From Membranipora membranacea (taxonomy: Eukaryota > Bryozoa > Gymnolaemata > Cheilostomatida > Membraniporidae): 64,000 nucleotides of DNA. Positions within the stretch are counted from its first letter, which is position 1; each line of letters starts with the position of its first letter. Below are positions 1 through 64,000 of the stretch, in pieces. Where the stretch lies: positions 12,273,387-12,337,386 of the forward strand of contig OU612069.1 of the NCBI GenBank assembly GCA_914767715.1, read 5' to 3'. The position numbers and the translations under genes were made by a program. Under the pieces are notes generated by a model, which made no database searches, was not told the origin of the DNA, and was given only the letters and a program-made list of their open reading frames with translations.

Positions 1-1480
1 CCCGGCAAAGATAGAAATAAGCTGAAGTCAGGATCGGTCCGATGGTAAAAGTAAGGACTCGTGAACATATGATTCAGATCTGAATCCTGGCGTTGGAAGT
101 TTTTCTGATTCGGTCTTTGAGAACCAATCATCTTAGGCTGGTCTCAATGTCCCACAAGTCCTCTATGTTTCCACATGTAGTATGGATATCTGCCTCTGCC
201 TCTTTGAAAATGGGTAGCTGCTTACCAGGGGCATATAGGGTCCTTCCCAGCACGAGATACCCAAGGCACGTTAAACAGAATGGTTAAATTAGGCAAAACA
301 TATTGCATAAAAAGATATATTCTACTACTGCTTTCCTGTCACGGCTCTATAATACATAAACATGAATCGATAAGAATGTTCATAGCTGAATAATTATATA
401 TTGAATTCATCCTTATTTGTGTTAACCATCACCTGCAGATGATCTCCCTGACACTCAAAAAGAATATTACAACCAAAAATAAATTTGAGGGAAAAAAAAC
501 TAATCAACCCATTTTAGTGAGCAGCCACCCTAAGTGATGGTGGGACCGCTCCACCCTCATTCAAGTAGCACGGCCAGCGCCGGGTGCACCAAGTATGAGT
601 GATGGTGATTATTCTTACATGATTCTTATTATTGATACTCCTAACTAGATTAAATGCTTAAGTTGATTTCAAACTGATTCCAGTTTAATTATTTGTATAA
701 AATGCGACAGATTCCTATTACATAAAAATGTACCAAATAAAAAGTATTTGATCTAGAAATTAAAACAGTCTATTTACTCAAGTTAAAATGGTTATTAATA
801 ACCAGCACACTCCGGAGTTCTCTCAAACTGTCCGTACAACAGTTTATATACAACATGATTAACATATAAAAAATTCAATATTTATATCCTAACTAAGGCC
901 GAGGCCGAGTACATCAGTCAGACCAGGCATATGATACGGGGACAGGGCAACAGAACATGTCATTTTCATAAATGGCAAATATTGCGAACATAGATTAGAG
1001 TGAGATTGTTTATGAACGGTCTGGTCTGCACTTGCAAACCGTTGCAGAGTAAATTGAATGATTTCCAGCACCGTTGGTAACCTGCAAAAGTCATATAATA
1101 ATAATATTGTATTTCGTATTTTCTGTTAAGCTCTCTAGGAATTATATAATCCGTCTGGCAGATTGCGAACAAGAAGGAATTGTGCTACCTCGTGTCCAGT
1201 ATCATTAAACCCATTGGAAGCGAATGTAACGCCGATGCCAATTTAATTTGATGTATGGTTGATGATGAGCCTACATGTTGCAAAGGATTTCTGAGAGCAG
1301 TACTAGTCATGTGATAAACTAGAGCTTGAATTGCAAATCTAACATTGTGATTAAAAACCCTTCGCAGTCTTACAGATATGCTCCTCATAATCCCGAAGCA
1401 TAATATTTAGAGTTTGTTCTCCTATCTTTTTTCTCTCCCCCTACCCTCCTCATCCCCGAGCAGCGATATCTCCATTATCG
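1..1480. other. Intergenic, nothing recognised
   Basis: AT-rich sequence with short open frames only. None has convincing coding character, splice-phase support or a recognisable motif, on either strand. I see no RNA gene or clear repeat here. Confidence 0.5.
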
Positions 1481-1489
1481 CACTCATCC

Positions 1490-3840
1490 GAGCGTCTTCA
1501 ATGATATATTATAATGTCAGTTGATATGTATGTATAGCTGATGTTTATTGCGCTCGTGTTATTGGTTGAAGCCTCATGGCATAAAGTGGGAGAGAGTATG
1601 AGATCAAGGAAAACAATTGAATGAAAACTGCCTTGTCACAGTCACAGCATGAGTGCGTCATCATAGCCGGCCAAGTTGTGTATTCAGGGAGGGTGGGATA
1701 TATGGAGATTGCACCCATCATTTTTTGTTAACAATCATAGGTAGGATACTGTTGAAAAGTTGTCCTGTCATATTTACACAATGGTTTACACAAGGGAGGT
1801 AATGAATAATTCATTGAGAAAACTAAAAGTTTACATCAGATTTACAGAAGAGAGAGATATATCTTTATTAAATATACATTTCTGACGTCTGTTAACATGT
1901 TTAAACATGAATTAATAATATTTAGATACCTATTATATTATTGAATTTTGCCATAAAATCTTTGTAAATATTGCAGTTTTGGCATGAATTACTAACCACT
2001 AGACCTGAGATCCAACCTGAAACATGTATGTTGGGCAGGGACAGGGTAATAATACACCCAGTCAACATGCGATTATCAGTGCAGATACACAGGTGTTCAT
2101 AAACACCTAGTTGAAACTTTTTTTATGCAAATCTCAATGTTCACCAGTGCTGCAATCGGCTCTTGTGCTTGATGTCAGGTGATATTATGTAAATATATGT
2201 TGACTGACATATATTCAGGCTGGGGCCAATACTGCGCTCTGATTGTTCAATTTGTAATAATGCAAGCTCCACCTCTCCCACCCTCCCTGGTGTAATTAGG
2301 TATGAAGTGACTATCGAAGTTGTGCCCTTTTGTTCTGGGAGAGGAGAACTCCTTGCATCTCACAACATTGTATATTGCTTTTGTGGTACTCCCTGATCCA
2401 AGTCTAGAAAAAACGCATAGCCTATTTATTGAATTACTGAAGTTTAGTTTAATACTGATATATGTTCAAACGTTACTATCCAGATCGAGCTTGTGGTTCG
2501 GCTCGGGGCTGCCCCGAGGCTTTGCTAAATACTGTTAGATTTTGTTTGAGGCTAATTGCAGTTCATTTTCTTTTTCAGATGCAGGAGAACAAACAGAAAC
2601 CGGATGTGTATTTCGTAATAAGACTTTTTATTACTGTTCACAAATAAAATGATAAACGTAATCATGTGTATTATTTGGTATCTGTGCTGTCTTTCTTTAT
2701 CTGTGCTGGATCTTCGGCCTTTACCCTTCTTTAGCTGCAAAAGAGAAGCAAACCTTGATTAAAAATAGGACTCGACTAAGTTATATGCACATAGTATAAG
2801 TACAGTGATTCCAGCTTGTAAAGTCAAAGGAATGAGACTAAAGATCTCACCTGCTTCACTGATAGTGAGTTATCTTCTCTTCGCCTCCGGGGAGGCACCT
2901 CCTAGATTCCGGATATTTCAGGATTCATCCTGGTATCCTTCTGTTACCTCGGGATTGAACCCCGTCAGGTACTTCAGGACCTCTCCTGGTATTATGCTGT
3001 TACCTCAGTATTGAACCCAGTCAGGTACTTCAGTATCCTGGTATTATGCTGTTACCTCGGGATTGAACCCAGTCAGGTACTTCTGGATTTAACCTGGTCT
3101 CCTACCTCGGGCCTAAACCCGGAACTTCAGGCCTAAACCTGGTCGCCTACCTCGGGATTAAACCCGGTCTCCTACCTCAGTATTTAACCTGGCCTCCTAC
3201 CTCGGGCCTAAACCCGGAACTTCAGGACTAAACCTAGTCACCTACCTCGGGATTAGACCCGGTCTCCTACCTCAGTATTTAACCTGGCCTCCTACCTCGG
3301 GCCTGAACCCGGGACCTACTGCTGAGAAGGGCTGCTGTAAGTGATACTTTGTATAAGCCACGTGGTATAGCGACTGTTCTGCGCTGGTCGGATTGCCTGT
3401 ATTAAGCTGCTGGCTAGCAAGTCACAATCCACGAATATACTCAGTGTGCGGTCTACAATCCAAATGTTAACCCGGAATGTGTTTATCTATTTGTCATTAA
3501 TGTCTGCGCCCAAGCTTGTGAGGCTTTATCCTACATAGATGGCCGTCGTCACTAGCCTTGATAATTCCATTATCGTCCTCAATGAGCGTCTTTAATATAA
3601 TAATACAAATGTCAGCGTATATGTATAGCTGACGATAATTGTTTTTGTGTTCTCCATCCACATTTTATTGCACGAAGCAGTGGAGAGTATCAGCTCAGGG
3701 GAAATAACTGCTTGGATGCACGGCTGTCATAACCCAAGCACGCCATTAGTCCAGTTAGGGTAATTAGACATAAACTTAATTTTGGAGTTGTGCCCTTGTC
3801 TTCTTCAGGGAGACAACTCATCTCAACTCACAACAAATAC
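1490..3840. repeat. Diverged direct duplication (1.49-2.37 kb versus 3.57-3.84 kb)
   Basis: Two blocks share a recognisable order of motifs. One is a segment with an ATGTATAGCTGA core, at about 1,530 and 3,620. It is followed by a purine-rich 'gtgggagagagtatgagatc'-like piece, at about 1,587 and 3,683. Further on is a segment reading GTGTAATTAG...GTTGTGCCCTT, at about 2,290 and 3,760. The copies are clearly diverged, so this is an old interspersed or locally duplicated repeat. No coding capacity is supported. Confidence 0.45.
2920..3320. repeat. CCTCGGG...AACCC minisatellite
   Basis: Tandem repeats built on ACCTCGGG(A/C)(C/T)T(A/G)AACCC(G/A)G followed by CTTCAGG and CCTGGT blocks. A higher-order unit of about 95 bp is visible: 3,108-3,201 is repeated at 3,202-3,299, followed by a partial third copy. 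The left part (2,920-3,090) uses a related unit with TATTATGCTGTTACCTC. Short inverted CGGG...CCCG steps inside each unit could fold. Confidence 0.75.
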
Positions 3841-4615
3841 AACAAATTCAATCTTAAACCAATCAAAAGAACCAGAACAACTATCCGACCAATCAGACTA
3901 ACATATTCAATGAAGGTTAAAGGAAGGTCACATACACAAGAAAAGGTTGCCTTGCAAAGTTATTGTGTTACAAATATTTGTTATGGTGTTCATTTAAAAA
4001 ATGAAGCATCACCGTGAGTATTATTCTCATTGTTCCAGGTAAGTTGCAACTACAACACATAACTTTATACAATTGTGAATAAAAACGATGAAAGTTAGGT
4101 AACTTCCAGATTAAGAATTCTTAGTTTTACCAACCCAAGTTAGTCCCTCGATGATCCGTCTAACCTTACCTAACTCCTTGTTTAACCAATGAACCCATGG
4201 CCGGTGTGTGCTGGTTGCACTGCGCCTTGTGGGACCTCTTTTGGTCACCCTCCATCCTAGCGATGGTGGGTGTGCCCTGGCGGTGGGTGGGATGGACAAC
4301 ACATGTCTCACACAAGGATTTCATTTTCTTCAATCTAACCCGTTGCTGGCCATATACCTTATAACATTATAACACCGCTGCTCTCACCTAAAGCCTACGT
4401 TGCTCAGAGTCTCGATATCTGACAATCATATTTGACAATAGAACATTATTCAGTTGCCATAACCTAAACACTTCCAAAAACACTCAACAAAATATTTCTA
4501 CACAGTTGAGTTACAGTACCGATCACTACAATCGACACAATACTATATATCTCGATAGAGGAGCCCCTACACTCCGAGTGAGATTAGAAAGGAATGGAAT
4601 GGAAAATACTAAACC

Positions 4616-4722
4616 TTTAGTTCATTGGTTTAGTTCATTGGTTTAGTTCATTGGTTTAGTTCATTGGTTTAGTTCATTGGTTTAGTTCATTGGTTTAGTT
4701 CATTGGTTTAGTTCATTGGTTT
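4616..4722. repeat. 13-bp tandem repeat, 8 copies
   Basis: Perfect head-to-tail copies of TTTAGTTCATTGG. It lies in intergenic DNA upstream of a foldback element. Perfect identity between units suggests recent expansion. Confidence 0.95.
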
Positions 4723-4983
4723 AACCTGCACCCACAGCAATGGATAGGAAGTTCATTGCTCATAGTTTAGGACTTAATCTCACTAACAACCTTTCTTAGT
4801 CAAACCAGCTGGATTGCCTGGTTTTGTTGTCATTGTTCTAAGCCAACAACTAGTAGCCATCTTTTAGTTTAGTGCATCAATGCTGGGCCCTTGCAGTGAT
4901 ATATTAAAGGGTACACACTGCAATATAAAGTTTAGTTGTGAAACACCTCTTACCTGAGTAAGAAGCCTGTAAACCAGTGGGTT

Positions 4984-5294
4984 CACAGACAGCAGGTCAC
5001 TGACAGTTGATTTGATGAGTTGCAGCCTCGTGTGTGTCTGGTTTGTGTTTGTTGTGGTGAAGATGGGAAGCTTGCATGAACCAAGTTATCGCGGCTGTGG
5101 AGCTTCTGAAGTTAATATTCTGACCAATGAGAGAGAAGTGACTCATCTGAGCAACGTAATTGGCGGGTACAGAAGCTCCACAGCCGCGATAACTTGGTTC
5201 ATGCAAGCTTCCCATCTTCACCACAACAAACACAAACCACACACACACAAGGCTGCAACTCATCAAATCAACTGTCAGTGACCTGCTGTCTGTG
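4984..5294. mobile_element. Foldback MITE with about 125-bp inverted arms
   Basis: Two long, nearly perfect inverted arms (4,984-5,108 and 5,170-5,294) enclose a unique centre of about 61 bp. The outer end reads CACAGACAGCAGGTCACTGA. A 7-bp direct repeat, GTGGGTT, flanks the element at 4,977-4,983 and 5,295-5,301 and looks like a target-site duplication. Because the arms mirror each other, the same 32-residue peptide can be read on both strands; that is an artefact of the palindrome, not a gene. The TSD length does not settle the superfamily. Confidence 0.88.
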
Positions 5295-5326
5295 GTGGGT
5301 TACATTCTTAACAGAAATTTGTGCCC

Positions 5327-6166
5327 TTCTGATTGGGCACTAAAAGCCGTCACTGGCAACGGGTGTTGTAAGACAGGTGCTTTGTGGATGGGACATGTCT
5401 TGCAGCACTCAAGGCATAAACGGCCTTGTTGTTGGTGCTGAATGAGTGCTGTAAGACATGTCTCATATGGCACCTGCCACACAACTAAGGACACCTGAGT
5501 GTGTTGGATTATAAAAGTATCATTACAGAAAATGGCCAGTTCTGTATGGGCAACAGCCAGTTATATGAAAAGAGTCATATTAGAGGGTTTGTTGGTGCAG
5601 CCCATGTTGCAATGTAAGACACAGATAAGGTACTTAGTTTGATCCAACACAGGTGTGTTGTAAGACATGTTGTACAACTTTAACGATATAGGCTGTATAA
5701 CAATGCTGTATTGTATCTAAGAACAATGCTGTAGAGGCATTGAGCGCTGCAAGACCTGTCCTACAACATTTCTTACAACACCTGTTGCCAGCAACGGTTT
5801 TTAGTGCCCATTCAGAACTTCACAATTTTTTGTAATGACCTAAAATTTGTCTTGACTAACTCCTAAGTGCTCCATTACAGAAAAAGTCCAGTTCTGTATG
5901 GGCAGTAGAGGGCCTGAGGCTGTGTAGGTGCGGCCCATGTTGTGTGCTTTGATATATTTTAGGCACTTTTTCCAATCAAAAACTCAGGTGTTAAGAAATG
6001 TGTGGCAGGTACTGTATGGGACATGTCTTACAGCACACATGCGACCCCTAGAGCACAAACATCAATGCCTTATAGGCATTAAGTGCTGTAAGACACGTCC
6101 CAAACAGCATCCGCAAGACATCTAACAGTACCACTGGCAGCGGTAGTTTTTAGGGCCCATTCAGAA
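5327..6166. mobile_element. Foldback-like element with duplicated right arm
   Basis: The left arm (5,327-about 5,478) starts TTCTGATTGGGCACTAAAAG. It is mirrored by a right arm at about 6,000-6,166 that ends in the inverse. A partial extra right arm lies at about 5,740-5,817. The stretch 5,480-5,817 is also directly repeated at about 5,850-6,166: both contain ATTACAGAAAA...CCAGTTCTGTATGGGCA and a GTGC(A/G)GCCCATGTTG block. This looks like one element whose right half was duplicated, or two nested copies. The arms themselves carry internal GTGCTGTAAGACATGTC repeats. No coding frame. Confidence 0.7.
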
Positions 6167-6238
6167 CAGCATGAATTTTTGTAATGTAGAAAGTTCAAAT
6201 TTTTATTACAGAGAGTTTGTAAAACTTTTGGTGCTCTA

Positions 6239-7204
6239 AATGTCAGGAAACCCCAGGCCTGCAGGCCGTCCGTATCAGCCACTGTCTTGAGCTGGAAAGT
6301 CTATTAAGAAGTGGACAGCGGCTGTATTTATTGGCAGTTGGATCATTGGTGGTGCTTTTGCGTATCGCATGTAAGTACATGCAAGACATTTCTAGGAGCA
6401 GCCCCCCCCCCCCAAAACTCTGCCCCACCCTTGTCTACTAACATCCATTCAAACTCTTGGTACCTACTGAGGAAATTGGGGAGTTTGATGTTGAGAATAC
6501 GATAAAGAAACACGATAGGAACTTCCCATCAGGTTCCGACTAAGGAACCACGATTTCCATTGAACCTTCCAGTGGTGTTGCAAATAAATGGGCCGTACAT
6601 ACTTTCCTTCACCAGATATAACTTTTAATTGCAGAGATTTGATTATTTACAGTTGAAACAATTAAATTATAAAATGTATGATTCGGTAGAATTGATCTGC
6701 ATTGTAGGTGGAAAGGACAAAATGAAAACTGGCTTTTTCAACAGATTAAGGGAGAAATACGCAATCCACAATCAGATAACCAACCTACTGTAAGTTAATA
6801 TTGGGCAAGCAGTTTTTTACCCAGTTAATGACTAGAACTAATGTGTGAGCAGAAGAAATATAGTGCAAAAATTCAGAAATCATGACTGCAATTCAGTGTC
6901 CCCGTCTGCCTCATTCCACACCAGCCAGCCAAGCTTGCTAAGTCTAGTTAAATGGAGTAGTTATTCCTTGGCGGAGGGGGCGGCGGTGTCGTCAAGTCGG
7001 CAAGAGTCAGGGGACTCAGACTATGGTAGAATAAGATGTGTAACAAAGAAACTAAGAAATTATATGTCATGTAATAAGTTGTGACTACTTCTCTCACTTC
7101 CAGGACACCCAGAGAAGGCTTCTAACTATGATAGAAGTGGCAGACCCTTACGCTAAACACACCACTATGAGAGAGAAATATGGTGTAACTAACACAGATG
7201 TAGA
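6239..7204 (+). CDS. Small single-pass membrane protein, possibly UQCC3-like
   Basis: Three exons join in phase: 6,239-6,370 (donor GTAAGT), 6,709-6,790 (donor GTAAGT) and 7,105-7,204 (TAA stop). An AATAAA signal lies near 7,345. The peptide has a basic lead-in, one hydrophobic segment (AAVFIGSWIIGGAFAY) and a soluble tail with DTQRRLLTMIEVADPYAKHT. Length, topology and this tail resemble the complex III assembly factor UQCC3 (single pass, inner mitochondrial membrane), but the match is weak. An in-frame TGA lies 16 codons after the first ATG and before the membrane segment. The true start may therefore be in an unseen upstream exon spliced to the AG at about 6,292, or the base is wrong. A GTAAAT at 7,197 could also act as a donor that splices in phase to the first SLX4 exon. 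Confidence 0.42.
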
Positions 7205-7628
7205 TCCGCGTAAATAACTTCCAAATACTTACAAGTAAGTCTCAATCATTCTTGCTGCATCCTGAAATCAACGGTTCTGACACATAAACGCTGGTTATAA
7301 CAATTATCACCTCACATAAGAAAGTAACTCCAAAGAAGGTCAAATAAAAAAATTGGGAAGAGCTTGGGAACCCTGGCTAGTGTTGTAGCTGCAAAGATGG
7401 GCTATTGGCCTATATTCTCAATCAACTGAGACAGTTATCAAAATTGCAAAGTTCTCTAAGGAAGTGATCTTATTACTACTTGTTAAGGAAGATGATTGAA
7501 TGTATTATAGGCTCTCGTGCTGATTTTGTTAGGATATGACCTTCTGCTATGGCAGTTGGCAACAACCAAGAAGTTTTGCTAGGCAACTTTCAATTTATGC
7601 TTATTTCCCTCACATGTGTTGTCTTTAG

Positions 7629-10600
7629 TTGAACAGAATATATCTGCTCAGCCAGCTCGAAAAGGAAAGTTCAAGTTTAAGCCAATTAATGAGGTGACCG
7701 CAGCACTAAAAAGGAAACGGAAAACCCCGCCTGCTGAATCGCCATCTGTATCTGATGGTCGTCACGAGGAACCGGCTGCATTTCAGAGAGTGAGTATAAT
7801 GCTATCATATTATTGTAATGAAGTTAACAGGTCTGCCAGGTCTTTTGTAGATCCAATGAGCCTGCATTTGGGATCGCTTCTCTTTTACGACTTAGCAGAA
7901 GAGGGAAGCGATTCCGAATGCAGGCAATCTGGATAATACTTGAGCTAGCTCTTATCTAAATATACATCCGTAATAAAAGTGGTTCCCTCAAACATTGGGT
8001 TTTACAATAATAAGCTTCCAAAACGACAATCTGATTGCTCCTTGCTTTGTGAGCGAGATATGCCAGATGCCTTCGAATGGAACAATGAATTGAGCGAGTT
8101 TTTTTGGACCAATTAGTTTTCTTGATGGACAAAAAGACTAAGGCTCTTGAACAGAGGCAAAAACACCCTAAGGCTCTACTGACATATTTTGTCTATCATA
8201 AAATATTGGCAGTTTTTTACTCAGTCTGTCTTATATATAAAATTATGTATCAGGTTAAGAGGTGGAGATCGAGGCTTAACAGCCCTCTGCTCAAGAGGAA
8301 ACAACTCAGCGACCCACCACTAGAGGGCGCTCTTCAGTCTCAGCTATAGATCACCCTAAAGTACCAAATCGAAGGTCGACAGCTGGCACTTCACTCTCCA
8401 AAAAGGTTTGTTATGAATCTGAAATTATCATTGATCATAATCATTATCATAAATTATTATTGCAATGTGATCTGTTGAATATTGTAATTCAATTGAGGGT
8501 GTTCAAATTGTACCTAGTATCCCCAAGTCAAATTCTATTACCTGTGAGTGACAGAGTGATAGAGTGCTAGGCAAAGCCATGAAATCACAATTATTTTAAA
8601 GACGTTTCACCTTGTAACCTTAGCCTTTGACCCTCGTATAAAACTATTCTGTAGCTCACCACTATGCGCTCCTCTGCGTCCAGAAGGTCAGGGAACACTT
8701 CTATAAGTACTCAGGCTATAAATTAAGTCAACATATCGGGCACTCAGATTTATAAAAGGAAACCAGGAAGGCCAAAAGGGACGTCTCAATCCTCCACAGA
8801 GCTAAAAAACCTCGGTATAAATATGAACGGTTAGTGAAATTAATGTGCAGAGTTAGCAGACCTTCTCGGCCGTGGCGCAATGGGTAAGGCATGGGTCTTT
8901 CAATCGAGAGGTCCTGTGTTCGATTCCCGGCGTGGCACGGTGGTGTCAGGAAGAGCATCCGACCTCAAATGCTCCTGTGCCCCATCAGGATCCAGTCCGT
9001 AGACACGTACTGATATCGAGACAAAAAAACCTCAAGGTTTCTCACACGGTATCACAGGGTATCGAGACTATAAAAGGACGTGAGTTAGCAGACCATCTCT
9101 AATTCATCAGTATTTTGATTTGAGAGCAGTTTATATGTGTCTTATAGGACTCATCAGAGTAAGTTCACTTGTTAAAGGGCAACCAAGGTTTCAAACAACT
9201 TCTCATTGATGGCCATTGATTAATAGCAGATTGCACCTGCTGCATGGGGAAAAAGACAAAATATAATTCGGATGATTATTCAGCCAGAATTCTTGTGAAA
9301 CATTTCTTCCATCAGGTACTCAAACTCAGCTAAAAGAGAATACCACATAGCAGTTTCCTGTTCCTGTTATTATTTAGCCTGTGCTCTATAATTGTTACAG
9401 CAAAGTCTTGGAACCTCCCCTAAACTGAAGTGCTACCCAGCTTAGAGTCAGCAACTACTTTGAGTTTTGCATCGCGTAATGCACAAAGCTGATGCTGTCC
9501 AGCACATTATTTGCTACCCATTAATGCATTGCTGCGAAACCTTGGTTGCCCTTTAAGTTTGACTCATAGTTTATCGTCCAAATATATACACATCAAGTGA
9601 TAATGTACACGGATGGTTATTAGTAGGTAAGATGCGGCCCAGTTGGCTAGAGCGCGAGACTTCAGCCTGCAAGTGTTGAAGGTCATGAGTCCGAAACCCA
9701 TGAGCTCCTCTGACTACTATAGGGATTGTTGGACCCCCAGGTCTGCTCCTACCTGCCTACAAATTGAAAGCAAGTTGGTGCAGGCATTGAGGCCCAGCTC
9801 TCAAACACTCGTTCCCCCATCATTCGGTCTGTGGCCTGTGATTAAATCTTGTGATTTTGACAACAAAATTTCACTAACAGGCCTCATGCCCCCGCAGAAA
9901 GTCATGATTGCAGAGAAGAGTAATGTATTCTCCTTAGGTAAAGTTTCAGGCTAAAATTAGTTAAATTCTTGCTAGCTTACAATTATGCATCCTCATAGCT
10001 TCATGAAACCTTAGCTATTAAAACTAGGATATATCTAACATTTAGCTACGCCCAACCATTAGTGGCTGCACCTTGGCTTATATTCATTCCCATTTTTGGT
10101 TTGGTTTATATTCACAGACTTGGGGCATCAGTCAGGTGATGATCCTGAAGTTGTGGTACCTGAGACACCCGATCATTCAGCTAAGAGAACACAGGCTAAC
10201 AGAAGAATCATGACTGGAGCGGCACCTGTGACCAGTACTCAGATGTCTCCAGTAGCTAGCAAGACGGGGTGTGCACGAGCGTCCCCTACTGACCAGAGCA
10301 CTATTAGACCGTTAGATGACACATCAAGCATAGATTGTACTGACAGAGAGTAAGCTCTGGTAAGAAAAACTCATAGTGGTTTCATATTTCATGACATACC
10401 TTGATAACTAGTCTGAGCCCCCAGACTTTGCTCCCTGTCCGACGGCCCCCCGGAGGGGAAAAAGTCTGAGAACAATGCAGGATTTTGAGGGAGTTGTCTG
10501 CTCTTGAGTGTTATAAGTTAATCAAGGGGAGCACTAAAACTGCAATATCTATTGATTTCTATTCATGCCACCTACTATATTGCTCCAGGTATGAGAGTAT

Positions 10601-13600
10601 TCCAGTCAGACTCTGGGAAAAGTAGCCTCATGTTTGGGAAATACTCATGAGCAGAGATATTCACTGCCAAGTAGTGAAGAAAATGTCAGCCAGAATTTCT
10701 TTCATTTTGAATAAGGGCGGTCATTCATGACATTGACAAAAGGTCATACAATGTGTATTATTGGACCCTAGGCTATATGAAGTAAGATTAATGTAGAAGT
10801 AATGAGAGGAAAAATCCAAGCAAATCCTGCACAGTGCGTAGACTACTTGATAACCCTCATCAGCCCCATCATTTGTTGGGCTAGTTTGAGGGACATATTG
10901 TTGGCTAGTTTAGGAGACGTATTGTTAGCTAGTTTGAGAGACTTATTGTTAGCTAGCACAAATTTAGCTGGCCAAGGTGGGAGATTAAGCTAGCCATGCA
11001 TTTGACTTTTCAAGCCTGTACAAAATGGTGAACATTTCCTCCTGCTACTTCTTCACTCATCTAAGGTCTATGTAGCCTATTTTTTGGGTGTATCACATTT
11101 TCTGTCGGTTGCCGTTATGTTTTAAACCTGATGATGCATTGTCATCTGTGTCTCTTTGTCACATTAAGGCGGTCGTCATTTCTTAATAATATGGACTTAT
11201 GCCTTTGGAGTTGCCTCCTCTCTGATTTAAAGGAGATAATTCTACGGGTTTTGTACCATGCCATCATTTCTCAGCATGTGAGCTTCTTTCATTCTTCCTT
11301 TTATTCAAATCTCATAAGCTCATAAATTTTCCTTGTGTATCGCGCCTGGTGGACTGTTGATTGCTTGTTTACAGAGATCTTTGGGCTCAGGTGATTACAT
11401 GTGTCGGTTACTTACAAACCGTGATTTATCAGATGCTGTTATCAAGACTAACACGTGTGATAGACCCGTACATAAAGTAGTGCTAGCTTCAAGATATCAG
11501 GTGTGTGTCTGCACTATGTGATTATCTCAGGCTAGAAACATACGCTAGATGAGCTTACTGCTCACTTTTGTATGGTAAATTCCACATAGGAGCTTACATT
11601 ACAGCCGAGGTTGTATGTTAAACTTAATTCTTCTGATAAAAAAACTACTTATCATTTAGTTTTTTTTGTAGTGATAAATATATTACAATTCTGTTTATGT
11701 CACTTGAATATTATGTTACATGAGAGGGGTGTATGTCTGAAATTCCACTAATTCAAAAAGATGTCAACGATGTTTTTTATCTCACTTCATTATCATGGTA
11801 CATGAGAGGGGATGTTCTATCTGAAGTTCCACTAATACACAAACTTATTGTTGACGTTTTTGTTGGTAGCGATTATTGAGTGAGGATATGATTGACATGT
11901 CAGAACTGGCGTATGGTCATGTCTCAGCCTGGCTCAAGTATCTATACAATGGAGACGGCTCAGTACTAAACAGTATACCAACTCAAGGGTTACAGACTAT
12001 AGCTAGCTCTATCCAAAGGTAAGCGCTTATTGTTCACTAGAGTTTTGGAGGTTTGGCTCTGAGGGGGGGGGGGAGGATGGATTGTATATTAAATTCTTCA
12101 GACTACCATGTATATAAAAATGTCATGTCAATGACTGGTTTTCACACAGATGGGATAGTTAAGAGTTGAATATCATTATTTGATTAATGGCTCGATGCGC
12201 AATTTGTCATGTCTCATACTCATGTGTATCTATACGCTTTAGGTTCATCCAAGATGCCTCTGGCGATTCAGGTCAGAGAGAGGGAGGTCTCCTCCATATT
12301 CGAGAGACAGACACGATACTTCCAACTCAACAAAACCCAAATCCTGGTCTCAAGGCCAAAGTCATCACAGAGAAACTCGACAGGAATAAGTTTATAGTGA
12401 GTCATGGTCTCCGTTATCGATCAGAATACCATTCCAATGCGGTCTGCCTGAGAAATGACTGCTTCATGTGATTGTATCAGGCTTGTGTAATGGATAGCGT
12501 ATTTATCCGACCCGAATGTTTGGAGCTCATTCGCAATTCTTGTTTTATTTCCAGATAATTTGATTGAGGCAGGCAGTTGGAGATCGAAAATATTTTCTGA
12601 ATTTATCCTCAACCTTTTTGGATTATTTTACAGATGACCTCAACTCCTTTGGAGACCAGAAAGTCAAAAGGAAATGCCAGGGCAAAGATTCTCCAGGGCA
12701 GAGAAACGAGGCATAACTCTCATGAGAGCAGTAGTAGCTCCGTCACAGATAGACCAAGTTTGCTTACGAAGCTGACACTCCATTCGAACTCATCACTGAT
12801 GAGGAGAAAGAGAGGAAGACCACGCAAAAAGCCTCAGGACCCAACAGAAATAAAAGCATCCAATCAAACAGCTGCTGAACTGCAGAATATCACAATGACC
12901 AGAAACCTCATCGGCGCCGACAATATCTCACCTATAAAACCAGATTGCTCGCCTTCTCCCAAAGAGGACCGCCGAGGTAGACCCAGGGAACTCCGCCCAA
13001 CAGCAACAGCAGACAATGCGAATGTGACACTAAAAGAAGTGAAAGTTGAACTAACTCTTGACCCGATTCCTTGTGCAGCCAATTGCAGCACTTCAGCAGA
13101 GGAACCAACAGTAGGCGCTGCTGTACAATCTGGTAATAAACTTCCTGTCAATGCACAAGGAAAGGAAATTGACTATAATATCCACAAGTTTACCGAAAAC
13201 AGCCTAACCGGACACAGCTATGGTTCCGTAAATAGGAGGGGTAGGTAGACCTCGTGGTCGAGGCACTGGACGAGGTAGAGGGCGGCCCCGGAAATCTGCG
13301 CTATCGCCAGCAGGCCAATCAGTAGACAGGGGTACAACCCTGTCAACATCACCTAGCCCCAAGGTCGCACGAGGTACCCAGCCTACATTGCAGCATATGC
13401 CCAGTCATCCCACACATCCTAACTCACTGTTCAGTTTCATGCCGCCCACCATGCGCTCCTCGGATGCAGTTGGTATGATGTGTAGAAATATCGAGTCTCA
13501 GGCAAATGTGAATACTTCAAACCATTTCGCTTTAGACATTTCAGCGCCTGTGTTTGGTATGAATGCCTCACTCAGCATGGCCTCCGCTAGTAATCAGCTA

Positions 13601-16600
13601 CAGAATATGGAGAAGATGATCAATATGGTCACACCAGCAGCTGTCCCAGACCTCTGCGGGAGTATGTGTTCTCCTCATAATCAACAATTGTATGGAATTG
13701 AGACTAGCAAACAACCGACCACTGATTGCCAATCACACAAGGACCAATCAGTTATCGGTGTGCCTCAAAAGATACCATCATCTTACAGAGATAGAGGACC
13801 CAGTAAAACAGGCAAGAAGCCTGAGGCACAATCGCCATCAGCTGCGGATAAAGAGCCTGATGTTGCAGGTCAACCCCATGATGATCTAGATTTTACTCCA
13901 CAAGATGGTCACACAGTAGATGATCATTGTGCTACTGGAGGAGATGATGCACCGATCTCTTCAGATCTTGCAATCAAAGAAGGAGATCTTGACAGGGACA
14001 TAGGGGACCAGGAGTCTGATTCTATAACTATCAGTGATGTACTAAGCCTTAATGTAGATACTAATAAAACAAGTGATAACACAGAAAAACCAAGCAATGA
14101 AACTGAAACGCAAGCAGAACAGCTTGTCTCTCAGAAACCATGGACATCTTCCTTCTCAATTGATGATGCTTTTGAATTCACAGTCTATGATATAAACGCG
14201 ACACGTCGGCCTGCTGGTAGTCCAAAGAGGCCACCTGCAGCTTCTGTCAAGTCACCCTCTGCTACAACTCCTGGGAAGAAAGGAAAAGCACAGCCTGGTA
14301 GTGGTGACCTTCCTAACTTATCAATAGGAGCAGATCCTCTTGGATTAAATTTAGACCACGAGAGGGGTTCTGATGTCATTAACCTTGTGGCTGAGAACAA
14401 GCGTCCAACATCTCCAGATGGTGAGTGCAGCTGGTAAATTGAGAGGTTGAATTGAATTATTCTAAAAAATCAATACAACTAAAGTTAATCGGCAGTTTTT
14501 GAGATGATGCTTAAACTACTAAATTTGTGCTCGTTGATTCAGTAGAGCTCCAAGATAACTAATTGAGGCTTTAATCTCAGAATTATCCCTTAACAGGCAA
14601 ATAATTTGCACAAACTTATTTTCAGAATCAGGGTATGAAATTAACGCACTGGTGATGACGTCAAAAGTGTTCACTAGTAAGCCGATCACTACTTAGATGA
14701 TTACGAGGATAATTAATTTCATATCCTGATTTTGACGATCAGTTTGTGAAAATTGTTTGCCCATTAGGTGACAATGCTGAGATTACAGCGTCATAATATT
14801 ATAATTCAATAAGCACACATTTGCCAGTGTGGCAGCAATGGTTTAAGGTGCATTTTTACTGCCACCTTTGCTGACAGATATTTGGCCAGATTACTAGGTA
14901 TGATTTTTTTATATCTAAGCTATCATTGCGAACCACCAAAGATCAGCGCTTTCTGACAATGTTTCAACACTCCGCTTTTTCGTTGCTCTCTATGATAGCA
15001 TATATAATAATATTTATGAAATTATAATGATGTATGATCTGAAAAAAAAACCTGTCAGAAAAATCTGCTGTGTTAATGTACCTTTATTGTGACAGCCATG
15101 TTAAAATATTTCCCTACTAACTATCGAAATTGGAGAAATGAACCATTGAATCGGAGATGCCGATTATGTGTACTGTTCCTAGACTCTTTTCTTTTTGTGT
15201 GTCTTGTCCTATTCCAGTGGCTTTCATCTCTTCTATACCAAAGTTTGACCAATCTTCTCTATATGCTTTTGTCTTCATAGGCCTATGAATGTATTCACAC
15301 AAATAGAAATGCCATATATTATGCTAGGGTTTTTTAGTTTGATTGTTGGGCCCATAAATGTGCACAATTTTTTGAGAAGTTGAACCTGCACCAAATGACA
15401 GCCTCCCCACTCTCTATATTATTATCTTAAAACATACCATAACCCCACCACACCAACACCTTGCTGTTAAAGACTACCCAAAGACTATTACATGTTTATA
15501 GTCAGGCAGTTACTTATGAGAAAATTATGTCAGATTTGCGTGGTAAAAAGATTCAATGCTCTACTTGGCTTATGCTATTGAATGGTGGAAAGAGGGCATC
15601 CCATAAGGGAAGGTAACTCTCATCCCCTACACTATGATGTCACAGTGAGCACACCTTGGTCTTTGGGTAGTGTTTAAGTCGCGTAATTGAAAAACACTCC
15701 TTACTCATAATTTTCACCATTTATCTGCAGGTCATGTTGTGGACCTGCTGACACCTGACACACCGACTCACATACCTACTTATGACACTGCTGCTGCTAC
15801 CAATGTGACCTCTGACACTGATAAGCTAGCCACACATACCAGGGGAGATAATAATGAGCCTGCAGAGGTAGATACAGGAGGAGATAATTTGAGCTTGAGC
15901 ACTCTTAACCATGAGGGTAACGATGGTGATATATCAGCGGGACAAACTACTGTTAAACCTGGTGAGTTTCACCATTGACATGAATTGATAGATCAGTTGT
16001 AAAATACATAGTGTGGCTATTTTTGCAGATATGCCATCAGTATAGAACTTTGTGTCAGGATCTGAATAAAGCTATAAATCTGGCAGCTTTTTGGTTATGC
16101 ATTGATTGGCGTCACAGTAACAACCTTCTAATACTCAGGCATGCTGCTTGAAAAAAGTTTTACAAGGGTCAGCTATAGTAGATTCTGAACTTGTAGCCAA
16201 TTGAAGAAGAGAAATGCTAGACTTTGCTAGGCTAGGTAAAGCGGCTAGGACTCAAAATTCAAACATTTCGGTGGTGTAATTTCAATTCTCTAGCTAATGA
16301 TTACGATAATCAGAGCGGCTGATGAGTTTTAATATATGTATCTAATTCTCAACTGTTACAACATATCAACACGCTTCCATATTGTGGTAAATAGTGTTTG
16401 ACATCAAGCATTGCACACTTTGACAGCATCCTTCAATGTCAGGGTCATGGTAAGTGAGCTGCTGGGTTGCTATTCTCACCAGGGATTAAATGCCTACACT
16501 TGGCTGTTGTGGGCCATTCACCCTAGCTGGACAAGGGAATCCGAAATAATACACTCCAATGATTTGGCGATAACCTCCGAGAAAAACAAAACTATATCAT

Positions 16601-19600
16601 CTTGTCAGTGGGTAATGTGATGTTGTCCATTCTTATTTCATGTGTTCACATGGACTTCCTTGATATGATAGATGCAGATGTGGATCTGACAAACAGTGAC
16701 TCTGAGCTTGACCTTACAGTCGACCTCACTCAAGATACGGTCAAACCTCTTTCATCAGCAGACAAAGTTACAGTGAAGCCCGCTCAGGAGCCGACTGTAG
16801 ATTTGTTACCGCCTGTTCAGTCCTCTACTGAAGAGGTTCAGGAAGGTGAGACTGATGTATTGCTTACAGGTTGTTGATTTTCTTTTTTGCAAAGTGTAGC
16901 ATATAAAAAGGTAAAGGCAAAAGCAAATCAAAATTATTAGCTGTCTGTCTGCCTGACTATTTTAGTAATTCACGGAAAGGAATCATTTGAATTTGATGTT
17001 TTCAGCACTGTTAGTTCCTATTTATTGAGTGTTGTTAGGGAATGCAATAACAAAGATACGCTTGCAAAGAAATACCTATGATATTAACCTATCAAAATTA
17101 ATTTTTCTTCCTTGTACAGGACACCAAGATACCAAAGCTGAGCAATGGGACGGCTTAGATGATGACTGGGACGTGTTCACCCCCACCCTGTCAGCTCTTC
17201 CAGATGGTGCTGAGGCAGCAGTACAGTCGACACCTGCTCAGTGCAGTGGTGTTCAAAGGAGAGGCACACACAAGGCTTTCACACCCAGTCCCTTCACTCC
17301 CATGCCTCACTATGAGGGTATGAGTGATGAGTTATTAAAGGTGAGTTGTTTTATCTTGTTTAACCCAGCAAATGAGCTAACCGCCAATAAAATAAAATGC
17401 TAATAAAAGAAATAATTTATATTTTTTTAACGTTCCGCTAGGGGTAAGGGAAATCCAACAATAAATCAGATAAAAGACAACCCATTGCCTAGTATTTGGC
17501 ACCACACATAGCTGTTATTAGGGCAAGCGCTTTTCGTCTACCTGTAGTTATGTCGGAGGGGGTCAAAACCAAGTCTAGAAAATGTGTAGTGAAATGATTA
17601 TTTATGATGTACCGTAAGATTGCCTTATCCATCCAAAATTGACAATTACAGAAAAAGTTGAGAGGTTTTGGATTGAGAGATAAAATGTCCAGGAAGAGAA
17701 TGGTGGCAGCTCTCACACAGGTGTATAAGGAGACACACGTATATGAGACCGACACCTCCGCGGAGTGGACTGTCCTACCAACACCCAGTAAACCTGCACC
17801 AACGACAAGTCGCCCTCCAAGTCCACCTGCACCTTCAACTAGTCGCCCTACCACTCAATCAAAATCCAGTCTGTCTGAGAAAAATAAGAAAGCTTCCAAG
17901 TCTGCCTCCTCAGCCAAAAGAGGTGCTGAAACAGCAGCTGAGAAAGGGGCAAGCAAAGTAGGACGGAATGTGGAATCTGTGCCTCGTGTCACACAGATGG
18001 GCAGTAGTTCTACATCAGCTCAATCTGAGACAAGGCGGGTGGCTCGAGTAACACCCATGTCTCACACAATCACAGTAAGCTGCCAACTTTGAATTACTGC
18101 TAACTTCGCAATGAGTTCCTGTAAAAATCAGAGACTGCTCAACATTTTAATTTCAATACAAATTTCCTTATCCTTCCAGTATCAAATGATGATACTTGTA
18201 CTGTGATAATTCTTAAAACTACAGGACATGTCACTTGAAAAGACCATGGAGCGATCAGTTTATATCCATTGAATCCATTTGATGGGAGAACTGATTCAAG
18301 ATTGAGGCATTATTTTTATGTATGCACCTCTTCACTTCAGCCCGCAGATCAAAGGGCATTCCTGCAAAAATAATCGTAGCAAGCATAAGTGACCGTGTAT
18401 CAAATCACTTTTTGCTCACTCCTACAACGCTGTAACGCCTTTGGTTTCTGATGATACCTTTACCTGTATATTTACCTTTATCAGAGTACTGCTGTATCAG
18501 ATCAACCTAAAGCTGCCGGTGGGTCAGAAGGTCACGCTGTCGTCAGGTCAGAAGGTCACGCCGACACAGAGATAGACAGATTACTGGATGAAGTCAATGA
18601 GCTTCTAAGCAGTAGCGATGAAGATGACATTGTGTCAACAGGAAGTGATGTCATCTCAACTGCTAATGTAGAAGAGCTACAAACTCAAGGACCTGATGAA
18701 GAGGACACAAGGTAAGATATATGTTGTATCTGTATCTGTTATATAAGGGTATTCGGAGTGGAATGACTAGCATTGGTTATTTTCCGAAGCCCTGTTTACG
18801 TTAGTGTGCTACAGTTGTTATGAAAAAGATCGTGTTTTGGTTTTATTTAAAAGTTTAAGGAATAGGTTCATTGTCAACTTTTTTGTAGAGAATAATTTAT
18901 ATGAAATGCTAACAAAAATATCGCCCAATCACATATGAATGTAACTATTATTAATCATCTTAATATGGAATAGACTGTTCGATCCAATTGGCCTATATTC
19001 CCCTCAAACCATAGCAGCTCTTACACTATCGCAGTGACCTGAACTGCAGTCAATTCGGATTTTACTCCATCTCCATACATATGGCATGGTATTGATAATT
19101 CAAAGCTGGTTAGATCTTAGGGTTGTCTTGTCAAGAGGTGTGAAGGTGACACATTTTACTTCGTTGGTTTTCTTGGCATCAGAATCCCGTGGACTGGTTT
19201 TCCCATAATTATAGAAAAAAGAGCCTCTATATTTCATTATTTTTGCCTGGAAACTAAATATTATCAGGTTGGTGTTGTATCTTGTAATGTTTCAGATCAC
19301 ACAATTTCTATCTATTGAAGACGTAGATGGTAATGTACAGGGATTTTTGTCTGAAATTTGCTTACTGAGAAAACAGAATCCAACCCCTTACCCTATAAAT
19401 CCACCTTCCCATTCACATAGTGAGAGACCCCGAATCCTAGCATGTTAGCAAATCATTTGATTCTACATTTTCTAAATTTTAGTTCTTCGGAATTGGACAC
19501 TGATACCAGTGACCTGATAACTCCTGATGACCTTGAGTTGATGTTGAGACAGCTAGTTCAAGGTCACAAGGAGCTCTATAACAGAATGCTCACTTATCAG

Positions 19601-20879
19601 GTAGTTATATCTTCTTCTTGTTTTTAACACTAGGTTGACTCGCCAAAGAATATTGATGTTGACTCGCTTTTATTTAAAGTTTCTACAGCCTTTTAGTCAG
19701 GGGAGCCAACTCAAAAAATAAGCAAAATTTAAACCATCTGGACAAATTTCGTGATAATAACTTTTGTGATCCTTCTTTGGAACCATTAGCCTGACATTGA
19801 AAGGGAGTTGATCACCTGATAGTGCTGGGGGCAGGAACAGACAATCAAAAATTCCCTCAATTGGACTTGGACTAGCATGACTCTTGCGGCACCAGGAGCC
19901 TGCCTAACCATTTCGTTGATTGCATCAAAAAGCAAACATGATAATCATGGTCATAGTTGTGTACCACTTTATATTCCACCATTACCACACAGTATAAATG
20001 TATATTGTTTATTGAACTTACATAGTCCAGCGCTAGTGTATAACTGTCATTCCAGATTGTCTGAATAACCTTTTCATATGTGCTTTGAATAAAAAAGTTT
20101 CAAATATGGACCACCAGTTCCAGCATGGTAGCTTCTCCTTTCCCCACTATCCTCTCAGTTTTATCAAGAGATCAAAGCATATGGTCCTGTTACCTGATAT
20201 GGCAGAGGTCACCTTATATGGCTGTGATCTCCTATGTACACTTTAACTGTGACTATAATTGGACTTATTTACAGATGATACAGAGGTCTGAATTAATCGA
20301 TCTGGTCAAATCAGCTAAATAAAATGTTCTACAAAACAGCCGGAAACTTTCTGCTTTAAACAGGTTAGTAGATGCACAAGTATTGATGTTTTATATGGAG
20401 CATCAACTATGGTTAAGTGAACAAAACTCCATGGTGGCAAGCATTGTCACCTTGTGTGCTAGGCTACCACAAAAATGCTACAGAAAGCCTTAATGCTCTG
20501 TTGTTTTGATTAGCTCCATATAGCCATTAAGACCACCCATATTGAATACTGTGTCTTACTGCATATGCATGTGGGAGGGCTTAAATTTTACACCAATAAT
20601 ACAGAACCATCACGAACCATTATTATATGCCTATATTCTGTAGGAGAGTTTTATGGTCATAGGGGAAAACTTTGTAAATAGAGAATAAGATTTAAAATAA
20701 AGTTGAACGCATATTTTTGCGTACTAACACAAAGTTCCTTCCTGAATCAGACCCTCTTATGATGATACCTTATGGTTATATTGTAGTGTATACCAGTGCA
20801 GAACAAACAGGATCAGTCCAGAAGACATAAGAAACCTGCTCAGAAGAGCAAAGCTGCGTTACAACCCAAGAAACAGTAG
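7629..20879 (+). CDS. SLX4: SLX4 structure-specific endonuclease scaffold
   Basis: SLX4 docks SLX1, XPF-ERCC1 and MUS81-EME1 at Holliday junctions and interstrand crosslinks in the nucleus. Exons in phase: 7629-7789, 8283-8405, 8655-8706 (weak), 10118-10349, 11377-11500, 11870-12018, 12243-12396, 12634-14420, 15731-15961, 16678-16845, 17120-17340, 17652-18074, 18485-18711, 19483-19600, 20275-20363, 20787-20879; about 1,450 aa. Evidence: a BTB domain split over two exons (DLSDAVIK...HKVVLASRYQ, then AWLKYLYNGDGS); AT-hooks RRKRGRPRKK and RGRGRPRK; the SLX4 signature PFTPMPHYEGMSDELLK joined to KLRGFGLRDKMSRKRMVAAL (SAP-like); and the C-terminal region LVQGHKELYNRMLTYQ plus a basic lysine tail. 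I saw no UBZ4 finger. The 5' end is missing: no start codon was found. One-base shifts are needed near 13,237-13,240 and 20,320. Confidence 0.85.
8863..9081 (+). mobile_element. tRNA-derived SINE, family B, full length
   Basis: Starts with a tRNA-like head that carries a Pol III A box (TGGCGCAATGGGTAA) and B box (TGTTCGATTCC). The body contains CCATCAGGATCCAGTCC and ends ...CACAGGGTATCGAGACTATAA...GGACGT. It is bounded by a 13-bp perfect target-site duplication, GAGTTAGCAGACC, at 8,850-8,862 and 9,082-9,094, typical of LINE-mediated insertion. The head does not close a proper acceptor stem, so this is not a functional tRNA. It sits in an SLX4 intron. Confidence 0.88.
9176..9552. mobile_element. 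Kolobok-type MITE (377 bp)
   Basis: TTAA flanks both ends (9,172-9,175 and 9,553-9,556). The termini are a perfect 17-bp inverted repeat, AGGGCAACCAAGGTTTC. The same terminus bounds the 6.8-kb autonomous element at 33,364-40,151, so this is very probably a non-autonomous derivative mobilised by that transposase. The interior has no open frame. It lies in an SLX4 intron. Confidence 0.92.
9629..9880 (+). mobile_element. tRNA-derived SINE, family A
   Basis: Has a tRNA-like A box (GCGGCCCAGTTGGCTAGAGCG) and a B-box-like GAGTCCGAAACCC. The body CCCCCAGGTCTGCTCCTACC and TGCCTACAAA is shared with the copies at 30,674 and 22,900 (inverted). The tail near GGCCTGTGATTAAATC also matches the 30.9-kb copy. 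It sits in an SLX4 intron. Confidence 0.72.
11377..12018 (+). CDS. SLX4: SLX4 BTB/POZ domain exons
   Basis: Two exons, 11,377-11,500 and 11,870-12,018, separated by a 369-bp intron, encode the BTB fold of the SLX4 homologue. The first holds the typical dimerisation start (LSDAV...VHKVVLASRYQ). The second holds the helical continuation ending LQTIASSIQR. In animal SLX4 this domain mediates homodimerisation and helps position the nucleases. The first exon's acceptor is ambiguous: CAGAG allows either of two AGs, and the downstream one fits the phase of exon 10,118-10,349. Confidence 0.75.
12634..14420 (+). CDS. SLX4: SLX4 large central exon with AT-hooks and a frame break
   Basis: This 1.8-kb exon encodes a disordered Ser/Thr/Pro-rich segment. 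It has AT-hook motifs at about 12,800-12,830 (RRKRGRPRKK) and 13,244-13,294 (GRPRGRGTGRGRGRPRK). The reading frame up to 13,245 and the frame from about 13,244 onward differ by one base. The switch falls in the AGGAGGGG run at about 13,235-13,240, and removing one G would restore continuity. There is no room for an intron at the break. The donor after CCAGATG at 14,421 is a perfect GTGAGT, in phase with the next exon. Confidence 0.75.
14572..14785. mobile_element. Foldback MITE in SLX4 intron
   Basis: The outer ends TAATCTCAG and CTGAGATTA are inverted. The inverted pairing continues inward with GGCAAA/TTTGCC and AATCAGGGTATGAAATTAA against TTAATTTCATATCCTGATT. The arms are imperfect (about 75 bp) and the centre holds a TGACGTCA palindrome. 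No coding capacity. Confidence 0.65.
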
Positions 20880-20903
20880 ATACTGTTCAACTCTCAAACC
20901 CTC

Positions 20904-20909
20904 AATAAA
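20904..20909 (+). terminator. Polyadenylation signal of SLX4
   Basis: An AATAAA hexamer 25 bases after the SLX4 stop codon, in the same orientation, fits a short 3' UTR. Confidence 0.7.
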
Positions 20910-21780
20910 ATCCAGTGAAGGGTCAAGGTTATTGTCTAATCAGGGAAATGTATCAATATGTTACTGCATTTCTTAAACTAGGCAGTGATTAAAGCGTAAG
21001 CATTTCCCATCGCTCATTGAGCAAGGGACAGTCTTTCCTTTGAATTTTAGTAAAGAGCTAGACATCAGTATGTCCTGGCTCTAACTGTACATGGGACTAG
21101 CCGATAAAAGTGTAGATGGTCAAGTCCTTGAGGAATTATTTTCATCTTCTTGAAAATAGCCATCATATACCTGTGCATTTCATTTTGTACATTAACATGA
21201 ATTTTCTAAGAAAAACTTCATATTCATAGCTGTGGTTTGGTGTAGAAATTGTCGATTATTTGTGCCTCAATGGTTTCGTATAGTTACCATTATGGTTCAT
21301 GAGGTTGGTGGTGCGAATACTGTCTGTTATGTCAAATAGTGAATTCTCATATTTACCTCTGTAAACTATGTATTTTTTTCAAAGGTCGGAATGTACTATT
21401 GGAGCCAAATAAAACACTAAATAAACGTTGGGTCACGTACTTTATAGATGTGGAATGGCAACTTCGACGCTTTAACATTAGAATACAAAATTATTTTGAT
21501 ATGAATCTGTATTTAAGAGTCACAAGCAGTCATGAGTCGACTAACCTAACCTAACCTATTGGTGATCTGTGAGGTTCAAATTCCCGGCACCGATTGTCAT
21601 TCCTGTTCACTTCTTTAAAATGAGAACCAATTTATTCAACGCGTGTACAAGTTGCAGTAATAAACTATTTGCGCCCCTGCCTCTTGAAAATACAGGAGTT
21701 GTGCCCTCTTTTGACATGAGGGGATGACTAACTACGCAGGCAGCCATATTAAAATCTTAGATCAAGTGTAATTATATGGT

Positions 21781-21945
21781 GATGGTGAGATGGCGCAATC
21801 GGTGAGCGCTTGATATTCATTACCAGGTGATTGGTGCTGCAGGAGTTGTGGGTTTGAATCCTATTAGGGAAGCTTTCAGGGTTGATTACACCATCCCCAG
21901 CACCCTCAGGTTTATACCTCTTCAGGGCATTGCACAGCATTGGCA
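21781..21945 (+). mobile_element. tRNA-derived SINE, family C
   Basis: A box GAGATGGCGCAATCGGTGAGCG and B box GGGTTTGAATCCTA are spaced as in a tRNA. They are followed by a body with CCCCAGCACCCTCAGGTTTA. A decayed relative with GGCCCAGCACCCTTGGGTGT lies near 23,300-23,385. The anticodon arm does not fold cleanly, so a functional tRNA is unlikely. Confidence 0.62.
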
Positions 21946-22894
21946 GATTGTGTTTGTTTAGGCTTGATGCAACACTTGTCAACTCTATCAAATCGCTTCA
22001 CGAAGATGACATATACTGCTTATAAATGGTACAAATTTTATTGTGATAAGACCAACGTATTTACACCAAATTATTTACCTGCTAGTATTGTTACTGTTGT
22101 TAATAAGAGCCTTAAATATTTGCAAAGTTACTGATTTTCTCATAACCAGTAGCTAAAGACATGAAGGTGTATATCAATGCTATCAGTTGAATTTTATTTC
22201 AATCACGTCGATCTATATTTAGCCACTGGGGCACTACATGCTTGTCGTTTGTTGTTATGTTTACAGTTACAACCACTGGTGCTGAAAACACGGTAAGATT
22301 TAAGTGCAAAACATTATCGGTTCTACTAATAATGTCACACCTGTGCTCAGCTATTTTAACAAGGAACAAAAGGTTTCATATTCATTAATTTAGGCTTTAC
22401 ATTTATTTAGTTTTTTGAAACTGAATGCTGTTCCATTATGCTGCTGATTATCGATTGTTTTGAGAATTAATCAAAAGTCAACTAAATAAAAAACCTACAA
22501 TAGGCAGCGCTAGCAGGTTTGTTACTGCTTGCATCAAAGCTTGCACCCAAAAACTGGTCACTTGTTATTCAATAACTTAATCTAAAAAGAAGGAGACATT
22601 CATTTTAAACATCTAAGGTAAGCTTGTTCTGAATATTTTGTCGCAGTGGATTAGCAGAGAAGTTCTAGATATCTTTTTAACTCACACTTCACCTATTTAC
22701 GCCGTCTAAAATATCCAGGTAAGCGGTAGAGTATCTTACTTTATGCTTAATTTTAGAGCATAGAAATGTGTGATGGTTATGTCGGCAGCAGGATTATTAG
22801 ATATATTGGATTGTGTTAAACCAGCGAGTCGCTGTGAAAAAAGCAATGTGGGTTAAAATCACAAGTCTGTCTCGGTTTGAAGACTGAGAAATAC

Positions 22895-23077
22895 AGTGCC
22901 TTAAAGGCGCGGCCGCCATATTCGGTGCCGATTTGATCTTAGTTTGCAGGCAGGTCGGAGCATACCTGGGTGTCAATTGCACCCAGTAGTCAGTAGACTG
23001 CAGCGAGATTCGAACATGACACCTCCTCAACTTGCGCATTATAGGGCATGCGCTCTAACCAACTGTGCTACCTCCTA
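22895..23077 (-). mobile_element. tRNA-derived SINE, family A (minus strand)
   Basis: On the minus strand it reads AGGAGGTAGCACAGTTGG, then TTAGAGCGC (A box) and TGTTCGAATCTC (B box). The family-A body ACACCCAGGTATGCTCCGAC and CTGCCTGCAAACTAAGATC follows. It is the same family as 9,629 and 30,674. Confidence 0.75.
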
Positions 23078-23435
23078 TTTCCTAAGCCTTCTGTAATCGT
23101 CCTTTGATCTTTTTAATTTATTATTTCCTAATGATCTTATGTACTATCATCTCTCATATCAATCCAATATAACTCAACCTTATCCAACAATTTTCAGATA
23201 TTATGGTCCTCTTGTCTGAAGAAGCGAGCACTCTGTTGTACTGGTTTGGTTCTATTTTTTTTGCCAGCAATTGATATCACTAAAAGGCCATTGCTATTCA
23301 CGGTCAGGCAATTGGTGGGTTGCATTCCCTAATGACCATCTCAGGCCCAGCACCCTTGGGTGTATATATCTCCCACATCACAAGTTTGTGTACAAGTAGT
23401 TATTGCCAAAAGTTCTTGGATTCTTCTTAGATCAA

Positions 23436-23514
23436 TCATTTTTCCCTCCTTGAATTGCCCCCCTCTACTGACAGTAGACGGGGGGGGGGGGCAATTCAAG
23501 GAGGGAAAATGGAT
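23436..23514. repeat. Long hairpin with G/C homopolymer
   Basis: TTTTCCCTCCTTGAATTGCC plus a C run is mirrored by a G run plus GGCAATTCAAGGAGGGAAAA. The stem is at least 24 bp, with a loop of about 18 bases. Such a strong hairpin is probably a small foldback MITE. The 12-G run may be inaccurate in the assembly. Confidence 0.8.
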
Positions 23515-25815
23515 CAAACTTGATCTAGATTCTTCTTGGTTCTGTGTATCTAATGCTGACATTGGTCAAACAGTCATTCTTATCATTGCTACTTAATTCT
23601 GTGCAGATTAGCTGCATTCCATTCTCATACTAATTATTTATCAGAAGCCATATCGGTCAGTCTAATTATGGATTGTGTCAGCTTGAAATAATCACCCAAT
23701 CAGTGGCCAGCGATGTCCTTTTGTTATGGCTTTGCTGTCCGAGCAGGAGCGTAATTACTGGAGTGTTATGTTTTGAGTTCTAGTTGGAAGCTGCAGATTT
23801 TACTTCAGATATTTCTGTTTTGCAATGGCAACTGCGTCAAAGAACTTTAGTTGTGAGGTCTTAGAGAAATCTGTGTTTGGTATGGACGCCATGTTCCCCC
23901 TCTTCCCAATTATTGTCTGCCATCATGTAAAGCAAGAGACATCTTTGACTTTTTCTCTTAGTCTCAACTCTTCTGCACACACTGCCGTTGTCAGCGGCCG
24001 CTATCATTATCGGGCCTAACACTATGTTTATTTCTTGATTGATGTTCCTTATAGAAATATTAAATCAGAGTCAGCACCTTCAGTGGAGCTACAAGAACGG
24101 AGAGACACTAGATCAAGCATGATCCGACTTGCCTGTATATAGGTTTTGAGCCGCCGCCGGCTCACCAGTAGAATGGGAAAGACCGAACTGCGGGCAAATT
24201 GGATCAAACTTGATCTAGAGACACACTACTTTGCTGGGTCTTGATGTAACAAATTCGGTGAATGCTGACCTCTTGCTCCGCTATGTTCCTTTCTGTGGTA
24301 TAAATACACCGAGAATAAGTATTGAGCCTTGCTTTTTCCCCTTCAAAGCCTAGGCTAAATAATAATAAGAAACAATAGATTGTAACTGAGATTAGCTAAG
24401 GTTTGTAAATTGAATGCTGGTCATTTAAGGGTTTTATTATAAGCGCTTTCATGGTCAATCATATTTTATTTGGTTAAAACTATTACAATAGCAAGTCTCG
24501 CGGCTGACTCTGAATTCACGACAAGCTCACATATTTCACATAACAAAATAATTCAATGTCCTGTGTCACACATTTTAGAAAAGCACTTCTGGACACACGG
24601 TGGTATAATCAAACAGTGGAAAAGCCCTGAACAGACAGCACTCCCTCCCTGTCGTAGCATATTTAGCCTATCTTCCAGTAAATTGAGGTAAGTAATCCCG
24701 CATCTCACTGTACATCAACCTCTATTTTAAAAACTGGCTAGGAGAGGGTATAAAGGTTGTGAGGGTGGTGGAGGATCGAGGATGGTGATGGGGAGGGGGG
24801 GAGAGGGTATATACAAAGTAGGTTAAATGACCAATCTGATTCTTATACATCCATTTGATCACAAGCCTTTCTAAGTCACCTTCCCTCTCTGTCTAATCAT
24901 ATGCGATATCTACATATAATAGATACAATGTTATACTAATTAACTAATTAACTAATTAACGCTCTACCTGAGTTTATAGTGATTTTTCAGTTTTTTAGAG
25001 ACAAAAGCGGCCAATTCAGATTGTTCAGATTGTTCAGCATTGTTTCTTTTAAGTTTATGTTATATAACATTGTTTAATGTGATTAATCAGGATTCAATGG
25101 TGTTAAAAATCTACAACAGGCTGGGCTAGCCCCCTCCGGTAGAATAGCAAACCTTATAGAAGATTTTCACATCCTAATCATGATACCTGTACATATTGTA
25201 GAGCGGTATCAGGCTGGACAAAATTTAGGTCCACTTGCCTGCATCCGAAGTTGCTCCCCTTTCACTGGTCACATGCAGTGTGGCCAGTGGAAGGGGAGAG
25301 CTTTATGACTATGCATGTTATAAAATGTACGATCAATCACAGGCTTATTTCGATTACCTTCTCCTCTATAGTGTAATCTATCTTCTGATCTTGTCAGACA
25401 TTCTCATCTTATTCACCTGATCCAAAAATAAGCCTGATCTCATCCCCCCCTCCGATGGGTAACAAAATGGCTCTCGACTCTATGTGTTCCAGTAGATGCT
25501 AAATCTAAAATATTAAAGTCTGGAGATCTCATGCTACGCTAATGCTGGGTGTACCATAATAACCTCCGATCTAGAGTACTAAATCCTCTGACCAAATTAT
25601 GCTGCATGTGGGTTTTTCTAGATGTTTCGATTTGTTAAGGAGTTTGCATATCATGCAAGCTGGAGGGCCGCTCAAACAACTCCTGGGGGGGGGGGATGGG
25701 GCCCCTGTTATATGAAAATATAAAGGAAGCACTGATCAACACCTTCTGCTGAGCTGTCAAAATAGAAACACTTCAAAATACATCACTTTGATAATTGTTA
25801 ATCAACTAAATTCCA

Positions 25816-26038
25816 TGTATTACTCTGCCCTTGTATTACGCTGCCCTTGTATTACGCTGCCCTTGTATTACGCTGCCCTTGTATTACGCTGCCCTTGTAT
25901 TACGCTGCCCTTGTATTACACTTCCCTTGTATTACGCTGCCCTTGTATTACGCTGCCCTTGTATTACGCTGCCCTTGTATTACGCTGCCCTTGTATTACG
26001 CTGCCCTTGTATTACGCTGCCCTTGTATTACACTGGGC
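25816..26038. repeat. 16-bp minisatellite, about 14 copies
   Basis: Head-to-tail copies of GCCCTTGTATTACGCT, nearly identical, with one CACTTC variant near 25,919. Because 16 is not a multiple of 3, all three plus-strand frames stay open and give the same repeating hydrophobic peptide. The open frames here are therefore an artefact of the repeat. Confidence 0.95.
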
Positions 26039-28269
26039 AGCTGTATCTAGTAATTTACAGCAGTGAGAATAAGTACATAGCCTTGCTTGTTTCCCTTACA
26101 ATGTCAGAACCTACTCTAAATAAGTATATCAAAACAAAGGATTTCAATTCAAAATAGTTGGTTTTCACAATTTGAAAGCTGGTCCATTACGGTTTTGATA
26201 ATCAACTGTTTTGATAATTGATATGGTTTATTATTAACCATATTCAAAAGCTGGTCTAGCAGTTGACAGTGTTTGATTTCAAATTAAATCTTCCAAACAA
26301 AACTAAAACGACCAGCCAGTTACATTTTTGTTGCTTGTTTTAGAGAAGCCATCAATCATACTGCCAAGTAATCTTTATGACTATGATAGCTCTGATAAAT
26401 TTGATTAATTTGAAGCCTTTATTTTACTCGTCTGAGACCTCAAACTCTTGCCCCCTCATGACACCTAGAGATAGTCTGAGCCCCCCAGACTTTTGCAGTC
26501 TGATCATTGTAAAATTTCATATAGAGTACTGAATTTCAGACCCAATTTTGCTCCATGCGAGTTTATCTAGAAGTTTAGATCTATGAACGAGTTGAGAAGC
26601 TTGAAATTTGGCCGATATACCGCTAGGAGGCTCCATGTTATATTATGTTCCTATCGCTAGGTTTGGTTAATTCATCTACATTTCTGTCACCCATCTATAG
26701 AGTTTCTAATTTGTTGACCCGATGTCGCTTCACATGGGTTTTTCTAGAGATTAAGTTGTGCAGGTGATGAGGTTATATGAAAATAAAAAACTAGCACAGG
26801 TCACCACACTCGATACAGCTGCCGATATACCATCAGCGTCAACGCTGCCCTTGTGCTAGTGTTGGCTGTTTGAATCAAAGTTCCTTTTCCCTGTTATACA
26901 TAAATCAAAATCAAATTCATAGCCCTCTTCATTTCCCATAATAATGTAAGAACCTATGCTAAATATAGGAGAGTAACAATGGATTTGAACTCAGATAGCT
27001 TAATTTCTCAAATCAAATGCTGGTCAGTTGATTATGCAATATTCTTTAGTTGATCAGGTTTCTTTTGTATTAAAAAGTTATAATGACTTGTCTAGCATTT
27101 AGATTCAAAGCCTTAATTTAAGAATGTGTTTTTTTACATTTCTCTTTCCATTATAGAAAAGCCGTTCCGAATAACCAAACTGTGTAGATCTCATAACAGA
27201 CGGCACTTCACACCACGTCATATCAGATTTTACCGATCCGCCCAGTATCAGGTATGTGTACCACAACTTAATTTGCATATTATTTTTTAACCAAAAAACA
27301 TGAAGTATAAGCCAGAAACTGTTTGAGAGAGGTTAGGAGGGGGAGGGGAGGATTGGCAGGTTTTGTTGCAGCATCAAGCACTCTCCGACTTGTTCATCCA
27401 ACTATACTTATGATTTTTAATTGTACCCTCCAGTATCTTCATGACTGTGCTTGGTCTAATAAGTCTGATTAATCTCAAGCCTATTCATTTTACCTGCTCT
27501 CTTATAGTCTAATCTACCTTCAATCATATCTAATATTCTATTCTATATAATTCACAGATGTTACTTGTCTGCGCCCCCTTTACTCTCGCCACCCCCCCCC
27601 TTTCCTGACGCCCCCCCCCTTGAAATGTAGATTAAGATTAAATCTAATCGACTCTTGGGTATGAAAATCTCTGACTCTATCATCCCTATACAAGTGTGTG
27701 GCGGCAGCATTTTTTTGCAGATACCCTTATATATTTGGTATGATGGCGTTTGAATCAAAAGAATTTCAATAATTACCAATAACTAAACCTAATGCCCCCC
27801 CTTCCGAATCCTCGCTCCAGTAGCCACAAAATATTAAGGGGATCTCATACTACGCTGATGTCAGGTGTTTCATAATCACTTCCAATCTAGAGTAACTGAA
27901 TTTTCAGACCCAAAATTACTCCATGCAAGTTTGTCTAGGCATTTAGTTTTGTAAATGAGTGGAAATACATATATAATGTTCTCCTAACAATTTCAGAACC
28001 TATGCTAAGTACTTTAATGAAACAATCGATCTTAACTCTGGTTAGCCTAGTTTCATAAATTCAATGCTGGCCCTTTACGGTTTTCAAATGCTTTATTGGT
28101 TTTATTGGTTTAGGACAATTACAATAGCAGTCTAGCGTGTGATTTTGTATGTACCTTTATTCTCTCAAAGGGGTGATTTAGAAACAAAAAAAGCTGGTTT
28201 GCCTGCTGTAAAATTGTTAATAAAAATGCTGATGTCTAAAAGCTGTCAATGATTGCATAAAAACGAGTT

Positions 28270-28925
28270 GTGGTTTACATTTAATACAAAAATACAAAAA
28301 AAAGTAGAAAATAAACTAAAAGAGTGATTTATTCAAAATACTAATAGCCTGAGATCTAAATCAGTCTCTACGGAGGTTAATGCGGTAGGGTAGATACTTA
28401 AATCGACCAGATGGTAGCGTGTCAAAGGAGAGTAGAGGGTTAGGTGCGTGGGTAGCCACCATTCTCAGGGATTTGATTTTAAATCTGTGTTTTACTGTGT
28501 CTGCTAGTTGTGGGAGGGGAGCTTTGGACAGATGAATGTTTTATAGCATACGGTAGTGAGTTTATCTGATGATCTCATAACAAAATTTTTTTTATTAAAT
28601 GCAGCTTCTTACGAGCTTTCTTGACAAGATTTTCGGTGTTTGAGAGGAATTTTACTTTGTTTGTCCTCGTGGTTCCTAGATATTTATTTTCGTCGACTCG
28701 TTTGATGACGACACCACAGAGAGATAACTCCTATGGACTTAGATTATCCCTCGCAATAGATAGGATAAGTTTTTGCTCTTGCTCTTATTTAATATGAGAT
28801 GGTTATCATTGCACCATTGGTACAGAGTTGTCATCTCTTGCTGCATAGTTGCAGGTTGGTTTTGGGCTAGTTTTTCGGGAAGTATTAAATCGTCAGCATA
28901 TTTAGAAATAGAAATTTGTTTGATT
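28270..28925 (-). pseudogene. LINE reverse-transcriptase fragment
   Basis: Read on the minus strand, about 28,910-28,780 encodes ISKYADDLILPEKLAQN..., then NKSKSKNLSYLL. This contains the YADD catalytic box of a non-LTR reverse transcriptase. Downstream, KVKFLSNTENLVKKARKKLH fits the RT thumb region. In-frame stops interrupt it. It is 5'-truncated and inserted in the duplicated-unit array. Confidence 0.72.
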
Positions 28926-30673
28926 CAAAGCCTGAGTTAAATTATTGCTCATAATTGTTACGCAACAAGTTGATCCAATGGCCAGCCAACTTCAACTCTG
29001 TCACCCATTTTAGAGGAGCCATCTAGAAAACATCGTACTGTAGCCTAATCGAACCAATGAACTCCCTCTTATCGATGTTAATATTGGCTTGGAGTTGTCA
29101 CCCTAAATTACAGCTATAGTTGTCGTATTAGAGGACATCAGTATCAGCAGACAGGTGCAAACAAGGATGAAATGAAAATCTGAAATATTAGATTCGGCAG
29201 AATCCAAGCCTTAATTTAGAAGCATCTTGTTTGTTACATATCTTCTTCCATTATAGCAAAACAGTTCCGAATATCTGGTGGTAAATCAAAAATTTTGAAG
29301 AGCTAATAGTAGACGGCACTTCACACCACGTAAATCAGCCTTTACCGATCCACCCAGCATCAGGTATGTGTACCAAAACTTAATTATTATTAAAAAAAAT
29401 CAGAGGATTTGGGGGGAGGAGGGGATTGGCAGGTTATGTTGCAGCGTCAAGCACTTTCCGACTTGTTCATCCAACTGTACTTAGGTTCTTTAATTATACC
29501 CTCCAGTATTTTCATGACTATGCTAGCTCTAATGAGTTCGATTCATCTTAAACCTTTTAAAATTACCGGCACCCGTAAGTCTTATCTACCTTCAATCTTA
29601 TCTAATATTCTAATCTAATTAATTCACAGATCTTACTCGTCTGAGTCCTTGACTTTTACCCCATCCGCCCCCCTTCCCCTCCCTGGCTGGGAGAGCGCTG
29701 TAGATTATAATGGATATCTGTAACTTTCCTTTCAATTTGGTATGGACGCGCTTTAATCAAAATAATTTCAAGATGTTTTACCATTAACTTACCCTAATGC
29801 CTTGCCCCTCAACGACAACAAAATATTTCTTGACTAAATATTCCAAAATTTACCAAATCTAAGTTGTTGCATTTAGGAGATCTCTTAATACGATGATGTC
29901 AGGTGTTTCATATAATCACCTCCAATCTTGAGTATGGAGTTTTCTGATCCAATTTCGCTCCATGTGGGTTTATCTAGAATTTCTAGATGTTTACTTCTGT
30001 GAAAGAGTTGAACTTGATTGAAAAGATTGAAGGGCAGCCAAAACCCCTCCAGGGGGTTCCTATCACTAGCTTGAAAACATCGATCTTTGTTTTCTCCCAT
30101 AACAATCACAGAACCTATGCTAAATTCTTTTATGAAACAGTAGATCTTAATTCTGATTAGCCAAGTTTTACAAATTGAATGCAGGCCCTTTACGGTTTTC
30201 AACTGTTTTAGTTATCAGATTTCTATGGCTTAAAACAATTGCAATAGCAATTCTAGCCGGTGACTTTGTTTGATTCAAAGCCTGAACTAAATTATTGCTC
30301 ATATTTGTTACGCAATAAGTCAGTTCATTATCCAGCCAGATACATCTCTGTCAACTTTTTTTAGAAAAGCTGTTCAAAATATTTGGTGGTATAATCCATC
30401 TGCAAAGAAGCTCAAAAAGAAGCGGCACTGGACACTGACAAATTGATTTCACATTTTCAGGTAAGTGTTCTACAATTTTGTGTACATATCATTTTATAAA
30501 AGAGTAGAAGGGTGGTTGTAAGGCCTCCAGGTCAGGCACTTTCCAATTCGAGTATCCAGTTTATCTTAAGATTTGTTTTATTACCTGCAGTAGAGGCTCT
30601 TATCCAGACTAGGCCTATGTAATTTTCCGACGAAGCATACTCCACCCTACACTAATTCATCTAGGGGATAGGA

Positions 30674-30935
30674 GTAGGAGGTGGCTCAGTTGGTTAGAGC
30701 GCTGTCCCTTTAACATGTAAATGCTGAAGGTCGTGGGTTCAAATCCAACTGCAATCCATCGACTGCTGGGGTTTGGTTGGTCCCCAGGTGTGCTTTGACC
30801 TGCCTGCAATCAGAGAGCAACCTGACGCAGATATTATATCCTCCCAACTAAGGCAAACAATATTTAGCCACCTATGCTTCGGGATCTGGCGTGTGATAAG
30901 ACATCAGATTTTTAATCAACCCTTTTTAATCAACC
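30674..30935 (+). mobile_element. tRNA-derived SINE, family A
   Basis: The clearest family-A copy. The A box is GGTGGCTCAGTTGGTTAGAG and the B box GGGTTCAAATCC. The body has TCCCCAGGTGTGCTTTGACC, TGCCTGCAAT and GGGATCTGGCGTGTGATAAG. The spacing suits a Pol III promoter, but the body makes it a SINE rather than a tRNA gene. Confidence 0.8.
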
Positions 30936-33900
30936 TTCGGTTTAGTTCTGTGCAGATGTTGACAGAATATGTATATACATTACCAGCACAGTTCGCCTCC
31001 TTCCATAGAGCAACCAAAAATAGAAAGCACTCAAGCAAAGAACAAACGTTCCTTTGCTGAGTGAAAATAGGTATAAACAGAAACATACCTATAATCCTCT
31101 GCTACTTCTCAATAGAATGAATGCCTGTTTTAGTTCAAAGTTTCCTTTAGCAGAGGCACAAAAACTTTGTGAATAAATCCCAAAACCCTGGTGCTTGTTG
31201 CACTCATTATCTCGGAATCAATGCTATATACTAATTAGAAACAATGGATTTACTCAGATTAGCTTAATTTCACATATTGAATGTTTGTTCATTACGGTTA
31301 TTGATTAACAAGTGCTCCCATAGTCAATCAGGTTTCTACATTTCTAAAATAGCCAGTCTAGCGGGTGGCTCTGTTTGGATCAAAGCTTCACGGGGATGGG
31401 GAGTTGGTCTGAGCCCCCAGACTCTTGCCCCCCCCCTAATCTGACAGGTGAATGTTCATTTTAGAGCCTTATTAAAAGAAACAGTTTTGTACCAAACAAA
31501 TCAATTTATTGTCGATCCATCAATTGCTTTTGCTTGTTATAGAAAAATTGGTCTGACAGATCTTCGCTCCACCTCATACCAGCGCTTACTGATCGTCTGG
31601 TCACAGGTAAGAGTACCAAAGTATTATTTGCACATTAGCAAAATGAAAGTTGAATGGAGGTTGTAGGAAGGGTGGGGACGGCGCTTTCTGGTGATTTCAC
31701 GTTCTTTGTAGGAGGGAGGACAGGGTGGGAGGATCAAGGTCAAGTGCTTTCACAGTTGTGTATCCAATTTATCTTTATCATAAGATTTATTAATTACCTA
31801 CAGGAGAAGCTCTATGGCCAGACCAAGTTTATATCAGGTGTTGACTTATCGGATGAGAAAAATCCACCACAAGACAGTCACTTCGATAGAGTTGCCAAAA
31901 TAGAAAAGCCTCAGAATGCATTTTTGTTGAACATAAACATGCTCTTATCGTTACGCTACGATGAGCTGTTTGAGTTTGAATTCCTATTGCTCCTCGCTTG
32001 CGTAAAAAAGATTACATATCTTTTTTTGCTCCCCTAACAATGTCAGGACTTATACTAAAAATCTTTATGAAGCTATTGATTTTAATTCAAATTAGCTTTT
32101 TTTTACAAATTGAATGCTGTTACTCTAAGGGTTTATATCATCAACTGTTTTGATAATGAGGTTTCTATGGTTCATAATGATTACAAAAGCACCTTTAGCG
32201 GTGATTATTTTTTATTCAAAGCCCTTAAAAATTAATCACTCTTAAAAAAGTAACAAACCAAACTTATTCAATATCAAACCAGGTACACAAAATTTACCAC
32301 ATTTATATAACGTGGCACATATTTTTAGAACATCCGTTTAAATACTTTGATGACATAGTCAGGCAGATAACTTCATAATACACTTATCTTCACTTAACAT
32401 TGCACCAGCGTTTACAGATCATCGTGTATCTTCACCTTTCCGCACTTATCTCAGCTCTTTCCTGTTTGAGCAGCGGGTGCCTGCTGGAGACCTAGCTCAA
32501 TTAGATTTATCCATCCTATCCTGCCCTGAGTATCCTCTTCACTGAGGGAATGGGATTGGAGGTCCTTTCTGATTGTGTCCTTCCATCTATGCTTTGGACG
32601 TCTTCGATTGCTCCTTCCTTACTCTCATCACATGTACTCTTCATGTCATGTACATGTCATCGTCTCTCTCTTCTGCAGACATTTCCCGTGCAACCATCTT
32701 CTTCTCATCAGGTCTAACCCACTCATGACATTGGCTTCTTGCCTCATGCTTTCCATGGTTTTGTTCTCCTCAAGACTGTTTCCAATGTAGTATCGCAACA
32801 TTCTTATTTCAACATTGTGTATAAATCAAACTGAAAATTACTGCTGTAGTCTGCTGTTCTCATGTTCTGTTAACAAGTCATTTTCATATCTAGTCTATAG
32901 AATGGAATTTCCTGATACAGGATTGTTTTTTGATGGTCAATAGAGATAAGTGCTGCAGGATATCACGAGATTTATTGATATCGGTAGGTCGATTTCGATT
33001 CAGGCCATATATTGGCTCAATATGATAATCGTTTCTATGATATGGGTTGATATCAGGTGGTTTATTATCGATATACAGTACATATCTCGGTAAGTCGTTT
33101 TCCATGTAGACCATATTCCGAGGGGTCGATTATTAGACAATTTTCATGTAATGGTTGTCTTCCCATGGTAAATGGAAAGACAACTACCATATTAATAGGC
33201 AATTATCGCTAGATTACTCTGATGTTCACCTAGACCCAGATGTTGTCTTTTTTGAAATATGCAATATCGGAATGTGATCACCCTTAATTTCGGTTATGAT
33301 CAATGACTTGCTAGCAACTCCACACAGCATTTATCGAAAGGTTTGGTTCTGTGTAGTGGTTAAAGGGCAACCAAGGTTTCACATAGCTCAGAAGCTAACT
33401 TATAATGCAGTATTACACCCTTATGACCCAGCTTTTGACCCAGAATAATCCAGATTGTACAATATCAGATGTTATTTATCCAATATACATACATTCCATA
33501 AATGTGATACAATAATTTATGTCAGAAAACAGGTGAAATATGAAGAGGTGTTTTACACAAATGGCACACTGATTTCTGTCAGAGTCCATTAAATGATTAA
33601 TTGCGCATGTGCAGTGACCTGGAAAATGATAGGGAACGGCTAATAACGAGGATTAACGAGCAGTATCATATTGTTTATTATGCTGTGCTGGCTGTGCGGT
33701 ACATTTATCAAATACAGATTGGCTGTTTCCGGTTTCCTGCTTGAGATTGTGGATCTTAGTCTAATATTGGGATGTATGGTTGGTAAGTATGAGCACCCCT
33801 GATATGAAAATAAGTCAGAATATCTCGGTATAACTTTCTTTCCTCGTGTGTATCTGAAAGTTTGAGACTGTGGTGGAATTAGTTTTCCTAACATTATCCT

Positions 33901-33965
33901 TTGAAAAGTTGAATAGTACACCATTTATCTACTTTGTTTCGTATCTGCTAAGTTGCATTTTTACC

Positions 33966-34775
33966 ATGCATGAGTGTGATGATGGGATGGAAGTTGATGG
34001 TACTAGTTGTGAGCCTGCCAATATGATTGATAATGATGACATTGATTGTGGTGAGAGTGAATGTGCTGATCAGCATGCTGTTGCTGCTGAATCTGTGAGA
34101 GGTGAAGGGAGTAGTAGTAGTGGACCCAGACCTTATTCATTTGCCCCTGTGAAGGCCTGTTCTGGGAAATATATGGCACTTTCAACCCCAACCTTGTCCC
34201 AGGGAGTTTTATTTGCCCTGGCTGAAGAAGAGGAGGATGAGGGTGATGACAGTGATAGTAGTAGTAGTAGTAGTAGTAGTAGCAGCAGTACAACAACATC
34301 TTTCAATACCAGTGTAAATCTCATGGATGGCCCAATAAATATGCCTGGTTGTCTGTGTGGTCAATGCCTATGTATGGAGAAAGAATGTGAGAATGTGTGT
34401 TGCCTGCAAGAAAACTTTGATGGTGTTATATTTAGGAATGGATTTGTGCCTGGCCCTGATTCTTGTGTGTGTATGTCTGTGGAGATCCAACACATTCTTG
34501 ACCCCATCACGCTTGGCCTGGCATGGCAGCGTCAGCAGATGTTGAAAGGCTTGAAGGACCAACTGTCATTTAGAGTTATTAAGAACCGAGAGTACCGCCA
34601 CCATGCTTACGTTTGTTATGTGCAGCTGGTCCATGGGTTGATAGGTAAAAGACACCGTAAAGTGATTCCATCATGTGTGGTCAACTATATTAGGCAGTTG
34701 TGGCCAGACCCTAATGGGCGATACGTTGGATTCCGTGCGCCTGAACAGGTAGAGGCAATTCAATCGATTGAATGA
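33966..34775 (+). CDS. P2X7 intracellular 'ballast' domain protein
   Basis: A 269-residue protein with one uninterrupted exon. Residues 1-120 are acidic and low-complexity, including a long serine run at about 97-108 made by an AGT repeat. Residues 129-146 are cysteine-rich (CLCGQCLCMEKECENVCC), and a second cluster (CVC) lies at 167-169. The C-terminal 40 residues include RKVIPSCVVNYIRQLWPDP and GRYVGFR, the signature of the vertebrate P2X7 receptor C-terminal ballast (zinc- and nucleotide-binding) domain. No channel or membrane segment is present, so this is a standalone ballast protein. The ATG at 33,966 is preferred; an in-frame upstream extension to 33,870 looks like leader sequence. It lies inside the Kolobok element, convergent with the transposase, and its role there is unknown. 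Confidence 0.85.
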   Translation: MHECDDGMEVDGTSCEPANMIDNDDIDCGESECADQHAVAAESVRGEGSSSSGPRPYSFAPVKACSGKYMALSTPTLSQGVLFALAEEEEDEGDDSDSSSSSSSSSSSTTTSFNTSVNLMDGPINMPGCLCGQCLCMEKECENVCCLQENFDGVIFRNGFVPGPDSCVCMSVEIQHILDPITLGLAWQRQQMLKGLKDQLSFRVIKNREYRHHAYVCYVQLVHGLIGKRHRKVIPSCVVNYIRQLWPDPNGRYVGFRAPEQVEAIQSIE

Positions 34776-35120
34776 TCATGTGATTGTTATGAAGTGAGAG
34801 AGTGGCTGTTGTTCTGATTTTATATATATAAATGTATGTATATACGTTGATGATGGAAACAATTGAATGATCATCTGATTGACATGAAATGTGAAAGTGA
34901 CTGTTGTTCTGAGTTTATATATATAAATGTATGTATATACGTTGATGATGGAAACGATTGAATGATCATCTGATTGACATGAAATGTGTAAGTGACTGTT
35001 GTTCTGAGTTTATATATATATAAATGTATGTATATACGTTGATGATGGAAACGATTGAATGATCATCTGATTGACATGAATTGAGTGAGTGGCTCGTTTA
35101 TATAAATATATGTACATACG
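34764..35120. repeat. 96-bp tandem repeat between convergent genes, about 3.7 copies
   Basis: Units start near 34,765, 34,860, 34,957 and 35,052. Each reads ATTGAATGATCATCTGATTG, then a TGACTGTTGTTCTGA block, then TATATATATAAATGTATGTA and ACGTTGATGATGGAAAC. The first copy overlaps the stop codon of the ballast-domain gene, and the last is shortened. Confidence 0.92.
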
Positions 35121-35441
35121 TTGTATTAACTAACAAGGAAAAATGTATAACAAAAATTTATGTTCATAGTTATTTGTTGTGTTAACGTTGTAGATTATGG
35201 AGACAAGTCAGGCAAAAAACCAGTATACAAATCAGGTCATGGTGTGAAGTCAGAATCTGGTCATATACTTCTCCTTAAGTTCTGCCAAAGATGGTTTCAC
35301 TGCTGCTTTCGAGATCTTGGTAGAAGGTATCTAAAACATACATAATTTAATAATAGTAATACTTAATTTGAGACGATTGATAGGTTATCAGACTATTATT
35401 ATTGGTGTATCGACAACCTCCTTGGCATAAAAGTCACTTAT

Positions 35442-38400
35442 TCAGTTCAAAATGCTATTTTCAGAGTTGCTCCCCCATTGACCAGAGTGGGGGCAACTCT
35501 GAATGTAGGCTTTATCTAATAATATTGATTTCTCTCTGCACGCTCGGTTGAGACAAAAATAAGATGATAGCATTAAATAACCACATACCACTGAACAATT
35601 TTTGGTGTGCTCCGATGCTGTAGCCATGATCCTTGCCCTGATCCTCTCTCTGAAACTGTATGTCCTTGGTACATACACCTTCCTTAGCCTGTAAGCCTTT
35701 GAGGCCTTCGACCAGGTCATCCTCATCACTGGATCTCCATTCTCATCTGTAAATTATAACAAATTCAATATATTGACCTTGATGTGTTATTGAAAATGCA
35801 ATTTACCAGAATTCTCTGGGAGCTTATTTTGTTATCTGAGCAGTCATGATATCAGTTTGATGACATACCTTTCTTCACATCTCGGTTACAATTCTCGTTA
35901 TGATCCAGAATAGCCAATTGAACACGGCCATTGTATGCTGAGGGCTCGTAATCAATTCTTTTGGATGCATAACTCAGCAACAAGCTGTGGAGGACTTCTA
36001 GTACTCCTGTATGCTGGCCATGTGCCGTCTGCCTTAACTGACTCAGAAAGTTGGCATTAGAGATATGGCTCAGCAGAACTCTGTGAGCAGGACCGTCTTT
36101 TTCAAGCCATGCAATACTCCTGTCAGCGTCCCTAAAAAAGTTTCATGATGAATGAGCAATTTGGTAAAGCTGATGCAGTGAACGCGCTATGATATTGAAA
36201 TTGTTATGAAAATTATTCTTTGCTTTTTTTTATAGGTTGTGAAGAATGATGGAGCATTATTGTATACTGATGATGGCAGCAACAGAATGGATTGCGCTCA
36301 ATGGATTATAGACCTTAACCAAACGCTACTACGTATGAATTCTCAGCTTAATCGTGAAATACCTAGATATGGTGTCATGGAGACACTTCTTAAACTTTGT
36401 GTTGAATGGAAAGCCACTATGGACATCAATGACGTGAAAGGCGACACTTGTGAACATTTCGACCAATAACTCAGCATCACCCCCGCAGTTTGCAGCCGAC
36501 CACCAGAGGTGATTAGTGATCTCCGGGATCCAGGGTAGCAATTTTCTCTCTTCCTATATCACAGAAAACAAAACGGATTATGTACCTGAAAATAACACAA
36601 ACGCGGACTAAACCATACATCCCCAGGTACGGACTGATGCTATGCTCTGGACCCTTTTATTTTCTTTCTATCATCCCTGTTACTGGCTATCTGAAATATG
36701 AAAACAAGATTTGCTGACTGCTCTGTTACTGTTACTTGATTTATCATTAATAATATAAATTTGATGATGTCCTTCAAACTCTCAATGTCACCTTTGTTTT
36801 GCACTTTTTGTTCAGGTTTTTAGTAATGTTTTTGGCCATATGCCAAACATCAAGCCCGTGCAATATATTTGGTTCATTTTTTCTCATGTGAGCCCGGATT
36901 GAAATTGAGCCATCAGTGGTGATGCTCTTCAGTTTAGCTCCCAGGTCAGCCTTGGCTTCGGTGACAAGCTCCACAAAAGCCTCCTTCTCAGCCATGGTGC
37001 TGGAGCTGGTTTCAGCGCACTGCTTAGTCAAGTTGTAGGCCACTTCTCCAGTACGCTTTAAAATTAATATAAGATCTATGTGAAAACTATGATTGTTGGA
37101 AATTCAGACTTCTAGGTTGTCGAGAAATTGTCGTTGCCAATTTGCAGCTTGTCGAAACTTCCCATCATAAATGGTAATTGTGCAGAAAGTTTCCATCGGC
37201 CAGACATGTTTACCATGGAGTCAATATAAGCTAGAGGTTAGCGATGACTTAATGTTAGCTAGCTCAAGGCTAAATCTTACTAACTAATGTTGGCTAACTT
37301 TTCCCTCTGTCAATACTTTTCCCCTCTATGCTAGTCTAAGTGCTCAGACTCCAAGGCGCAGGGAGTTACTTGCGCAAGTAACTCCCTGCGCCTTGGAGTC
37401 TGAGCACTTAGACTACCTCTATGCAGTAAATAGTGGTAAACGCATGCAAGCTGTTTTGAACCAGTGATAAGTCACTACTTACTCCATCAACCATAGTGTA
37501 GGTGCAATAGCGAGCACAGTGTCCTGGGGAATCATATCTCCCGTCGCCTGCCAACACAATATCACCTGAAAATAAAGTGTTCAATTAAAAATTTATTCAG
37601 CAAGCAGTTTATCCATAACATGACATATTCCAGTTCAGCATTGTGTCAACAACCACTACCTACTTATCTCCCAAGTTAATATGACTGCTGTACCTTTCAG
37701 TTTGAGGTTTTCTTTAACTCTTCCGATTACTTCATTAAACTCGGCAGAAACAGCCGGCAGCACAACATTCTTCTGGTAGTCGTGATAAGTTGATGAGCTA
37801 AGAAATTGGATGTTCTCATCCTCCATGAACTTTGAAATCCCTGTATATGATTGGCCGCTGCAAAATCAAGAGGAATGTGGACCTATTGGACTGGCTTCTT
37901 ATGACCACACTGGATTTGTACGAATTAGAAGGAATTTAGAAGTCTTTCCTTAGCGTAGATTGCTATTACCAGGGACAAGCTTTGTCCTAGATTCACTAAG
38001 GCTAGTAGATTTTGAATTTCTCAGTTATATACCAAAGCAATTTTGTAATGGATCATGTCAAATAAACATACGTGAGGAATATGGAGCTAGAGATGTCCAC
38101 ATTCCCCATAGCTTTTCTTCCTAACGCAGGCTGAGAGTGCCACGTCCGCTGATACGAGCACTTGGTACATCTAGTCCATACGATCAGCATGCTGCCCTTA
38201 TGTTCACTAAAACCATACTTGAGGGTGCTGTTACATCTGTCACATTTAATCTGTTGAAAGTCAAACATTATCTTTTATCAGCTGGAATTTTAAAATTCAA
38301 GTGTGCACATTCCGCTCTTCTCTGACATGTGAATTCGAACGCTTGAGAAGTTGCCTTTCCCTTCACATTAATACTTGTAATAATAATCAATATCAATCTT

Positions 38401-39823
38401 AATCAAGACTTACCAAGTTAAATAGCTCAGCTATAGCAGACTGGTAAATAATATGCTTTCGTGTGGGATCTATCTCCTGTACGGAGCTTTCGAAAGAATC
38501 TGCTTCGTCTTCAGCGTAACCTGAAGGTGTATAGCTGCTGTCCTCAGGGTCCAACACTGGATAACAATACAGAAGCAGAAAATGTATGCAAGTTTTTTTC
38601 TGTGTTATTGAACTCCAGCATCCCTCGGATAACACTCCATCCTGTTCAAAGCTTGAGCTCTAGACTATCTAACTCAACTCAAAACTTTACTTTTTCTGCT
38701 CAGTGAACTTTCAACTTCCAGAAATGGCTGATACATGTATTACCAGTAACATATCAATATATTTGTTTAGCTGGAGAAAAAATTCTATTACCATCATTAG
38801 AAACATCCACATCAGAAGCCTCAGAGTACACAAATCCCATGGCAGCATCAGTTGGGGCATAGTTTTCCTGCAATATGAATAACAGTTATTCAGCTGTAGA
38901 TTTTCCAGTCTTGATTTATTTTCGGTCAGCCTAGCAGAGCTAAGGACACATCCATAAATTCTAATATGCATCGTTTACATTTGAATATAGCAACAGAGCG
39001 CTGTTTGGATAGTAAAGATTACTATAACTGTCACAATACAGAAACATGTCATCATTAAATAGTTCACTCAATCTACCTTAGCAGGTATCTCTTGCTCCTC
39101 CATCAAAGTCCTGAGACGCTTGGGGCCAGGCTCTACAGGGGTTGAGTGCATGAACTCAGGTTTGGTATACTGCAAAACATAGATGAACTAATTGTTGCTG
39201 CGGCTTCTTGAATTATCTTGTGTGTTAAAATGGTCATCAGTACATGGTGTGTTATCAATCATCAGCTACTCATGAAGGGAACAGGGGTGAAGTAAACTTG
39301 CTAATGAATTGTGAGTTGGTCACTCCTTTAGGATTTTGTCTATGGAACTTGAAAAACAACTGAGTCAAGATGATGTTATGTTTTACGCAGGAGTTATGGC
39401 GTAGTATGCATGGTTTTTTAACCTCACCTTTACACTATCAGTCTGTGTGTCAGCTGTACACATATCCAACACAGTTTGAGTAGACATACTGTTTGCTGTT
39501 ATCTCCTCTGTTTGAGTTGACATGTCTTTTTGTCCTGAAAATTGTTGAGGGACAACCCCATGTCTTATGTGTTTTGCTAGAGAGCAACCCTTCTTTACAG
39601 TGTACACAAAATCTTGTTGATCAAAATGCAGGGAACATATTTTGAACCTAGTAAACCCTATATTGCAGAAGTTATGCAACTCAAAATCTAGGTACCATCC
39701 ACTTTGATAAAGATAAAGATGAGCTAGTTTTGCAGGTATAGAGTGGAATGTTATGTCTGAGCTAGATGTTGAGGATTTGCAGTGTTTGAAGAAACATGTC
39801 TTGGTTGAAGAGAATGCCATCAT
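35442..39823 (-). CDS. THAP-domain DDE transposase (Kolobok type)
   Basis: Eleven exons in perfect phase give about 718 aa. In transcription order they are 39823-39428, 39169-39077, 38867-38792, 38556-38414, 38250-38072, 37857-37694, 37565-37483, 37055-36792, 36553-36363, 36131-35869 and 35746-35442. Exon 1 is a THAP C2CH finger (CFFKHC...KICSLHF...GVVP) for sequence-specific DNA binding. Exon 5 has a CxxC pair (IKCDRC...CTKC) and RTWHSQP. The DDE/RNase-H-like core shows LAGDGRYDSPGHC (D about 358), SITTDGS (D about 426), LDVWHMAKNI and VLEVLHSLLL (E about 575), so the triad looks complete. It should cut and paste the enclosing element at TTAA. The 3' end is uncertain: a GTATGT at about 35,593 could be a further donor. 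Confidence 0.85.
35462..35501. repeat. Hairpin at 3' end of transposase gene
   Basis: CAGAGTTGCTCCCCCA pairs with TGGGGGCAACTCTG across a loop of about 10 bases, with one bulge. It lies within or just after the last transposase exon, so it could act in 3'-end formation on the minus strand. That role is inference. Confidence 0.6.
37332..37415. repeat. 84-bp perfect palindrome in transposase intron
   Basis: Perfectly self-complementary about the axis 37,373/37,374 (centre CTTGCGCAAG), with no spacer. The arm begins TAGTCTAAGTGCTCAGACTC. It lies in the intron between transposase exons 7 and 8. It may be a tiny foldback insertion or a replication/recombination remnant. Confidence 0.95.
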
Positions 39824-40363
39824 TTATTGTTATTGCTAGAGGAATTACACATCAAATTTGCCGCGATCAATACTACTGGTACAATAGAATGATAAGTGAT
39901 GCAAGGCATTCAGTAATCATAATGACTTTATATTGTTGTTGTCTGCATGCATTCAGTAAGTTCTCAGACTAACAGAAAAATCCGTAGTATTTCCAGGTCA
40001 CTTTACAGCCTCAAACAAATGAAGATTATTTTTATTTCAAGAGCTCGTAACTCCAATTTATTAATTTAAATTTATCAAAAAAGTGATATCACAGTCATGA
40101 TAGAGTACCTCAGTCATTATAAGCTCAATAGATTGAAACCATGGTTGCCCTTTAACATAATAAGTGAGACAAACCAGATGAAAACAATTACAATAACAAT
40201 TCTGTTTGATTCAAAGCCTGAAATTATTTATAGCTCATGATTGTAACGAAACAAATTCAATCAATGCCCAGCCACCTACATCTCTGTCTCCAACCGATCG
40301 CCCGTTTTCAAGAAAGTGAGCCACAAATTTGTTTACATATCATTTTATAAAAATGTAGAAGGG

Positions 40364-42914
40364 TGGTTATGATACCAGCGTTGACCGATTTGAACTTTTC
40401 ATATATCGTTGGAAAGGTAATCGAACACTGATTTTGAAAATAATGGTTTTAGCATGACGTCATGTCATGGTGTTGCGCTATTTTGATAAAAGGCACGATA
40501 ATTGGCTTTGATGAGGATTTTTGAGAACAATGTGGTGCAGAAACAATGGTTCTTATCGGACATTCAACTGAATAATATTTACAAGAAACCTCTGAAGCAC
40601 CTATGTGGGGCAATTTCTGTCTCCTGTGGCATTGCGCAACAGATGAAAAATCATCTTTTTATCATTGGTTATTAGCTTATTTAGGTCGCTTTGGTTTGAT
40701 GGATGAGGATCCAATGTGATGCAAGCCACACATGGAAAAGACAGGTTATTTACTTTGGGGAAAACCCTATGCTACATGTCAACTCCTAATATAATTTATT
40801 TATTTATTTATTGAGGTTTTCTAAAAGTTTATAGTTAAAGCAAATTAAAAATAACTTGTTGACCTCACACACACTAACATAGATACAAAAAATGACTTGA
40901 ATAAAAAGATATAAGTGGTAGGGTGTTACATACTATATAGTGTGTAGGATTAATGAAAGCATGGTATCATAAATTGCGTGAATAACATGAACAAAGAAAA
41001 GAAAAAACAGAGAGTGGCAAACAAAAATACAAGTTAACAACATTAGGTAGGATTAAATGATAATGATTCATGAGGCTTGGTTGATTTAGTTACAAATGTA
41101 TGAAAAATATTTAAAAAGGCTGATTTGCCTAGGTTTGATCTAAATGAGGGTTTAATTCTTGCACAGTTGCTACGAAGTGATCGTGTATGTCTGTTTGATT
41201 TGCTAACGAGATGAAGTATGTGCTTGGATGCGCGGCCTTTATGGACCCTCGATTTGACAAAATCGTGAAAAAGAAAATTCCTTCTACTGTGGAGAGTATG
41301 TAAATTTAGGAGTAAGCGGCCAGATGTGACAGAAAAATTTGTTTGGGGGCTGAAGTTATGATTCTGATTGCTTCATTTTGTACTTTTTCCAATGTTTCTG
41401 AATTTTTGGCTAAACCATCAAGGTACAATGATGAGCAGTATTCTACTATAGGTCTGATCAGTGATTTTTAAGTCTTCAATGAGTTTTCTACTGTCATGTA
41501 TTTTTTTAGTTTTGATAACAAGTAGACCGTTTTGTTTGCTTTAGAGGCGGTGGCATTAGCCTGATGGGTTAAACTAAGTTCTGAATCAAGAATAACTCCA
41601 AGAAGATTGAGCGAATGCTTGGATTCTATTTTCAAATTGTTTATTTGGATTTGGTAAAAATCTTCTACTTTCCTATTTGAGAAAATACAGTATTGGGTTT
41701 TGGATAAGTTGAGTTGAAGGAGATTGTTTGAATGCCAATTCGATACTTCTCTCATCAATGACTCAGATTTATCCATTAAGGTAGGGATATCTGTTGCTGT
41801 GCAGTAAATAACGGTGTCATCAGTGTAAGCGAATGCAGTTTTGTGCTTGTTAAGGAGATCATTGATAGCAAGATTGAATAAGATTGGACCTAGAACACTT
41901 CCTTGGGTACTCCACATGTAATCGGTAGTGCACTGGACTGATCATCATCAACTTTCATGATTTGGGTTCGATGTGAAAGATGGGATGTAAATAATTTTGT
42001 TGTTGACTCTGCAAAATTTAGTCGCTTTAGAGTGTGGATGAGTTGTCCATGATTTATAGTGTCAAATGCTTTGCGTACTTCCAAAATGAGTGCACCTATG
42101 AAATTCGGTTGAGGGTTGTCTAGCGTTGTTCTCCAATTTTGTAAAAGAGAAAGTAGTTACCTTTCACTGGAATGGTGCTTACGAAAACCGAATTGTCGAT
42201 CTGTGTATGAGAGTATTCCATGTGTTTCGATAAAGGTCATAATTTGATTTTTCATATCTAGCTCAACACAAACACCTTTGATATGATTGGCAGACTGGAA
42301 ATTGGTCTGTAGTTGCAAGGGTGTGTTTTATCGCCCTTCTTAAAGAGTGGGTGACCAGGGCTGTTTTTAGGCAGTCAGGGAATATTGATTCCTTGTAGCA
42401 TTCGTTAATGATCAGGGCTATGGGAAGAGCTAATAGGTCTGCAACAGTTTGGTACAGTGAAGCTGGAAACATGGTCAAGCCACCACGTTTATTTGGTTTG
42501 AGGGACTTTCAGTTTGTAGATTGTTTCGCTCTCAACATATGTGAAAGAGAAACTTTGACCTTGGAAAAGGTCAGGTTGTGGATCGATCTTAGGAATAAAA
42601 ACCGATTGTCCAGCGACCGTGGTGGTATCTATTAAGGTTGATACCAATGTTTTTTATTAGTTGTGACATGTGGCATGGGGTCTCACACAGTAAATAACTT
42701 GTCTTTTCTGCATTTGGTTTGCATCACCTTGAATCCTCAATAACCTAATTACCTAATAACCAATGCATAAAAGATTATCCTGCCTTTTATCAGAATAGCG
42801 CAACGCCATGACATGACGCCATGCTGAAACCAACAGTATTCAGAATCAGTGTTCGATTACCTTTCCAACTATGTTATATAAAATGTCAAAATTGGTCATT
42901 GTTGGTATCATAAC
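40364..42914. mobile_element. Long-inverted-repeat DNA element, interrupted by a LINE
   Basis: The left arm begins GGTTATGATACCAGCGTTGA at 40,364. The right arm ends with its inverse, TGGTATCATAACC, at 42,914. The mirrored arms run about 260-420 bp (40,364-40,785 and 42,650-42,914) with indels. They include GCATGACGTCATGTCATGG and a TTGCGCTATTTTGA block. A minus-strand LINE occupies the middle. The empty site is preserved in the unit at about 30,514, which supports these ends. A third, solo arm lies at 62,633-62,775. Confidence 0.78.
40792..42480 (-). pseudogene. LINE with reverse transcriptase, 5'-truncated
   Basis: Minus-strand frames give successive RT segments: LALPIALIINECYKESIFPDCLKTA (42,440-42,340), AFDTINHGQLIHTLKRLNFA (42,070-42,010), QGSVLGPILFNLAINDLL and FAYTDDTVIYC with the YTDD catalytic box (41,900-41,810), and a thumb region to 41,468. 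Frames change several times and stops occur, so it is dead. The 3' end is an (AATA)n tail, seen on the plus strand as TTTATTTATTTATTTATT at 40,797-40,815. The segments resemble a CR1/L2/Rex-type non-LTR element, but the clade is not settled. Confidence 0.8.
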
Positions 42915-43279
42915 CTTAAAGGACAGGCACTCTCCAAGCAATTGAGCATCCAGTTTGTTTGTCTTAAGATTTGTTATATTACCTGCGGGGGAAGCTTCAC
43001 GACCTGCTGATTCTTATGCATGAAATTAATCTCAGGCTCTCTAAATTTACCTGCTCCCTTTAGTCTTATTTAGATCAGCTCAGTTGATTTATGCATTGCA
43101 GTGGATTAAAAAAATATCTTCTAATATCAAAATCGCCCTACTTAAAAAACCTTCTCAGAGCTTTCTTGTCTCGTGAATAAATACTAGTGAACAAAATAGA
43201 TGGGCATTGGGCAGTAGGCTAGAATGAATACAATAAAATTCTTAAATAACATGCAGGCTAAAGGCTTTGTACTCTGATA

Positions 43280-44755
43280 ATTAAAAGTTCTTGTGACGAA
43301 AATTCTCTGATTTGTTTTGGATACAACATTATTAACATGATTTTCAAAACCTACTTTGTTATCAAAGAGAATCCCAAATATTTAACATTGTCACAAAAAT
43401 CCATTTTTACACCATTTAATTCCAGAGTAGGACTGTCAGGTTTATCTCGCTCAGTGGAGAAGAGCAACTCTTGGGTTTTAGAAGGATTAAGTAATAAGTC
43501 GAGTTCTTCACATAGACCAGAGATTCTGTTGATCTGATCGAAATAATTAGACAAGTCATTATTATCAGAGATGCAACCAACAATACAAGTGTCCACAGCA
43601 TATTTTAAAATAGTTATATTGCTCTGTTCTGACCTAATCCTATTTGTATACACTGAGAATAATAGAGGACTGATGACAGAACCCGGGGGGGGGGGTGTGT
43701 TCCTGTGTTGGTGGTGATTGATGTTGAGAGAATATTGTTTACTATTGTTCTTTGAGTTCTGCCTGTCAGGAAACTTGACACCCAGTTCGTAACTCTGGAG
43801 TCTAGACGTTATGTGGGGAGATTACTATCTTGCATAGTTGGCAGCCTGAAGGTCTATGTAGCTAGTTATTGTGGTAATAAGGCATAATACTGCATCCTGT
43901 GTTGATCTTTTACCTCGGGAGGCGAATTGGTGATTGTCAAGAGGAGTGTTTTTAACTATATAGCTTTTCAGCAGACGTTCCATTACTTTACATAAGCAGC
44001 TTGTCAGGGCTATTGGTCGGAAGCGTTTAAGTTGATTTGGCTTGTCAGTTTTTGGCAGTGGTTTGATGATGATCGATTTCCATATATTAGGAATTGTTTG
44101 AGAGTCTCGAGGGAAGTTGAATATATCCGTTTTTACAGGCGCTAGGTGGTCAGCACAAAGTTTTAATGCTCTGGGTATCAGAACATCAGGTCCAGCACCC
44201 TTTCTAGAGTTGAGGCATTTGAGTTGTATCAGAACTGACTTTTCATCTATTGTGCAGGGAGGAGCAGTTAGGATTTTGTAAGCACGTTGTGGTGGCTGAG
44301 TGTCTTATTTCTCAAATTTGGCAAAGAAGTTGTTCAGTTCTTCAGGTTGGAAGTTAATATCTGGTTGTGACTTGGAGTTGTTGGTTGGAAGTCTGCTAAT
44401 CTTTTTTAAGTCGTTCCAAGCGTTTGCAGGATCACTGGCTAGATGTTGATGGAATTTCAAGGAATATTCTTTTCTGGCTTTTTTATTTTCTTTTGAGACT
44501 TGCTTTTTGAGTTTATGGTGGAGCTTTTTATTTCCATTTTTGTGGGCGTCATGTTTCCAATCTATCATATCCAGAATGCGCTTTGTAATCCACGGCTTTT
44601 TGTTGGCATATTTTTTAACTTCCTTTGGTGGTATGCATAGGTCTGTGCAGAAATTAATGTAGTCAGTTATTGTTTCAGTCTGCTGGTTGATATTGTCATT
44701 GGCGTATATGGGTTCCCCATGTCTTCCTACATCTATTGGTTCAAGCTTCAAATCG
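43280..44755 (-). pseudogene. Second LINE, linker plus reverse transcriptase, decayed
   Basis: 44,751-44,305 is an open 148-codon frame between endonuclease and RT (KKPWITKRILDMIDWKHDAH...; HLASDPANAWNDLKKISR). On the minus strand it is followed by RT pieces (RFRPIALTSCLCKVMERLLK; HQFASRGKRSTQDAVL) and by 43,653-43,351 (YTNRIRSEQ...ILKYAVDTCIV...LLLNPSKTQELLF...VKYLGFSLI). The catalytic FADD/YADD box reads YAVD, so a catalytic aspartate is lost. A 10-G run at about 43,685 breaks the frame. Confidence 0.8.
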
Positions 44756-44829
44756 CCATGACCATCCTGCGTGGAATAATGAGCTGAAGCATAAAGTGTT
44801 GACTTTATTCGTTAGAAAACCTTTTATTT

Positions 44830-45149
44830 GGGAATCCCTCCCTCAGGATGGCATATGGGCGGAGGTAACATTGTCACAGTCGCTATGTTACAAGCTGAAA
44901 ATTGGTTGTTTTCTGTTTGTGTTTTCTCCTCATAAAATACGTTAAGTGTCTTGTAACACTCCATTATCTTTTTCTAGTATTGAAAGAATTCCTCAAATTA
45001 GCAAGGAGTAAAGTTACAAGACACTATAAAGGTATTTCATGAGCAGAAAACAGCAACATATAACACTGAATTTCCAATTTATAATATAGTAACTGCAATG
45101 TTGTTAGCTCCTCCCTTACATTATCCTGAAGGAGGGATTCTCATTTCCC
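44830..45149. mobile_element. Foldback MITE
   Basis: GGGAATCCCTCCCTCAGGAT at the left is mirrored at the right by ATCCTGAAGGAGGGATTCTC (one or two mismatches). Further inward, GTGTCTTGTAAC is mirrored by GTTACAAGACAC. It sits just 5' of the minus-strand LINE remnant and upstream of the TRIM-like gene. Confidence 0.7.
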
Positions 45150-45518
45150 ATTTCCAATGCTCAAACTTAAAATTGACAGCAGATTCTAGGCAACCTCTAA
45201 AACCATATCATAAACATCGAATCAACCAATAAGAGCCAGTACAATTTGAAGTAGATGATTTTAAATTGTTGTCACTGGGTATTCTAAAGTGAAATTATGC
45301 ATTTTCACCAATTTCTAGGGGCATTGCTATAAAATTGAATTGGGGAACGTGTCGCAAAATTCTGCATCAAATAGTCATTACAAAATCTATATCATCACAT
45401 TACTAATCAATCCCTTTGTAGCCATTACACCTCCACCACTTTAATTTTCAAGTCAGCCGCTCAACCCTGTGTTAATCACAATTTTTGTAGACACAATTAA
45501 TTCCAACAAAACTGAAGG

Positions 45519-48500
45519 ATGGCTATGAGTAAACCAGAGCGAGTTGTTTTACCTGGAGAGGATGTAAATAACATAATCCAGTGTAATGTCTGCCTGGATG
45601 TCAAACCTCTAAGGTTACTACCCTGTCAGCACAAAACATGTCACGAATGTATCAGTAAGTATAGGCCTAAATGCATTCAATTCAACAGCCATTGCCAGCT
45701 ACTGACGATACCATCAGGTCAATTAATAGACATATAACACAATGTCATACAGATATATCAGAGCGTGAGTGAGTTACTGACTTTATATAGTAGCTCCCTT
45801 TTCCTGACCAATTGTACATGGTGCCATTGACGGAAAACACCCTAAATGGCCCGCGGCCCAAAACGGCCCAGCATGATTTATGAGTTCTCCAAGTCCCAAA
45901 ACCTCCAAAAAACGAGTTAAGTCAACGAACTACAGTTTTTGTGAAAAACTCAAGTTTTCAAACTTTTCAAAAAAACGGCCCATCTTGGGTTTTGAGTTCT
46001 CCAAATCCCAAAACCTCTAAAAATAAGTTAAGTCAACGAACTTAAGTTTTTGTGAAAAAACTCAAGTTTTCAAACTTTTCAAAAAACCTCCCCATCTTGG
46101 TTCTTGAGTTCTCCCAGTCCCAAAACCGCTAAAAATGAGTTAAGTCAACAAATTTAAGTGTTAAGGAAAAAACTCAAAACTCAAATTTGAAAACTGTTTT
46201 TTTCACAAAAACTTAAGTTCGTTGACTTAACTAATCTTTTAGAGGTTTTGCGACTTGGAGAACTCAAAAACAAGATGGGCCGTTTTTTTGATAAGTTTGA
46301 AAACTCGAGTTTTTTCACAAAAAATTCAGTTCGTTGACTTAACTCGTTTTTTAGAGGTTTTGGGACTTGGAGAACTCACAAACCAAGATAGGCTGTTTCT
46401 TTTGAACATTTGAAAACTTGAGTTTTTTCCGAGAAACTTAAGTTTTTTCCCTAAAACTTAAATTTGTTGGCTATTTGTATTTTTAGAGGTTTTGGGACTC
46501 GGAGAACTCAAAAACCAAGATGGGCCGTTTTTTTGAAAAGTTTGAAAACTTGAGTTTTTTCCCAAAAACAAAAGTTTTTCCCTAAAACTTAAATTTGTTG
46601 ACTTAACTCATATTTTAGAGGTTTTGGGACTTGGAGAACTCAAAAACCAAGATGGGCCGGTTTATTGAAAAAATTGAAAACTTGAGTTTTTTCACAAAAA
46701 CTTTAGTTTGTTGACTTAACTAATTTTTTAGAGGTTTTGGGACTTGGAGAACTCAAAAACCAAGATGGGCCGTTTTTTGAAAAATTTGAAAAGTTGAGTT
46801 TTTTCACAAAAACATAAGTTCGTTGACTTAACTCATTTTTTAGAGGTTTTGGGACTTGGAGAACTCATAAATCATGCTGGGCCGCTTTGGGCCGCGGTCC
46901 ATTTTGGGCCTCGGGTCGTTTTGGGCCTCGGGCCGTTTTGGGACCGAACCGTTGCATTGCATTATCAACCACTCATTTGCATAGAAATTGAAGTGAGTGG
47001 AATTGATAATGTAATGCCATTAACTGATACATTATACAAATTGTATAAAGGAAGCGCTGATTAGGCTCCATTTGTCAACTATTTTATTTATTAAGTAAAT
47101 CTGTCCCAAAAGACTTTTCTGGTTGTGGTTCTATATATTTGGGTTTGTTCATTCTGTTCTCTAACAAATACAGAGTCACTGAAAATTCTGATATGTTTTG
47201 ACTATACTTACTTGCAGAACAAATCACTACACATGGAAAAACTAAATGTCCTGAATGTAGGAGAGAGTTCATCGTACCAGCTGGAAGCTTTCCATTGTGC
47301 CGTGTTACAGAATACTTACGTGAAATGTCGCTTTCCAAGCCGGTACGGCCAATCTCAGCTCAAGGAAAGGGTATGTTTACTTCTTTCATATCTCGTCAGT
47401 ACCTCTGGGTGATTTTATGTGAATGATTGATTTACGAAAGATAAAGTGTAGTCAGTGACATTTATTGCAGTTAAAGCATCCATGAAATTTATATTGGAAT
47501 CAACCAAAGTTGTTTCTAGACACCTAGTCCGCTTCAAAACTAGCTCAAAGACTGCCAGAATCCGAGTTATGAGGTATTGACCCCTTCAATAGGAGAAGGA
47601 GACTACATGACATGTGTGAGCTCACAAATGGGTTTTTGGATAAATTTCGTCATTTCTTTGTATATTGAAATGTTTAAGTGAATATGTATGTGGATATTTG
47701 TCTTAAATTTTGTTGTGCTGGAATAATCTCTTTGATGGCATAAGCTGCGTTTGATTTCAAAGGGTTTCATCCATGTATTTTAATAATACAAGACTGCAAA
47801 GTTCCAATTTGTAGACTCATAGGCAAAATGTATGTTGGTACCGACATATCTACCCCAGCAAGGCTCTGAGCGAGCAGCAGCGAGGTTTTTCTTTGATAAG
47901 TCATGACTTGAGTCCCAGTAGCTCAATTTTGCTGATATTGGGCTCATTTTGAAGCTTAATGGCAGGAGAAGCCCATCTGAAGATTGTAAGCTTCATTTCG
48001 TTGATACTCTGAGGTAGTTGAATTAACCAATACATATCATGTCAGGTGGGCCTCATCTTATCATCATAATTATAACTTTGCATATAACATTTAACATAAA
48101 CATTTCAATTAAGACTAGATATTGCATCATTTTGTATACAATATTTTAGGCACAAAGTGTAGGTCGTGTAGTGAAATTGTGCAGGCAAGATGTCAGGATT
48201 GCCATAGTTTCATATGTTACAAGTAAGTAAATCAAAAACATGAAGCAGTTTTGCATCACAAGAATTACATCCAACTCATCCCATCTCATTCATAAAGGAA
48301 TTGAAAATTTTGTTTTTGCAATAAATGGGCAGTTTCAGTCATAGTAAGACGCAGCCAGCCCACAATGGTGTCAGTCAAAGTGATCAAAGTCATTGGAGGT
48401 TGTTAATTGAGGAGGAACTAGGAAACTCTGTTTCTTGTAGTTTAGCAATTTTGCAACTTCAAAGACCTGTTTGATACCACATTAGCCTCACTGTACCAAT

Positions 48501-51500
48501 ATTCATAACCCTTATCTTCAGAAATTCCCAAATGAGTTTAGCAATGTCATTCCCCTGTTCATTTGATATAATTTCAGTTGAGACCAAACTGGCACACTAT
48601 CACACATCATTCCTTTCATACAGAGCACACCAGATAACATTCTCTGTCCCATCTAGGTGACAGCCTTAACATCATCAGACTTTTATTCAATTTTATTCTT
48701 TTGCAAGATGCGCTGCTCTCTCAGCATGCATGGTGAGTAGCACAAAGAAACACAATGCTGTGGATATCAAGGAAGTTCTCAAACAGGCAGAGACAAACCT
48801 ACAATCCTGGAAGTCCCACACTCATCAGCAGGTTTGTAGCTGGATGCCCTAGAAAGAAAAAATTCAACTTCAAAGCAAATGCAATCTGTTGGAGAAGTTA
48901 TTCTTGTCCCATAGAAAGCCCACAACCAGTTTTTTAAGTACTGAATGGCAGGTAAAATTTACTATACACTGACCAAGTATATATTTAGGTTTAGTTGAAT
49001 ATATCAATAATTTCTGAGATTGATTAAATCATATCGATTTCCGGTTAGCCTGTCTATCTGCAGTCTCTCTTCTTACGCACCATTTACTCTATGATGTCAC
49101 TATGAACCAACTTTATTGTAAAACCTGCATTTCATTAAATACATTTTGTGATTGACTGACAGTTGGTAGCGTAAAGGTTATTGGAGTTACTTCCACTTTT
49201 AGGAGAACTCTTACCACCATCAATAATCTGTACCCAAAGGAGCTTTGCAAATCTTACGCATCTTTATCACAAGTTGCTGTAGCTGGAGAATTATGGTAGA
49301 AATGGTATCACATTGTAAAGTTTACTGTGTATAGATATTGATTAACAGGTCAGCCGCACTAAGAGTGAGATAGGAGTTCTACAGAAGAAGATAAGAGAAC
49401 TCCAGAAAGAAGTGAACGAGAAACAATCACTTCTACAAGTTTGTGATGTCATCAAATCAGAGCCAGACAAAGCTGAGAAAATCATCCTCATCGAGCAGAT
49501 CTGTGAGTTCAATATATTATATTTCAGGCCCTATATTGATATATATTGAGTGCAGGTCTGTGTACAAAGGAAGTGGGGAAGGAGGGAGGGAGGTATGCCC
49601 TGCAATGACAAATCTCTTGACCTAAGGATAGACAGAAAAGATATTCTTGTTTTGCTCCGTTGTGTAAGTTATTTGGAAAGTTATCTTATTTTGAAATTTG
49701 TGGAAGATTTTTGTCGTCTGAATCCCGTGCCTTGCAGGTATGATCTCCGCTTGCTAGATGTGTACTCTCATTTGCCTTATAAGTCCAACACGAGATCGGC
49801 ATATATATCACCACAGGGGCAGTTGCAGCCTTGATAGGTTGTAAGGGATTGTATCAGAATGGCGGCTTGTCATGGAATTATATGACTACAAGTTTATTTC
49901 TGTGTTTAATTGTACCCTGAAATGACAATAATAGCGGTTATTAGTTCAGTAAACCGTGCATAATAATGGTAAAAAAAAGATTAATAAGGCGGCAGGAGTA
50001 ATAAGGATGTAATGTCACTTTCAGGTCAAAATGTAGCCTCTTAAAAACATACGGCAATGTTAAAAACGATGCCCCAGAGAATGTAGTACTATTGCCAATT
50101 TTAAAACAACATTGACATGTGTGAAAATCATAAAACCAAGACTCACAACCATTGGTCATTGTACTAGCATTGGTGTATTAGATTTGTGGCTACAGTGACG
50201 TGTGGATGAGTTTGATTTCACATCAATTTATTTGTGCCCTGGAATAAAAGCAAAGTGATCAGTGATAAAACAAAGATGCAAAATTGTGTGGTATTACATT
50301 GATGTACCATTGAATGATATAAATTATAGCTATGATGATTCTCAACGTCATAGCTGTGAAGCATCTATTATAAATCCAGGGAATTAAATGAATGACAAAA
50401 TGACAAGTGCAAAACGTGATTGATAGTGAACTTACAAATATTAGGAGGATAAATCCACCAATACGTAGAGCTGAGTAAATACTGATAGGTTATCTAAGAC
50501 TGCCCCGATTATCTAAATAGAATAGTAGCCTTATTAATTATCAAGTAAATTGTAATGTCCGTCAACAATCATAATTACATCAAATTGTGGATCGGCATAT
50601 GGAATACCAAAGAAACACAGAATGTGAATTAATAAAAAGCAAAACACATCGCCAGACTTACATCTTAACTATGCTCTGTGAATAATCAGAGTAGACGCTA
50701 ATCATTATGATATCAGAGGTGATGACTAGCCGAGTGCGTTGGTGACGTTAGAGGGCTACTGGCATCCTATAACAAACGTGCCTTGGTAAGTGAATGTATA
50801 ATAAAACTCGGAAGATTCGCATTACATACAATCGACGAGTCAATGAATATCATAGTAAATTTCCAGCATGAATAATTTCAACTTAGCACATTAAATACAT
50901 GGAGTAAAATACAGAGAGATGACTTACTATGCATATAGATGTTTCTCGCCTAATAGTGCTGTCATAACAATGTTGGACGTTATAAAATATCCATGAATAA
51001 AGTTGGATATAAATATTAAAGTGCCACAGAAATGGCTCAGCACTGGTGCCCTGCACAACGACTAGTGAAGAGCTTAGTCATGTTAAAAGTTTTAGCTATT
51101 TTCTATATTACCATATGAAAAGAAAGCTGAGTGATTACATCTAGGATCATGTGGGGATGATTATAATGCTATGTTATTATGGTTGAACAATAGTGTAATT
51201 ATAATCCATCCCAAAACAGTCATTCCAACCTGTTCCAACCACCAAGATATAAAGTGTAGAGATTAATTTTCTTCGTTGGATTTAGATAGTCAGAAAATAG
51301 TTTGAGTGATGTAGCGCCCTGATTATAGCTACTATAAAAATAATAATGTTCTAAGTACATTATCCATAATATACAATACATAGTCTCATTAATTAATTTC
51401 TATGTAGAGTTAGAAAGTCAGAATGATGCAAGATTAAAACAGGAGGTAATGTGATTACTGGACAGTGATGAAAGTCATAAAACTCACCATAGATGTTAGT

Positions 51501-54500
51501 GATAAATCCTCGAATAGCTATAGTAACAGTTATAGTATAAGTCTGTGCTGGTGAAATAAGATTATAGCCGTAGTGTACAAAGCATAGTGTACTTTGGTTT
51601 ATAGATAATATATGAGCATAATACAAGGCATGGAGGAGACTTTGCATGATTACTCGTCAGAAGATGCTGCATTACTGGCAGTAATCAGGTTGGTTGGAGA
51701 AAGGATGAGCAACACCAAAGTATCATACAGGGGTGCATGATCTTTGGCTAGCCTTAGGAGATAGAAATTGAATGCTGAATCAGTAGTTGAGTTTAACTCA
51801 ATCTAGCATCTTTTGTCCGACTCGATGGATTTAAGCAGCCAAGAATATGGAGAATAGCGTAGGCCCAATCACTCATCCTTGCTTCACACCAGCTTTCACT
51901 CCGAACTCCTCTGTAAGCTCACTATCAAATAACTCCTTCATGTTTACATGGGGGATAAGCATTTTCTTAAACCACTGCTGACACAGCTGGGCTTTGCCCA
52001 GCAGAGCCACCTGTCAAAAATTTAAATAGAGAGTTGTGGCATCAAAACATCTAGCCAGTAGCTTTGAATGGAGTTATATGAGCTCTCAAAATGTAGGGAG
52101 TATCTTCTTCCCCAGCCATCCACCATTTAAGTGATGACAAATGTTGTTGTTGGCCAATCAGGTGCCTTTAAAATCTAGCTGAGATCCAACATTTTTATCA
52201 GTGTTGGATCTCATGATACAGGCACTAGCCATGCACAACCAGATTGCGCTGTGTGATCATAGGCGTATTTAATCTGTCTGGTCAACTCTCTAACAAAAAA
52301 AGCCCGCGCAGCGGAAAAAAATTTTTCAGGAGACAAGCATCTGTTAGAGACTCTAACAAATTTGTTAGAGTCTCTAACAAATTGTTAGAGTAGAGAATAT
52401 TAACATAACCAGACAAACTCCAATGGTAAGTAAGTGACTTGTTGACCTCCAGGTTAAAGATTGGAAAATCAACATCATTCCCCAGAATAAATATGATGGT
52501 TGGGTGGTTGATAAGAACCAAACACCATTTTTGAAATGAACATTTTCGAAGTGTCCGTATACCGGTTGATAGTAGACTTTTGCAATATGTTGTGTACTAT
52601 GTCTGATCCAGCAGGTGCCCATGATGACTGCAGTGGGTCTGACTCTGAGGCTGTGTTGTGACCGTCACCATGATATTGATTGATAGCTATGACTATGATG
52701 GCCAAGTGGTGGTTCTGTGGGGTTCTGTTGACAGTCTCAATCAATCAACACAACAATAAAATCAATGAATCAACAACAAGCAATCAATCAACCACCAACC
52801 ATCATCATCAATAATGAAATGAGGATCATGATGATGATGATGAAAAAAAAACAAAAACAGACAGGTGTGCTTGCTTTGCTTTGTTGCTAAATATGCATAT
52901 TGATGAGAGGATTGGAGGGATAAAAGTCAAGGGACCTTCTGGGTAACAATATATACAGAGCAATACTCCAGAGATTTGGGTAGCATGAGGAAGTTTTTAG
53001 GGAGAAAAGATTTGCTCTATCTGTATTTTCCTGTAACTTCGTTGCATCCCAAAGTATTAATTAAGATGACCTTGGAATGTCAATAGACAACAAAAAGTCT
53101 ACTGGTTTCATATCAAAATTTTACTTTTATGTCCAGTGACAAAGAGAGGACAACTAATAATAATAACAGGAAAAGAAGACAATTCCTCATTACTTGATTC
53201 GAGGGTGGAACATTTTTCCCAACACTCTAACCATCCTTGCCTCTAACATTCGAGAGTTCGAGATAATTAAATACGCCTATGTGTGTGATGGATTTCGCAG
53301 TTATTAAGTAGGACAAAAACTGATGCTATTTTTGTACACATTGTCCACTCTAGAGTATATAATGAGTCTACAGACAAGCCACACAGAAATATGAAAATAG
53401 GAATCATATAAGTATTTCGGTTTTCATCAATTAGAAAATCTAAAAACGAAAATTGACTCGATTTTCATATTTTAATTTGTTGTTTTGGAACAAAAACAGA
53501 AAAACAAGTTGTTTTTTGTTTTTTTAGCCTCAGTGCGCAAAAATGATAAAACAAACGATACTAATCAATTCATTTTTCAATTTTTGTTTTAGTGATTCAA
53601 AGTTGAAATATGAAAATAGGATTCATTCAATATTTCGGTTTTCATCAATAAGAAAATCAAAGAACAAATCAATGAGAAGTTGTTTGAAACCCTGGTTTCC
53701 CTTTAACGTACAATCGGCATCAAACAAGCGGCAGCCACCAGGCAGCAGCCCAACAGCATCAGCAACATTCACTACCAAGCACCTGCGCCGAATACCTTTC
53801 ATCCCAAGCACTGTAACATACATTGTGTGTCTCGATTTTCATTTTTTGATTTGTTGTTTTGGAACAATAAACGAAAAACAAGTTGTTTTTTAGATTTTAG
53901 CATCAGTGCGCTAAAATGAAAAACAGATGATACTGAGTCCCCTTATAACTTATATGGGGACTTAGTATTGTTTGATTTTCAATTTTGCGCACTGATTCTG
54001 TTCCAAAACAACAAATCAAAATGTGCCCCAACAGGATCCAGTCCATAGACCCGTACTGATACAGGGAACAAAAAAACAAGCAACATCAAGGTTTCTCACA
54101 CGGTATCACAGGGTATCGAGACTATAAATGGACGTGAGCTTTTTTATACATTATACCAATGTGGGTGAATGTTTGAACTGCTGCAAATTTTTGAGTGCTG
54201 AGTTAGCTGCTTAGTTGTCTACACAATGAGATCAGATCAACTGTTTCACCGACTACGTCTACTAACACCAACAACCAAATTGAAGAGCAGCGTCACCATG
54301 AGATCAAGTCTACCTTCATTTCACCGACTTGGTCTACTTGCACTGTCAGCCAAGGGGTGAAGAGCATTATCACCATGATGTCAGGGAGCCTTCTGTCAAT
54401 TCAACGTCTTTGAAATTCACCAGATGATTAGTCGCACTAATGCTGTAGCGGCTGTTCGTTTGTCTGTGATAGCACTGATCTGATTAACATGTAATACGTT

Positions 54501-57500
54501 CAGTTCAGTGTAGTTTAGGCAGCTTGTGAGATTAGCCTGTAACTAGTATGCGATGGTCATCAGTGTAGTTGTCGTCCACTTGTCAGAGAAAGTTTTGCTA
54601 CATCTGCACCCAAGCAGTGGCGTATATTAGCACTCACGGCCCACGGAATTCCGTGAGTGGCTGAATAGCTCGTTGTGTAGAGCGTCCGCCTTGTAATCAC
54701 TGTTAACAAGATTGTTGTGGGTTCGAATCCCATCAAGGACAGTTTTTTTTCAAATGGGTGCTTTATAACTGGAGCATTTTTACCATAATCTTCTACTGCT
54801 ATTGAGTTGTTTTCTGAAAGTACCCAACAGCTCAGTGAGCTATTGAAATACCTCTCTGCTTGCACTTTTTTGCTACCGATATGCAAAAATTTCCGTGGTG
54901 GGAGGGCGCTTCAACGCCCCTCCCACACCCTCCCCGCCACGCCTACGGCGTGTGGATCGGGCTGCGCCCGATTATTATGCTCATCTCTGAAAAGTCAGTG
55001 AGTGAAATTTTTTAGAATATACGCCCCTGCACCCAAGTGACTTGACAGGATTTACTGAGTTTGAGATGTTGTATGAACCCGTAAAACTGCAATCAGATTA
55101 CAGTTCAATTCATTTTGTGAAGGCAGAAGTATACCAAGGTAAACAGAGATATTATAATCAAATCAGTTCCATTCTTAAGATATCAAATTGAAAAGATGAC
55201 TTGAATAATTATTCTAAACTTACCTTTCAATCTGAGCCACTCTTGTTGAGTACAAAAAAATTAATCCTTCGTGACAATATTGTTAAATAAATTTGACAAT
55301 AATATATTTATAACTTGGAACTCATCACACCCAAGCACTGCAAGAATAACTGTGCCCCCAGTGTGTGAGTGACAGTGTGTGGCTGCCTAAAATATGGTCA
55401 GGGTAATAAACAGCACAGCACATACACCAGATGAATTAATATGCAAATTAAGATGCAAATGAGGATGACAGTTGATAACTTTACCAGGGGGTCAAAAACT
55501 AATGAAGTGCATCACAAAAACAAGGTCACAGCTCAACGCAGCTACACAGCTGGCCACATTTATTTACATAGTAAACACTTTGTCTGTAGGGGCACATATA
55601 ATTGAACATTATCAACACACGCAAATTTATGAAATAAACATTGCCACTTTTTTTAGTACCCATTCATGATTGATTTTGTCAGATAAGTTATTTGCGAGGG
55701 CCGGGTAGAAGGAAGGAGCTCTCTTATTAATGACAAGATTACCAGAAATATAGCCTGCTTCCCTAAAGCATTTAAAAAAAATCTGTCACTGTTTCAACAA
55801 TTTCCTCAAAAAATTCAGAATAGAGCAGGCACTGATCTGCTTGGTAGGACTTTAACTGAAACATTGATCCATCGGCGGAATATATATATAAAATTATAAT
55901 CAAAAAATATTTATACATATATTCAAAATTCTTAAAATTGCTTGTTTTAGGTGTCACACCTCCCAGCAGTAAAGTGACACCAGCTGCAGCAAAACAGACT
56001 ACTAGCATCCCTCCACCTGCCAAAGGACCACCCAGTAAACAAAGCCATGCCAAGCATAGCGTAACGTCATCACACAAACAAGACACTGACTATAAACCTG
56101 TCACTGAGCCGCCCACTACACTCGAGCTCATCAAGTATAAGGAAACACCATTTTGTCGGGCTGTTAGCTGGAGGGAGGACAGTAATATTCTCTGCTCTAC
56201 TTATCATCATGGTGTACAGATAAGATCCGGTGATGATCTGAGGCTGATAAAGGATATAAATATTACTGACCCAGTCTGGTCAGCTTACTCTGTAGGTGAT
56301 AAACTCATCACTAAGGTGCATAAAGATAGAAAATACAGCACATACATCGGTACAGAGAGTAATCCTCATCACACTCTACTTCATCAGCATGAGGGCGACT
56401 GCTTCTGTCAGCTGTCTGTATCAGACAGTATAATAGCAGATATAGACTTAGCTAATAAACAGCTGATGATCTACACAATCACAGGTAACCACCTGTATAA
56501 CATTAACATTAGTGATATGATTAGTCCTTATGGAGTACACATTCTACCAGGTGATAACAGTGTACTCGTGGCTGACTACGGGGGAGTAGAGGTGAGGAAG
56601 TATAAGCTGCAGGCCGGTACTCATCAGCCTGTGTGGAGATGTATAGGTCTGTGTTATCCTCTAGGTATAACATCAGATCAGTCTGGTCTTATCTATGTGG
56701 TGTCCAGGGAAGAGAAGAAGATATACCAGATCTCATCTACAGGTGATTATATTATTATCTCATTGTTAGGGTTGAGTATTGGTTACATACAGTGGTGATT
56801 ATATAAACACATTACAATGATGAGCATTCCTCAGGCACAAATCTACTATCATGAAAATTATGTGATTGATATATATAGTTACCAAGTATTTTCCTATCAA
56901 ATTTAGGGATTTCGGATTATTGTTGCTTGATTTTGGCTCAATTGATCCTGTTTGGTAAAGATAATTTCTAGCCTTAAGTTTTCTAGCATGATTTAACTTG
57001 GTGTATGTTAGCGTTTGTATGGTTATTCTGTATCAAATAACATTTAGTTTTGGTATATTGGGGAAAAGTTATAATTGTTAGAAATAATATTAGAAAAATA
57101 AATAATGACCTCAAACCTTTCATGTCAGTTAAATTTCCTGTCAAAAACTGACAATTCACCCTGACACGGTCCTGGGAAATTTTGGCAGCTTTTGGCTAAA
57201 TAGCAACCATTTTTAGTGTAATGATTGGGAGCTGATATTTAGTGCCTGATACGCAGCCAGCGTTGGAATGTTTCATGTCAGTTAATTTTCCTGTCAAAAA
57301 CTGACAATTCTCCCTGACACGGTCCTGGGAAATTTTGGCAGCTTTTGCTAAATAGCAACCTTTTTTAGTATAATGATTCGGGGCTAATATTTAGTGCCTG
57401 ATATACAGCCAGTGTTGGAATGTTTAGGATAAAATTTCAACCGATTTCAAGTCGGTTAAATTTCCTGTCAAAAACTGACAATTTTGCCTTATTCTTATTC

Positions 57501-57765
57501 TTATTCTTATTTAGTTTCCAGCCCAGTTTTGTGTTTTGTTAAAAAAAACTCTCAACAAACTTTTGTGATTGGATAAATATAGGTTTAACTACCTGTAATT
57601 TTTTATTCTATTTTCCACACAATAGGGGAGATGATAGGAGAACTCACTCACACAACACTCGGGGATGTCGGTGGTTTCCTTGGCAGCCTGTGGGATGGGA
57701 GTATAAGAGGTGAGAAAATGCTGGTGTGTGGAGATAGTGGAGCTGCTCTCTTCATACTCAAGTAG
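45519..57765 (+). CDS. TRIM-like RING/B-box/coiled-coil/beta-propeller protein
   Basis: Seven exons: 45519-45654, 47218-47370, 48150-48222, 48708-48831, 49349-49502, 55951-56742 and 57626-57765. They sum to 1,572 nt, giving 523 aa with all phases matching. The RING finger (IQCNVC...LPCQHKTCHEC...CPEC) is C3HC4 and predicts E3 ubiquitin ligase activity. It is followed by a partial B-box (CRSC...CQDC...C), then a helical coiled coil (VLKQAETNLQSWKS; IGVLQKKIRELQKEVNEKQS). A Pro/Ser/Thr-rich linker leads to a C-terminal repeat domain (CRAVSWREDSNILCSTYHHG; DIDLANKQLMIYTITGNHLY; VLVADYGGVEVRKY; GLIYVVSREEKKIYQIS) that reads as NHL/six-blade propeller strands, as in TRIM2/3/32/71. The 6.4-kb fifth intron holds two hAT elements. 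The B-box is unusually degenerate. Confidence 0.85.
45847..46902. mobile_element. Foldback element with inverted arrays of about 120-bp repeats
   Basis: The left arm (45,847-about 46,175) holds about three copies of a unit with GAGTTCTCCAAGTCCCAAAA, CCTC, GAGTTAAGTCAACGAAC and CTCAAGTTTTCAAACTTTTC. The right arm (about 46,190-46,902) holds about six copies in the opposite orientation. The outermost unit differs, carrying CCGCGGCCCAAA...GGCCCAGCATGATTTATGAG, and is mirrored at the far end. This architecture is that of foldback (FB)-type transposons. It sits in intron 1 of the TRIM-like gene. Confidence 0.85.
49510..52240. other. TRIM fifth intron, left part, no feature recognised
   Basis: AT-rich intronic DNA. 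Open frames are short and unsupported. I see no strong repeat or RNA gene before the hAT element at 52,258. Confidence 0.45.
52258..53281. mobile_element. hAT-like non-autonomous transposon (1,024 bp)
   Basis: A 16-bp perfect terminal inverted repeat, CATAGGCGTATTTAAT, bounds it. It is flanked by an identical 8-bp direct repeat, TGTGTGAT, at 52,250-52,257 and 53,282-53,289. An 8-bp TSD with CA...TG termini is the hAT signature. Inside, TCTAACAAATTTGTTAGAG repeats form short palindromes at 52,345-52,390. No transposase frame is present. It sits in the fifth TRIM intron. Confidence 0.92.
53385..54020. repeat. Repeat cluster with direct and inverted copies
   Basis: A block with ATATTTCGGTTTTCATCAAT...TTTGTTGTTTTGGAACAA...CAAGTTGTTTTT...CAGTGCGC occurs at about 53,388-53,575 and again at about 53,590-53,940. 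In the second copy it is interrupted by about 150 bp at 53,670-53,820. An inverted partial copy, GCGCACTGATTCTGTTCCAA..., follows at 53,980-54,020. The interruption begins at GAAACCCTGGTTTCCCTTTAA, a degenerate Kolobok-like terminus. Confidence 0.55.
54022..54137 (+). mobile_element. SINE family B, 5'-truncated
   Basis: Matches the 3' half of the SINE at 8,863-9,081: GTGCCCCAACAGGATCCAGT, then ACCCGTACTGATA, then TCTCACACGGTATCACAGGG and TATCGAGACTATAAATGGACG. The tRNA-like head is missing. Confidence 0.85.
54615..55029. mobile_element. hAT-like element (415 bp) carrying a tRNA-like sequence
   Basis: The termini CAGTGGCGTATATT and, inverted, CAGGGGCGTATATT differ at one base. An identical 8-bp target duplication, CACCCAAG, lies at 54,607-54,614 and 55,030-55,037. 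The interior contains a tRNA-like segment (about 54,655-54,738, B box GGGTTCGAATCCC) followed by a T8 run that could end Pol III transcription. It also has a GC-rich block at 54,895-54,975 with three adjacent hairpins. It sits in the fifth TRIM intron. Confidence 0.92.
54655..54750 (+). mobile_element. tRNA-like/SINE head inside hAT element
   Basis: GAGTGGCTGAATAGCTCGTT begins an A-box-like region and GGGTTCGAATCCC is a good B box. TTTTTTTT at about 54,743 is a Pol III-type terminator. The D and anticodon arms are longer than in a normal tRNA, so I call it tRNA-derived rather than a tRNA gene. Confidence 0.6.
57118..57485. repeat. 153-bp tandem repeat, about 2.3 copies
   Basis: The unit begins TTTCATGTCAGTTAAATTTC, then CTGTCAAAAACTGACAATTC and CCTGACACGGTCCTGGGAAA. 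Copies start at 57,118 and 57,271, with a partial copy at about 57,450. TGTCAAAAACTGACA is a short perfect-arm hairpin in each. It lies in the last TRIM intron. Confidence 0.85.
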
Positions 57766-57769
57766 AGGT

Positions 57770-59035
57770 TTGTTTCATAGAATTATTATTCATAGTCATG
57801 TATGATGCCTGTATTATCTGCAGAATGCCACATATGTATAAAGTAATGAGTTACGCAATTCGTGCTGTGATGCCTCCATTGTCTCAAAATTACTGCCTCG
57901 GCACCTATTAACAAGTTATGCAGATTGTTCTGTGATGCCTTCATATATTTGAACAGACTGTGTCCACTAAACATGGTACCAAAATAACTTTTTTGTTGCA
58001 TGTAAACATTTTCTATATTTTTTAGGATTCATACCGGAGTGGGAAAACCCGGTGTAGAGATATACAGCTGTTATCGCATGAATTGATAAGCTGTGTTTAG
58101 ACGGATGGACTTAATTAATATGTGTTTACCATATTTATTAGCACACAATATAGGCTGTAGTTTTATACAAAGAATCATCTGACACTTGTTCCTTCTGAGC
58201 TCATATACTTTCTATATTTACTCAGTTGTTTGTGCATGATTTCCTGATTTTATTTCTGATTTTATTTCTGATTTTATTACTGATTTTATTTCTGATTTTA
58301 TTTCCGATTTTATTTCCGATTTTATTGCTCACTTTGTTTTATATATATACATACATATATGCTTTGTTTTATTTAACTTTTTTTAATTAAAATAACTGAA
58401 ATTCCCAGAAAGATGTTATACAAATATCCAATATTGTCCTAAAGTTAGTAATTTGTTGTTTATACTTGCATATAACTATGCTGGGGTAAATGTTTTAAAG
58501 TTCAAAATGCATGATTTCTTATTAGTGATGTTTACTTTTGAACCTTATAACTTTGCCTAACCCAAAAAAGTTTTGTGATGATACAGGAATCCAGTGTGGT
58601 TTCTGTATTAATTTATGTTGTACCAACTTGTAGATTTGAAACGTAACTTGATAATTTTGCTTTACTTTTACTTGCTAGATATTTATGTGTTTCATACCAA
58701 TCCGCAGTTCTTCCATTAACGTAATAGTCTGTTTAATTTCTGTAGCACTATTCTGTGCATAAGAAACTGTAAGTTTGGTTTTAATCTAAAGTTGTTTTTT
58801 TGTTAAATATGCATGTTTCAATCACGAATGGCTTGGAATAAAAGATTGAGCAAAATGCAATTGCTTTACACAACTTTGGTTCCGAACCTTCTGTTATGTA
58901 TATTATGTACCAGTCACCAGTGATGAATGGTATTATATTTGGTCACGGGTGATGAACACAAACATAATGAGGACAAGTAATGAGATTTAAGTTTGGTAAA
59001 AGGCTGGTTGTATGCAGGTCAATTTAGTATTTTCT
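57770..59035. other. Region downstream of the TRIM-like gene
   Basis: Probably 3' flank. The only clear plus-strand AATAAA is near 58,838, about 1.1 kb after the stop. Apart from the 12-bp repeat, I see no gene or element. Confidence 0.4.
58240..58330. repeat. 12-bp tandem repeat, about 7 copies
   Basis: Head-to-tail TGATTTTATTTC with minor changes (TTACTG, TTCCGA), downstream of the TRIM-like gene. Confidence 0.9.
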
Positions 59036-59039
59036 CCCC

Positions 59040-59592
59040 TTGGAATGTACTCCATCCCTCCTTTTTCTCCTACCCCTCCTCCCACTCCTTCCCCTCATCC
59101 CCCCTCCACCCCTCCTTCCTCTCCTCCCCTTACTCCCCCTCCTCCTCCTCCCCCTCCTCACACTCCTCCCCCTCCTGACCACTCCTCCCCCTCCTCCCAC
59201 TCCTCCCCCTCCTCCCCCTCCTTTCCCTCCTCCTCCTCTTCCCCTCCTCCCCCTCCCCCTCCTCCCCCCTCCCCCTCCTCCCACTCCTCCCCATCCTCCC
59301 CCCTCCTCCCCCATCCCTCCTTTTTCTCCAACCCTCCCTCCCACTCCTCCCACTCCTTCCCCTCATCCCCCCTCCTCCTCTTCTTCCCCTCCTCCCCCTC
59401 CCCCCTCCCCCCCTCCCCCCTCCTCCCCCTCCCTCCTTTTTCTCCTCCCCCTCCTGACCACTCCTCCCACTCCTTCCCCTCCTCCCCCTCCTCCCACTCC
59501 TCCCACTCCTCCCCCTCCTCCCCCTCCTCCCCCTCCTCCCCCTCCTCCCTCTCCTCACCCTCCTCACCCTCCTCACCCTTCTCACACTCCTC
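59040..59592. repeat. CCTCCC pyrimidine tract (550 bp)
   Basis: The plus strand is almost pure C and T, built of CTCCTCCCCCTCC-type steps with occasional CAC. All frames are open on both strands, giving Pro/Ser- or Gly/Arg/Glu-rich peptides. These are compositional artefacts and not genes. Such a tract has mirror symmetry and could form triplex (H-DNA). Confidence 0.95.
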
Positions 59593-59594
59593 CA

Positions 59595-60370
59595 ATTTGG
59601 GGCGGCAGTTGTGCTCAGTGCTCGCTGTTTATCGTTCAGCCTCGGGCTCTCTGCCAGAATTTCTGGGTGGCCTTGCCGAGATCTTGCCCACTCTTCCCTC
59701 ATGCTCTGTTGTTGTTGGCGATATCAATATTGATTTGCACTCTGACGTTGCTCAGGACACAAATTCTCAAAACTATCAAAATTTGTTACATAAAAACGGA
59801 TTTTTCAACACCATTCTTTCTCCTACTCGCTATTGAGACAGTAAAAATAGTCTTATTGACCATATCTTGATAAATTAGGTTGGAAACAATTTGAAATCTT
59901 GTACCATTGAGTATGATCTAGCAGACCATCAACCTACATCTTATCCTTTGTTTACAAGAAATTGACACAAAAATGTCACAACTCACCATTAGCCATATGT
60001 CAGCCTATAAATAACTACGCTATTTTAAACCAAAACATCCAAGAATTTGACTGGTAACCAATTCACCAAATTACAGACACTAATCTAGCCTTTGAAACAT
60101 TTATCGGACACTACTCTACCATAATTGAAAATTCAAGCAAGAAGACTGGTGTCAAAACCCAAAAGCGACATTTTAAAAAGCCGTGGATGACCACAGAATT
60201 ATTTGAGCTGAGAGAAATGCTTACAAAACTGCACATTAAGTCTAAACAACAACCTTTAAATGCTGATTTTAAGAAACAATAACAGTCTTTCCGAAATTCT
60301 GTAACTACAAAAATTAACAATGCCAAGACTGAATTTTACAGAAAAGAGTTTTTATACTGCCAATCCAACC
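59595..60370 (+). pseudogene. LINE endonuclease fragment, decayed
   Basis: Plus-strand translation gives CSVLAVYRSASGSLPEFLGG, then VVVGDINIDLHSDV, then NLLHKNGFFNTILSPTRY and a later SLIDHILIN...DLADHQPTSYP. These are the apurinic-type endonuclease motifs (GD-N-D and DH) of non-LTR retrotransposons. After about 59,950 stops accumulate, though linker-like pieces (KSDILKSRG...) continue to about 60,360. It directly abuts the pyrimidine tract. Confidence 0.8.
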
Positions 60371-61394
60371 AGAACGAAATTCCCGAACGAACGAAACGAA
60401 ACGTCAGAAATTCCCTGTACCAAGGATTGGGCAGTAGATAGTTATTGCCCATGGCTTTCTATTTAACCCAAGTGATGTGTCTGGTTAATGACTCTGTGAC
60501 GTAGGAGGGTCCTTATATTATTGCTCATGACTCAAGGCAGTAATAACAAAGGCTATTCATGCAATATAGTGATGTTATTGAATTCATACAAATTGTCATA
60601 TCTCGCAAACTAAGTGGGATTTCTCCAAATGATCTTCTGTGTCCACTAATTGAAACATTGTCTATCATCTAGAAGTAAACTATTTTGCTAAACTTTATTT
60701 TTTGAGTGAACCAATGGAACATTGTTTTGGTATTGCTCTTGAATATACTAGGTAATTCGGTTGCTTTCACAGCATTGTCTTTGGATTAGCAAATGAAATG
60801 TTAGTATTTTGTGTTTGTCTATTGATACGCAGTTTTATAGTCTGTTTAGGTAATGAAAGGTATTAGATAGTAAATACGACACTATATCTATCGATGAGCC
60901 GGCAAATTTCTCAAGTGATTTTTCAAATGCTAGGTCAACAACAAATAGTCAACCAGTGTGATATGATGCACTACTTTTCAATCCGATAATTGATGATATA
61001 TTTGAAAAGCCTTGTTCAAGCCAAGCAGGTAAGATGTCAAAAGCTGTCAACATACATAGAAGGATATTATACGCATGATAATAGGCTTCCTTCCGGACCT
61101 GTTTATACTCTAATTCTGCATTAGGATAAACGCATCGACAGAGCAGCAGCCAACCTATACTCTAAGTAAGTACTGAAAATAATATTTGATATGGTAGATA
61201 GAATTATTTTTTGTCGAGAAGTATGACACAATGGCAGGCAAAGTTACTTGTCTGAATACATGTTGGATTCGTGTGATTGCATGCTGGGGCAAGGCAGGTG
61301 CAGCATCGGAGATTTTGAGAAACTCCCCATGTTAATTTCCTATCTAACTTAAAAAATTTCTCCGCTCATTATAACATATATGGTTTTTGTAGAA

Positions 61395-61945
61395 ATACGT
61401 AGCATATTGTATCGTAGAAATGTTAGCAGAGCATTATTACATTGAGCAGAAAACTCTGAATTGAAGAACGTGTAATGAACGTTGACAGCCCCGACTTGGG
61501 TCAGGATCGTAGAAACGTAGAAACGTAGAATTTCAATGCAAAGTTATATAAACTTTGTAGAGAAAACGTAGAAATGTTAGAGGAAACAATAAACTCTCAA
61601 TCGTAGAACGTAGAATGAAAACGTTGACAGCCCCGACTTGGGTCAGGATCGTAGAAACGTAGAAACGTAGAAACGTTAGAGAAAGCAATAAACTGAATGA
61701 AAACGTTGACAGCCCCGACTTGGGTCAGGATCGTAGAAACGTAGAAACGTAGAAACGTAGAATTTCAATGCAAAGTTATATAAACTTTGTAGAGAAAACG
61801 TAGAAATGTTAGAAGCAATAAACTCTCAATCGTAGAACGTAGAATGAAAACTGGGTCAGGATTGTAGAAACGTAGAATTTCAATGCAAAGTTATATAAAT
61901 TTTGTAGAAAAAACATAGAAACGTTAGAGAAAGCAATAAACATAG
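61395..61945. repeat. Complex tandem repeat with GTAGAAACGTAGAAAC core
   Basis: The motif GTAGAAACGTAGAA alternates with two other blocks: GTTGACAGCCCCGACTTGGG plus TCAGGATC (about 61,480, 61,622, 61,702), and TTTCAATGCAAAGTTATATA plus AACTTTGTAGAGAAAAC (about 61,530, 61,765, 61,878). Unit lengths vary through internal deletions. Confidence 0.88.
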
Positions 61946-62632
61946 AGAACAAAGAGACATAGACAACATAATATGAGAGCCTTATGGTTGCCAATTTTGA
62001 ATCTCCATGCTTCATTACATATGCCCTCCAATTTTTATCACTCTTCTGCTATCCAGTGTTGAGATATAGGTAACTCACATTATAATCATGACACATCATC
62101 ATTGAACTCTATCGACGTCATCGAATTTTCGGATTTATCTCCACATAACTCCAACCATTTTTTACGCACTTTTCGGAATAACTTCTAGAATATGATACCT
62201 ATAGGGGCCTAGCCCTGGAAAATGTTGGATACATAAACTGGAGCATGGAGATTCCAAATCTGGCATCGATTGGTCTCTCAACCTATTCCTTGTCTATTAA
62301 TCCTCAAACTCTCAATCATAACTTGGCAATGGTGACAGGTCAATTTTGGGTCAAGTTTCTGGAATTCTTGCATGTTAGAGATCAATGCAGAGCTTTCTAA
62401 ATTTTCTTGCAAGAATGTATGATTGTGTTTGCATTGTAAAAGCTCAGTGTAGATAGAGTGTTACCAGAAAGTAGAATGCGTAGAACTTGCTGACAGCTAT
62501 ATTTAGTATTATTATTAATTTTCAAACACAAAATTTATGAATAATCTAGGCTATGATGACAAACACATAGCATAAGATAAGAGTATGAGCATGAGAAAAG
62601 AGTATAAATATAGGTTTAATGTATGGTTTAAG

Positions 62633-62775
62633 GTTATGATACCAACGTTGACCGATTTTGACATTCTATATATCATTGGAAAGCTAATCAAACACTGATT
62701 GCAAATAATTTGATTTCAGCATGACGTCATGTCATGGCGTTGTGCTATTTTGAATAAGGCAGGATACTCCAGGGT
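62633..62775 (+). mobile_element. Solo arm of the long-inverted-repeat element
   Basis: GGTTATGATACCAACGTTGA, then CCGATTTTGACATT, then GCATGACGTCATGTCATGGC and AAGGCAGGATA match the arms at 40,364 and 42,914. I found no partner arm in the remaining 1.2 kb, so the element is either partial or runs past the window. Confidence 0.78.
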
Positions 62776-62779
62776 AATA

Positions 62780-64000
62780 AGGTAACTGGTTCGGAATTGC
62801 CCTCTCACGTTTAAACCTTCCAAAATGAAGAGTTGCCCTCTCTCTTCGAATTTTCACAGGCTTTGATATGATTGGCCCATTACATCTTACTTTTTTCTTA
62901 TTGGCCTGTTCAATAACTTCATACTGATTACAATATCTGTGTTGGGGAACACTGAGTTAGTTATCGATATTGCTAGTAGTCAACTTTCTGAACAGCAGTC
63001 AGACTCAGTGGCACCAATCAGTTACTTCACAGACACATAAGACCACGATGAAGAGATGATGAGCCAACTCAGCTTCACAAGAAGAAGAAGAATGAAATTA
63101 GAACAGCTGTGAATGGACTTGATTGAATCAATTTGTTGTAGCTCTCAGGTAAATAAATGTTATTTAGTATTTATATTTGGTACACTACTATTCTACTACT
63201 CAGTTGTGAGTGAAAATGAGTAGACTAACTAAGAAGTCTAGCTAGTAACTGTTAGTTACTATCACTACTAGTAGCTTTCTGTAGTTTGCCAATGATACCA
63301 GTCCAATGTACATGTGCAGTGTAATATCAAGCAAGAAGGACTCCCAAGAGTTGTAAGAGGGGGGAAAGGCTCATACAAGTCCAAGGAGTTTACTCCTTAC
63401 TCCTCGCTTTGTTGTTTGTTGGTGGTGGCATGTTTAGGTGGGCAACTCTCGTGCAACTAAATGTCTAGAACTGTTATTGCTAATCTACTATGGCTACATG
63501 TAGGCCTACATACTTTACATTGTAAGGAAATGCCCCCTCTCTTTACTACAACTACACTACGGCCTATGTAGGCTGGGTCTTGTATTTGTATAAAGTGTCT
63601 GACGGATCATTATTGCTTTATGTCAACCATTCCCAACTGTCTGAGACTGGTGGGGTCACCCTTAAATACAAACAGCAAAACTATATACATATTAGTATAC
63701 ACTTTATTTACTGATCAAGCATGCGCATATAAGACCAAGTGGTACATCATCATCTAGCCTAGTAGGCGAGACCTGCTTTTAGCTTCGTTCGAGAATTGGC
63801 CACTAAATAATTGAACTATGCTCACTCTTGTGTGAACTATTTGCGAACAAATTTATCTAAGGAGCGAGGATATTGAGCATTTAAGTTGTAATGATCTTTT
63901 GGTTTACAAAGCACAGCTCATGCTGTCGCATCCAAACATCAGATCAAAGGATTGTCATAGCAATCGAGGACGATTGCAACCAGGGGGGTGCATATGTCGC
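62780..64000. other. Right end of window, nothing recognised
   Basis: No open frame with coding character and no clear repeat. A short GAAGAAGAAGAA run occurs at about 63,080. Confidence 0.4.

Follow-up and report, generated by a model that had tools for sequence, protein, structure and literature searches.

A probable autonomous Kolobok transposon of the Kol0 type, with an open P2X7-type ballast-domain gene, in the bryozoan Membranipora membranacea

The 64,000-nucleotide window analyzed here contains a 6,788-bp element (33364–40151) that is very probably an autonomous Kolobok DNA transposon of the Kol0 (KolX-bearing) type with both of its genes open. The Kol0 placement is based on the presence of KolX and not on a tree, and "intact", where used for this element, covers its ends and open frames only. 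The two genes are convergent, with KolX on the plus strand (33966–34775) and a THAP/DDE Kolobok transposase on the minus strand (35250–39823). This architecture, and the inference about the origin of P2X7 that follows from it, are already known and have been in print since 2022. What is new from the window is a 377-bp miniature element (MITE) with the same ends, a decayed end of that MITE, an 84-bp palindrome nested in the element, and the retention in KolX of three of the five residues of P2X7 that contact GDP.

The element ends were identified by end comparison and a pattern scan. On the left, the target-site duplication TTAA (33360–33363) is followed by AGGGCAACCAAGGTTTCA, and on the right, TGAAACCATGGTTGCCCT is followed by TTAA (40152–40155), as the sequence-only reading had described for both sides. 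That reading also reported 17-bp terminal inverted repeats (TIRs); the repeats are present, and they are 18 bp long with 17 of 18 positions agreeing between the arms (left, AGGGCAACCAAGGTTTCA, plus strand, 33364–33381; right, AGGGCAACCATGGTTTCA read on the minus strand, 40134–40151). A search of the window with the TIR pattern, allowing up to three mismatches, returned five matches, compared with 0.14 on average over 100 shuffles, none of which gave five (maximum of two). We also scanned for TTAA-flanked inverted 18-mers with up to two mismatches and a spacing of 100–15,000 bp. Ten such pairs were found in the window, two of the element's TIR family and eight in one repeat array (45.9–46.9 kb), while shuffled windows gave none in 20 of 20 shuffles (single-base, in 500-bp bins, with TTAA sites fixed and dinucleotides not preserved). 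The array that holds the eight pairs (45840–46908) is dense, with units of about 112–132 bp in both orientations.

Between the two ends of the element, no long inner likeness was found beyond the 18-bp TIRs. The sequence CTTATAATG occurs near both ends (within 33364–33407 and 40115–40151) in inverted orientation, 36 bp in from the left and 29 bp in from the right. The two end regions also share a 13-bp inverted match (E 0.022), placed 250 bp inside the left end and about 150 bp inside the right. Short matches of this kind could be subterminal binding sites, or they could be due to chance. When the flanks were joined, for the 6.8-kb element and likewise for the MITE, no unoccupied counterpart was found in the window. 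Segments of the right flank of the 6.8-kb element resemble repeats near 28.9–29.0, 30.2–30.5, 42.9, and 62.6 kb, none of which spans the junction.

The transposase gene was modeled by reading splice sites in the sequence only, and its exons are predictions. The model has 12 exons and encodes 696 aa; it starts with an ATG at 39823, and its stop codon ends at 35250. Exons 1 to 12, all on the minus strand, lie at 39823–39428, 39169–39077, 38867–38792, 38556–38414, 38250–38072, 37857–37694, 37565–37483, 37055–36792, 36553–36363, 36131–35869, 35746–35589, and 35330–35250. The frame is open throughout and all 11 introns are GT-AG, which bears out the earlier claim of agreeing phases, with 12 exons in place of the 11 first counted. 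Adding a 38-nt exon (36690–36653) and shifting an acceptor gives an alternative model that likewise stays open, over 706 aa. It reaches 52.5 bits with the Pfam Mutator profile vs. 50.0 bits for the 696-aa model; the donor of the added exon and the acceptor downstream of that exon appear weak. The exon 8/9 junction is accordingly not certain.

In the 696-aa model, the Pfam Mutator-like transposase domain was matched above its cut-off at residues 227–462 (E 2.8e-13). The Pfam THAP match (E 5.9e-5) reached 24.2 bits, barely over the cut-off of 23.9, and the stop-to-stop frame containing exon 1 scored 27.7 bits. Residues C10, C15, C63, and H66 were picked by motif as those of the THAP domain, and its AVPTIF-like box has diverged to VVPQQF. 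The complete D/D/E set that had been proposed was recovered in the open frame, with catalytic residues assigned by motif at D358 (GDGR), D426 (TDGS), and E575 (LEVLH). Between the second D and the E sits D447xxH450, in agreement with the C/DxxH signature; this too is an assignment by motif, made with no alignment to known Kolobok transposases. Residues H481, C489, H506, and H511, also motif-picked, lie between DxxH and E, in the stretch expected for an H2CH zinc finger. Intron 7 contains a perfect palindrome of 84 bp (37332–37415) made of two 42-bp arms with no spacer, the first 30 bases of which occur a single time in the window. Because the 9-bp direct repeat CCTCTATGC borders it on both sides, the palindrome is probably a nested foldback insertion with a 9-bp target duplication.

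KolX is a single-exon gene of 269 aa whose C-terminal part matches the cytoplasmic-ballast domain P2RX7_C (Pfam PF20478) at 7e-12 and 46.1 bits, against a gathering cut-off of 23.5. With its frame open, KolX corresponds to the convergent intact gene with a P2X7 C-terminal signature that had been noticed from the sequence. The N-terminal half of the protein is acidic and serine-rich, and the C-terminal domain is cysteine-rich. Its cysteines fall in CLCGQC (residues 129–134; C129, C131, and C134), CC (145–146), C167 or C169, and IPSC (C237), and were matched by eye to the three cysteine clusters of Rump et al. (2020, PMC7016195). The ballast assignment is based on Pfam and not on the PDB sequence search, in which P2X7 was found at an E of about 0.03 and fragments of complement factor H scored equally well or better. 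An AlphaFold model of KolX made from the single sequence had a mean pLDDT of 33.2, too low for use. A 95-bp tandem repeat of 3.3 copies (34765–35080) occupies the space between the convergent genes and overlaps the last KolX codons.

The ballast domain (ZCD) of P2X7, which binds zinc and guanine nucleotide, shares with KolX the cysteine clusters CxCxxC, CC, and PSC (PMC7016195). KolX differs in that it stands as a protein of its own, has an acidic N-terminal half, and lacks a channel part; by eye, the spacer that follows its CC motif is also longer. An ungapped alignment of 55 residues to the P2X7 chain (E 0.031) was used for positions only; in it, KolX keeps R546, H547, A549, Y550, Y553, P570, C572, R578, and P582 of P2X7 together with the GxYxGF tail. 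The WRF motif, said to occur across vertebrate P2X7 (PMC7016195), is LVH in KolX. On H547, section 11 of Rump et al. gives the residue as not found in invertebrates, whereas section 13 has it kept in sea urchin and acorn worm and not beyond deuterostomes (PMC7016195). Taken by itself, the section 13 statement would make H547 in KolX a weak pointer to a deuterostome host. The GDP-contact residues of P2X7 kept in KolX are R546, H547, and R578, and the remaining two are changed (R574 to V and K583 to D). P element transposition is gated by GTP. Were KolX to bind guanine nucleotide, P2X7 might owe its nucleotide site to a transposition factor, and transposition of Kolobok might be nucleotide-gated like that of the P element, a proposal that we hold to be highly improbable.

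Kolobok elements are described as having TTAA target-site duplications and 5'-RR and YY-3' ends, and those of the Kol0 lineage as encoding a transposase and KolX (Kojima and Bao 2022, PMC9587614). Kolobok transposases usually have DDE, THAP, and H2CH motifs (Hikosaka and Konishi 2018, PMC6004289). The Membranipora element has a 4-bp TTAA duplication, AG...CT termini of the 5'-RR and YY-3' form, a Mutator-type DDE core with DxxH, and a THAP domain just over its cut-off, so the initial assignment to Kolobok stands. Its second protein, KolX with ballast-type cysteines, is the feature that likens it to Kol0 (Kolobok-1_XT type, PMC9587614). The Membranipora copy differs in detail: its TIR sequence is its own, its transposase has 12 exons, and the 95-bp tandem repeat lies between the genes. 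For comparison, ten full-length Xenopus Kolobok copies measured 6,763–13,907 bp, with TTAA on both sides in nine of ten (PMC6004289).

Two other classes were considered. PiggyBac shares the TTAA duplication and was ruled out by the THAP and Mutator-type DDE transposase; the AG...CT ends of the element and the cysteines kept in its KolX also set it apart. KolobokP was ruled out by the ballast type of the second gene and by the lack of terminal direct repeats of about 450 or 660 bp, the best same-strand match between the first and last 900 bp being 13 bp (E 1.0). No relatives of the ballast part of KolX were found in viral contigs, and the 10 stretches in viral contigs that fit the pattern for transposase exon 8 included none. 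Likewise, 13 stretches in prokaryote genomes included no relative of KolX. These results are expected because the element is an animal one.

Pattern scan and end comparison also located the 377-bp non-autonomous element (9176–9552), which shares the TIRs of the 6.8-kb element and is flanked by TTAA on either side. Over 18 bp, its left end is identical to that of the larger element, and its right end differs once, at the 18th base; beyond the ends, only short matches were found (best E 0.87). The left flank of the MITE resembles 54022–54138 (87%), in a match that does not span the junction. On the minus strand at 53668–53702 lies one decayed MITE end (35 bp, 94%), with TTAA at 53703–53706. Judging from the shared ends, the element's transposase probably also moves the MITE. 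A similar arrangement is described for the T2-MITEs of Xenopus, which have AGGRR ends and are thought to be mobilized by Kolobok transposases (PMC6004289). The Membranipora MITE (AGGGC...) is similar in kind to that family (short and TTAA-flanked; PMC6004289) but has another sequence and another host, and its relation to Kolobok comes from the shared ends only.

The link between such elements and P2X7 was drawn by Kojima and Bao (2022, PMC9587614), the only study in the open-licence literature found to join KolX or the ballast domain with Kolobok or a transposon. In the passages cited here, KolX is the second protein of Kol0, clearly resembles residues 476–595 of P2X7, and has the P2X7 ballast fold, and ballast proteins are said to have been earlier unrecognized as Kolobok components. 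They conclude that P2X7 originated when a P2X4-like gene became fused to KolX. The earlier suggestion that an element of this kind may have carried the ballast domain to P2X7 is in line with their conclusion. Rump et al. took the synteny that ballast-domain genes share from sponge to mollusc and sea urchin to reflect a single ancestral locus (PMC7016195), a picture more in keeping with a host gene than with a mobile one, and one that counts against a transposon origin. The same authors noted a tick protein combining a THAP domain (printed "TAHP") with a ballast-type domain (PMC7016195), an observation that speaks for the Kolobok reading. According to Kojima and Bao, the ballast proteins that Rump et al. 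described from animals belong to Kolobok families (PMC9587614).

For the mechanism, we propose that the transposase would bind the AGGGCAACC ends, probably via its N-terminal THAP domain, and that the DDE core would excise the element and insert it at TTAA, as the family and the TTAA at both ends suggest. The MITE would probably be moved by the same enzyme. KolX would most likely serve the element permanently as an accessory factor and not be cargo that it captured, a reading we adopt because KolX is published as present in Kol0. We lean towards KolX acting in transposition itself, the cofactor role that the sequence-only reading had raised as possible; the step at which it might do so, aid in transpososome assembly or end-pairing, is a guess. 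Among the matches listed in the open-licence literature, there was no functional study of KolX.

It is possible, with distinctly lower probability, that KolX acts towards the host and not in transposition, as a regulator or silencing suppressor that would raise the survival of the element. The acidic, serine-rich N-terminal half and cysteine-rich C-terminal domain would suit such a role, and a transcriptional role has been suggested for Nanor, a relative (PMC7016195). We give a comparable, minor chance to the element being dead, its open frames left from recent activity, which is compatible with the other readings. The TIR arms differing at one of 18 positions, the palindrome inserted in a transposase intron, and the diverged THAP box are consistent with a dead element; the two open genes (269 and 696 codons) and their consistent splice phases argue against it. 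Passenger cargo, in which a single copy captured a host ballast-domain gene, would fit the one full-length copy in the window, the short ballast-domain proteins of many animals, and the ancestral synteny of Rump et al. (PMC7016195), but such a chance capture is highly unlikely because Kol0 elements are published as having KolX for their second protein, not because of another full-length copy, and the placement of those animal proteins in Kolobok families also speaks against it (PMC9587614). As a clean two-gene specimen, with a MITE of the same ends about 24 kb distant, the element offers a good template for tests of KolX function. It also suits the question of whether the cytoplasmic domain of P2X7 still betrays a transposon origin.

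Elsewhere in the window, no Rfam families or tRNAs were found (tRNA scan under the bacterial code). Matches to RVT_1 occur in three separate open reading frames on the minus strand (41468–44304), one of them below the cut-off. Because two of these matches cover the same part of the profile, we read the region as at least two broken retroelements, apparently of non-LTR type. An open frame at 55860–56798 has a weak NHL-repeat match (18.8 bits vs. a cut-off of 20) and is perhaps a TRIM-NHL-type gene. A tandem repeat with 16-bp spacing lies at 25765–26082, with 14 overlapping registered copies.
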